Translations under genes and position numbers: made by a program
Shown: positions 1 through 64,000 of the stretch, one piece after another
Layout: every line of letters starts with the position of its first letter
Position numbering within the stretch: position 1 is the stretch's first letter
NCBI RefSeq assembly: GCF_964355755.1
Contig: NC_092672.1
Location: 20,766,501 to 20,830,500, forward strand
DNA: 64,000 nt
Origin: Antedon mediterranea
Lineage: Eukaryota > Echinodermata > Crinoidea > Comatulida > Antedonidae
Reading direction: 5' to 3'
Notes under the pieces: model-generated
What the model saw: only the letters and a program-made list of their open reading frames with translations
What the model was told of the DNA's origin: nothing
Databases searched by the model: none

Positions 1-326
1 TCATTTTGATAAATAAAAAAACCGCTGTGTACCGCCCTCTCTGTTATGACTCGGTGACCTTTTAAAATAAACAACAGCTGAGCTAACACATGTTTTTTGT
101 TATGATTTTTGCGATCAATCAATGATATGTTTGTAGCCGTTACTACACCCATAACATATTTTTACCTAAGTTTAAACTGCATGTGACGTATATAGATGAT
201 AAAATATTTGCTGATATTTGGAAACCGGTAAAACCTGTTGCTGCCAAATCTTCTTTCTAACCAGACACTTTCTTAATGTTAGGCTAGCCTAGCTAGGCCT
301 ACTAGACTACGACAGCCCATTAATGC

Positions 327-1150
327 CATTTTAAGTATATGTTTTTCGAACGTAATCCGTTCTAACGAATTAGTAATTCGTTTGAACGGATTAATAATCT
401 GTTCAAACGAATTAGTAATCCGTTCAAACGAATTGCAACATATACAACAAGTGCCATTTAAAGTATATGTTGTAATTCGTTTAAACGGATTACTAATATT
501 ACTAATCCGTTCAAACGAATTACTAATTTGTTTTTAAAACGGATTACTCATTTGTTCAAACGAATTACTAATTCTTTCAAACGAATTACTAATTTGTTTA
601 AACGGATTACTAATTTGTTTAAACGAATTAGTAATTTGTTTAAACGGATTACTAATTCGTTCAAACGAATTAGTAATCCGTTTAAACAAATTAATAATTT
701 GTTTAAACAGATTAATAATTTGTTTAAACGGATTACTAATCTGTTTGAACGAATTAGTACTTCGTTTGAACAAATTAGTAATCCGTTTAAACAAATTAGT
801 AATTCGTTTGAAAGAATTAGTAATTCGTTTGAACAAATTAGTAATCCGTTTTAAAAACAAATTAGTAATTCGTTTGAACGGATTAGTAATCCGTTTACAA
901 ATCCGTAAACAAATTAATAATTTGTTTAAACGGATTACTAATTCGTGTAAACGAATTAGTAATTCGTTTAAACAGATTAGTAATCCGTTTAAACAAATTA
1001 CTAATCCGTTTGGACGGATTCCTAATTCGTTTGAACAGATTATTAATCTGTTTAAACAAATTAGTAATTCGTTTGAACGGATTAGTAATCTGTTCAAACG
1101 AATTAGTAATCCGTTCAAACCAATTGCAACATATACAACAACAACGCTGT
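327..1150. repeat. Foldback/MITE-like element built of 21-bp units
   Basis: Dense array of a roughly 21-bp unit (core aacgaattagtaatccgttc) that changes orientation near 660-780, so the left half is largely the reverse complement of the right half. The ends are inverted: 'agtatatgttgtaattcgttt' near 464 pairs with 'aaaccaattgcaacatatac' near 1117. A shorter sister copy (about 327-460) with the same end motifs sits directly to the left. The long open frames across it on both strands simply translate the 7-residue repeat and are not genes. No transposase is present; superfamily unknown. Confidence 0.7.
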
Positions 1151-1451
1151 AGCCATACTGAAAACTTTATATATATGAATTTATGATATAGGCCTTAGTC
1201 TAGGGTATGCAGTATTTTTATAATTTACATGCACAGGTCAAAATTAACAAATTATGCATTATGATGGTACAGTACGGTAGTACTGTAGTTTCCATCATAA
1301 GTGGTCCATTTAAGCACTGAGTGAGTACATATATGGTATGTAATTTAAATGTGAATGGGAAATAGAGAGAAACAAGCTTCAAATTGGAGCTACTGTATAG
1401 TACATATAATATTAATAATAAAATGTGAATTGTTTGTGTATTATTTTGTAG

Positions 1452-4400
1452 ATTATTAAAAACAAAGGGTGTGACAATGAAGAAGGATTCACAGACGTTC
1501 TGAGAGTCGTAAGTAATTGATGTTTTAATTTATTCATAGAGATATTATAATATCTCTATGATTTATGTAATTATGTTAAGTTATCTGGCTGATAATCAAG
1601 TAGCAAAATACAGTTCATGTGTAGCAGAATATGGTACATGTGTAGCAGAATACGGTACCTGTGTAGCAGAATATGGTACATGTGTAGCAGAATACAGTAC
1701 ATGTGTAGCAGAATATGGTACATGTGTAGCAGAATATGGTACATGTGTAGCAGAATACGGTACATGTGTAGCAGAATACGGTACCTGTGTAGCAGAACAC
1801 GGACCAGCGTAGCAGAATACATTACCTGTGTAGCAGAATACAGTGCCTGTGTAGCATAATAATTGTACATGTGTAGCATAATAATGGTACATGTGTAGCA
1901 GAATAATTGTACATGTGTAGCAGAATAATTGTATATGTGTAGCAGAATAATGGTAACAAACAAGAAACGTAGACAAGTTATGAATGAAGACAAGTTTTGA
2001 TAATTATTATATTATAAACATATATCAGTAAATGTGAATTGTCAATAAACTCTTCTAGGAATAAAACAGAATTTGGCTCATGCAGACAATTTTCCTCATA
2101 GTGGGACATTCAAATGCAAATAGTATATTTTCTTTATTTTATTTCATACCATTAAACACATGTTATCTCACTAACAATTCATTTCAGGTTAAAACAGAAG
2201 TAGAACGTAGAAAATCACTTGGCCGAGATTATTTAAAGAGAAAAGAGACAATTTTAAAATATTACACACCACTCAATCAAGAGATATACAAACTACAGGT
2301 ATGGAATTAAGTAGTTAAAAAAATGAAATAAATATTTTACCTGTTAACTACACCTTGCTGATGGAATACAACTATGAATGCATGTCTGATTTTGTAAAGA
2401 CCAACTATTACAACAAATGTTTAGCTTGACTACTACAACTGACAAGGACAACTTCCCCTTTAGTTATATGTTTAGTTAAATATCTTGACTAAAAATATTT
2501 GAAATAGTTGGAAAGTTTTACTTCTTTATGGTATTATATTTTCTCGTTGAGATTGTTATAGATTTCATTTCTGAGCCTAAAATTTCTGAAGTTGGTTGAA
2601 CATAGCAAGCAGAAAAATGCATCAATGCAAAGTTTGATAAAACTCATGAGTACTGAAAAAGGTTTGTTGATAGTTGACCTATTGTAATCAAATTCTATAA
2701 AAAATTAGTAAAGGAGTCTAACTTAAATAACTGTACATTGTGAAGCTCATTCTACCATGGAACAGTAATCGAAAAAGATAAAAATCAAAGCTATACACTA
2801 GTAGAGCAGGCTTTCCTATATGATTAAAACTATTTGACGAAAAGGCATATTTCAAACACATTAAAGGAAAAGTTAAGCACACAAAAAATGGCAAAATTAC
2901 ATGTTTTTGCATTGTTATTTTGTGAACAATGAATGTTCTATAACTCATTAAAATGGCATTCAAAAACTTGCATATTTACTGTAATTACGTTTTATGTTTC
3001 ACATTTAACTGTTTTTTTTTATGTAGGAGAAAGTATTTACTCTTTTCCAATATTTACTGAAGAGTTTTGTAATTCATTTAAAGAAGAAATAGAACATTTT
3101 GAAAACACAGATTTACCAAAAGGAAGACCAAATACAATGAACAATTATGGTGTAAGTGTGGCTACCGTAAATGCCCTGCTTTGCATAAACTAATCAAAAA
3201 CCCCACCTCAAATATTAACTCCCCTACCCCATAGAACATCATTTGGTATAAATGCCCCTCATAAACATGACATGACTTCCATGATCTACAATTGACCAAG
3301 CATTGTGATTTTTACTGTATTTTATGACTTCTTGATATCGATTTTGTTTTTAAAGAATTTATTTGATTTCTTTGTTATGTAGAAGGATTGAAAATAAATA
3401 AAAATAAAATAAAAGCCACTACTATTAGTAAAGCATAGACCTGCTTAAAATTCTCAACATGTATTTTGTTGTAGGTATTAATGAATGAATTGGGATTTGA
3501 TGACTACTTCATCACACCTTTACGTCAGAATTACATAACTCCACTCGCTAGGCTCTTGTATCCAGACTGTGGTGGAGACTTGTTAGACTCTCACAAAGCT
3601 TTTGTTGTAAAGTACAAGATTGGAGAAGATTTGGATCTTAACTATCATTATGATAATGCAGAGGTCACTCTTAATATATCACTTACAAGTGATTTCACTG
3701 AGGGCTCATTGTATTTTGGAGGCATGCGTCATGTAAGTAAAAACAATGCCTGAATATATCCGGTTATAAAAAACAAAGCAACGGTTTGTATAATTTTGGC
3801 ACTGAATACCATAATTAAATGGTTTACATTCTATTTTAAGTAATACTTTATGACAAATATGATTTTGTTATTATGACCCTAATACAATATTTTAAAGTAA
3901 AAATGTATCTATATTGGTGACAATCATATTGTATATATTCTCCCAACCACCCTCAGATGCTTGTTTTCAGTACCTGAACTTTTCTGTTCATGCACATGAT
4001 AAAGAATCAAGACAAGGTGTTCTTAATGTTCTTTCCTGGTGACAGTCTGAAGCCAATCTAACATTAGTCATATAAAATATTGCACACTAGGCTTCCATTT
4101 TGGCTTTTGTATACCTCTGTTGAATCTACAAGTGACATGGTTGTCTTTTATATAGCAACATAGCAGGTTTGTTAATTTTGTGTTGTTTTTAACAGCAACA
4201 AGGAATAGAAGAACCACAGCGTACTGAATATTGCCACAAGCCAACGTATGGTTTAATTCATCGAGGACAACACATGCACGGTGCTCTTCCAATATCAGAT
4301 GGTGAACGATACAATCTAATTATTTGGATGCGATCTTCCAAAATAAGGAATAAATTGTGTCCAATGTGTGATAATAAACCTCAACTTATTAAGACTGTTG

Positions 4401-4462
4401 GATTCGGAGATGGATTCACTCAACCAGAAAATACAACTGTCGATGTTTGTTGTACTTTATAA
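1452..4462 (+). CDS. OGFOD2: OGFOD2-like 2-oxoglutarate and Fe(II)-dependent oxygenase (first exon not found)
   Basis: Six exons join in phase with GT/AG borders: 1452-1508, 2188-2298, 2562-2661, 3027-3151, 3475-3732, 4196-4462, giving 305 residues to the TAA. The exons at 1452 and 2562 are short and recognised only by splice phase and resemblance. Family marks include RPNTMNNYG, LLYPDCGGD, the VVKY lysine, the HYDNAE motif holding the HxD iron ligands, a distal histidine in HRGQHMHG, and a C-terminal LCPMC then GFGDGF. This matches the animal OGFOD2 family (prolyl-hydroxylase-like 2OG oxygenase; substrate not established). Vertebrate members are about 350 residues, so roughly 45-50 N-terminal residues are missing; no convincing start exon was seen in 1-1451. 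An AATAAA lies at 4788. The next gene (GST) converges on it. Assignment rests on remembered family sequence, not a search. Confidence 0.88.
1600..1960. repeat. 21-bp minisatellite in OGFOD2 intron
   Basis: About 16 copies of a 21-bp unit (tacatgtgtagcagaatatgg) lie in the intron between the exons ending 1508 and starting 2188. Copies at the right end are looser and vary in length. Since 21 is a multiple of three, several frames stay open across it; those frames are artefacts. Confidence 0.9.
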
Positions 4463-5217
4463 TGCATAGGTCAACAATTTTACAACTCAAATAATATATT
4501 TAAAAGATTCTTCCAATGGACATGTGTCTTTATGACCTCTCTGCGACCTAACTATGTGATATGTGACATGTAAAGATGTCAAGAATGTTTGAGCCCCATG
4601 TTAAGGCATAAAGATGTAGCAGAGACATGGGTTTGAAACGTTTTTTGTTTGAAAAAGTGTGTCGACTGTGAGGTTTAGGAGGAGATAGAGTTTATGGGAA
4701 AACATAGTCTCCATTAAAGAGAACTATTATAGTACTGTATATACTTTATTATATTATTATAAATATATATTATATAATACAAAGAATAATAAACTTTTAT
4801 AAAGCGCTATTTACTGATGTTTTACAGCGCTAAAAGACCAACAAGAATTATTGAAAAGGTGAGATTTTAGAAGTTACTTGATTTACTTAAGAGATTTACA
4901 CTGACGGGTATGGAGTGGAAGCTGGTTCCAAACTAGTGACACTTGTGCAAAAAACTCCTTGAAAATAAGCTTAATTATTGTTTAATAATTGTAAAAAGTA
5001 ATTAATATATTGTTGATGGAAAATGTTTTAATAAACAAACGAAAATAAAGAACTGATTGTAAAATAGTTGGAAAAATGTTTTAATAAAACGAAAGAAGAA
5101 CTAATTGTAACATATTGTTGGAAATGTTTAATAAACAACAATAAAAGAAACTGCTTTAGTTGTTGGAAAATGATAGAAAGAACATAAACGGCCATCTCTT
5201 ACAGAGGCCTATTTAGT
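4463..5217. other. Intergenic stretch between convergent OGFOD2 and GST genes
   Basis: AT-rich 3' flanks. A poly(A) signal AATAAA at 4788 probably serves OGFOD2. From about 5012 to 5190 there are four imperfect repeats of about 50 bp (core 'gttggaaaatgttttaataaa'). No coding potential was seen. Confidence 0.6.
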
Positions 5218-8200
5218 TCATTGTTGGCAAACTGCTTTCAGTGGTTTATTCAATTCATCGTAATCTGGATTCAATTTGTCTTCTACACGTTTCATCCAGT
5301 CAGCAATTTCCGGCTGGTTCTTCAGTAAACCTTTACCAGATGGACAGGCCAACGGTTGAACAAGCTGAAAGAATTTAAAAAATACTACTATTATAATGAA
5401 ATATTTTAATTGGAACGAATGAAATTTATTCTTACTAATGCATGCACTAATCATGTAACATAAACTCCAAATATTTAGAATTTCGTTTTTTTTATCAATA
5501 TATGTTTCGGGTTGATGAATAAACAACGATATGCATCTTATAAAATCAAACAATGCTCCTCAGAAGGTTGTCCGTTAATCGTTGATGAATAAAGAGCGAT
5601 AGGATGATTTGGACAATGGGAATGTACGGTATCGTATAAAATTAACTATAGCTCCGTTGGAAGGTTGTCCGTTGATGGTTAATGAATATAAAGAGCGATA
5701 GGATGATTTGGACAATGGGAATGTATCGTATAAAATTAACTATAGCTCCGTCGGAAGGTTGTCCGTTGATGAATAAAGAGCGATAGGATGATTTGGACAA
5801 TGGGAATGTCTCGTATAAAATCAACTATAGCTCCGTCGGAAGGTTGTCCGTTGATGGTTAATGAATAAAGAGCAATAGGATGATTTGGACAATGGGAATA
5901 TATCGTATAAAATCAACTATCTCCGTCGGAAGGTTGTCCGTTGATGGTTAATGAATAGCCTAATGAATGATACTTGATTCAGATAGTGGAATGTATGGTA
6001 CGTTATGTACAACTATGGAGGAAAATGATCGAAATTTCGAATTACTTATTTTTGTATTGAGGTAACATGCACATTATCTGATTCTGCGCATGCCAAACCA
6101 AAATATTAACCACAACCTAAACTTCTTTTAAATCTAGTGATTACCTCACAAATAGCAAACAAGTCAGCAACAGATATCTCGTCTCCACACAAGAACCTCT
6201 TTCCTTTGAGAAATAACCTATTTATCTTGCCGATGGACTCTTCAGCTTCTTTGACAAACTTGTCGACTGCCTCCTGATCTTTTGGTTTTCCGGTACGTTT
6301 TGGAACAAATATCTGTATACAAATAAACAGTGGTCTTATTTTGACTGGTTGTGTAGGTTTTAAGTTGCTCCCGTATATCTCATTAATCTAGCCGTCGTTT
6401 TTTTAACTGTCGTTTTTTATAGTTGCATGAGTTAAGTATGTTTTAAACTTTACTTTTAAATTATGATATCGGATATCTAACTTTTCTAGAGACTTCTTCT
6501 TCTAAAAACTCAGATATCTTCTTTAGATCTACAAAAGTCGGATATCTTTTTTGATAGATCTGAAAAACTCGGATATCTGGCTTTTCTGACTTAGGTTTCG
6601 CCTTATTCCAGCCCATTCTCCCTTTAATTACATCTTCCCGAATTTAGCCATATGACCGTAATGTTAGTTTTGCGCCTTCATACCACACATTCTTAGCAGC
6701 ATAACATTGAAATGAAACATTACATTGTTATTTACCTCATTCACCATCACGTTAATTCCCGCTTCCCTAATACCTGTATGCTGCCAGGCTAAGTAGGCAT
6801 CAATCTGAGCCCGAGTCTCAATATTTTTAGGATACCAATGATCTGCTACGTTGTATTTTGCCGCCAGATATCTCACTATTGCAGTACTACAAAGAAACAA
6901 ACCAGAATTCAAAAGGGCCTTATTATTTATAGACTGTCGTTACCAAGTTTAAAATGTTTAGGCCTATATAGATGTGGGAAAGTGTTTGTTAGTGACCAAT
7001 ATGTTGTCAACTTGTAATTTCTGTGTTGTATCACCTGCAATTAGGGGATATTGGAGAAAATGATTAATGAAATTGAAAAAAAAAACTTCTTCACACTTGC
7101 ATTCTTTACAATGTAGCCTACATGGTTGGACAAGGGTAGTAAGGCATAGGCCTACCTTTCTCCAAGTGTGAAATCACCATCTTTAATTGCTGGTACTGAC
7201 TGAGCTGGCTGGATTGCAGTGTATTCTGGCATTCTATGCTCACCTGTCAAACAACATTATACCTTATTATTTTCGACAGTATATACAAAATGTCTAATAC
7301 AATTTTTGAAAATAATTAAACCACTTTAAGACAGTGGACTACATTCAGTCAATAAAGGCTCATTATACTAGGACGATAAGAAAGGTAAATATACATTTTC
7401 CTATTTTTCTATTTTCGTTCAATTAAATGACGTCATGATTTGTAATAGCAATACTATCGTGACGATACCACAATTTTATTGTTCTTATTGATCATGACGT
7501 CATTTTCATTTGATTTTAAAAAAAAATCTTATTTTAGGCCAAAGACAGCAGCATAAGTGTTATAGTTTCGAAAATTTTCTAATTTTGTTTTTTAAATAAA
7601 TATCTTTGTTTTATATATTATCGTCGTTCGTAGTATAACCGGACCTTATATTATCGTCGTTCGTTATCTTTCGTAGTATAACCAGTGGTGGCGCCAGCGG
7701 GGGGCTACGGGGGCTCTAGCCCCCTCGTCGGGGAGCCTAGCCCCCCGACGGGTACTTTTTGTCGGGGAATATAATATACAGTAAAAAACGTTCGCGTTCA
7801 CTTCATACAGTTTCAGCGCCTAGAAAACCACGACGTTCCATTGACCGTGAGAGTACGTCAGAGGGCTATTATGCACTTTTATGCATTCATTATTGCCAGC
7901 GATCTAACTTACTACTAAACATTAGCTAGGTACGCACTTGTCTGGCGGTATCCCTTTGTACGAATCGTTCAACGTTGGGTCGAGACGCGTGATATCAAGT
8001 TCCATCCAGGGACCAAAATGTGTAATGTAGTTATTTTCCAGGCGAAGTTTACCGACGGTTACCGAAGGGAACACGGGTACTTTTTGTCGGGGAATATAAT
8101 ATACAGTAAAAAGCGTTCGCGTTCACTTCGTAGCTAGCTTCAGCGCCTAGAAAACCGCGACGTTTCATTGACCGTGAGAGTACGTCAGAGTGATATTATG

Positions 8201-10198
8201 CACTTTATATGCATTCATTATTGCCAGCGATCAACTTACTACTAAACAATAGTTAGGTACGCACTTGTCTGGCGGTATCTCTTTGTACGAATCGTTCAAC
8301 GTTGGGTCGAGACGCGTGATATCATGTTCCATCAGGGGACCAAAATGTGTACTGTATGTAGTTATTTTCCAGGCGAAGTTTACCGACGGTTACGTCGTGT
8401 ACTGTGTCGACGTACGCTACACTACAGCAAAAACGAATTAAGTTAATTGTTCGTATGTTCACCAATTTTTTAATTTATAAGTAACCTTCTGTACCGTGGG
8501 GCACCTAAAATAAATTTTTCATCAATTACTAAACAAAAAAAACGTGCCATTTTCGCTTAGCCAACATCTTATTATTGCTAAGTTATTACATTTTTTTAAG
8601 CCTCTATGCCTGATGTTTCCAAAGTATAAAATGCAATTTTTTGAAGACCTGCAGCTAGCTCTAGTTTTAAACATTTTCTTAGCTCAGCCCCAACAATAAA
8701 GCTGGTCATATTTCAAAGTACAAGAAGTGCATTTTCCGGGACCTAACATCTCTATTTTTCAAACATTTCTTAGCTCAGTCACAACCATGATAGGGACTTA
8801 TATATTTTGTTTCATGTTTTGAAGTATAATAAGTCCAATTTCCGGGACCTCCACCTCTATTTTTCTAAATTTTCTTTGAACATTTATTTTTTAAATTGAA
8901 AAATATGGATTGAAACAGTCATCGCGCATCGTTTTTTTGCACGCAGTATTTTATTTATGCATTATAAAAAATGGAAAAAATGGCTACCCTAAATCTGATT
9001 AAAATGACCTCAAATGACGCTAGAACGCGTTGCTTCCGGGGCCCTTGGCGGCCCCCTGGCCCCCAGCCTAGTGATGCTCGCTTCGCTCGCATAGCCCCCT
9101 CGTCTGGGAATGTAGACCCCGCGTCGGGAAGATCCTGGCGCCACCCCTGAGTATAACCGGGCCTTATATTATCGTCGTTCGTTATCTTTCGTAGTATAAC
9201 CGGACCTTCACGAAGAATTATATTTTGGACAACCTACTGTACTGTAGTAAATGTATGAATAATTATACAATGAAATGAATGTTTAAAATTACAATATTCT
9301 GTTTGTTGATTCTTTCCGCAATTTTGATTATCCTTGAGATAACAAATATTTAGTGGCTCTGAAATGTTGACTATTATTGAAAACCACAGCAAAGGGATCT
9401 GTAACATCGGTAATTAGACCTATAATATTTGTAGATCTCATTATCAAACCAGGCATACTATAGTGTTTTCATTGTAAACCTTGTTCCTATGAATAAATGA
9501 AAATCACTGACAAAAGCATGATTAAGCAAATTTGTCTGGGTATTTTTAGAAACTCCATATAAATATTTCATGTCACGTGAACATGTTTATTCACATAATA
9601 GAGGTGAGGAGGTCTTGGTCTTGGACGCAAAGTGAAGGGGTTGTTATTTTTTCCCCTCTCCGTCATCACTCTGATTCAGGATTTTTAAGGTGGTCAACTC
9701 ATTTTTTATTCCCTTTTTTTGAGCTGAGAAATGCTACGATAACTTGGAATGTGATCTATTAGAGTGCTGTTTCTAAAAAATATGTTTCGCTTGCCAAGGT
9801 AGCATACATGGGATGGGCGGAGGGGGGGGAGGGTAGTTGTGCTAGGGGATAGTTGTGCTAGGGGGTAATTGTCCGGGTGGTAGTTGTCCTTAGGGGGTAG
9901 TTGTCCTATAGGGTAGTTGTCCTATGGGTAATTGTCCGGTTGGTAGTTGTCCAGCTATGGGGGTAATTGTCCGGGTGGTAATTGTCCGGGTGGTAGTTGT
10001 TCGGGTGGTAATTGTCTAGGGGTAGTTGTCCGGATACCTTTAAAACAACAGCATATTTTAATAGTGACTAAAATAAAAAAGCATACCTTTTGCCAAGTCG
10101 ATGACTTTCTCATGGTAGGGTATCTTGTTATATTTGCAAAACAATACTACGGCACGACTAGGTTGAGATAATGGATTATAGTACACTGTTAAAGCCAT
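5218..10198 (-). CDS. Theta-class glutathione S-transferase, complete, 5 exons
   Basis: Exons in transcript order: 10198-10087 (ATG at 10198), 7243-7156, 6886-6736, 6312-6145, 5364-5218 (stop). All junctions are GT/AG and phases agree (666 nt, 221 residues). The N-terminal thioredoxin-like half begins MALTVYYNPLSQPSRAV, carrying the LSQPSRA segment where theta enzymes keep the catalytic serine. VPAIKDGDFTLGES is the glutathione-binding cis-proline and E-S pair. WYPKNIETRAQIDAYLAWQH opens the helical C-terminal domain, and GDEISVADLFAICE is the conserved N-capping box of the fold. Expected role: cytosolic conjugation of glutathione to electrophiles. Intron 1 (7244-10086) carries a hAT-like insertion and a short-unit GT-rich repeat; the last intron carries a tandem array. 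Length is normal for the class. The exact theta paralogue is not resolved. Confidence 0.9.
5550..5960. repeat. Tandem repeat, about 85-97 bp, in last GST intron
   Basis: Five copies whose shared 'aaggttgtccgtt' motif falls near 5564, 5661, 5755, 5840 and 5930. Each unit continues with 'aagagcgataggatgatttg' and 'aatgggaatgt'. The unit does not match either neighbouring exon. Short open frames on the minus strand within it are repeat artefacts. Confidence 0.85.
7607..9215. repeat. Target tandem repeat split by the hAT insertion
   Basis: Units of 'ttatattatcgtcgttcg(ttatctttcg)tagtataacc' occur twice before the element (7613-7683) and again directly after it (9150-9209). The transposon therefore landed in a pre-existing tandem repeat of roughly 38-50 bp. 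Confidence 0.75.
7683..9149. mobile_element. Non-autonomous hAT-like DNA transposon, 1,467 bp
   Basis: Terminal inverted repeats CAGTGGTGGCGCCAG (7683-7697) and CTGGCGCCACCCCTG (9135-9149) match at 14 of 15 positions. The element is flanked by the 8-bp direct repeat AGTATAAC (7675-7682 and 9150-9157), the target-site length of hAT elements. Ends are GC-rich with subterminal 'tagcccccc' palindromes. The interior holds a direct duplication of about 325 bp (7750-8062 and 8075-8385, nearly identical). No transposase frame is present, so it would need an enzyme in trans. It lies inside GST intron 1. Confidence 0.85.
9830..10036. repeat. GT-rich short-unit repeat near GST exon 1
   Basis: Irregular repeats of 'ggtagttgtccgg' and variants (about 13-17 bp) occupy the 200 bp before GST exon 1 in + orientation, that is, just downstream of that exon in intron 1 of the minus-strand gene. 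Strong G/T strand bias. The open frame with glycine-cysteine repeats at this place is an artefact. Confidence 0.8.
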
Positions 10199-11469
10199 CT
10201 TTAGCTTTAGTAGAACAATTTAATTGTACAGTATTATCAGAGAGTTGCAACTCTGGTATTATCAAGTGACTGGAGCGGCTGCAATGCTAATGTCAACAAA
10301 GTTCGTGCAAAGAGTCAATTGAATATCCTTCATGAGCGTGATCTGATTATTCAACCATATCAACTTCTTTTGTACATTTGACCTTGTCATCTCCTTCCGT
10401 TTTTCACAAATAAGAGAGCCTAAATAATGCTATAGAAGTTTGTTTGAATTAACAGTTACGGTTGTGTAATTGTAAAAAAAAATTGTCGTCATAATTATTT
10501 ATATATTTTTTATACATTATTACCGTATCGTTATAGTGGAGGTCATGCATTGTTAAATGTGGGCTCTAATTAGGCTCTGTTTTCGCTGCGAAAAAACAAC
10601 AACAAAAAACAAACACTAACGGTTAAAAACGTGTGATTGTAAATAATTACCATCACATTTCTTTCCTGGCGACGTTGAGAGATTTAAAAGACTTGCACTC
10701 CCATCGGACTATAAACATGCCCCATAATAACAATCATCCATTAAGGTAACAGTTTTAACCACTAACGTAACCAACTTCATTAACCACGTAACAAACTTAA
10801 CCATTAACTTAACAAAGGGTAACTACTAACGTAACAACAGTAGACAATTCGTGTAAGTTAAAAATCTTCAGTTTCCGTCCGTGTGTGTTTGTCTATTCTC
10901 TATCAAAAAGTGTCCAGCCATTGAAGTTTAAAGTCACTGGACAGACAGACATTATACAAATGGAAATGGAACGGCTTCATCACAATAAGGTTTCCATACG
11001 AAAATAATGGGTTTCTTACGGATATAACATTTATTGCCCGCCGGACTAAGACAGATAATTCATAATAGGCTGGAGTTTTATGATTGAAATTTAATTTTCA
11101 GCTGTAAATCAACACACCATACGTCTAAGATCAACACATTGAAGGATCCGATACACCAACGTTGTCAGTATGATATAAACAATGCCATATACATGGCTGC
11201 AGTCGCGTGCTCAAGTTAGTGTTTACCGACCAACCGACAGACATAGTGAGCTGTAGAGTGGCTTTGCACGCGACTAAAAAAAAAGAAATTTAGTTAAAAT
11301 TAACACTATTATTTATCCTCTGGTAGGATGATATTTGTTTCCCAAAAGATAGAATTGATGTAATGTGTATGGCCTTGCTGATGTTTTGCAATTGATGGTT
11401 AACATTGTTTGTGTTTTTTTTTTTAGTTTAGTAATTTCTTTTGGAACTCAGACTGAAATCTATGCTGTT

Positions 11470-12220
11470 TGTCCTTGTTACCAGTGTTAGTGGATTCTTG
11501 CTGGTTGTTTGGACCGATGGATCTTTTCTGGTTTCAGCTTTACTATGGAATAGAGCAGAGCATGGTCTGTGTCACAGTTTGCGCTGTGGAAACAGCGAGT
11601 AAGGAATCCGTTGCTGAGGAAAGGTGTTCTCGTTAGGATATGGTCCAGTTGATGCCAGTCCTTGGATCTTGGATAGCACCATGAGACTCTCCTCTTGAAA
11701 GATATTCCATAAAAGGTGTTAGTGACGGTGAAGTGCAGTGAATTCAAGGAGTCTACGTCCATTACTGTTTAATTTCCAAACACAAACATCCTTTGTGAGG
11801 GGACCAAGACAGAAAATCTGCCCCAACACGTGCATTGAAATCTCCAAAGATAAGTAGTTGTTCACTTTTCGGGATCTTCAAGACAGCTTGATCTTATTGA
11901 GTATAGAACCCATCAATTACTTCCGTTGGAGCTTGCATAGTCGGAGCATAGATATTAATTAGGCTAACGACTCCAATATTGGTGTGAAGCTTCACTGAGA
12001 TCGTCCGTTCATTTCCATCAGTAGGTAGTTATATAAATGGCAGGATAGATCTACTCGAAAAGGGTATAGTTCTTTTCTGCAAATGAACCTAAGCCATGAA
12101 TTCTTGTTTCCTGGAGTGCTGCTATGTCGATATTTAATCGCTGTAATTCTTGATCGATGATTTTCTCAGTTCAGCATTCGGTGTTAGTAAACTCGGGATC
12201 CATATTAACCAGAGGGTATA
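11470..12220 (-). pseudogene. Decayed LINE retrotransposon endonuclease fragment
   Basis: Reading the minus strand gives, in order, LNIDIAALQETR, then SLINIYAPTMQAPTE, then LLIFGDFNARVGADF, then SWCYPRSKDWHQLDHILT and CDTDH. This is the ordered motif series of the AP-type endonuclease domain of non-LTR retrotransposons. In-frame stops and frame changes interrupt it, and no reverse transcriptase follows within the window. It is a dead 5' fragment of an ORF2-type protein; the clade (RTE-, CR1- or L2-like) cannot be settled here. Confidence 0.8.
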
Positions 12221-13179
12221 TGTCTAATCGAAAGCTCCTAGGTATACAAGAAAAATCATGCATATATCTTCATGAAACGAATTAATGGTAATGTTTAAAT
12301 TTGAACAATCAATAGTTATTATATTGTAAACGATTTCTACCTATACCATAGGTAAATTAAATTAAGTGTCATGGTTCGTACATTCCATGACGCTAGACAA
12401 AGTTTAATGTAATATGTGTCTTTGTATGGGTGTCACGAAAGCTCATACCACGAAAGCTCAGACCCCCTAAGACCTAAGATCACGAAAGCTAAGACCCAAC
12501 ACCTAAGATTACAAATATTTATCTTTCGCACCTGCCTTGTATTTTAACTCCTAACATTTATTCTGAATACCACACCTTAGAATTGGCACTTTCATGAAAA
12601 AGAATCACATAAAAAGTAACAAATACATTTTTAAATTGATGATTTTACAGACGTTTTTCTCGCACACAAAATGACTAGCCTACAGTACAGTAGGCCTACC
12701 CCATGGGCCATGTTGAGCTATATTCGGACCGTCAAAATGAAGACATGAACATGCATGCTCATGGACATTGATTATTAACAACTTAGGGAGTTTTAAAGGA
12801 AGATGTGATTGGATATTGAAGGAGAGCGTCATTTCGACAATCGAGCATTCTCTACTCTCTATCAAGTAGTGGAAACATGTTTTTTTTCCCTTCGTAATTG
12901 ATAGTGTTTTATAGTAAAGTTTAAAGGGATCAGTGCTTATCAATTCAGTTACAGTATTATTTGTTTACATTTTCTGCAAAGTAGATGTGTTAATCCAATT
13001 CACTTCCATGATTTCCTCTAAAAGTTTTCTTTTGTATGAAGTGTAGAAACATTTCTTGAATTTGCGTTTTATTAATGTGTATCATTTTCATTTAGTTTTG
13101 TAGAACTTTTGTGAACCACTTTGGAAATCAATATATTTGTATTAATAAAGATTAAGTAAAATTAAGTAACCATAGCAAA

Positions 13180-14380
13180 ATTAAAGTACTGTGTTCCTGT
13201 GGTATCATTTTGGGTATATGGAACACAATGCATTATATATGATGAATAAACCACTGTAATATGAGGCCGTTTTCCTATGTTAAAGTATTGTGTTCCTGGG
13301 GTATCATTTTGGGTATATGGAACACAATGCATTATATATAATGAATAATCCACTGTAATAAGCAATGGGGCCGTTTTCCTATGTTAAAGCATTGTGTTCC
13401 TGGGGTTTCATTTTGGGTACATGGAACACAATGCATTATATATAATTAATAAACCACTGTAATAAGCAATGAGGCCGTTTTCCTATGAGTATTGTGTTCC
13501 TGGGGTATCATTTTGGGTATATGGAACACAATGCATTATATATAATGAATAAACCACTGTAATAAGCAATGAGGCCGTTTTCCTATGTTAAAGCATTGTG
13601 TTCCTGGGGTATCATTTTGAGTATATGGAACACAATGCATTATAGCCTAATGAATAAACCACTGTAATATGAGGCCGTTTTCCTATGTTAAAGCATTGTG
13701 TTCCTGGGGTATCATTTTGGGTATATGGAACACAATGCATTATATATGATGAATAAACCACTGTAATATGAGGCCGTTTTCCTATGTTAAAGCATTGTGT
13801 TCCTGGAGTATCATTTTGGGTATATGGAACACAATGCATTATATATGATGAATAAACCACTGTAATATGAGGCCGTTTTCCTATGTTAAAGCATTGTGTT
13901 CCTGGAGTATCGGGGTATGGAACACAATGCATTATATATAATGAATAAACTACTGTAATATGAGGCCGTTTTCCTATGTTAAAGCATTGTGTTCCTGGGG
14001 TATCATTTTGGGTATATGGAGCACAATGCATTATATATGATGAATAAACCACTGTAATAAGCAATGAGGCCGTTTTCCTCGTTAAAGTATTGTGTTCCTG
14101 GGGTATCATTTTGGGTATATGGAACACAATGCATTATATATAATGAATAAACCACTTCAATAAGCAATGAGGCCGTTTTCCTATGTTAAAGCATTGTGTT
14201 CCTGGGGTATCATTTTGAGTATATGGAACACAATGCATTATATACAGTATAATGAATAAACCACTTCAATAAGCAATGAGGCCGTTTTCCTATGTTAAAG
14301 CATTGTGTTCCTGGGGTATCATTTTGGGTATATGGAACACAATGCATTATAGATAATGAATTAACAACTGTGGCCATTTT
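13180..14380. repeat. Hairpin satellite, 12 copies of about 102 bp
   Basis: Twelve head-to-tail units of roughly 98-105 bp. Each unit holds a perfect inverted repeat GCATTGTGTTCC ... GGAACACAATGC separated by about 22 nt ('tggggtatcattttgggtatat'), followed by 'aaaccactgtaataagcaatgaggccgttttcctatgtt'-like sequence. A few units are truncated (near 13486 and 13905). The 171-codon minus-strand open frame here is a by-product of the repeat. Confidence 0.92.
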
Positions 14381-15014
14381 AGAATCAGAAAATTGCCAGA
14401 GCAGAAATCAATGTATGTTTTATTTTTTGTTTTTATTTTTAAACTGCAAAGAGTGGTTTTTATAACGAACCAGCTGTACATATCAAAACGGCGACGATAT
14501 GAGTCCGTCGTACATAGTCATAAGGACCTTTTAATATGAATAATAATACTAATAATGAAATATTAATTTAACCTCTATTTCGCCAGCTGAAAACATTCTT
14601 GCCTTTCAAAATAAGCCTATATATATTGTGTAATCGTATTTTATAACACTGCCTTCTATAGTTTCTACATTTTTTTGGGGAAAATGAAGCATACATTCTG
14701 GCAATTAAGTGATAAATATAATAAGATGGCGAACATTTCGCAGTGTGTTGACAGCGAGTTCAGTATGGTTTAAAATGTTTGAAAAGTATTGTTATTTAAA
14801 AAAAATTACTTCGTAAGTGGTCGAATCGTATAAACATGTTGCATAATATTATGTTGTGAGTTTGAAAAAGGAAAGTTTTGGTGAGAAATCAAAGATATAA
14901 CGGTGTTGTGCGAAACTGCAGTAGCGCCCTATATACTACTATAGCCTGGCCCTAGAGTAGCCTCTAGGCCTAGCTAGGCTAGGTAGGTAGGCCTGGGTAG
15001 GGTATTATTGGGTG

Positions 15015-15745
15015 CAGGTCAAGTCGGCCCCAACCGTCTCGGCCAAAGTCAAGTTGGCCCACGTCAAGTCGGCCCCAAGTCAACTCGGCCTCAAGTCAAC
15101 TCGGCCTCACGTCAACTCGGCCAAAAACTAATCGGTCAACTCGGCCACAATAAAATATGGAATGCAAAAAGTACTTAATGTTATTATGATTATTACTAGG
15201 CTTAGGCCTATCCACTCTAAAAAATGAAGAAATAAAAAATATAATATAATTAAATAATATCATATAAAAAAATGAACTCATTGCCGATATGAATAGAAGT
15301 ACCCGCGTGTTACGGACGGAGGCCTACGTTTCATCACATTTGGCCATAGAAAAAATGATCGTACATCGTTTTTGTCCATGCTTTGCGTTTTTAAAAAAGG
15401 GGAATGTTTTCAATTGTGCAATTTGAAATTTTATTAAACGTAAATAAAGGAAAGTTGGTGAAATCATTCCTATTTTTTTTGCTAAATATATTCTTGTCTA
15501 AATATTAATATTCATTAAAAGTCAGAATTATTCATAGTTAAAAAATTTTGAAGAAATATTATTTTATCAATCCCCTTCATTTGCACTTTTTGCGTTCCAT
15601 ACTTTAATGGGGCCGAGTTGACCGATTATTTTTTGGCCGAGTTGACTTGAGGCCGAGTTGACTTGGGGCCGACTTGACTACGGGCCGACTTGACTTGGGG
15701 CCGACTTGACTTTGCCCGAGACGGTTTAGGGCCGACTTGGATCAA
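15015..15745. mobile_element. Foldback element with 'gtcaactcggcc' inverted arms
   Basis: The left arm (15015-15165) contains repeated 'caagtcggcccc' and 'gtcaactcggcc' plus 'accgtctcgg'. The right arm (15595-15745) is its reverse complement in the same order, including 'gcgttccatactttaatggggccgagttgaccgatta' mirrored by the left inner end. The central 430 bp is AT-rich and non-coding. 'gtattatt' occurs on both sides (15002-15009, 15750-15757) and may be a target duplication, though about 10 bp separate it from the arms. Confidence 0.75.
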
Positions 15746-17019
15746 AATCGTATTATTACTATATTAGACCTAACCTAAGTCTAGGCCGGTTATCACAGTA
15801 AATTGTTTTTATTTGCTGCCCGATCGTCTTGGGCCCAGAAAACGTGGTCTCTATCGTCTCATTTGCTGGGCCCGATCATATTAGCGCAGGGCCCAATGCG
15901 GTAGTTTTATGTTTGATATAATGGTAAAATCGATAACGTTTTATTTTGGTTCCGATAAAATCGGGTGTTCGGTATGGAGCGTTGCTGATTGCTGGTTCTG
16001 GTCAATATTTGTTTGGTACTATAAGGGATGAATGTTTATTTAGGCCTAAGCTTTTTGAGCTATCCTGCAAAATCTTTTATAATTGTATTATTTGTAATGT
16101 CAGTAATTTATGTTATCACTTTCTTTTATATGTATTTTTTATGATGATTTTCTAATCAATTCAAATCAAATCAGACCGACTACACTTTTCTGCTAACCAT
16201 TTAAATTCCTAGCTAGGCTAGGTCACAAGTGGTTATATGTTCATAAAAATTTGTTTGTAAAAATTTTGAATTTCGCTATTTTTTTCAGATTATTACTAAA
16301 TCTAGGCCTAGATGCTTTCCACCCCAAGTTAAAAAGAAACCAGCATGTCGTTTTAAAAAGGTAAAGGAAAATGCTGTTGATATTCTCTCTGTCATGCATA
16401 GTAGGCCTACTTTTAGTAGACCTGAAGTGAACATTCTGACACTTGTCACAGTTATTCATTAGGGTATTAAAACATGGAATGAAATGGTTGCCCACACATT
16501 GGCTGGTTAATTTACTAATTCCATCTGTCTAGCCCTTCTTTAAGTCAGTAGATTGTTTAAAAATAATACGTACATATGTGCAACGTTTCAACTTGTTTTT
16601 AATAAGTCTTCATCTGGCAACTGACTAGATGTTAGTACAGTAGTTGCTAGGAGTATAGAACCATCGCACATGTACGTATTCATGAATGGTTTTAACATAA
16701 AGAATTATATACAGAATAATTACTATTAGATCCTTCAAAATGAAACACATCCTCTTTTCAATACATATTAATTAATCCTCAAAGCTCCAAATGAATTCTT
16801 CAGAAAGACATGTACTGAGCGCTACAGAAAATAATTTATTCTGAAAGCTGTTAGACTTTACAAAAATTACTCTTTAGCAATAATTTGTATACATGTGTAT
16901 TTTAAACATTTGTTTTAAATGTTTGTTTACATTTGTGAGTCTGCCTCAACCAAAAGAATCAGATTGTGGATAATTAAAGTTGATTGAATTGAATAATTAA
17001 CTGTTTACTGTACTTTCAG

Positions 17020-17734
17020 GGGTTAATGGTGTGGATACATGATGAAAAAGAGGTTTGGGTTCGAGCATATGTCAATTCATGTTTTAGTAATGGCAAGATT
17101 ACAGTCACTAAATCTAATGGCCAGGTAAGAGGTTTGGGTTCCAGCGTGTGTTAATTCATGTTTTAGTGATGGCAAGATTATAGTCACTAAATCTAATGGC
17201 CAGGTAAGAGGTTTGGGTTCGAGCATGTGTTAATTCATGTTTTAGTGATGGCAAGATTACAGTCACTAAATCGAATGGCCAGGTAAGAGGTTTGGGTTCC
17301 AGCATGTGTTAATTCATGTTTTAGTGATGGCAAGATTATAGTCACTAAATCTAATGGCCAGGTAAGAGGTTTGGGTTCCAGCATGTGTTGATTCATGTTT
17401 TAGTGATGGCAAGATTATAGTCACTAAATCTAATGGCCAGGTAAGAGGTTTGGGTTCCAGCGTGTGTTGATTCATGTTTTAGTGATGGCAAGATTATAGA
17501 CACAAAATATAATTGTGAGGTACGGTAAGGAGGGGAGGGAAGCATACCATCTATGTCAACAACCCAACCTTGCTACTAAGTATTCTATATAATGTATTTT
17601 AAATATTGCTTGTAACTTCATTGTCTAGGAGGTTGTGATACGTGGTCATGCTGGCTATCCAGTGCTGTGTACTCAAACAGATTGGATCAATACAGATGAT
17701 CTTGTTTTGATTAATCCTCTCTCAGAACCTGCTG
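17020..17734 (+). CDS. Myosin N-terminal SH3-like segment (exons 1-2)
   Basis: The first two recognised exons encode about 70 residues ([16 protein letters not shown], then [11 protein letters not shown], then [11 protein letters not shown], then [13 protein letters not shown]) before the motor core. The spacing of W, V and G residues resembles the small SH3-like barrel at the N terminus of conventional myosins. As I recall it, the short N terminus of human MYO19 lacks such a clear barrel, so this may be retained or lineage-specific. The domain name is an inference from pattern only. Confidence 0.6.
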
Positions 17735-20700
17735 GTAAGTGAATTAATAGTAGACACATGTTTCAATGGTTGTTAGTACTATACAGGTCTTCCTCCTATT
17801 AAAGACTCCTTTAATTAAAAGCTCAATCTAATTTAAAGCCAGATGATCACCTATTTTTACCATTAGCTGTTGCCTCCCTCTAACTAATTAGAGATCAAAG
17901 ACCACAATTTGGATGAATCCAACATTTTCCTTCAAATTTTTCCAAATTAAATACTCACTTTAAAATAAAATTTATAGTTCAGTAATACATTTTTAGAGTA
18001 GAACAGCGAATAATTTGAAGAAAATTTGACAAAATATTGGCAACACACTTGAGCAGTACTTGGCTGGTAGATACCACACTTAGACTGGCAACACACTTGT
18101 TACTTCTAATGTTTTCTGTTCATAGTGCTGAACTGTTTATGTGAGCGGTACTTAGCTGGTAGATACCACACTCAGACTGCAACACACTTGTTACTTAACA
18201 AAATGTTTTCTGTTCATAGTGCTGAACTGTTTACATGAGCGGTACTTAGCTGGTAGATACCACACTCAGACTGGCAACACACTTGTTACTTAACAAAATG
18301 TTTTCTGTTCATAGTGCTGAACTGTTTACATGAGCGGTACTTAGCTGGTAGATACCACACTCAGACTGGCAACACACTTGTTACTTCTAATGTTTTCTGT
18401 TCATAGTGCTGAACTGTTTACATGAGCGGTACTTAGCTGGTAGATACCACACTCAAACTGGCAACACACTTGTTACTTTAAATCCTTTCAAAGAAACTGG
18501 ACATTTTGATGTTCATATGATTCATCGTTACCATAGTGATCAAAAGGTAAACAATGATTCGCTAGTATACTATTGATTTTTAGGAAAATTTATATGTTGG
18601 TGACATCACTATTAAAATCTTGACTTCACTTTATCTTCAATATTGGGCAAAAATATTAATATGTCCTCAGTTGCACTTAGAAGTGATAGAGATATATGCA
18701 GAGCTCCTCTGAAAAGATAATTGTTTTGCTGAATATGCTATTTTATGTCACATAATAACTGTAGTTATTCACTTCGACCAAAAATTGGGAAAAAAAACAT
18801 TATTTACCTGAAAAACTGTAATTTTTTAACATTTGGTTAAGTTTAACCATTAATTTTGTCTTTTTTAAAAGTAAAAACACTATATTTGTTTTTTTTTATT
18901 TCTTTAAAATGAATAACTTTTTTAAAACAGCAAAATGGCTTGATTTTATTAATCCTCATTTTCATGTTTTTTGGGGAATATACATCTTTATTTTTTTTTT
19001 TTTTCAGGCACACCCACCACATGTATTTGGAATTGCAGAAACAGCTTTGTGTAATCTTACTAGAAGACTAGACAAGATTAATCAGTCAATAATTGTCAGC
19101 GGTGAAAGTGGTTCTGGAAAGGTAATTCAACAATTTCAGTTTTACGTTTGTTTTCACCAATGTAATCAGAGTCAATTTTTACCTTTAGAACCATTTCTTG
19201 TTTATTTTGAAATAATAGAGAGACCTAAACTTGAATAAAAATAGAGAGGCTAAAAGCATGGACAAGTAATAGAGTGCTATAATTTGTTTTTACTGTTTCA
19301 AAGGACACTGTTACAAAATCAGCATTTATTGAATGTCACTAAATGCTTGCCAGACGTGCAAAGAGGGAATGTTGGCAACCCATTTTCACAAAGGCAGTTT
19401 GTCAATATTTTTTGTGAAAATACAAAAACGTTTGTTATTCTCTGTTATTTATTATTGTTTTATTACAGACATGGAATGCAAGATGTTTACTAAAATATCT
19501 GACAATGGTGGCAGTATGTAACCCTGGGTAATAAAAATAAACACATTTAATTTAATATCATTAAACACTCTCATGTATGTAAAATTACAGTTTTTATTTC
19601 ATCATAATTATAGATTTGTCTCTGTTTTGTTACTTATTTGTGATAACTTGTTGTCTTTTTTGTTCTTAGTGGTTTTACACCATCACCAGCAGATTGCATT
19701 GAACGTAGAATATTAGACTCAAATCCTATTCTTGAAGCATTTGGTAATTATTATGTTTATCTTTAATAAAGTACAGTAAGATACACATGTCATTCTCAAA
19801 TGTAAAAACATCTATGTACTGTTATGGTCCTAAGAAACATCGCTAGAAGTTGGACCTTTATTTTTGTTAAATATACAAAATCAGCATTTTTAAATCATAT
19901 CAATATATCAAATTTTCTATATTCATCATCATTATCATCAACAGATAAAGAAAAAAATAGAATAAGAACAGTTGATAAAGAGATGAGAACCAAATAAAAA
20001 CTAGATTTAATTCGTCACTATGACGAATTATAGGTTATATGCATTGATTTAAATAAAGATAATTGATTTTTAAAAGATATATTGATTGATTGATTTTCTC
20101 AGAATCTTTAATTATTTATAATATATGATAGGACCTTGCTAACCGGTATCACAATCCGATCAAAGATCCATATGCGTATAATGTCAGAAACCACATTTGT
20201 TGTTACATAATAATAAAGACATAAGTTAATTTTTATCTAGATTTCATTATAAATCATGTGTATAATCTGTACACTAAGAAATAATTTGAACAAACAATAC
20301 GGATAATAAAAAAAAATCTTATTTCGTTTCCCAAGGTGAGACTCGATCTCGGTACCTTGAATGCCATAGACACGAGCACAGACCATCGAGCCATACACAA
20401 CTGACTAAAAGTTGTAGAAAAATTCCTCCGTGTATTTACTATGCAGTAACCACTTTGGTGCAAATAGATTATTACATACCGAAATGAATTATAATTTTTT
20501 ACTATAATGACATCTTTAAAATGTAAACAAATGATGCACTGTCAAACTACATACTTTTAACTTTAATATATGAACTTTTGAAGGAAGAAAGTTAATGATA
20601 AGTTTGTTATTTTGGCCTAAGAAAATGTCATAATTTGTTTGATTGTCGAAATTAATTTTGTTAAATTTAATATGCCATTAATGATGACTTAATCAACTTT

Positions 20701-23700
20701 TGTTCTTCTAATTTCATAATAAATCATACATATGATACATACACTTCAAGAAAATTAAATAAAAAATAGGTGTTCCCGAGCATTCTAACGATATATATTA
20801 ATTTTAAAATTTAGCATATTTTCACCATTTTGTTAACTTACACGTGCGTAGCCCGTCACTTTTGACGTGCTCGTATAACGCTGTTTCGCGTTGAAAAGTG
20901 AATAAAATATGATGATATTATTAAAGAAAGGTTATACAACAGTAATCGGACACAAACAGTGCGCATTAACGTTTGACGCGCAGTGCGCGTGCAAAAATCT
21001 GCGCACTCATGGCAATTTTTTAAACGCTTAAAATTGCCTGAAACGTACTCTAATTTCATCGAAAATAAATTCTGACAATTTTTAACATTTTAAGCGCGCG
21101 GACGCATGCGTTATATGCGCTACGCACGTAATTGTATTGCCATATGATGAAATATGACCTGAAATTTATGAGTACCAAATTTTGTTTAAAAGTGATTCAT
21201 GTTTGTGAAGATATGATTACAAACGTGATTTCGTTAAATCGCGCGTAGACCGCGTAATTTTTGATTGCGCATCGTGAAAGCATAACCACATCGATTCCTG
21301 GCCATAAGGAATATACTCTGAAAAATTGACTTAGATAGATGAAACTGATGCCAAGATAATTCACGGACAAATAGTGCTAAGGAAAGAATAAATAAATAAA
21401 TAAATAAAGATTTTGACAGAATCAAGAGGTTATATGCATATCATGCATATAACCTAATGAGCATAATGATAGTATCATACTGATTTAAAAATAAATAAAT
21501 AAAGCTACACCTAACCTAAAATTGATTAACGCTTTATGTAAAATGAAATTTAAAATGATAATTTAAAGCAGTTTGTGTACTGATTTTACATTTTGTAATT
21601 CCTGCATAATCTTTAACCTTCAGTCATGGTGCCAAAATCCTTTAAACTCCTAATATAATATATAGGCTAAAACTGTTGATCAGCAGTGGCCAACTTACAG
21701 TATGTTCTAAATATGAATTTGGTGAGATTTTATGCTCAAATTAAATTTTTGGCAGATTTGGTATCATTAAGACTAGTAGAATTAATTGCAATTGATGGCA
21801 ATATTTGATGGCCTGCACCAGTATATATATATACAGTAATATTAATCTTTTGCCACCCAGTACCCTACACCTCCCTACAACTCCATCTCTGTTAGACAAC
21901 TATTATTTCATTTTCTTAGGCAATGCTAGCACAACCAGGAATCACAATAGTAGCCGCTTTGGAAAGTACATTCAGCTACAATTCAGTCGGTAAGTTTCAT
22001 ACATTATTTTTATTTGTCAATGTTCAACCAACATACTGTATACAGGCCATGCATTTTGAGTTTCTACATATGCCATTTTGTGTGTCATAGCAGGGAAGAA
22101 TGAAATTACACACAAGAGGAATTCTTATTTTAACTTTACAATTTTGTTTTCAGTGGAAATCATGTTGTTGGTGCTTCTATTCAGACATATCTTCTTGAGA
22201 AAACTAGAGTTGTTTATCAATGTGATGGTGCCAGGAATTTTCACATCTTTTACCAAGTTAGTATTAGTTATGTTTCATTTTTGTGTACCTTTAAACCGGA
22301 TAACCAACTGTTTAACTTAACTGCTGGAAACTGTGATACATTTGCATATTTCTGTTGCCATGTTTCTAAAGTGAGTAGGCTAATAGCAAACATATACCCT
22401 TTGGTTTTAATCAGGTTGTTAAAATTCTACTGATATTCACAGGGGCTTGTTTTTTTGTTTGTTCTGCGCATTTGTGCTTTGTCCTGGTATTTAACTGACC
22501 GTACACCTGTTTGAAAGTATCGAAGCGTGACTTTTTTTTTCTCACAAACTTGAGATTGTACTAATGATAGCACCGTCAACTATACAATGACAATACTTTT
22601 CCCGTGATTTCACAAGGTTCGTGAGTAAATATGAAAACATGCAATAAGTCTGGAGATCAATGTAGGCAGATGTGAAAAGGATCTTTCTGGTACTGATATT
22701 AAACATCTTGAAACAAAATTGTCACTTTGTAATATTTTGTAATATAGCGCAAGAAAGCACTCACTCTACTAATGTTATCAAAGCATGAAATATATTATTA
22801 GTTTATATTATTCTCATTATTAGTCTTTTTAATAATATCATTAACATTTCTTCTTTCAAATTATCATAGATGCTGTTTGGCGCAAATGAAAGGGAAATGA
22901 GGAACTGGTTACTACCAAATGTATTGAGTTCAGACAACTTAAACTATGTGAAACTAAACCGTTCAGAAGATGCATGTAATCAAAAGGATAAACAAGATTT
23001 TATAGTTACAAAGCAAGCAATGTGTAATGTTGGACTTAGCAGGTCACAGCAACAAGAATTATTTAAAGTAAGAAACTTTTACTTCATTAGTTAGTAAGCG
23101 ATGTCTAATGTTGGACTTAGCAGGTCAAAGCAACAAGAATTATTTAAAGTAAGAAACTTTTACTTCATTAGTTAGTAAGCGATGTCTAATGTTGGACTTA
23201 GCAGGTCACAGCAACAAGAATTATTTAAAGTAAGAAACTTTTACTTAATTAGAACTGGTTACTTAACAAACATTGTTTTACCAGGGAAGAGTGAATTCAC
23301 TGGTAAAACATGGTTAAACTTAGTGGTGATATTATTAGTAACTGAACCAAAACAATGTGTTTAGATGCCTTGGTTGAACTAATCCAGCACATGTGGACAG
23401 TAAACATGAGTGAACTAACTGAACCAAAGCAATGTGTTTAGATGCCTTGGTTGAACTAATCCAGCACATGTGGACAGTAAACATCAGTGAACTAACTGAA
23501 CCAAAGCAATGTGTTTAGATGCCTTAGTTGAACTAATCCAGCACATGTGGACAGTAAACATCAGTGAACTTTTACCTAGTTTTTACAATCATGATAGTAT
23601 ATTGATTCAAAACAACTTTTACAAATTTATGGTAATGAAAACCAAATGGTAGTATATAAATAAGTGATAATAGACTTTGATGTTTTTTATACATAAATCT

Positions 23701-26700
23701 AATAGTAATGTTATAATTCTATTTTTTGAATTATTGAATTGAATTTGAAAATGTGTTTATTTGTAGGTTCTAAGTGGTATACTTCATCTTGGAAATATAG
23801 AGTTTATTAGTGATGATGTCACTGGACCATGTGAAATTGATTCTGAAAAACAAGGTAAATGATATAAAAGGTTATGCTGTTTAATTATTTTCTGTATTAT
23901 ACCAATAAAAAGATTGCATACAGTATTTATAGTTTAGCTTAAAGTAGTTGCAACCTTTAAGATTGCATACAGTATTTATAGTTTAGCTTAAAGTAGTCCA
24001 ACCTGTCAGATTGCATACAGTATTTATAGTTTAGCTTAAAGTAGTTGCGACCTTTAAGATTGCATACAGTATTTATAGTTTAGCTTAAAGTAGTTGCAAC
24101 CTGTCAGATTGCATACAGTATTTATAGTTTAGCTTAAAGTAGTTGCGACCTTTAGGATTGCATACAGTATTTATAGTTTAGCTTAAAGTAGTTGCGACCT
24201 TTAAGATTGCATACAGTATTTATAGTTCAGCTTAAAGTAGTTGCGACCTTTAAGATTGCATACAGTATTTATAGTTTAGCTTAAAGTAGTTGCAACCTTT
24301 AAGATTGCATACAGTATTTATAGTTTAGCTTAAAGTAGTTGCAACCTTTTTTAAGATTGCATACAGTATTTATAGTTTAGCTTAAAGTAGTTGCAACCTT
24401 TAAGTTTTAATAGATTATGTTTATAATAAATTGGCGTTTACTTATGATTCAAAATATTCTATCAACAGTATATATATCTTTTTAGTATTTTTTAATTTGT
24501 TTTTATTTCTACCATAATATAATATATGAGAAATAACTAAAAACAGACATAAGGAATACCTTAATGTTATGGTAGGTTGGTCACAAAATATCTTTAAAAA
24601 TATCGTTAATAATTATATCATTTTAAAATCTTAAATAATCTTATTAATATTCTTCTCCATCTTCAAAAAATGTTGATAAAATATTTCAGCCAAAGAAAGA
24701 TTTTCTAATTTACTAATTATTCAATATATCATATTGTTGTACTATTGATGTTGCTTCATCAGGAGTTGACACATCTGTTAATGCTGCTGCACAGTTACTT
24801 GGTCTTGATGTTGATGCCTTAACTAGATGTCTTGCATTCCGACAAATCACTGCATCTCACAAGCGTAGAAAGAGTGTCTTTATGAAACCTTGCATAAAAG
24901 ATGAATGTCATACAAGGAGAGATTGTCTTGCAAAGTTACTCTATGCCAGGTATTTTACAAACATTAAAGCTATATTTGTTTGTAGTGAAAGAAACTTATT
25001 TACTCTTTTGAAAATAATCTTGTTGTGCAGTATTTGCCTTTTTACTGACCTGTACATTCAAAACAAACACACAGAAGATGTTGTACAAATCCAATAACTT
25101 TTATTTGCTTCCCCATATGCATGCTGGGCTGCACTGAGGTGGATTGCCCACAACAAATCCTACATTCACTTTTAAACATTCACAACAATTAAATAAACAT
25201 ACATACATGCAAACTCTAATACTTAGTCAATTTAATTTAATTTTATTCTGCCTAATTTCTTTCTTTGTCATGTAGTTAGTATGTAACAGGAGAAACTGTT
25301 TACATGCAAACTTTTTCAACCCCACTTTGGTTTTACCAAAAAAAAACTAGCTTTGAAGACTGTGACTAAATTATGGTTTAACGTTTCAGAGTTTTTGATT
25401 GGCTCGTTGGATTCATCAATGGCTGTACCATGGCCAGGAGTTGGCAGTCTTACATTGGTCTACTGGATGTCTATGGATTTGAAAGTTTTTCATTTAACAG
25501 TTTGGAGCAATTATGCATAAATTATGCAAATGAGAAGCTTCAGCAACATTTTGTGCACAACTTCCTCAAAGCAGAACAGGTATTCCAACAAACTTATTTT
25601 CTATATATAGAATATGCTAATATACAGTTGGTGCTACGGTGTTTTATTAGAGTGATAATAACAACAGTTCTTTATTAAAAAAACAAATGAAGAAAAATAA
25701 TATGGCACTTCTTTTAGTTTATATCAAACGAATCTTGTAAAAAAAATATCAAAATACTAGTATAATTATAATATAATATAAAATAATTAAGATAACAATA
25801 ATAATTAAAGTTTATGAGAATTATCATTCACTTTTTTTCTCTAACAGTGATAATGATGAACCTTTATAAACATAATTATACTGCTGATTAAACAGCCATG
25901 TTTATATTATTTTAGGATGACTGTCAATCTGAGGGAGTTCCATGGAAATTTGAAGACTTTACTGACAATAAAACATGTCTTGCTATTATTGAAGGCAACA
26001 TCAGTATATTTGCACTTATGAATCAAGTAAGTGTTGCTATTCCACAGCAAAATACACAAAATTATTTGTCATAGTTTTTCGCAAATTATGGTTGGAAAAG
26101 ACCTGTATTCTGTAGTTTGTCTTTTTATTGAAAGATAAACTGCTGTAAAAAAAGATGTATTGAGAATTTGCCTTTCTCAATCGTAGTACAGTACGTCGTA
26201 AAATAATAACTCTTTTGTATTTTGAATTTGACATTTTGAGAAACAGTGGTTTTTACCATACAGGCATAGTTTGTCTTACAAACGATAGTTTGTCTTTCCA
26301 TAAAAATAAACTGTCGTTTGTAAGAAGATAAAAAATGGATTTTGAGCATAGTTTACACTAGAAAACTAGATGTACTTTTGCACCTCAAGCTTAACCCCAA
26401 TATTCACCTGCTGCACATCAGTGATAGTGAGTGACCTTATGCCCAGTGATTTCAAGTTAGGTGCAAAAGTACAGTAGCACCACAACCAGTTGCAAACTAC
26501 AAGTTGTTGTGCTTAGACTGTCCATCTAAGATCACAATCATGTTATTATTTCATTTACTTTCTATGAACTAGTTGCAAGTTTATCTTGTTTATAGCAATG
26601 CAAGTTAAACAGACATTCAGATCCAAGTTCGTTTTGTGAGTTTCTTCATGACACCATCAGCAGTGCAAACTTATCTCGTGCACATATATCAGTGACATCA

Positions 26701-29700
26701 CCAGCTTTTGTTGTGCATCACTATGCAGAGAAAGTTACGTACCAAGTGGATGGTCTAATTGAAAAGAATAAGGTAATATACTTACAACTGAAAGCCAGTT
26801 TTACAGTATATTCACAAAAAAAGGGGGTTAGAAGTTCATAAATAGTTTCTCAAAGCATTACAATTATGGAATAGTGCATCTGCTTCGTTTAAACTCATTT
26901 CTCATAATCTTATAACTGAAAATAAATACCACAGGAAAATGTATCAATGGCTGTTTGTAGCTATAGGTAATGCTCTATCACCTGTGTAAGAAGAGGATAC
27001 ACCATTTAAGTTGGAAAAGCTTTTGCTTTTGCTAAACTATTTTAGCTCATTTGTTCAAAACTTGTAGTGAGATCAAGGAGGAAGGACCAGACAATTTAAT
27101 TATCAACTTTAGAATACAACATAGTGTATAGGAACAAATTAAAGGTAAGCCTGTCATTAATAAAAACAATGGTCAGCAGTCAAACAGTTTATATTTGTTT
27201 AATACAATGATATTATATAGCCGAAGGCTAGATGTCAAACTACAAAGTTATCGCAGTTCAAAAGGTGATTCTCCATGGAGAGGGAACCAACAAAATAACG
27301 GCTTTCAATCGACCAATCAGATATGCCCAACGCAGTACGCACTGCTATATGCCTGTGTTGAGCCTATCTGCGTGAGAACAATACACAATGCAGCGTGTTA
27401 AGCGTATAACCGTGAACGCATTCTATATGATCCTCAAATACAAAAATGCTAGATTACCTAGAATTTATTCATTCCATTGCGATTTATAAATCTTCACTGT
27501 GCTTTGACAAGAATATGTGAATGTATTATATTAGATTATTATTTGTTATGTTAAATAATGTTTTTGAACACATTTACGGCTGCCATCTTTTTTCAGTCTG
27601 GAGTACGTGCTCAGCCTTCAGCTTACATACAGTATTACATATCTCTGGTTTTATATCAAAATAAGAATTGGTTCACTAACACAATTCTATTTAGAAAACG
27701 ACAAGAGTGTTTCAACCTATTTAACCACATACTGTATGCTCTCCAATATTACAATTTCATCAAGTTAAGAACAATCAATTTACCATCTTGCCCTCCTGCC
27801 TTCCTGCCCTATTACCATGGCTTTTTTTCTGAGCATCCCTATAATATTTACTTTGAATGGAAACCTTATTGCTATTACATTATATTTGCTCATTAGATTT
27901 GATGTGCAGTGTTCACAGGTGAATGTTCATTTACTAATTAATCTATTGTGTATCATTTGATGTTTTTAGGATGGTATTCCAACAGAACTTGTAGATTTGC
28001 TTAAAATTAGCAGCAAGAAGTTTGTGCAACAATTAGTTGATGCTAATGTTACCAGTTTACAGGTGATTAATCTTTTCATTTGTTTTTAAACACCATAGTA
28101 ACACTATACTAATGCCATACTAACATCAAACTAACAATGTAGTAACACCATACTAACAATGTAGTAACACCATACTAACACTATACTAACACTATACTAA
28201 TGCCATACTAACATCAAACTAACAATGTAGTATTGTAACACTATACTAACATCAAACTAACAATGTACTAACACTATACCATTGCTTTTTAAGTTCTGTC
28301 TTCATCAATGTTACATCATGAAACTTTTAAACAAAGAATAATGCCGAATAAATGTGTGATATTTATAATGCCTTTGCATCTTGTCTTGTTATGTCAATAG
28401 TTCTGTTTAACCTAAATTAGGTTAATTTTATGATTGTTTTTTCAGAGTCCAAGTAAAACAAAAGGCAAAAAGACTACTTCTTCAGTGGTATCAACATTTA
28501 AGGTACAGAATCCTGAACTCATACAAAACTTAATTTAGAATCTTGATGAATTTAGTATGGAACATCAATTTAAAAAATACCTTCAAGACCGAGCTCTTGT
28601 TTTAGGAGTTAGATAGGTTTTTTGCTTTGTTGTTGTTTTTGCTTTCTTGACCCTTTTTTTTTCTTGAAAGAGAAGAAACAGGGAAACAAGGCCTTTTATG
28701 GGTTATCCTCAGCATCCCTGTTTTTGTATATTGTTGATGTTTCATATTTTGTTTCCTGTATATTATATTAATTTTATCTGTAAATTGTTTTTTATGATGC
28801 TGAAATAAATCAAATAAACATCTGCAAGATCACTCAAATTGTTGCTTCCCAATTTTTTTTTTACTTCTGTTGAAAATGTAACTTATATTATGCAAGATAT
28901 TTTATTTTTTGATTATCAGACATATTTCCTCAATCCATTTTGTATTTACTATACTTATTTTGGTTGATACCATTTAGTTTTTACATGTAATCTTCGGGAT
29001 AACAATCTAACAATTGTATCTTATATCTTAGAATTCATTGGACAGTCTTATGGCTACTTTACATGAAATAACACCTCACTACATCCGCTGTATCAAACCA
29101 AGTCTTGAGTGTCAACCAGACAGCTTTGATAACGTTCATGTTATAAATCAACTACGTGCTTGCGGTGTTCTTGAAACAATTCAGATTAGTGCAACAGGCT
29201 TCCCTACCAGGTCAGCTTACAGGGATTGTTTTGTGTTCTTTTTATACTAACAATGTACCCATCTATGACTGGTTAATACCCTTGTTAGTTAAATTCACTT
29301 GAAACAATTCAGATTAGTGCAACAGGCTTCCCTACCAGGTCAGCTTACAGCTATTGTTTTGTGTTCTTTTTATACTAACAATGTACCCATCTATGACTGG
29401 TTTATACCCTTGTTAGTTAAGTTCACTTGAAACAATTCAGATTAGTGCAACAGGCTTCCCTACCAGGTCAGCTTACAGCTATTGTTTTGTGTTCTTTTTA
29501 TACTAACAATGTACCCATCTATGACTGGTTTATACCCTTGTTAGTTAAGTTCATTTGAAACAATTCAGATTAGTGCAACATGCTTCCCTACCAGGTCAGC
29601 TTAAAGTTATTGTTTTGTGTTCCTTTTATACTAACAATGTACCCATCTGTGACTGGTTTATACCCTTGTTAGTTAAGTTCACTTGAAACAATTGAGATCA

Positions 29701-32700
29701 GTGCAAGAGGCTTCCATACCAGGTCAGCTTAAAGTTATTGTTTTGTGTTCCTTTTATACTAACAATGTACCCATCTGTGACTGGTTTATACCCTTGTTAG
29801 TTAAGTTCACTTGAAACAATTGAGGTCAGTGCAACAGGCTTCCCTACCAGGTCAGCTTACAGCTATTGTTTTGTGTTCTTTTTATACTAACAATGTACCC
29901 ATCTATGACTGGTTAATACCATTGTTAGTTAAGTTAACTTGAAACAATTCAGATTAGTGCAACAGGCTTCACTACCAGGTCAGCTTACAGCTATTTGTTT
30001 TCATTTGATACCTTGGCTAAACATTTTCGATATTGAATTATTAAGCAAAAACTAAAATCGTTGTGTTGTATTGTTTTATAGCTAGTTGCACTAAACCTTA
30101 TTTGTATTTTCCTGTATTTTTTACTATTACAATCCCAATTAAACAGCTTGCTCTAGGACTTACAATGCATATACTGAAAGATGAGGGCGTATCAATTTGA
30201 TCTCTGATGAGTGTGCCTACAACTGAGGGACTAGTGCTGTACCGCCGTACCACGACGATCCAATCGAGTTTGAACAATACCATGGTGTCTATTGGTTAGG
30301 ACATCTGCATATCAAGCAGAAGGTTCCGGGTTTGAATCTTGGTGGAGGCGACTTTTTCTCATTCTCACAGATTTCCTCATCTTCATCGTATCAAATTAAT
30401 TAATTAAATTTCAGTATAACTATATCACCGGGCGGTTTAGAATTTATTCTGTGCCTGTGATGTATATAATATATACTATATATACATCCCTGTGCATACT
30501 GTACATGTTGAACACCTACACTTGCCAGTGTGTTGTTTGTTATACTTGATTCTGAACGATAACGACAATTTTCTTATAGAATGTTGTACAGTGATTTTCT
30601 TAAGAGGTATGAATTATTAATAAGGTCAAACTCAGAAGATGTAAAAGATTTGGATACAAAAAGTAAATGTGCTGTTATTACGAATCTGGTTTTAGCTGAA
30701 GCAGACAAAGAAAATAAAATGAAAAGCTTTTTGTTTGGAAAAACAAAGATATTCCTAAGAGAGGGAGAGGTACTTAAAAGCAGTTTAATAATAATTTAAT
30801 TATTTTATATTTGCAGTAGAATAAATTAAATTTTAATTAGTTTAAGTGAATATTTTATGGCAAAGGAATCATTAGCAATTATTTGACTTTATACGGTCAT
30901 TTTTCGCCAAGGTAAGGTGAACTAGGCTTGCCGACCCAGCCAAGTCTACTTACACTTTGCTACATATTTTAATATAACAGATGTAATATTTAGTTCCTCG
31001 AGAAAAATATCATTCCCTCGGGGATTTCACCTCTAAGTAGGCAATATCTGTATAATATAAACCTTTGCAGTAGAGCTGAATGAGTGTCGTAAAATAAACC
31101 TTTATTTTTTAAAGTAGTGCTACAGGAATATTTTTGTAGAATAAGATAGGAAATTCACCAAAATTAACTAAATAATTATGTAAAATTGAGGCATTTTTCT
31201 CTTTAAAAAAAGTATATAAATATAAAAAGGAAAAGAACAATTAATTTGACACAATTTGAAAAATACCATTTTATTAAAAATTATTACCCAGTTAAATGTG
31301 TGTAAGTCATTGAAAATCAGTAAAATTGCTATCTTATAACATGAAAAAGTTGTAGCACCAAATTATAATACTTTGTTTTTAGCTTGTTAGTGTAAAAAAG
31401 TAAGTAAGAATCTGCATCATTGTATATTTATTATATTCCGTTATTTTTTATTTAGTTGGATAAACTTGAAGATGCAAGATTGAAGGAATTCAATTTAAGT
31501 GCTGGTGTAATACAGATATGGTGGAGGAAGATCCTGGCAACCAAAAGTAAACAAGAGGCAGCTGTGGTCATCATTCAAGCAGGTATTGATTGTAATAGTG
31601 TTTTGCCAAATATCTTGCAGGCATCATGCTGTTACCAAACCAAGTCACTAATTGTCACTAATTAGAATTGATATGTTGTAGGTTTTAGAGGCTGGAAGGT
31701 GAGAGAAGATGTAAAGAGACGACATGAGGCAGCACGTGTCATACAGTATGCTATGATTGGATATTCAATTCGTTTAAACCAACGCAAGTTAGATGAACAA
31801 TTAAATGAATTGAATTCAGACGAGGTAGGCCTTTACTTAAAACTCGCAATTTTCAATCTTCGCTGCACTAACAGACTTTACATTGTGAAGTATGTTCCTT
31901 CATCACTAACACATCCTCATTTACATGTACTTACTTTAATGATGTTAAATTAACACATCATCATATGTACTGTGCTATAAAACTAATAATGTTGAATAGA
32001 GTATATTTCATTTACTGAGAGATTGCCTGTGCTTGGTTCCGCCTCATTAAATGGTCAATCAGTTAATTTTCATGAAATATTCTCCGTATTCAAATCATAA
32101 ACATTCAGTTTATGATTTTTAATCTAATATTTTTCTTGATACAATTTAATATTTATTTTTACCAGTTTGCTGATTCTGATGTGCAAGAATGCAATGATAA
32201 ACAATCGCAACAAAACAATAGCATATTAACAGAAGGTATACTGTCAGCAGTATCATTGGATAATGAACCTCATGAGAGTAACCTGTCGGTGATTAGTTCA
32301 AGCAATGGCACCAAAGAAGTTGAAGATCAAGACAAGAGAGATAAGTTTACCAGTAAAGAAGTTGAAGATCAAGACAAGAGAGATAAGTTTACCAATAAGA
32401 GCATCAATGAAATTGAAGAACCAGAAAATGTAAATAACAATTCTAGAATACAATTTCATGAAAATGGTAACCTGAACTGTAATAGTGGTAGAAGTGAGGG
32501 AAATACAATAGTTAACATTGAACAAAAGAAAGATGGGGATGAAATATCTCAAAAGAAGAGCTCAAATGAACAATGTGCTACACATAAACCAATAGTTAGT
32601 GAGCACCAGAATGGTAGACGTGTTGAAGGGGAGCCTGTAAATCAAGGAACTACTACCATCATTAACAAGTTTGTGCAAGTTGCAACAACTCCTGCAGTTG

Positions 32701-32759
32701 ATATAGCTTTTGGTATTGCGTTACTTGGTTTGCTGTATCATGGTCCAGTTAGGCTATAA
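17020..32759 (+). CDS. MYO19: Class XIX-like (mitochondrial) unconventional myosin, 21 exons
   Basis: Exons: 17020-17124, 17629-17734, 18407-18546, 19008-19121, 19469-19527, 19670-19743, 21920-21989, 22154-22256, 22870-23067, 23767-23854, 24763-24949, 25390-25579, 25916-26026, 26596-26772, 27970-28062, 28446-28502, 29032-29210, 30580-30769, 31456-31582, 31682-31824, 32166-32759. All phases agree (3,105 nt). Motor landmarks in order: LVTLNPF, P-loop GESGSGKT, switch [11 protein letters not shown], switch [30 protein letters not shown], and the SH1-helix [14 protein letters not shown]19-type signatures are [14 protein letters not shown] and [11 protein letters not shown]. Three IQ motifs follow ([35 protein letters not shown]). 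Expected role: actin-based motor on mitochondria. The first ATG in frame is at 17026, just after an AG acceptor; either this is the start behind a 5'-UTR intron or an earlier exon is missing. AATAAA at 33123. Confidence 0.9.
17047..17520 (+). repeat. 79-bp splice-donor array grown from myosin exon 1
   Basis: 'ggtttgggttc' recurs at 17052, 17131, 17210, 17289, 17368 and 17447, exactly 79 bp apart. Each unit is the last 73 nt of exon 1 plus GTAAGA of its donor. The first copy is the real exon end (donor at 17125); the others lie in the intron and keep 'ccag|gtaaga'. The 'aagagg' at the exon breakpoint and in the donor gives a short homology that fits slippage. Use of a later donor would read into a stop (tgt taa). 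Confidence 0.92.
18030..18480 (+). repeat. 92-95-bp splice-acceptor array grown from myosin exon 3
   Basis: 'ttctgttcatag|tgctgaactg' (intron end plus exon start) occurs with its catag at 18121, 18215, 18310 and 18402, with a partial older copy near 18050. Each upstream copy carries the acceptor and about 70 nt of exon 3, then breaks off at 'cttgttact' and hits taa or tag. Only the last copy (exon 18407-18546) continues into ...[11 protein letters not shown] and a donor. Confidence 0.9.
20031..21454. repeat. Possible element bounded by inverted 'taggttatatgcat' motifs
   Basis: 'taggttatatgcat' at 20031-20044 is matched in reverse at 21443-21456 (atgcatataaccta), where it also forms a local hairpin with 'ggttatatgcat' at 21428-21439. 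The interior is non-coding and includes a tRNA-like stretch. This intron is the longest upstream one in the myosin gene. Whether it is one insertion or a chance arrangement is uncertain. Confidence 0.35.
20325..20420 (-). repeat. tRNA-related SINE-like fragment
   Basis: On the minus strand 'tggctcgatgg' resembles a Pol III A box and, about 45 nt later, 'gagatcgagtctc' resembles a B box. The spacing is tRNA-like but the cloverleaf is not intact. Most likely a SINE head or tRNA pseudogene in a myosin intron. Confidence 0.45.
23022..23240 (+). repeat. 81-bp splice-donor array grown from myosin exon 9
   Basis: 'ttggacttagcaggtca' recurs at 23030, 23111 and 23192 (period 81). Each copy includes the last 40 or so nt of exon 9, the donor 'aaa|gtaaga', and about 40 nt of intron ending 'ttagttagtaagc'. 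The first copy is the working exon end (23067). The intronic copies are 27 codons apart but carry tag stops right after the donor. Confidence 0.9.
23338..23570. repeat. 77-bp tandem repeat in myosin intron 9
   Basis: Three near-identical copies of 'aactgaaccaaagcaatgtgtttagatgccttggttgaactaatccagcacatgtgg...' follow about 100 bp after the exon-9 array. No coding content. Confidence 0.85.
23911..24405. repeat. 48-bp tandem repeat in myosin intron 10
   Basis: About ten copies of 'gattgcatacagtatttatagtttagcttaaagtagttgcaacctttaa' with few changes. Intronic; no similarity seen to flanking exons. Confidence 0.92.
26275..26324. repeat. 17-bp inverted repeat (intronic hairpin)
   Basis: 'cttacaaacgatagttt' (26275-26291) faces 'aaactgtcgtttgtaag' (26308-26324) across a 16-nt loop, with one position that can pair as G-U in RNA. 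It lies in the myosin intron after the exon ending 26026. It is too short alone to call a microRNA precursor. Confidence 0.6.
28085..28275. repeat. Short irregular tandem repeat in myosin intron 15
   Basis: Repeats of 'accatactaacaatgtagtaac' and 'atcaaactaacaatgtagta' of about 20-40 bp, arranged irregularly just after the exon ending 28062. Confidence 0.75.
29160..29995 (+). repeat. 128-bp splice-donor array grown from myosin exon 17
   Basis: '(c)ttgaaacaattcagattagtgcaacaggcttccctaccag|gtcagc' occurs first as the true end of exon 17 (donor at 29211) and then six more times at about 127-129-bp spacing (near 29298, 29425, 29552, 29682, 29810, 29938). Each unit carries about 41 nt of exon, the donor and about 87 nt of intron. 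The exon piece encodes the conserved SH1-helix region ([13 protein letters not shown]). Later copies show more substitutions. Confidence 0.92.
30165..30365. repeat. Two tRNA-related fragments in opposite orientation
   Basis: + strand 30287-30355: a D-arm like 'gtctattggttaggac', a perfect 5-bp anticodon stem TCTGC/GCAGA with a 7-nt loop (atatcaa), and a T-arm with 'gggtttgaatctt'; the acceptor stem does not pair. - strand about 30270-30170: a second tRNA-like stretch with 'tggtacggcgg'. A T-run follows the first. Read as SINE heads or tRNA pseudogenes, not working tRNAs. Confidence 0.5.
32166..32759 (+). CDS. Myosin tail exon with repeat and C-terminal hydrophobic segment
   Basis: The last exon encodes 197 residues, mostly polar and rich in N, E, K, S and Q. 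A 14-residue unit beginning [13 protein letters not shown] occurs twice (DNA 32313-32396, period 42 bp). The final residues, [20 protein letters not shown] followed by PVRL and stop, form a hydrophobic stretch of about 16-18 residues with a basic residue after it. That arrangement fits a tail anchor in a membrane, plausibly the mitochondrial outer membrane, given what is known of MYO19 location. Confidence 0.8.
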   Translation, partial: FADSDVQECNDKQSQQNNSILTEGILSAVSLDNEPHESNLSVISSSNGTKEVEDQDKRDKFTSKEVEDQDKRDKFTNKSINEIEEPENVNNNSRIQFHENGNLNCNSGRSEGNTIVNIEQKKDGDEISQKKSSNEQCATHKPIVSEHQNGRRVEGEPVNQGTTTIINKFVQVATTPAVDIAFGIALLGLLYHGPVRL

Positions 32760-35700
32760 TGCAGTTTATGTCTGGATTAAGTATGTTAATCCAGGAACTA
32801 CCACCAGTATCAAGGTTGTGTCAAATGCCGCATATTGTCTACTGTATATGTTGAAAGAAAAATGAATATTGACACAATTCAATTTTTTACATGCGTGTGC
32901 TGTCGTAGCAATTTGTATTCACAATACAAACAATAATACAATTGTTGTACAATAATACTTAACATCCATTACACTGTAAGAATTCAGAGTCTTTGTGGAG
33001 CTCTTTCAGCTTTGATTTGGTTTTCACGCATGAGTAAGTTTCATGTCAATGAGTATGAAATTATCCAAATTTTTAATTTTATTATAAAGAAATCATGTAA
33101 AACTAACAATATAATTTCAGTAAATAAAAATAATTCTCAGAAATATGATTTAAGTTTGTGATTTTTATGTCCCATGCATTTAGGATCATTTACAAATTCA
33201 AACTTTGTGTGTGTTCCCGACACCATTCCATTGGAAATAAGTCATAAGACTGTATGTGCGTTGTGTTGTGACCGTCTGTAAGGTAAGCTTATATGGTCGT
33301 GGTCACCCTTACTGCACGTGTGACATTATTTAAAGTTGCATTCGGTTTCTTTCAGTCCCGAAACAATAGAACTGAAAGGAACTAAGCTTGTGTTGAAATT
33401 TTTTGTGTGCCTGTCAGTTGAGCTCAGTTACTCGAATTCTTGTCATTTGATTGGAGAATTGTTGGTCAAATCTAAAATGAATGTTTTTTTTTCACTCTTA
33501 ATGACGTCTACGAGAGTGCATTTTGAGGATGTAAGCACGTCTTAAGAGCGGTTGACTACAAATATCAACATAATGTGGCCAAATGCCAAAAAATGAATTT
33601 TCTTCATACTTTGGTAATTATTCACACTTGAAAAAAAATTAATGGTTGCCATGGTAAAAGGTGTGATTTTGGCATGTGAATTTTGTCCTTACTTAGATAT
33701 GGCACAGAATTTGTGAATTGTTTTTGTGAAATCTTTTTGTACCAATCTTGCCCTAATGTAAAACAAAAATTTACGTAAATCAATTATTGAATTTAGGAAA
33801 TACCATTATTTTTCTTATGGGTGTTTTCAGGAATTTCATACATGGGAATTTTTGTATGTTTTTCAAAGAGCTGTAACTCCGACGGTAACACTTCAAAGCA
33901 ACCAGGGTGCAGGCATGGTTTTTTGAAAGGTTATCATGGGGCATCATGTAATTTCTGTGTAGTGTTTCTAGATAAATAATTGAAATTTGCATTTTCACAT
34001 CTTATTTGTAATATAGAAATAGGTGGTATAGCTTTTTCTGTCCAAAATGTTTTTTTGTTGTTAAAAGATACTAAAATATAGCGCTATATAGATATTAGTA
34101 TCTAAAATCTACCCTGGGTTGTTTATTAGTAGGCCTACTCTAATTACTTATATTTCATAATTTCAAAATGGCTGCCATTTGAAAACCTTTTCCATAATTA
34201 CCTCTTTAAGTTTTTGTAAAGAATGAAAGAAACACATACAAACATTATTCTTAAAATTCAGAATACTAATTTAATTTTGCCTTTGGAGTCTAGGTCAATG
34301 GTCAATTTATTACACTATATACAATTATTTTATATCTTAAACTTGAGTATTTTGAATAAGAATGTATTAGGTACAAATATAAATGTGGCCTTAAAGCTTT
34401 AAAATAACATTTTATCTGTGCTTTCTTCTGTAGATACAATGTTAAAGGTCAAATGCTTAAATGATCCCCACATATTTTTTTTTATTTTTTAATGTTACAC
34501 TAGTTGGACAAAAAAATTGATATGGAAACAAAAAATTATTTAACCTAATAAAATTTAAAAAAAAAGTAGTAAACTTGAAGCCCATTGTCTGAAATTCAAT
34601 GGGTTTTTATTTGATTTACTGTTTTTTATTTTTTATAAGCTAAATCATTATTTTTTAAATAACCTGATTAAAACTACAAAATGACTTTTCAATGTTTGAT
34701 TTTAGTATTCTTTTATTCTATTTGTTTGCATAAAAAAGAAAGTGACTGTAAATTATAAAAGTAATATCCTTTATAGCATCCGATTAGATCATAGTTCACA
34801 AATTTAGATTTTCACTTCGATGAAGTACATTGTGACTGAGTTGTTCCATCCAACCCAATATATTTATAGAAAAGACAACTTTAAAGAAGGGACACAGACC
34901 AAGGCTATCAAGTTGTTTGATAGCCTTGCACACTAGACTAATGAAAGTGGTCTATTCTGTTGGCCAGAGGAAGATTAACAAGAATCAGGAATCAGGAATC
35001 ATCTTGTGATTATAAGTTTTTGACATGGCCACAAGTTTGAGCATTGAAGAAGTGAAGGGAAAAACGGGTTACAAGCAACACAATACAGTACATGGGATAT
35101 GAGAGGTCTACACTACGTACATATTTTGTCATCTATATCCAGTGAACACAAAAATCAATGTTAACATTACATATTTTTTTCATAGTAACATTTAATTCCT
35201 TCATAATATACAAAATAAATAATATAATACAAAATTCATGAAGAAAGATAGTTAAAACAAGACAATTTTTTTTCTCATCTTTAAAATGAATAAAACAATA
35301 TCATGAAGGAGGCACCATTTCTAAAAAGCAAAAGCTTGTGTTGAAAGTGCCTGAACAAAAACAAAAAGTACCTAAAATCAAATTAGTAAATAATAGTAAA
35401 TGGAATAAAGTAATTACCATAACGGAATATGAAAGGTGGGATTTTAACGCATTTCTAATTATTCCAATCATCTCCACAGTTTTGGACAATTTTGGGGTAG
35501 GGACACAAATATCTGTAAGTGCAGTTTTCCATGCTCATAATTTTTGGTATCAATGTATAAAGCAATCTATATATTAATGCTACTAAATTGTTCGCGTATT
35601 TTACATATCTCCTCCAAAACCACTGAACGGTACATGCTCACATTTGGCACACTGATGTTTATTGATGGGCCGCACATGATAGGCTATGCCACTTTCCTGA

Positions 35701-36977
35701 ATTTTAAGGATAAACACTATTAAGCTATGCCAACCAAAAGAGAATGTAATTTGCATAATCAAGTGGTGTGTCAAAATATGAACTATGTCCGGTTTTTTAT
35801 TCTTTAAAAAAAATTGTATTTCCACAAACATGCAAGTAAACAAAATAAAAATTAGCCAAAAGTTTTCTAATACAACATATACTTATAGACATAATGATAC
35901 TATACTATACTAAAAATATGCCCCATACCTTGGCAACCATTAGTCAATTTGATATTGAAAAATTACACACCAGGGGTCGAAAATATGGTAGATATTTATA
36001 TAATTGCTGTTATACAGTGAATGATCCCATCTCCATACCTTTCGTCCTGTTTAGTAAGTCTGTCAATCATAAAAGGTGATATTGGCCATTAATCAAATTC
36101 TGTAAGTCTAATTTCTACAAATGATCTCATTTGCATTAGGCAAGTCAATAGCCAAGTCATTTACTAAATTCAGAGATACCATAATAATATCAAACATCAT
36201 TTATTATTTTGGAACCATAGTCAATTGACTATTTTGAAACCAACCAATTTACCTTAACATTATATAATGAGTTTACTTGTGACTCGTGTTGCGATTTAAA
36301 AGACAACAAAAATACAATACAAAAAAGATTGTATATCATTTATTAAAATAGAATATGAAATAAGTATTTATGCAGTAACTCTAACTCTACTAATTTGGCT
36401 TAGTAAATGTACTGTTAGCAAGGTTGTTTAGAGAGCTTATTAAACCTTTCTAAATCATCGGCTGTACAAGACTTTACAAGATAAGTTTAAAAGTTTAGTC
36501 AGGTCAATAAGCTATACCAATGAAACATTTAAATCTTTGACTATTTAATTCTGAATGTTAATGTTTTAGCACAAAATCCCCTTTTACAGTTTCCTGACAC
36601 ATGATGATAATTAACATTACTATAAAATAATTAAGAATAAATAACACAAATAGTAATAAAACAGTATTTGCCTGCTCAAATGGCAGTTGTAAGCTCTGTC
36701 TACACTATCAAATTAGTTTGACAAAAATGTGTGATGTGTCCAAATATGGTAGTGATGTGCCCAACTATGGTAGTGATGTTCCCAAATATGGAAGTGATAT
36801 GACATCATCATGTCCATAAAATTGCACATCACATTGTTTTGTCACATAAAGTTTGATGTATTTTCAATGTATTCTCAATATATTTTTACCCTTTTCTAAA
36901 AATTCTGGTTTGATGCCAGTTATTGTGGGAGAATATTTACGTGACCTACAATCTGTGGATTTAAGGTAAGATATCTC
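32760..36977. other. Intergenic region between convergent myosin and Roco genes
   Basis: AT-rich, 4.2 kb, with no recognised exon. A candidate myosin poly(A) signal is at 33123 (AATAAA), and a candidate minus-strand signal for the Roco gene is at 36339-36344 (TTTATT on +). It includes a dispersed repeat (35570-35730) shared with 52887-53045 and a stretch near 33305-33440 resembling 46085-46200. Short open frames here look random. Confidence 0.6.
35570..35730. repeat. Dispersed repeat shared with 52887-53045
   Basis: 'tatattaatgctactaaattgt' then 'cacatttggcacactgatgtttattga' then 'aaggataaacacta' recur in the same order and orientation at 52887-53045, with about 10-15% differences. Family not identified. 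Confidence 0.75.
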
Positions 36978-37510
36978 TCAAATTGACTTACACATTATTT
37001 TATTTGGGATTGGTCCAAGCAGCTTAGCAAACTTCTCTCTTTCTGATTCATCTACCAATTTGGATTTGCTCTCTAAATAAAATGTTACATCCCAAATGGT
37101 TGGTTGTTCCAATTGATAACAAGCTGTAACTCTATTCAACTCACTTGGGTTAAACTGTTCCAATGCCTTACACAATCTTTTTCTATATGGGGACAACTTC
37201 TGTTGATTACTAATTTGTACATTGTTGTCATTCATATACTGTTTTACAAGATCTTTAGCATGTTTAATTTCTGATAGTGTTGCCACTTCAAGCAGAAGGT
37301 TGACGTCGGTTGGTTTGATCTTTCCTTTATCAGCGAGTTCATTAAAATAATCATTTGCTTTGTAATCTTTATTGCCAAGGACTTGTAAATCTACTTCATC
37401 AAAGAGACAACATCTCAAAAATAAGAATTTTCTCGTATTCTTCATAAAGACTTCACTGAGATCATAATTTAACTTGTTTAACTTGTCTTCAAGTGAATTT
37501 GGACTTGTTT
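36978..37510 (-). CDS. C-terminal exon with death-effector-like helical domain(s)
   Basis: 176 residues plus stop. LNKLNYDLSEVFMKNTRKF, then FLFLRCCLF, a loop, DYFNELADKGKIKPTDVNLL and LEVATLSEIKHAKDLVKQYM follow the six-helix hydrophobic pattern of death-effector domains. The C-terminal 75 residues (YRKRLCKALEQFNPSELNRV, TIWDVTFYLESKSKLV, EREKFAKLLGPIP) could be a second death-fold domain. The classic RxDL box is not obvious. A death domain is the main alternative. Confidence 0.62.
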
Positions 37511-40500
37511 CTGTAATAAAGAATTATTTTTAATGAATACTATTCACCATATTAATCATAGGCCTGTTTCCTTTTGTTTAGTTGCATTGAGAAAAGGAAT
37601 AAATCAGGCTCTATGTTAACACAGTTGGGCTTGATATGGAAAATAATTTGAAGCTAAACTTCAATTAATGATGACGGTTTCCATATTTTTTTGTATAATT
37701 TTTTATTCTTTATTTCAAACCAACTGTGTAAAAAAATAAAATAACTAAACTATAAAATATGAGCCAATATAAATATATACAAAAATGTAAAAAAGAAAAT
37801 TTAAATAATTTCATTATTAATACATTTAAATTGAGAAAAATTACAGTTAAAAATATCTAAAGAATTATTGTTTAAAAGACATGAATTGTACAATGACGAG
37901 AGTCTACAGAAAATACCATTTTTACAAACATTGACACAAGAAAATTTAACAAGAAGAAAGGGTTTACCACGAAGATTACAAACAGGAACATTAAAATAAA
38001 ACAACGAAACAAGATTACAATCAAACTAGAAGTAAGACATTTATACAGGAAGTGCAAATCCTGTCTTGCTCTCCTAGATGTCGGGGAAACAATAGGAGGC
38101 AGGTTGGCTGATGGGCCGACAAAGTGCAAGAACTTGTTATGGGTCCGATCTATTCTGGAGGCTTGAGAAGCAGAGAGTGAGTTGTAAATAATTGAACAGA
38201 AATTGAAAGATGGTTGGACGAGGGAATTAAAATTAATATTAAATAAAAGTGTTTTCATCATATTCATAAATTATTTAGTTTGACTTAATATATTTCAAAT
38301 GATCAGTCTTTAGAAGTATACACACAATCTGTTTTCAAGGATGTTTAGTTATTATTTTGACCACCTTTCCTACGTAGAAAAGTTTTGTCTACTATTTGAA
38401 AATTGTTATTATAGTATTCAAATTAATAATATCAAAGAAAATAATGTTGATAATTTGATGTTTCTGAAAGTTAGAACAAACATTAGCATGATTCCATTCT
38501 GATTTGTTCGGCTTTGATTATTTTAAAGAATTAGCTAACCTGTGGTGGATTTTGCTGTAATATATTTAACTTCATACAATTTAAACTATCTTGTCATTCA
38601 TATACAGCAATTTTAACTTTCTTACAAAAAATGTATTTTAATTATGTTTTAAATATGTTTGAATGTCTTATTTTGGCTTCTCCGCTGTTATTTTAGGTAA
38701 TCGTGCCTCATTGATTTACATTTGTTCTGTTTTCATGTTTGTATTTGTTCAAATGAAATAAATGATATGATATCTTTAATGTTTCTTTCTTAGCAGTAGT
38801 TTTATTATAGCTGGTACTACATAAATGGTTGTAACACTGCCCTATCTAATGTTACTCACCTTTACCTGTCCCTAATGAGCTTGCAGCCAAAGGAGCAGCA
38901 ATAGGTGCATCTATGCAAAATAAACATATACATTAGTCATAATCAAGAATACCAGTATTAAATCAACTATTCTGCTAATGACACCAAGATGTTATGCTAT
39001 TATGTATATTCATGTATTTTCAGACAAACTGTCCATATGATACATGATCTAATGATAACCACTAACCTGTCTCTAATGAGCTTGTAGACAGAGGAGTAGC
39101 AGTTGTTGTATCTATGCAAAATAAACATATTAGTCATAATAACAAAAACAGTATCACTTACAATTTATTCAATACAGATTTTAAAGTTCTAGAGTAGAAC
39201 ATTTGCGATTTAATACTTTGTTAAAACTGTCACTGTCATAGTCGATTGAAATAGTAAAGTACATGTAACGATACATCATTACTACGTTATATATATATAC
39301 TATATTTTTTCTAATTATAATAAATAATTAATTAATACAAAGGTTTTGTATATTTTGTGTTTATATATCTAACAGTACCCACACTCGCTGTAAGAAATTT
39401 GCGATAAAAATGGCACCGAAAAATGGTTAATACGTATTTACAGTATTGGACGTATTGCAATGCTATATTTAAAGATTTAAGTTTATCTTCGAAGGGCCCA
39501 TAAATGTACCTACTTGTGTTAAACCAAATACTTATACTGGGAGACTGGGAGATTGAAATCTTTCATTCATCGCAAATCAATACATTTGTATAAACGTATA
39601 TTAAATCTATAAAATAGTATTTTTTAAAGAAAATCGACCTGTCTTCAACATTATGATGCTATACTCGAAGTGTTCAATCGGTTTTCAGCCTATTAAAAAC
39701 AATTATCATAGAAGGAGATAGGTAAATTTCAAGCATCCTCATATTATTGTGTGCAGGTATTTTTCAAGATGGAATTCCATTAGACAGATTGGAAAACTCC
39801 CTATTTGGGGCAAATCGTTGAACCTAAATTTGTTTTAATTGTCAGTAACTAATTATCTAACTCAATTTAAATTAGTAAACAGGGTTAAATCAGGTGGTTA
39901 AAATCAGTACCGAAAGTACGAACCAACTTTATATACCATCGAGTAAACATTCTAGAAGTAAGGCGCGATTTACCAAATTTTTCCCTTGCGTAAATTTATA
40001 TATAGATACTAACATTTTTCCAAATTTACTTAGCAATGAAGACCATATCAATTTTTTTTCAATAGTTTGATTTTTAAGCCAGCTTGTGGGAAAATTAGCT
40101 TGTGTATTAGTGTTAGTTAATACTTATATGCTTTTGTTAATCTCAGATAACATAATAATTAAGGCCTAAAATAATAGCTCACACAGTTTTGTTTAAAAAC
40201 AAATATTTCCATTTCTAGTATAATCGTTTAAAAAAAAACCTAGCCACCACATCTTTTATGATTTTTGTTTAAATTCTATTTAGAATTTGCTGAACTTGAG
40301 ACATGATGATTTTTAGAAATACATTATTTATAATGCTCGTTTATATCTCATCCTAACAATTGTAAATCTGACAGAATCTACAATGAAAATGTATTGTATA
40401 ACAAAACAACAAAATATTATATTCTTTCCTTGATGATTTTCTTTATCTTATGTGGACTAGATGGTACGCTCGCTTCGCTCGCGTACCATCTAGGTCGTGC

Positions 40501-43500
40501 CCACAGATGGTTCTCGAATACATAATAATTTCAGCGTTAAAAAACTGGCGATTTCAAATGTACGTACCGCAGGACAATAATACATGTCGTGTACAGGAAC
40601 GAATAAATAGACACTGTGATTTATGTACTCAACTAAAATTAGCACCCTATTACTTCCGAAAGAGAAACTTGTCACAAAATAAGACCAATTGTTTAAGTCA
40701 AATTTAAACAAACTTAATTTGTGTTTTGTATGTAACATTAGGGTTGAGGGATGGGGAAGAGGATGGGTGCAAAGAGGAACAATGTTAAAATATATTCTTT
40801 ATCCATTTAGTAACGAAATATTAATTGTTTTCATGTTTTACAAATAATATACCACTAAACACAGTAAAACATTGCGATGTAATACTTTGTTGAAACTATC
40901 ACCGTCCTAGTCGATTGAAATAGTACAGCACATGTAACGATACATCACTACGGCGTGTATATGTTTATAATATAATGTAAAACAATTTGTGAAAACCACC
41001 TCTATTCGGGGAAAATCATAAATTTGATTTAATCGTCAATAAATATTAAATTATCTAACTCAACTTAATTAGTAGGCCTAATGGTTTTCAATTGTTTCTT
41101 AGAGCCAATTCATACTTAAGTTGGTTCCTACTCTACCCACCAAAGTTGTTCTGCGTTTAGGGCATGTGATGTAATTGTACCGTAGGCCTATTCTCTACTG
41201 GTTTTACAACGCTACTCATGCCAGTGAGGGAAAGGTGATGATGTGGGTGGTTTAACTGCAATAATAAAGATTTGTACATAATATACGGCGAGTGAAAACG
41301 CTAGCTCATTATCCGTTTAAAAAAAAATTATATCCAACCTCTGCAGCACAGATTAAAAAAAAAATGGATCGAATTTCTGTTATGAGTATACAGTACTTGC
41401 CTTTACGACGCCTGAGGGAATAGAAACTTGTGAAACAGAGATTGGAATGTTCCATTCATCGCAAATCAATACATTTGTATAATCGTATATTAAATCTATC
41501 AAAATAGTATTTTTTTAAGAAAATCGGCCTGTCTTCAACATTATGATGCTGTACTCTAGCTGTTCAACCGGTTTTCAGCTATTAAAAACAATTATCGTAG
41601 GAGGAGATAGGAAAATGCGAAGCCTCCTCGTATTTTTGTGGCGGGTATTTTTCAAGATGGACATCCATTAGACAGTGTATACCACGATCGGAAAACACCC
41701 CTATTTGGGGCAAATCGTTGAACCTAAATTCGTTTTAATCGTCAATAACTAATTACCTAACTCAATTTAATTAGTAAACAGGGTTACATCAGATGGTTAA
41801 AATCAGTACCGAAAGTATGAACCAACTTTATATACCATCGAGTAGAAATTCTAGAAATAAACCGAGATTTACCGAATTTAGCCCTTACGTAAATTTATAT
41901 ATAGATACTGATAGTTTCATGTTATCATTTTTTTTATCTTATGTGGATACTGATAGTTTCATATTATCATTTTTTTTATCTTATGTGGATACTGATAGTT
42001 TCATGTTATCATTTTTTTTTATCTTATGTAGATACTGATAGTTTCATGTTATCATTTTTTTTTTATCTTAGGTGGATACTGATAGTTTCATGTTATCATT
42101 TTTTTATCTTATGTGGATACTGATAGTTTCATGTTATCATTTTTTTATCTTATGTGGATACTGATAGTTTCATGTTATCATTTTTCTACCATTAGCAAGG
42201 ACTAGTAAATACATAAAAAACATTTTTATTATCTGGTATTATCATCAACAAACCTGCGACTGATGAGATTGTTTCCCCATATTCTGCAGGGGAAATTCAT
42301 AGAATGTCAATCAATTAGTCAACTGATTTTCATTATATTGTAAAAAAAAGTATTTAACCATGTATTACTTTAACAATAAAACCTATCTATAATTAAAACG
42401 GCCTTCGTAGATGTCTCTGGACTAAAGGACATATATCTTTGTACATTGTATTGTTAAAATGTGGTATCAAATAAAAAATACTGCAATTGAAGAAAATTGT
42501 GATGATAATCAAAAATTTCAACTAACCTTCCAGAAATAGCCACTTTAAATGATTGGTCATCATGCGTTCATTGCCACATTTAACACTATTAGTATCTAGT
42601 TTCAAGCACTTTTTGAGATCATGTAAATGAGGCTTCTCTGCTGGATAACAAGCAGTACACAACACACATAGATTGTAGCCAACTCCTTCTCTAGTGACAA
42701 GTACAGTTTCTAGTTGATGCATTAGATAACTTAACACCTACAAACCAAGTAAAATGTAGAACATAAGTTTTAAATATAATAGGTTGAAAGTTTGAATCAA
42801 CCCATATAGGCAAAAGTGCTTGACACAATTAAGCAGAGCAGAATAGATTATGCAGAGTGACTCAATGGCTCTGAGTGTTACATGATAACAAAGATTACAT
42901 AGAAGGTGGAAGCTGTTTATATATAGTATTTAGCCAGTTTGCCAAATTCCAATTTGGGGCATCAAGTTTTCCTGGGATACCTTACGCCTACAACTAGGTG
43001 GTCCAGCGTGCCATGAATTTACATAGTTTTTGGGTGAATAAAAAAGACATCATATACATATCGTAGAATAAAATATTATAAATATGTCTTTTGTAATTTT
43101 TATTAGAGTCAGCAATTTGAGTTTCGTACATGGCGACTTGAACGTACATATGATAATTTCCATTTATTTCCGTTTATTGGCAATCATTACATTCAAGTGC
43201 TGGTGTTAACAATGTTATTAATAAAGCCTACAGTATCATGCTAATCTTTACCTCTATGCAGAAACTTGGCTGCGGTTCATTCATTTGGTCTCTAACATTA
43301 CCATCAACTTCAGTCAGATAAGTTATTTCAAGCTGATGAGGAAAATTGTCTTTGTTAATTTAAAATGAGTTAAATAATATATGCAAAACATTACCATTAT
43401 TATTACCAGTATTCATTGTGCATTCAATGTATTCATAAAAATGAAAATGTAATACTGTAGTGTAATAGTAGTAAGATTAAGATTGTAATTATTTAAAACT

Positions 43501-46500
43501 CTGTTTGCTATCTACAATTTTGTCTTTAAATATATTTATTTAAAAAATTAAATAAATAAATGAATTTCCAAACCTTTAATGCATGCTTGTTTTCAATTTT
43601 CACTGTGCCTAGATTGACCCCATGATCCTTAAAGTCGAATTCACTGCGGTTTTGAGACACAAGTTGTTCGCCATCTTTATTTTTTACCTCCATTAAGTCC
43701 AGAAACGCAACAACCAATGTATTGTAGACAGCATTAGGAAGAAAGTCTACAGGTGTAAGATAGATTGACACCATATTTTGTTTGTCCGTTTCAACTTCAA
43801 GACTCTTTTCCTCGGTTTTCATTCGAGATGGAACCAGGAATACCCGGTTACCTTCGGTTACCTGCAGATGTAAGCAAAGTATTGTAAATTAAAATATTAC
43901 AAGTATAACATTTAAGCTAATTTAAGTGACATCCAATCTAAAATAAAATGTTTAAAACAATTTTGAATGTAAATACAATGTATCTGTATGATGTAGTATG
44001 TTTAAGTGGATATTAGCCCTTGATGGCATTTGCAGCAATAAAGAAATTGAATTGAATTGAATTAACTTACCTTCAATTTCTCAAAGAGCAAACCAAATGT
44101 CTTCATCACTTCAGTAAAGATTTCAAAGCGATGTGGATCTTCCTTTAATTCATGTTTCCATAAATACCGTAGCAGTCTTTCCTCCAGTATTCCTTCCTCA
44201 TCAAGCCTTTTCCACAGCATCCTCATTTGCTTCTATATTAAAAAAAAACCCAGTTTATTCTTACTTTACACAGTGCAATCACATGATCAATACAATTATA
44301 CTGTTTCACATCAAGTTACTAAGAACAGATTATTAACATCACCTATACATCCACATGATGACAATCTAATATCATAATAAAATACATTATCTACCTACCA
44401 CTTTAATAGACGGTTTAACTACCGTGATCACTTTTGTCACCATTTGAATCATCATTTTAAGATCTGTTATCACAGTGTTCTTCAGTTCTTTGTTAGTACT
44501 TGAATGCAAAATGATCCCAATGTCATTCATATACTCTATGGCAGTGTCGAGCCCCTCTTCGGAAATTTCACATTGAGTGCCAATCCTGGAAACCTAATAC
44601 AGAATTTAATTCAAACAAATAACTTAACTTAAGTACATTACTTGTAGAGCCTGGAGAAAATCTAATGGAAAATTCAATGATGGGCCAAGACTATAAATAT
44701 TACTAATGTCTGTAGGAATAAAACAAAGTAACAATAAATAATAATATTATATAATTACATTGGAATCCACAATCAAAACTTTACCTCCTCAAATGTAATA
44801 CACAATTCTGTTTCACCAATTCTTTGCAAACTTTCCTGTAAATTAACCCACTTTACTGGAACTTCTCTCACCATTTCCTTCATGTATCTACCAACATTTC
44901 GCTTAAGTTTTGTAATACCTTCAGGTGATTTCATGGTGTTATCAACCATGTACATTTCACGATCTACATGGTGAGCATATGGCATTCCTTCCATTTTATC
45001 AAACATTTTCTTGTACATCTTCATAACCTTCAATTAATAAATGCATTCATATTGCTACTATCGCTGATAACTCATCACAATGATTACTGATCACGCTAAT
45101 ACTGTATACTGTATTATCTATATTGTATATTTCATTTGTATGTATACTTGTATAATGTAAAGAGGGACTACAGCGACAGGCCCATCGGGCCTTTTGTAGT
45201 CTCTCGACTATATATATTATATGCCAACCATGCTATGCCATGCTATGATATTGTCAATAAATGTTTCTAGAATGAATGAATGAATTTAATATTTTTACTT
45301 TGTATTCAATGTGTGTGGTAAATAAAAAACAAACAAGTTTAAAAAGGCCATTTAATAGGCATTATAAATACAATTCAGCTCAATTTGAAGCGATTTTAAA
45401 TTTTGATGGCCATCTTGGACTTAGAAGTCATATGTTAAATTACAAAATACATTCAGAGGATGACATACCCAATCAAAAATTTCTGAAAGAGCATTTAATA
45501 GACATTATAAATACAATTTATATCAAACGGGCAGTCATTTTGGATTTTTGTCGCGATGTAGGATTTTGTTTGCGCCTCCAGGCATATTTTCAAGCTAAGT
45601 GTTGACAATAATATATCCACTGAGAATACTCACATGATCAGTGAGATCAATCTGCGTGATAGTGATCATCATGATCAGTGGTTTACAATACAATATGTCA
45701 AAACCTAATGTACACAATCTTCCATAACTGTCTGTTTTATTTAATTCATACTGTAATTCAAAATGACAAAATCTCAAACAATGTTTCTACTTTAATGTGC
45801 TTTCTTTAATGAATTCTTTTGTAATGCATGTAATGTTTAACTTAAATGTTCCATTTTCATGTTATATTATTTGATTGTATAAACATGTACATTAGACCTC
45901 AAACTGCTTTTTTGTTCTAATTGTACTGATGGGTTGTATACAGTCAATCCTTTTGTAGGCAAAATATTAATTCTAAAGAGCCTATTAATTTACCTCACTA
46001 CACGCAAAACGCAATTCATAGTTCTATAGGAACCAGTATATACAAACCAATCGCGACTGGTCGCCGTTACCCATACCACACGTGTGACACGTTTAAAACT
46101 TTTCAGTTTCACTCAGTTACAGAAAAAATAGAACATAAGCAACTGAAAGTAATTATAAATGTCTACATTTTTGTGCGCCTGTCAGTTGCAGTCAGTTGAG
46201 GTTTATAGTTGCATTCAGTTGTGTTCAGTTGCTAGGAGCGCTTATGTTGACTAATACCCCTTTCACACCGGAGACACCCCGGGGTTTATGACCATTCAAA
46301 ACGTCGAGAAACTCCGGAGATACCCCTTTCACACCAACCTAGCAACACCGGGGTTTATAAAATAAAATTGTAAATGTCGCCCTCTATTTTGTTTGTTTAC
46401 ATAGCGACGATCATTAGAATCATTTTAATTAATATTTTAAATTTAATAATTACTTTCAAAAGTCTCAGAAGTAATATAATGTTTTATTGATACTACTTAT

Positions 46501-49500
46501 TATTTTTTAAACCCGCTATATATTTTGTACAAATATTTAAAGTATTTTGAAATAAAACTAAAGCAATGAGTAATCGTGTGAGGATGACCTTTTGACCCGA
46601 AACACTCCGGAGTTTGATGTTGTACCTTTCACACCAAAACACCAGGGTGTCCCCGCAGTTCGCTCTCCGGAGAATATTCAGCTGTTCAACCCCGCAGTTA
46701 AACTCCGGATCGTCGCTATGTAAAAAAATAAAAAATAGAGGGCGACATTTACAATTTTATTTTATTAACCCCGGTGTTGCTAGGTTGGTGTGAAAGGGGT
46801 AATAGTTGAGAAAAAGACAAGATATAAATATCTAATATTTATATACTATTTACCTCCTCCTCTTTTTCTGATGCTGTCCCTGACAATTTGTCCACATGAG
46901 TTGCAACCAAACAGATGGGAGGTGACCCTATGTTCTTGCCATCAATTGAAATAATGTTTCCTGAACCATGTTGTACAGTGTGTTCATAAATGGACCTTAT
47001 CCAGAACAAATTCATGTCCAAATTAGTCATTCCTAGCTGACCATAAAATGACAATGCCAATATATTTTTAAACTAATATTGAAATTAAATTACATTATTA
47101 AATCATAGCAGCCATTTGTAGTTTACAAGATTGTCTAAAGTACTAAAGTTTAACTTACTATTTTTGAATCCCGTGGTTTAGCTGGCTCATCCAAGTTGTC
47201 CATGACATTGAAAGCAACACAGTATGATACTGTATTTGTCAGGAAAAACTGGAAATTAAAAAGGATTATGTTTTCATGGTTAATTATAATATAATATTAC
47301 AATATTTTATATAGAAAAAGTTTGATGACTCAAGTAAAAACTTCAACATTCTATTTGCACACTACATACTGTACTGTTTCATCAAGGTGATAAAATAGCT
47401 CTTCTTTTTATCATTTTTATGAAGTAATCTATAGTGTGCAAATAAATAGTCATTTTTTATCTATTTTGCTCTGCTTTTGTTCTGAGCACTTTTGTTCATG
47501 CCTCATCAAGTCAAACATGCAGATTAATGCAGACTGTAAAATAAACTTTCACCATTTTTACATTGTGATACCAGACCCCTACCAGACCCCTAGTTCCTAT
47601 GTTGTTGGAACTAACTTGACATGATGTGTATTGCTATGTATGTTTTTTACACTGTGATACCAGACCCTTACCAGGACTGTGGTTCCTATGTTGCGGGAAC
47701 TAACTTGACATGATGTGTATTGCTATGTATGTTTTATACATTGTGATACCAGACCCTTACCAGGACTGTGGTTCCTATGTTGTGGGAACTAACTTGACAT
47801 GATGTGTATTGCTATGTATGTTTTATACACTGTGATACCAGACCCCTACCAGGACTGTGGTTCCTATGTTGTGGGAACTAACTTGACATGATGTGTATTG
47901 CTATGTATGTTTTTTACATTGTGATACCAGACCCTTACCAGGACTGTGGTTCCTATGTTGCGGGAACTAACTTGACATGATGTGTATTGCTATGTATGTT
48001 TTTTACACTGTAATACCAGACCCCTACCAGGACTGTGGTTCCTATGTTGCGGGAACTAACTTGACATGATGTGTATTACTATGTATGTTTTTTACACTGT
48101 GATACCAGACCCCTACCAGGACTGTGGTTCCTATGTTGCGGGAACTAACTTGACATGATGTGTATTGCTATGTATGTTTTTTACACTGTGATACCAGACC
48201 CTTACCAGGACTGTGGTTCCCATGTTGCAGGAACTAACTTGACATGATGTGTATTGCTATGTATGTTTTATACACTGTGATACCAGACCCTTACCAGGAC
48301 TGTGGTTCCTATGTTGCAGGAACTAACTTGACATGATGTGTATTGCTATGTATGTTTTATACATTGTGATACCAGACCCTTACCAGGACTGTGGTTCCTA
48401 TGTTGCAGGAACTAACTTGACATGTGTATTACTATGTATGTTTTTTACACTGTGATACCAGACCCTTACAAGGACTGTGGTTCCTATGTTGCGGGAACTA
48501 ACTTGACATGATGTGTATTGCTATGTATGTTTTGTTGTCATGATCATTTCAAAACCATTGGCTAGGTCTAACCTACTTGTTTAGACGTTCAAAAACAAGC
48601 TGCATGCTGTCACCCAGACAGTGAGCAAACCCTGTAAATGTCTAAATATAGCGCAATTTCATTGTTGGTATACACATGAGCCTGTCGTATTGTCGTCATT
48701 GTCTAGGCCAGAGTGATACGTACCAATATGATTGTAAATCGGAACAGATACCATCAATGCAGGCAAGAACACATGGTAATTTCTTATAAGAGGGATGCAT
48801 GTTTTTCCACCATCGTTCAGCTTGCATTGATACATGTGGTAATTCTTACAAGAGGGGTGCGTGTACTACGTCAAATGGAATTTACACAACCATTGTTCAC
48901 CTCGCAGGAGGTCACTGGTGCATGCGTGTAGGTCAAGTTTAGTCATTTATTAATCATTTCACTTTTCTTTCAGTTAACCAAAAAGAAATTAATGTTTATC
49001 ATTTTGCAATTTAAATGACTGAAATCCAAGTATCGGTTCAAGTTCTTTAAGTGGTAAAAAATATACAATTTTTGGTTGGAAATTGTGTTTTTTTGCAGTT
49101 AAATTCAAAGCTTTTTTGATTACAATGACTTTTACTTGTTTACGTGTAATCCTTCATAGTCGTATGAATAGAGGAAAATTGAGGCGAAACATATTGCTTG
49201 TAAGCCCCTCACGGTTATCATGTCATATTGTACAAACGGTGTGAACTTTAATGGATGGTTTACCCAAGCCTCATTTAGTCTATTTTCTATATATAAATTT
49301 ACGTAAGGGCAAAATTCGGTAAATCGCGCCTTATTTCTAGAATTTTTACTCGATGGTATATAAAGTTGGTTCGTACTTTCGGTACTGATTTTAACCACCT
49401 GATGTAACCCTGTTTACTAATTAAATTAAGTTAGATAATTAGTTATTGACGATTAAAACGAATTTAGGTTCAACGATTTGCCCCAAATGGGGGTGTTTTC

Positions 49501-52500
49501 CGATCGTGGTATACACTGTCTAATGGATGTCCATCTTGAAAAAAACCCGCCACAAAAATGCGAGGAGGCTTCGCATTTTCCTATCTCCTCCTACGATAAT
49601 TGTTTTTAATAGCTGAAAACCGGTTGAACAGCTCGAGTACAGTATCATAATGTTGAAGACAGGCCGATTTTCTTTAAAAAATACTATTTTGATAGATTTA
49701 ATATACGTTTATACAAATGTATTGATTTGCGATGAATGGAACATTCCAATCTCTGTGTCGTTCCACAAGTGTCTATTCCCTCAGGCGTCGTTAAGGAAAG
49801 TACTGTATACTCATAACAGAAATTCGATCCATTTTGTTTTCAATCTGTGCTGCAGAGGTTGGATATAATTTTTTTTAAACGGATAATAAGCTAGCGTTTT
49901 CACTCGCCGTAATTTAATATTTATTACCGATTAAATCGAATTTATGATTTTCCCCGAATAGAGGTGGTTTTCACAAATTGTTTAACATTATATATAAACA
50001 TACGTCGTAGTGTATCGTTACATGTACTGTACTATTTCAATCGACTACGACGGTGATAGTTTCAACAAAGTATTACATCGCAATGTTTTACTGTGTTTAG
50101 TGGTATATTATTTGTAAAACATGTTAATTAATATTTCGTTACAAAATAAAGAATCTATTTAAAAATTGTTCCTCTTTGCACCCATCCTCATCCCCATTCC
50201 TCAACCATAATGTTACATACAAAACACAAATTAAGTTTGTTTAAATTTGACTTAAACAATTGGTCTCATTTAGTTTCTCTTTCGGAAGTAATTCCCAGTG
50301 TGCTAATTTTAGTTGAGTACATAAATCACAGTGTCTATTTATTCGTTCCTGTAAACGACATATATTATTGTCCTGCATTATTGTACATTTGAAATCGCCA
50401 GTTTTTGAATGCTGACATTACTGTGTATTCGAGAACCATCTGTGGGCACGACCTAGAAGCGAGCGTACCATCTAGTTGAACAAATTTAAAGAACTAGCTG
50501 AAACAACATAGTCAGAAAGACCATTCCACAAAAGTACAACTCTAAACGAAAAAGAATTCCTTCTCAAGTTTAACTTGTACAATTCATTGTTTTATTTGTG
50601 AATGTAGTGTATATTTCATTGATATATGTTTTCCGATGATGGAACGCGTGGAATTCGGCTCAATGAGATTTTAGGATAGTTTTAAAATCACATTTTCTCT
50701 GCATATATTGATTTTAATCATAAAAACACTTATGCATAGATTGAAACAAACAATATAAATGTTGTAAGTATAAATTACGATTTAATACAATTTCTTTAAA
50801 TACCATCACAGTCATACTACTTATTCAATTATTGATATTATTTCAAAAGTGATATTCTTTTTCATTTGGATAGTGATTTGCATTTAGGAGTCTTCTTCTT
50901 TCTTTCTAGATCAGGAATAGTATTTGTTGTAATTAGATTGTGAATAGTATGTGTAAAGTACTTATTTTAGCATTTTTTATTGTAGATCACCTATTGATCT
51001 TTATTCAGCATCGCATTATTGCATAAAATAAGAACAAAAGAGAAAGAAAGAAAGGCCTGGTATAATGGTGGAGGTATGGTATTCTGAGGTTTTGAGGTTG
51101 TTTAAACTTCTCACACATCTACTCCACTCTGCCCTCCCTTTTTACTGTTGACAATATTGACAAGTACAAATGCCTGTTGGCCCCTCCCCTGGTTCAGCCC
51201 CTGGTGATGTTTCATATGAAAACTTGTATAAAAAAAATCAGTAATTGAAACATGTAAGATCAATTGAACTAGAAAAACCAACAAAAACATAGCATAGTCT
51301 AAAAAAAAAGTTGCACATTGATAAAATAACCCTGTTAAAAATGTTCTTGGCAAAATACTGTAAGAACACATCATGTAAAAAGAAAATGAAGCTCTATTAG
51401 TATTTAAAAGCTTCCAATTGATTTATTTCTGAACCCAATAAAATGAATATTTGTTTTAAATATGAATCTTAGAATACAAGTGATATTCATAATACAATAA
51501 TGAAAACATACCCTGTGCGTTATATAGTAGTCTAGTTGACCAGCGTAGTCCCATATACTAGTTATGTCACTCACTTTTTCTTTTCTTCTTACCATCTTGT
51601 ACATACCATTCTTAAATTTTGTCCAGATTCCAACATTGCCTTCTATAAAAAATTACAGAAACAAAACCAATATAACAGTGTTACTAATCGATATCAACCT
51701 ACATTTATACATCTTTTATGCAGATTTAAATGTTATAAAAGCTTTATTAGTATGTGCCTACCTTCTTTTAACCTTTTATCAACCTTTTCTCCTAAAGCAT
51801 GTGAACGAATTTGCTCTTATAGCTCAATATCTATACAATGCAAGAAATAGACAATTAGATTAGGAAACCAATGTGTTGTATGGGATGAGAGGAATACAAC
51901 GATAAGCAATATTTTGAAGATTGAATGTAATTTTCCAATTCTTGGTATCTGAGGTGATTTCAAGACCAAACCGTATATGGTTGCATAGCCAAATGAATTT
52001 TGAATTGTTATTTGTTGTATAACCAATGTGTAAATGGCATTATATTATAAATTTAAGAATGTTTTTATTTAAATATTAGTATTATTTTATCAAAAATAAA
52101 TTAATGTTAAATTTATAGCAAAATAATGAATATGTAAAATTTAACATTTTCAGTTACTTATCTCACCTTTTAACATCTTTTATCTTTTTCCATTGACTAC
52201 AATCCTTCTTTGCTTGAAACACTGTGGTTGTAACAATTCCATCTGTGGATTGTTCTGCAGAATTGAATCTATTATATAGTAAAGTTAAACATTTATTGTA
52301 CATTTTAGAAACATACATAGTATGTATAAAATGACTAAATCATGAAAGGGTTTGCATTTTAATATTCCAATCATAAAACAACTGATAAATTTTAATGAAT
52401 AGAACATTAGTAAGTTTAAAAGTAAATTAAAGTGTATAAAATTAATGTTTTTATTATTTTATAAGAATCACAATATTCAACATACTGCAATGTCACCTTT

Positions 52501-55500
52501 AGTGTATAATAATTCAAATTAAATAAAACATTTCCTTTAGCAGTTCACAAGATAATGTGATTGATGACTATTGACTATTGATGGTCAATACAGCTTAAGA
52601 TACCGTACAGTAATATACTCTATAAACATTATACCAATTTTACTTGTTACCTTTCTCCAACCATAGCCTTTACACAGCTAGTCTTGCCAGCACCTTCTTT
52701 TCCCAGAAACATACATCTTGAATTCACAACAGACATGCTACCAGTTTTAAGTTCTTCTTTATATATTTTAATAGCTTGTTTACCCTTGCCACGTATCTCT
52801 GCAGGAACTAACAGTTCTATTATGACAAAAAATAAATTGTTATCTCATTCTGCCTCTGTAAGCCTTAAAAATGCTTCATATTATCTGTATATTAATGCTA
52901 CTAAATTGTCAGCGTAATTTTACGTATCTCCTCTGAAACCACTGAACGTTACGTGCTCACATTTGGCACACTGATGTTTATTGAGGGGCAACACATGATA
53001 GGCTATGTCACTTTCCTAAATTGTAAGGATAAACACTAAAAAAAGGCAAAAAATAACTGTAATTTGACGTCTCAGCCACCATGTTACGTCACTGTATAAA
53101 CTACGCAACTTCCTCTGTTGTGTACCACCATGGCCGGATCTACAAATACCATGCCGGGCCGCCAAATTAATCGGATAAAAAATGTGGTCTCTAGGCAGTA
53201 AAATAGTTTTTTGTTAGAATCATGACCTATGACCTTTTCCCTCAAAATCGAACTCGTCCGAGCTTTTTGGGCATAGATCATTGTGGCCAAATTTGATGAG
53301 AAACGGATAAAAACTGTGGCCTCCCGGCTGTTCACACGCACACACAAATATACAGGGGTGAAAATATAACCTCCTTGGCAGAGGTAATGAATAAAAATAA
53401 ACACACACAAACTAATCCAAATATTTTGGATTTAGGGCGTGTTTTTCATTCAATTTATGTCCCATTTTTTTATTTGTAAATGTGACCACTAATTCTGAGC
53501 ATAACTAACAAACAAAATATCAAATAATACACAACGAAAAATACACCCAAAATATAGTTTGGTGCGCATCATTTAATTCCCACTACCACCAACATGTGCA
53601 CTTTTTTTAAGTGATTTGAAGTCCATTAGCAGCTCAGTGTAGTTTATTACAATGCTTCATTCACATCTTAATTCTATAAATTACCACTTCGTATTTGATC
53701 ATTGAAATGTTTTAACTGCTGACTGATTGACAGTTCAACGTGATGTCCCTCTAATGCATGTTGTCACTTTCTGATGCGCACACTACATTAACACAGTACA
53801 ATTTTTCTTTAGTATCTTTCATTTTCGTAAAATTCCATATACAGTATTGCTTACATTTTTTAGCTTACAGATATTTCAAAGTAAAGGAACATTTTTTGGT
53901 GTATAACAAAATCAATGGCTGTAAATAGTTCTGAATTTTTATTCTTGAAATAATTTGTCAGAGTACTTTTATCAGGGAAGAGTGCGTTTTTATTATACTT
54001 TCTCTTCCCATGCGAATTAGTATATAACTACATAGAGAAAAAGACCGTACGGAGCACAGGTTACTGCTAGTTATTATTTAGTTATTAAACAGTAATATAA
54101 ATGTTATCTCATATAATGTACAATAGTTCTCGTCAACTTTAATAAAATAATACCTTAGGTAAACTTGAACCTTGGGAAATGATATCTTAAGAATAATAAA
54201 TTATGTCCAAGTACCATCAATACAATACAATAATATTAATACAAATATATTAAACCAACTATGTCAATGTCAATTAATATGATAAAATAGTGGCAACCAT
54301 GTACATACATATCAATTAATGTGCTACTGATTGAGCTGGATCCATAGAATTTAGTTTCATTAATTTGGAATGAATCAGAAAATTAAGGTCTGTCAGCTTA
54401 CGGTATATAAAATCTTACAGTTTGTTTCTGTAGTACAATTTTGTAAAATTTATAATAGTAGCATTGATAATTTCAAATGACCACCTGTACCACACTCTAT
54501 GTTGATTATTGTTATAAACATCATAAAAAAACTACCACAGAGAAAGTGACACCTAGAAGTAACTATGAACCATTTGAACCTACATTTGGTGAAACATTTG
54601 AGATAGGTAGGATAGGTTACAGTTTAAATCTTTTGCACTGTGTTTGCGTATCTTAGATTAAAGTATAATTTATATTTATAAACTTTACTTACTGTCAAAA
54701 TAGTTTAAAATCACAATTTTTTCTTTTTTCGTTATTTTCATACTTGTTTCTACAATAGATTCAGGTGTCTTTCCTTCCTAAAAACAAAAATATTTTACTT
54801 AAACAAGCTATTTACAAAGACATATTAATTAATAGACACCAAGATCCAAAACACTACCTCTGTTCTGTAGTAAGCAAGATCTATAAATCCAAACGTAAAT
54901 AGTAATACTATACTAATAATGAGAAAAACTGCTGGTGGACAAACCAACTTTTATCTATTTGATATGTAGAAGCAATTATAAGAACAGCAATTTTCTATCA
55001 GGTGTTAAATTTTCGCCACATATACTACACTAAACCCATAATGGGAAGTGGGTATCTTTATCCCATAATATGAGGAGCTTTTAAATGTTTGGATTTGATC
55101 AATAAATATATGTGCACAGTTGTTTTGACAGAAAACCCCTACAATTGTTTATTTGGCTACCACCATAGACCTAACTTTTCCGTTATTCAAAGTGGTCCCT
55201 TAAGAGAGAGATTGTGGTCCCTTGAAAGAGGTGGACACTTAAGAAGAGAGGCGTGGTTATTAAGAGAGGTGGTCGCTTACAAGAGGTGTCCGATTATGAG
55301 AAGTAGTCCTTTATGAGAGGAGGTGATCTCTTACAAGAGGTAGTCATCTATGAAAGAGCTCCCCTAAGAGAAATGGTTGCTTAAAATGTCGTTTTAGAAA
55401 ATTGGACGCTTACAAGAAGTGGATAGACTGATAGCTAAGTTAACGAGATGCATTTGCACAATTTTACTAACGGTTGTATAAACAAGTATGCTTGTAAGCC

Positions 55501-57371
55501 CCTTTAAGGTTTTGATTCTGTGTTTTTAGTTCATCCTCTTTAATTTGCTACCTAAAGACCTAGACTTTCTAATGCAGAAATTTCTCAAACATGCCCACTA
55601 AGCTTGCATGCACAGGGTCTATGTCAGTAATGCACTATCTTTTTTAATCAGAAATTTTACAATTTCTGAAGTGGGCTTGGGGCTTTGAATCAGGCATTCA
55701 TGTAGTGGAGGGTTTCCATTGTGGAAAAAAAGTCATCATCATGAAGTTTAAATTTTTTTTTGTGAAAGAAGAATGTGAAGTATGATGATGTATTTATCTT
55801 ATCCTTAAAAATTATTCCATAATTCACATGTGATAAAATAATTTGTTTTAACTATCTTAAAATGGTAACGATGTTAATCTATGTCCAACACAATCACTTT
55901 AATGCAAATAAAATATAAAACCCATGTTTTCACATATCCTAACCTAATAGTCCATTCATTACAATTTTTGTGGCAAACCCTATGTTTTCATACCCAAATG
56001 GCAACATTTAAAGCATTTTAGTGATCAAATTTCATGTATTACCATGTGAAAAACACAAGTCACGCTTGAGGGATTTTTGTCCAAAAATTCACCCTTTTTT
56101 CTGGAAATGTTGGGTGCGGCAAAGACGCCAACAACAACAATAATATTAGGGAATTCATGATTCAACATTTCAATCTTTATCGAATCATTGTTTAATGTGT
56201 ATTGTCTTAATTTTAAGTAAAATACATTGTTATTCAGTTTATCTTAATTGGCTGTTATAAGTTTTTCACCTCTCAACAAATCGAATGATACATTGGGAGG
56301 TTTTATGAAATCATGTCCAAACTATACAGGGCGCTATAATATTTTTTAAAAATACATATTAGACCATAAAGGGCGCTACTAAAAATGTAAAGGTTTTGGT
56401 ATTTATAATAGTAAATATGCCAAATGGCGGAAAATACAAATATTTCAATTATTAAACAATACATGAATTTATTACAAACGTTGTGCGGATATTTAGCATA
56501 TTTTCTTTTTCTTCTTATCTAGAGTCTTAATAATTAGAAATATCAGGATATTTTTCTGTATATTAAAAATTGCTTTCGTCATTATCAGCATAGTTGGGAG
56601 GTCTGCTCTTTAAAGTTATTTAACTCATGGAGGTATACCTCCATGGTTGAATCTCTCCTTCTTTTTTATACCCCCGTGTTTAACTGAATGATTCAAATTT
56701 CAATGTCAATTTCTAGATTGAATTACAAATTGAGAATAATCCTGACATCTGTTACAAAAATAACATTTACTTATGAAACAGATTAACCTGGGACAAAATT
56801 GAGCAAAGTTAGAATATGATATGGTTCATTAGATAACAAATTATGGAAAATATTCTTTCTTTCATTCAATTGAGATTCAAGCTGTTATTGGATTAAAGGC
56901 CCATATTAAATAACTTATATGAAGCATGGGTGGGTGTGGACGGGCACATAATCGCTACCCACTACCATTACTTCATGATGTCAAAATATCCGATAGGTCC
57001 AATCTCAGCATAAATTATACAACCCACAATCTTCCTATCAGTTTAAAATCGCTGTGATAGTAGATATTGTCATCTTTGAAGGAATGGTTTTTTAAATAGG
57101 TCTACCAAAAATCACACAATTTAATAATAAAAATAATTATCATTATTATTAATTATTTGATGAACCAGATATAAAAAAAGAAAAAAAAAAGAATAGAATA
57201 ATTTACTAGAGTAGGTGAAAGATTGTTGCCATACAGTATTTCTGAAAATTGTCTCTATATTACCTTATTTTGTGATGTCACTGATGCCCCCTTATTTATG
57301 AGAGAGGTTACCATTTCTAATGTAGGGTGTGGATTATATTCCAGATGTTCATGTAGTGGAGTGTTTCCATC
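36978..57371 (-). CDS. Ankyrin-Roc-COR-DED protein (Roco family), 5' end not found
   Basis: Exons in transcript order: 57371-57264, 54777-54693, 52816-52651, 52268-52167, 51791-51762 (doubtful), 51642-51512, 47248-47159, 47036-46854, 45027-44785, 44593-44399, 44232-44071, 43861-43574, 43332-43252, 42737-42527, 42283-42254, 39111-39067, 38910-38860, 37510-36978. About 910 residues. Order: ankyrin (DGNTPLHEH, then EGKTPESIV); Roc GTPase with P-loop GKEGAGKTS, STDGIVTTT (switch), WDYAGQLDYY (G3), VATHVDK (G4-like); COR with VPVKWVNLQ, LLRYLWKHEL, FLVPSRM; a Ser/Thr/Ala linker; and a death-effector-like end. All junctions agree in phase except around 52167/51791. Likely a cytoplasmic signalling GTPase tied to cell death or immunity (inference). 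The first exons are missing. Confidence 0.82.
37790..38270 (-). pseudogene. LINE reverse-transcriptase 3' end relic in Roco intron
   Basis: The minus strand reads FNFCSIIYNSLSASQASRI, DRTHNKFLHFVG, LPPIVSPTSRRARQDLHFLY and KCLTSS, then in another frame SCVNVCKNGIFCRLSSLYNS and stop. This is the pattern at the C terminus of jockey/CR1-type reverse transcriptases (LEYxSxxW..., RxExxQ, LxxLYK). Frameshifted and lacking the catalytic core, so non-functional. Confidence 0.7.
38860..39111 (-). CDS. Duplicated Ser/Thr/Ala linker exons of the Roco gene
   Basis: Two exons, 39111-39067 (TTTATPLSTSSLET) and 38910-38860 (APIAAPLAASSLGTGK), have the same length class, the same phases (2 nt in, 1 nt out) and similar flanking intron ('tctatgcaaaataaacat'). 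They are an exon duplication of about 200 bp. The second has two donors six bases apart (gtaaag at 38866-38865 and gtgagt at 38859-38858 on the minus strand), so GK can be included or skipped without changing frame. Confidence 0.75.
39180..40010. mobile_element. Truncated copy C of the Helitron-like element
   Basis: Same orientation as copy A (40457-41907) but shorter. Shared blocks: 'actttgtt(a/g)aaact(g/a)tcac', 'cgattgaaatagta', 'ggcctgtcttcaacattatgatgct', 'accgaaagta(c/t)gaaccaactttatataccatcgag', and the end 'gtaaatttatatatagata'. Confidence 0.65.
40457..40493. repeat. 37-nt GC-rich palindrome
   Basis: Arms CTAGATGGTACG and CGTACCATCTAG flank 'ctcgcttcgctcg', itself containing further inverted pairs. 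This is the tip of copy A. Copy B (ending 50475) keeps only the outer arm, so the hairpin is intact only here. Confidence 0.85.
40457..41907 (-). mobile_element. Helitron-like non-autonomous element, copy A
   Basis: Read on the minus strand it begins TCTATATATAAATTTACG and ends in a 37-nt palindrome closing ...CATCTAG, followed by T. A 5' TC, a 3' CTAG next to T, a 3' hairpin and the lack of a target duplication match Helitron habits. The flanks 'ttatcttatgtgga' and 'tactgatagtttcat' together look like one unit of the minisatellite at 41905-42190, as if the element had opened that repeat. No Rep/helicase is encoded. Classification is tentative. Confidence 0.55.
41905..42190. repeat. 41-45-bp T-rich minisatellite in Roco intron
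   Basis: About seven copies of 'gatactgatagtttcatgttatcattttttttatcttatgtg', varying in T-run length. Adjacent to the end of copy A. Confidence 0.9.
42527..45027 (-). CDS. COR-domain exons of the Roco protein
   Basis: Six phase-0 exons (45027-44785 to 43332-43252) and the exon 42737-42527. Residue patterns typical of the COR dimerisation domain: REMYMVDNT, VPVKWVNLQESL, DIGIILHSS, LWKRLDEEGILEERLLRYL, FEIFTEVMKTFGLLFEKL, NRVFLVPSRM, VSIYLTPVDFLPNAVYNTLV. The last exon has several cysteines and histidines (CVLCTACYPAEKPHLHDLKKC), as seen near the end of some Roco COR regions. Metal binding is possible but unproven. Confidence 0.85.
46323..46799. mobile_element. MITE with about 95-bp terminal inverted repeats and TA flanks
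   Basis: The left end CCCCTTTCACACCAACCTAG (46323) and the right end, its reverse complement (finishing 46799), continue inverted for about 95 bp, including 'atttacaattttatttta' and 'gagggcgacat'. TA dinucleotides flank both ends (46321-46322, 46800-46801), suggesting a TA target duplication as for Tc1/mariner-type MITEs. A related partial end (tacccctttcacaccggag) lies just outside at about 46255. No coding capacity. Confidence 0.8.
47560..48540. repeat. 89-bp minisatellite, about 11 copies, in Roco intron
   Basis: Unit 'cactgtgataccagacccctaccaggactgtggttcctatgttgcgggaactaacttgacatgatgtgtattgctatgtatgtttttta', exactly 89 bp for most neighbours (for example 47654, 47743, 47832, 47921). Very homogeneous, so recently expanded. 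It contains a short inverted pair 'gtggttcc ... gggaact'. Confidence 0.93.
49287..50475 (+). mobile_element. Helitron-like element, copy B, inverted relative to copy A
   Basis: Starts TCTATATATAAATTTACG and ends ...CATCTAG|T. It matches the reverse complement of 40457-41907 nearly throughout (for example 'ttggttcgtactttcggtactgatttt', 'ggttcaacgatttgccccaaat', 'aaagacaggccgattttct'). The gap to copy A is about 7.4 kb and holds nine Roco exons. The 3' hairpin has lost its inner arm. Confidence 0.65.
51512..52816 (-). CDS. Roc GTPase exons G1-G3 with a phase problem
   Basis: Exon 52816-52651 holds the P-loop (FLGKEGAGKTSCVKAM). Exon 52268-52167 holds FNSAEQSTDGIVTTTVF and ends in phase 2 (donor at 52166). 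Exon 51642-51512 holds GNVGIWTKFKNG and SIWDYAGQLDYYITHR but needs an upstream exon ending in phase 1. A 30-nt candidate exon at 51791-51762 (EKVDKRLKE) joins the downstream exon correctly but not the upstream one. A further small exon, another donor, or a one-base error is needed. Confidence 0.7.
52887..53045. repeat. Second copy of the dispersed repeat at 35570
   Basis: See 35570-35730. This copy lies in the Roco intron between the exons at 52816 and 54693 and abuts another interspersed repeat. Confidence 0.75.
53085..53390 (-). repeat. Interspersed repeat with 'ctctgccaaggaggtta' head
   Basis: On the minus strand the segment opens 'cctctgccaaggaggttatattttcacccctg' then 'gtgtgaacagccgggaggcc', a head sequence I associate with a widespread interspersed repeat in marine animals. 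It continues to about 53085 with two tandem 'gccacagtttttatccg'-like blocks. The minus-strand open frame over it is not a gene. Confidence 0.5.
55160..55440. repeat. Degenerate 'gtggtcncttaagagag' minisatellite
   Basis: About 12 loose repeats of about 20-25 bp (for example 'gtggtcccttaagagagag', 'gtggtcgcttacaagag'). Intronic in the Roco gene. The + strand open frame rich in L, R and E is an artefact. Confidence 0.75.
55619..55720 (-). pseudogene. Decayed ankyrin-repeat exon inside Roco intron
   Basis: The minus strand reads NGNPPLHECLIQSPKPTSEI then VKFLIKKDSALLT and a TAG. It aligns along its length with the working exon at 57371-57264 (DGNTPLHEHLEYNPHPTLEM...). The place of the acceptor reads 'ttccac' instead of 'ttccag', and a stop stands where the exon should run to its donor, so it cannot be spliced as an exon. 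It shows the gene once had at least one more ankyrin unit. Confidence 0.75.
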
Positions 57372-59289
57372 CTGGAAAGAGATTATAATCATCAGGTTTT
57401 AAAAAACTGATTAAAGAAAAAATGTTACATTGGTATTCTGTCAAATGACAATTTTATTCCTAACTCATTTATAGCAGAAAAAAAAGAGTTACACTGACTA
57501 ACGCTAGTGCCACTCACTTTATACATCTGTATAAAAATAAATATGTAAATTCTTTTTTTTCTTTTTATTTTGTAAATGTACGACCTCGGACGCATTTTAC
57601 AAATTATATATTTATACCATGTGCATATTTATACTATGTTCGGACATACAATACAATACAATACAAACATTTTAAGATGTTTTATTCTTTAATCCGTTCA
57701 TCTTGTTTAGTTTCACAAACATAAACCACAACGACGACAACAACAAAATTAACAACTAAAATTATAAATCAAATGATAATAGAGAAATGATGTGATCACA
57801 TTCAATCAAACTGTACTTCAAAGCGTATGAATCCAGCAACAGATATCAAATGATCTGATCATATAAATTACTAGCATCAGCACCCGTCTTTGTGTGAGCC
57901 CTACTGACGAACAGATTTCAACTTCACCGAGACGTAGTTAAACTTAAAAATGCAAGAATTGCAATTTAAGTCTCATTTTCTATGTTTTAAAGTAGGCTAT
58001 GCACGAATGTTTGCGGTCAGTAACTTTCATTGTAACAAAAATAAATACAGAATATTTTACACTACTGTATATTTTAAATACACTTTAGGTGTATCGTCCG
58101 TAATCTGAAGTTAAAAAAGCAAGTACACATTATTTATGAATTCGAAAGTATTGCTAGAACATATTGAATTGAAAAGAATTTTGAAAATTATGGTACGTTC
58201 GTAGATATGCAAATAATAAATATTATTATTTAAATTAATAATTACTGTACAGTACAAAAAAATGTGTCCTACAGTAGTAGCCGTTTATAACTGAAATACA
58301 CAAAACAAATAAGATACAAAATGTGACGCTTTTATTACCTTTACATGTAATTAGGAAGCTTACGGAAGAATTATAAATAAGCTTATTCATGGGCTTATAC
58401 TATATATACATTAAGAATAATATAATAGGCAAAGTATGTTTGTGCGTATAGAGTACAAGGGGAAAAAACGTAAACATACATAAAACAGTGATGAAAAACA
58501 AGATGAACCAGGAGGTAAATTTATATTGAAATTTGTCAAGGTGATTATTGATTAAGGTTGTGGGAAGTGAATTAAGTAAACTAAAACATTTAGTAACTTG
58601 TACAATAAAAAGAATAGTCAATGTGAAATAGGGTTAAGAATGCAATCAGCATGTATGAGTAGCCATAATGCATTTAAAATCAAAATCAGTAAGTCATTAA
58701 AATAAAGTTGATATGGTTTAATTGACTTTTCAATTCTTTTAAGGCTTAAATAATGAAAAATTCAAGAGAATTAAGTTCACAAACTGAGAATACGCATTAA
58801 GTTACAGCAAGTACAGGTGTTGGTCGTAACTTTGTGAAACATGCCATTTTTAATCCATAGAAAGTTGACTCTTGATATGACTTAAATTAAAAAAGTGTCA
58901 ATACAAAATGACGTTTGGTTTTTTGATCTATGATCAATCATTTAAATTCATAACATCGGGCGAAAGTCATGTTGCGCAACTCTGACGTTTTAAAAAATAG
59001 TAGGTGCACAACTTTACGAAGTTATGAAATGTAGAATGAAAGAAGAATAATACAGATAAAAAAAGTTGATGATGAATTTATACAATCACAAGGAGTTATC
59101 CGCCAAGGTGTGGATAACTAATTATGCAGCCATTTAACAAAAAAAATAATTATGCTAAAAAATGTTATCTTTTGAAATAAAGTGTGGTAGTTGATTAACT
59201 TGGATTAATGTAAAAAAAAAAATCCAGATTATTCTGTCCTAGCGACAGATAGCGAATAGGTCAAATAGAAAAATGATTTGACCCCATGT

Positions 59290-60620
59290 GTATCATCACA
59301 TACAGGGTAGATGTTTTTTATTTTTGGGGGGTTTGTTGGTGTATTAAAATCTTTTTCAAAAGAAAACAAAGAGATGAATCTATTAAAATAAAGAAGAAGA
59401 AGAAGAAGATTTAATTTTCTGACTATTTATTTGATGTTAAAAATTATGGCTTTATGGAATGAAACTACAAAACAGTATTCGCTGTATAAATGCTGTATTC
59501 ATGTTGGATAAGGTATTCAGATTAAGGTGTAGTATAATTATTCAGATGGGTATTGTAAATACTATCTGTACATGTTGGTAGTGTATTACTACAAAATGTG
59601 AACATATATTGTTATAGTAGTATAAATAATCAAAACAACTGATATGACCATTCTAAAACTTCTGGTGAAGTTTTATTAATTTCTCTAAATAAATCAATGA
59701 TTAAAAATGTCTAATAATGGCATTTCAAATAAGTATTAAATAGGCTGTGTACATCATAAGTTAACAGATTTTCCATCTCATTGTGCTTTATAGCTCCATG
59801 ATTTGGTAGACTGCAATTGTATTTTAAGAACAGCACTTAAAATTGATAAAATATAATAGAAATACAATTGAAAGTTTTTAATGTAAATGATTTTAATTAA
59901 GATAATTTACATTGGCAGATCTCACTCTGAATACATTTAACCATTTCACATTAAACATCATTGTGGTAAAAGACCTACTTAACAAACAATAAATTATATA
60001 GACACATTTAATATTAAAAACTCATTACAAACCAGCATTTGAGCAGAGAAATATTATTGAGGAAGGTTTTCATTTAATTTTCTCCATGTTACCTTATTCA
60101 AGCTGTGACAATTGTATTTATCATGGCTCTGCACAACCATGAACAAACATCAGAATGGTTGTCAATATTATAATTATTAATAAAGGACAATTATATAAAA
60201 ACAATCTGATCCCATCATAATGCACTTTTATATGATGATCTAGCAAACTCAAGTAAAATAATATAGGTGGTGTGTGAGCAGCATTGTGTTGGAATGCATT
60301 GAATAATAAGACACAAAGGTGTACAACTGGTGTCTTTAGCTGTGATTGACACGCTGCACTATCATAGACGGGTAGATGTTATTGTGTATTAAATAGATTA
60401 AAAAAGAGATGATAGCATTCGGTTTATTCTATTAAAAAAAGTGGTAGGTTATATAGGTTATACGATAATGTTACTATTGTAGTTTTAATGGAATGAAACT
60501 ATGTTATGGAATGAATCTACATAGGCATAGTATCATGCGCTGTTTAAACACTCATGTTGGATAAGGTATTCAGATTAAGGTGTATGTATATTCAGATGGG
60601 TAGTGTAAATCCCAAATAAT
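59290..60620. repeat. Duplicated block about 1.05 kb apart
   Basis: 'gggtagatgtt...gtgtattaaa', 'ggaatgaaacta', 'catgttggataaggtattcagattaaggtgta' and 'attcagatgggta(t/g)tgtaaat' occur in the same order at 59300-59560 and 60370-60610. A direct segmental duplication with small indels. Confidence 0.75.
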
Positions 60621-63159
60621 TTTTTTAAAAGCAATTTAATAATTATAGAAACTACTAATTCATTTTTGTTCAGTTTTATTCATAAATATTGTTTGATGTT
60701 CTTCTGAATTCAATTTTGTGAGCATAAAATAATATCATGACTTGTTTTTGTATGCAATGTGTGACAATGCTCTATTATCACACGTACCCAATTAATGAAA
60801 AGGGCGTTGCAAACTACAGAAAGCCACTAATCTCTTCTCTGTATTGACATCATGCTCTTATACTCTTTCATGCTTTTATACTTTATGCAACTTTGTCATA
60901 ACTTATACACGATGTTAAATGCACCAGGGTTATATAGCACTGTCTTTTTTTCTCTTTTGTGGCTTGAACGAGCACTTTTGTTCATTCATTCAATGACATG
61001 ATTAATACAAGTTAATCAGTAATATGTAATACAGTAGTTGTCATAAATCTACAATCTTCATAATCTATTTGATCATTGTTATCCAATATAATCTTCCTTT
61101 TTTCGTAATTGTTGTATATCTTTATCAATATATAGTATTCAAAATAAAGACCAAAAATCATTCATTCACAACAAGACACAATTCAATCCGCAATATTTGT
61201 TGTTGTTCTAAATATTTCATCTTTATAATCTGTTTAAATTGTTATTATCCAACGTAATTCTCCCTTTCCTTTCTTTTTTTCGTGTATTTTTTAACCTTTT
61301 TATCCATGTATAATAATGTGTATATAAAACATTAAAACAGTTATAATTATAAAAAAAAGCATTATAAATATAAACATGAAAAAGGCGTTAGCATTATAGG
61401 AATGCTAAATTGTTTAAGTCATTGATAATCAACTTAAATAGTATCCAGAAGTTTTTGCACACTGGCTGAATATTTAATTCAGATAGTATCGTAACATCAG
61501 GTATAGTATAGAGGCTGGGCCTGTCATCACAATCACCATGGATACGTGACTTTAGTAACACATTATTTTCCTTTTAGTATATATATCATTTTAACTTTGA
61601 AAGAATCAAATTGAGCTCAGGAGGCCATGCTTTATTTATACTACAAAATAAACTCAAGAGGAACGATGTAATCTAAAACTTTTTTAGTTGGGGGTGGGGG
61701 GGGGGGAGGTCATAAATTAAAAATTCCATTAAAAACTTTGCTCTGCAAAACATTTTTCACCATCTCAAGAGTTTATACTACCCTATTTCCTATCCAGAGG
61801 ATTTTAGCTCTGTCTTAACCCCAGCTTTACACTATAAAGACTGACAGATCTCAAACTTTTGGGATTCATTAAAAAATAAAAGAACCTTGATAATATAAGT
61901 TATAATAATATAATAATAATAATAAAATCATTTTTGTAATAGAGCTTGTTCACAAACATAATGTGTGCATAAAACATATGCAAAATAAAATCTAAAAATG
62001 ACCACAAAAGATTACAACAGGGAAAATTGATTAATAGATTAATACAATTTAAAGAAGTTAATAATAACACATAAAATGAGTTTTTCAATACTCTATAAAG
62101 AGTTGTAAAATAATTTTGCAATATCGATATGAATAAACTATTTGATTTGTTTTCTTTCTTAATATTTCCATAATTTATAAATTCATTTCATTTCAAGTAG
62201 CATTTATTATTCTTTAAAATAGAACCTTAACATTTGACAAAAATAAATAATTAAAATAATAATAAATATACTTTTGCTTCAAAAAATAAACATATACAAT
62301 TATTTTGAAATGCTAAAAAGAAGAGGCTAAACTACTGTAGAAGTTACTTGTGGCGGGCAAGCCATGTACAATAAAACAAGAAGACCGAACAAAACACATA
62401 CAAAAAAACAAACAAATAAACAGGAAGCATAAAGACACTAAACAATATAAATGGTAATTATGGGAATTTAGTAGCCATATGCGGCAGAGGAGATGAAAAA
62501 CGGCTGACAATAATCATTTAAAATATACTATTAATTTGATGAAATGTAGTTTTTTACTTAAAATACAGAAAACAATTCCTTGAGATCGGGGTACATGTGA
62601 TATCATTAGGAAGTGCATTCAATAATTTAGAGGCACTTATTAGACATTACTACCGTGACATCCTTTAAGAAGTATGAATGAAAAAATGTTTAAGTAACAG
62701 AAAAAAAAATAAAAATGTATTTATGATTGATTCCAATGTCCAAATAGAAAAAGACAAAAAGTATTTTATTTAATTACCTTTTCACATATTGTCTAGTAGG
62801 CCTATTATAAGCCTAGATGCCTAGGCTAACTCTATTGGTGATGTAACCATCATTTGGTTTTTAGAAAATCATAACATTTAAATAGTACACCTACCGTACT
62901 CACTATTAAACAATAGTTTCACACTTTCATTTACTGTATATATGCCAGTTAATCAAAATGGTCATTTTAAAATCAAAACATGCCACTAGCTTAGCTTACT
63001 CTAGTAATGCACATTAATTGTATTATTAGTCCTACTAGATATAAACCAAAATTTAAACCAGTAGCCCAATGGTATTCGTATACAACATGTGAGTTCACAT
63101 GTTTACTAAGGCATTTTTAGCATACACAACATTGCTATATTATGATTTTTTTTATTTGA

Positions 63160-63330
63160 TTTTTGATTTGTTTATTCAATATTCAATAAATACACAAAAA
63201 TACATAAAATAATAATTATGTAAACACTTGTGATTTGATTTGTTCAATATTCAATAAATATTCAAAAAATGTTCTCCTCACATATTAAAAATACATAAAA
63301 TAATAATTATATAAACACTTGTGATAATCA
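63160..63330. repeat. Tandem duplication of about 90-100 bp
   Basis: 'ttcaatattcaataaata...aatacataaaataataattat(g/a)taaacacttgtgat' occurs twice in succession. Non-coding. Confidence 0.8.
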
Positions 63331-64000
63331 ATAAAAAACATAGTATGTGTGGAAGGAAACCTATATAAGTTTAACAACTTTACGCCTAGGCTCCCAGAAA
63401 AAAATAATAAAAAAGTTGGGAAGATGATGATACAAAATACAATATATATCCAAATAAAAAAGGAGAAGGAGAATTGAAAACATCAGACAGTCGAAGATTC
63501 AGGCAAGCTCATTGAAAAAAAAAGGTAATTTTTAAAGAATGCCATACCAAAGATAGAGTAAAAATAATAATTTTTGGGTGCCTACCCATCGAGTAATATA
63601 ATTATAAAAGTATAAACAAACCCTCCTTCTGTATTTTGAATGCTACAAATTGAAAAAATTATTTATTTGTGATAATACTCAAGGAATTTTAAATGTTTTA
63701 AATTGTATTGAACAATTTGAATTAATTAAATAAATTGTTCTATTTCTGATTATTATGCTTTATTATTTAAATTCCTTTTACATATCAATGTTACATACTG
63801 TAATTTTTTTGGGGGGAATAAAGTTACCTATATATATTACATACTGTCATGTGAATAACCTTTAGTGTACAGAACTCAAATTCTTATTTACAGTAAAATT
63901 AAAGGACTATGGACATCTCTGAGTGAAGACATACTTGCTCTGCATAATATTTAATTCCCAACAGTTGATCATTCTAAAGTCATTACATTTTACTAAGAAT

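What the first reader, a model, noticed from the sequence alone, without database searches (positions are those of the whole stretch)
17020..30000. One gene, four independent tandem arrays that copy exon edges together with their splice sites
In the myosin gene, exons 1, 3, 9 and 17 each sit beside an array whose unit is part exon, part intron, with the splice site inside. Periods differ (79, 92-95, 81, 128 bp), so the arrays arose separately. In the three donor arrays the first copy is the working one; in the acceptor array the last copy is. In every case the extra copies fall wholly inside the intron and the protein frame is untouched. This is what selection would leave if slippage often duplicates exon-intron borders, or it may reflect a process linked to splice sites or to transcription. 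I know of no named class for such arrays.
Basis: partly seen in the sequence, partly recalled or inferred. Interest (0 to 1): 0.85.

Follow-up and report, generated by a model that had tools for sequence, protein, structure and literature searches.

The report
Repeated exon edges inside crinoid introns
In a feather-star (crinoid) gene, four exon edges with their splice sites have been copied in tandem into the neighbouring introns; this is a known but little-studied kind of repeat called a "mirage", described so far in amphioxus, and here it recurs in about 20 copies of the gene with very different repeat numbers.

Summary
A myosin-XIX gene carries four tandem arrays whose unit straddles a splice site (periods 79, 92-95, 81 and 128 bp); 13 of 16 decoy sites score as high as the working one. 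The interpretation needs correcting. First, the class has a name: "mirages", described in amphioxus Adh3, globin, TnC and PGBD5 genes. Second, nothing found ties the process to splice sites: the excess in this gene is modest and post hoc (P 0.02-0.05), 0 of 24 arrays in a 210-kb sample cross a called exon edge, and a genome-wide donor-word test gives about the control rate. "Outermost copy works, frame untouched" is a geometric consequence of duplicating a stretch with one splice site. Third, the gene exists in about 20 copies on one chromosome; unit numbers run from 2 to 17 (A1) and down to one for A3 and A4, and two copies lost array A2 together with the working acceptor. Arrayed exon edges vary about twice as often per site as unarrayed exon sequence (P 0.02-0.04), but this rests on A1 and A2; A3 goes the other way. 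The same genome has border arrays at DHX8, TIMELESS and an EGF exon. New member of a known kind.

The parts
16289..32759 (+). MYO19 (unconventional myosin-XIX-like) coding region, 22 exons found here; the exon with the start codon was not found
   Evidence: 21 exons, one frame; upstream coding exon 16289-16360, in frame; homologs P0001-P0013
   Evidence: donor CAG|GTAAGA
17048..17513 (+). array A1, donor mirage, 79-bp unit x5.9; unit = 77 nt of exon plus GT; decoy donors after 17203, 17282, 17361, 17440, 17519
18407..18546 (+). exon 3; working acceptor = last copy of the array
18050..18478 (+). array A2, acceptor mirage, 92-95-bp unit x4.6; decoy acceptors before 18126, 18220, 18315
22870..23067 (+). 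exon 9; working donor directly after 23067
23015..23252 (+). array A3, donor mirage, 81-bp unit x2.9; 53 nt of exon per unit; decoy donors after 23148, 23229
29032..29210 (+). exon 17; working donor directly after 29210
29170..30001 (+). array A4, donor mirage, 128-bp unit x6.5; 41 nt of exon per unit; six decoy donors
23339..23570 (+). 77-bp array in intron 9, away from a border (interior comparison)
23910..24404 (+). 49-bp array in intron 10, interior
32313..32398 (+). 42-bp in-frame coding repeat in exon 21 (14 codons)

Best explanation
These are mirages: minisatellites seeded by chance tandem duplication of a short stretch that happened to contain one splice site, then lengthened and shortened by unequal exchange or slippage. 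(1) Shown: the unit spans the border, the outermost copy is the one the reading frame needs, the inner copies lie in the intron. (2) Follows from geometry: duplicating [exon part + site + intron part] leaves the mRNA unchanged as long as the outermost site is used, so such events are close to neutral, while a duplication wholly inside an exon changes the protein. (3) Inferred: exon definition chooses the outer site, because the inner sites lack a proper partner; the sites themselves are mostly equally strong. (4) Shown in the paralogs read: unit number changes freely, and the end copy of A1 on the intron side has drifted. Shrinkage is not always harmless: two paralogs lost A2 together with the working acceptor. 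(5) Suggested, not settled: the working exon edge takes part in the turnover, since edges in A1 and A2 vary more between paralogs than the rest of their exons and partly share variants with intronic copies. (6) Inferred: nothing beyond ordinary minisatellite formation in a repeat-prone gene family of about 20 copies is needed.
For: Anatomy. Unit number per locus: A1 2-17 over 19 loci (one further 58-bp hit at 22099701 left out); A2 up to about 7.5 over 20 loci, lost in L045 and L046; A3 one in L042 and three in L043; A4 one in L032 and L033, seven in the window. A divergent last A1 unit recurs at 8 of 8 loci (one residue different in L028). Variable sites, all loci read: arrayed 21 of 243, unarrayed parts of the same four exons 17 of 379 (Fisher P 0.04), with exons 0 and 2 added 23 of 557 (P 0.017). 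In 12 of 20 variable working-copy sites both states also occur in intronic copies (A1 6/8, A2 4/8, A4 2/4). Elsewhere in the genome: of 8 donor-word arrays outside MYO19 read, 3 adjoin a coding exon confirmed by homology (DHX8; TIMELESS; EGF), 1 adjoins a plausible exon (L049), 4 show none. No clear donor-specific excess.
Against: No RNA was available; use of the outer sites is read from frame and homology. The excess in this gene (P 0.02-0.05) leaves room for some border preference. The edge-variation effect is uneven: A1 8/77 against 1/28, A2 8/72 against 1/68, A4 4/41 against 8/138, but A3 1/53 against 7/145; an earlier count without A3 and with looser limits gave P 0.008 and 0.0001. 8 of 20 variable edge sites carry a state not seen in an intronic copy. 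A4 shows clusters rather than a clean end effect. Loci read were chosen by the tool's ranking or for contrast in unit number: 9 for exon 1, 8 for exon 3, 6 for exon 9, 11 for exon 17, of about 20 each. Of 11 paralogs whose 5' part was read, 4 have a damaged exon 1 or 3 (L023, L024, L045, L046), so relaxed selection is a confounder.
Confidence: 0.82

Rival explanations
1. A process linked to splice sites or transcription (R-loops, co-transcriptional breaks, proto-splice AG/GT words) actively duplicates exon-intron borders.
For: 4 of 6 arrays in this gene at borders, P 0.023; the A1 unit start and the donor region share AAG-AGG-like words (by eye).
Against: 0 of 24 arrays in 210 kb cross a called exon edge against 0.48 expected (low power); donor word tandem rate 5.5% against 4.9% for its reversed control once A1 is set aside; 4 of 8 donor-word arrays read elsewhere show no coding exon, in line with the control count of 6,247 against 10,601 for that word.
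Confidence: 0.12
2. The arrays are kept by selection because intronic copies work: as alternative or cryptic exons, as splicing regulators, or as a store of exon-edge variants moved into the gene by conversion.
For: Edges in A1 and A2 vary more than unarrayed parts. The database model P0001 begins with residues that match intronic copy 5 of the array in its own locus (L056), as if spliced through the internal ttttag|T site. P0002 and P0004 also deviate at mirage sites.
Against: A3 and A4 are single-copy in paralogs with intact exon and donor (L042; L032, L033). Edges in A3 do not vary more. Reading on through A1 meets stops. P0001 is a gene model and the 37-nt insert would break the normal frame.
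Confidence: 0.12
3. Assembly artefact: collapsed or expanded repeats.
For: Tandem arrays are hard to assemble; an amphioxus mirage appeared mis-assembled in its draft (PMC3087553, passage).
Against: The arrays occur at 19-20 separate places with different unit numbers and private substitutions.
Confidence: 0.03

Closest known systems
Mirages of amphioxus (Adh3, globins BflGb6/BflGb9, TnC, PGBD5)
   Same: Minisatellite-like tandem copies of exon-intron borders, at donors and acceptors, extra copies in the intron, AG/GT signals in many copies, units of 10-160 bp, unstable copy number, concerted evolution with boundary copies left out (PMC3087553 section 16 read; PMC3902484 passage read; the naming paper, doi 10.1093/nar/gkf386, not held, known only through these).
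   Different: Here in an echinoderm, four in one gene, carried by about 20 paralogs. RNA evidence is lacking here; RT-PCR supported normal splicing for amphioxus globins.
Internal tandem repeats at exon-intron boundaries in human segmental duplications (PMC2812944)
   Same: Repeats at borders, in families of paralogs; loci with variable repeats are enriched in larger paralog groups (passages read).
   Different: There border repeats can make new introns or be retained in exons; here the copies appear to stay inside existing introns.
Intron gain by tandem duplication
   Same: Tandem duplication carrying splice-site words (PMC4974935, title and start of abstract in a listing).
   Different: There the duplication creates a new intron; here the extra copies sit in introns that were already there.
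Introners
   Same: Repeated sequences that carry splice sites (PMC4457414 in a listing; definition recalled).
   Different: Introners are dispersed copies of one element that become introns; these four arrays are local and share no unit.

Membership tests
mirage | tandem repeat whose unit spans an exon-intron boundary | tested here: met
   for all four arrays
mirage | authentic border is the outer copy; extra copies lie in the intron and carry AG/GT signals | tested here: met
   (by frame and homology)
mirage | copy-number instability | tested here: met
   between paralogs; between individuals not tested
mirage | concerted evolution inside the array with boundary copies left out | tested here: inconclusive
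   A1: divergent last unit at 8 of 8 loci; A4 shows no clean end effect; A2 and A3 not tested for this
mirage | mRNA spliced normally | not testable with these tools
   no RNA data; gene models of the relative are mixed
introner | one shared sequence family at many unrelated sites | tested here: not met
   the four units differ in period and sequence; the listed hits of the four array searches lie only in one 5.5-Mb region of C3 (capped lists)
tandem (mutually exclusive) exon array | each unit a whole exon with both splice sites | tested here: not met
   units hold one border; A1 units also hold a weaker acceptor-like ttttag (5.7-6.4 against 7.2-17.5 for the gene's acceptors)

The most novel reading that the evidence does not exclude
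Mirages are a general feature of at least deuterostome genomes and act as local mutators: unit turnover between the working exon edge and its intronic copies makes that edge evolve faster than the rest of the exon, sometimes deletes the working site, and now and then lets an inner copy be recruited as a cryptic exon.
Probability: 0.22. Interest if true: 0.65.

Novelty: new member of a known kind. Interest (0 to 1): 0.43.

Why it matters
It carries a class known from amphioxus into an echinoderm and offers about 20 paralogs of one gene, each with its own array lengths, including single-copy states and lost borders. That is a natural series for watching how such arrays are born, grow and shrink, how splicing picks one site among several equal ones, and whether exon edges inside arrays evolve faster. 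It also suggests that gene models can go wrong at such borders.

Tried and rejected
Introners and exon arrays were considered and rejected (membership test). A link of array starts to donor words by microhomology was looked at by eye only and not pursued. At A4 the single-copy loci L032 and L033 do not show whether they never had the array or lost it. The ungapped figure for 40 nt of intron 16 (33.6%) is a misalignment and was not used. The first shared-state test took a wrong first copy for L027 and was redone. The first edge-variation count left out array A3 and loci read later, counted a site beside L023's deletion and set the A2 limit too wide; one search mends this, and the odds of the novel case and of the second rival were lowered for it. 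The exon caller was trained on MYO19 itself, so its accuracy elsewhere is unknown. P0004's extra residues at exon 9 match the intronic copy type but I found no simple GT-AG splice that explains them. L030 was placed wrongly and held no exon 17; it was dropped. Six lone donor-word pairs in the listing were judged by eye not to be arrays and were not read. A Pfam scan of the window's proteins failed on a faulty frame and was not repeated.

A listing of the reversed-word arrays was asked for repeatedly and never answered, so arrays of the control word could not be counted one by one; only the whole counts are used.

Full report
What the window is. The gene at 16289-32759 encodes a myosin XIX; the closest proteins are five unconventional myosin-XIX-like models of the crinoid Antedon mediterranea (88-95% identity), then Anneissia japonica (74%). 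The exon 9 translation of one paralog (L043) reads the same as the matching part of the A. mediterranea model P0001, so the genome is that species or a very near one. The genome held (G000) has 354 Mb in 18 contigs and the window lies at C3:20766501-20830500.

The observation. Tandem Repeats Finder gives the four arrays at the stated places. Exons read by motif give 21 exons, 20 GT-AG introns and one open frame ending in a stop; a further coding exon lies upstream at 16289-16360 and joins in frame. In the donor arrays A1, A3 and A4 the first copy continues the exon; in the acceptor array A2 the last copy does. The Anneissia ortholog aligns across all four borders with that choice. Splice-site scores trained on this gene's own sites are equal for working and decoy donors, apart from the last A1 copy (7.7 against 10.8); of three decoy acceptors one equals the working site (11.4) and two score 8.3. 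Reading on past the first A1 donor meets stops.

Is it more than chance? With 40 borders in 15.7 kb, a unit of 79-128 bp placed at random among tolerated positions covers one splice site in 21-29% of cases. Four of six arrays at borders has P = 0.023, four of seven P = 0.033. With called exons over the window, 4 of 16 arrays against 1.3 expected, P = 0.047; in 21 sampled 10-kb stretches (210 kb, of which 2,500 bases of L001 are N), 0 of 24 arrays against 0.48 expected. The sample is small and was not random (five pieces near 10 Mb on each of four chromosomes and one chromosome end). Genome-wide, the pair CAGGTAAG-N70-100-CAGGTAAG occurs 729 times against 308 for the reversed word; single words 10,601 against 6,247. 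Per word this is 6.9% against 4.9%, and 5.5% against 4.9% after taking out the A1 arrays (upper bound 152 pairs). Pair counts are dominated by a few long arrays, so this is a rough test. It gives no clear sign of a donor-linked process.

Why the pattern looks so orderly. A tandem duplication of a stretch with one splice site gives back the same mRNA if the outermost site is used. The extra copies must then lie in the intron, the first donor copy or last acceptor copy must be the working one, and the frame must be intact. These three features are therefore one fact, not three.

Paralogs. The listed hits put A1 at 19 places on C3 between 19.6 and 25.1 Mb (one more 58-bp hit set aside), A2 and A4 at 20 places each; in these lists only the window's copy is on the plus strand. 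A1 has 2 to 17 units, A2 up to about 7.5. A3 is single in L042 and has three units in L043. A4 has one unit in L032 and L033, two in L034, L035, L037, L039 and L040, three in L036 and L038, six in L031, seven in the window. L042 and L033 lie 8 kb apart near 21.41 Mb, in one gene copy by position. In L045 and L046 array A2 is gone together with the acceptor and the first 13 bases of exon 3: here a contraction seems to have run from the first, acceptor-less partial copy into the exon. In 8 of 8 A1 loci the last unit is the same divergent form (one residue different in L028), so the array is probably older than the amplification, and its end escapes homogenisation, as described for amphioxus. Of 11 paralogs whose 5' part was read (L022-L029, L045, L046, L056), 4 have a damaged exon 1 or 3: L023 a two-base deletion, L024 an acceptor AT, L045 no 5' part of exon 1 and no exon 3 acceptor, L046 no exon 3 acceptor. 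Not all copies need be working genes.

Exon edges. Over all loci read, variable sites are: exon 1, arrayed 8 of 77, unarrayed 1 of 28 (9 loci, L023 left out for its deletion); exon 3, 8 of 72 against 1 of 68 (8 loci); exon 9, 1 of 53 against 7 of 145 (6 loci); exon 17, 4 of 41 against 8 of 138 (11 loci); unarrayed exons 0 and 2, 4 of 72 and 2 of 106. Together 21 of 243 against 17 of 379 (P = 0.04) or 23 of 557 (P = 0.017). A first count without exon 9 gave stronger values (22 of 200 against 9 of 224, P = 0.008; 12 of 402, P = 0.0001). The effect is seen at A1 and A2, weakly at A4, and not at A3. Nearby intron stretches differ by 0.25-3.0% per site pair, the arrayed part of exon 1 by 4.8% (8 loci). 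Of 20 variable working sites in A1, A2 and A4, 12 have both states in intronic copies (overlap of variable columns: P = 0.029 A1, 0.083 A2, 0.005 A4). Exchange between edge and intronic copies is likely but does not explain all of the variation. In the window, the intronic A1 copies match Anneissia better (15-17 of 25 residues) than the working copy does (13 of 25).

Gene models at mirage sites. P0001 begins MASDGKIIITKSNDQ; the last 13 residues are those of intronic copy 5 of the array in L056, while exon 1 there looks intact. Splicing from a copy's donor to the internal ttttag of copy 5 would give that start. P0002 lacks exon 1 and ends exon 3 early, P0003 and P0004 start inside exon 3, and P0004 has extra residues at exon 9. 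These are models; whether RNA supports them is unknown.

Elsewhere in the genome. Of the 100 places listed for the donor pair (C1, C2 and C3 to 20.1 Mb), the 8 array loci outside MYO19 were read; 6 lone pairs were not. L055 is a DHX8 exon (41 residues, E 9.8e-20 to a DHX8 chain) with a 37-bp unit holding 29 nt of exon, about 11 copies in the stretch read. L050 is a TIMELESS exon with a 47-bp unit and L052 an EGF exon with a 44-bp unit; in these only 5 and 4 exon bases are copied, so they are border arrays in a weak sense. L049 has a plausible exon (no family match) with a 41-bp unit and 18 nt of exon. L048, L051, L053 and L054 show no coding exon at the first donor.

Known class. Ebner and colleagues describe this in amphioxus globin genes and cite Adh3 for the name "mirages" (section 16 of PMC3087553); a PGBD5 paper adds PGBD5 and troponin C (passage). 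Two searches aimed at echinoderm cases returned no paper; two searches with "mirage(s)" and "minisatellite" returned only those two papers. The library lacks most subscription papers, so absence in print is not shown.

Verdict. The most interesting new points are the spread of unit numbers over about 20 paralogs, including lost borders, and a possible faster variation of arrayed exon edges, which needs the full set of loci to be sure.

Noticed in passing
G000:C3:19.6-25.1 Mb: MYO19 is amplified to about 20 copies over 5.5 Mb of one chromosome; in the listed hits all but the window copy have one orientation.
   Followed up: partly
32313-32398: In-frame 42-bp coding repeat ([13 protein letters not shown]) in the last exon; A. 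mediterranea models P0001 and P0003 show more copies.
   Followed up: no
41740-41900 and 49240-49480: Similar sequences in opposite orientation (TGLHQ.VKISTES.NQLYIPSS...) flank a stretch with what looks like a Roc/COR-type gene (by eye); perhaps ends of a mobile element or an inverted duplication.
   Followed up: no
L028 (G000:C3:20760670-20764135), locus bases 2763-3466: A 53-bp array of at least 13 units upstream of exon 1, running to the end of the stretch; TRF lists no such array in the window copy.
   Followed up: no
L045 (G000:C3:21670601-21671850): This paralog lacks the 5' part of exon 1, so the internal ttttag of an array unit is the first acceptor left there.
   Followed up: no
13181-14371: 99-bp x11.7 array upstream of the gene whose unit contains near-inverted halves (GCATTGTGTTCC / GGAACACAATGC).
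   Followed up: no
P0004 (A. mediterranea model), exon 9 region: Extra residues NVGLTVAVRTMS before the usual sequence, partly of the intronic A3 copy type; no simple splice found.
   Followed up: partly
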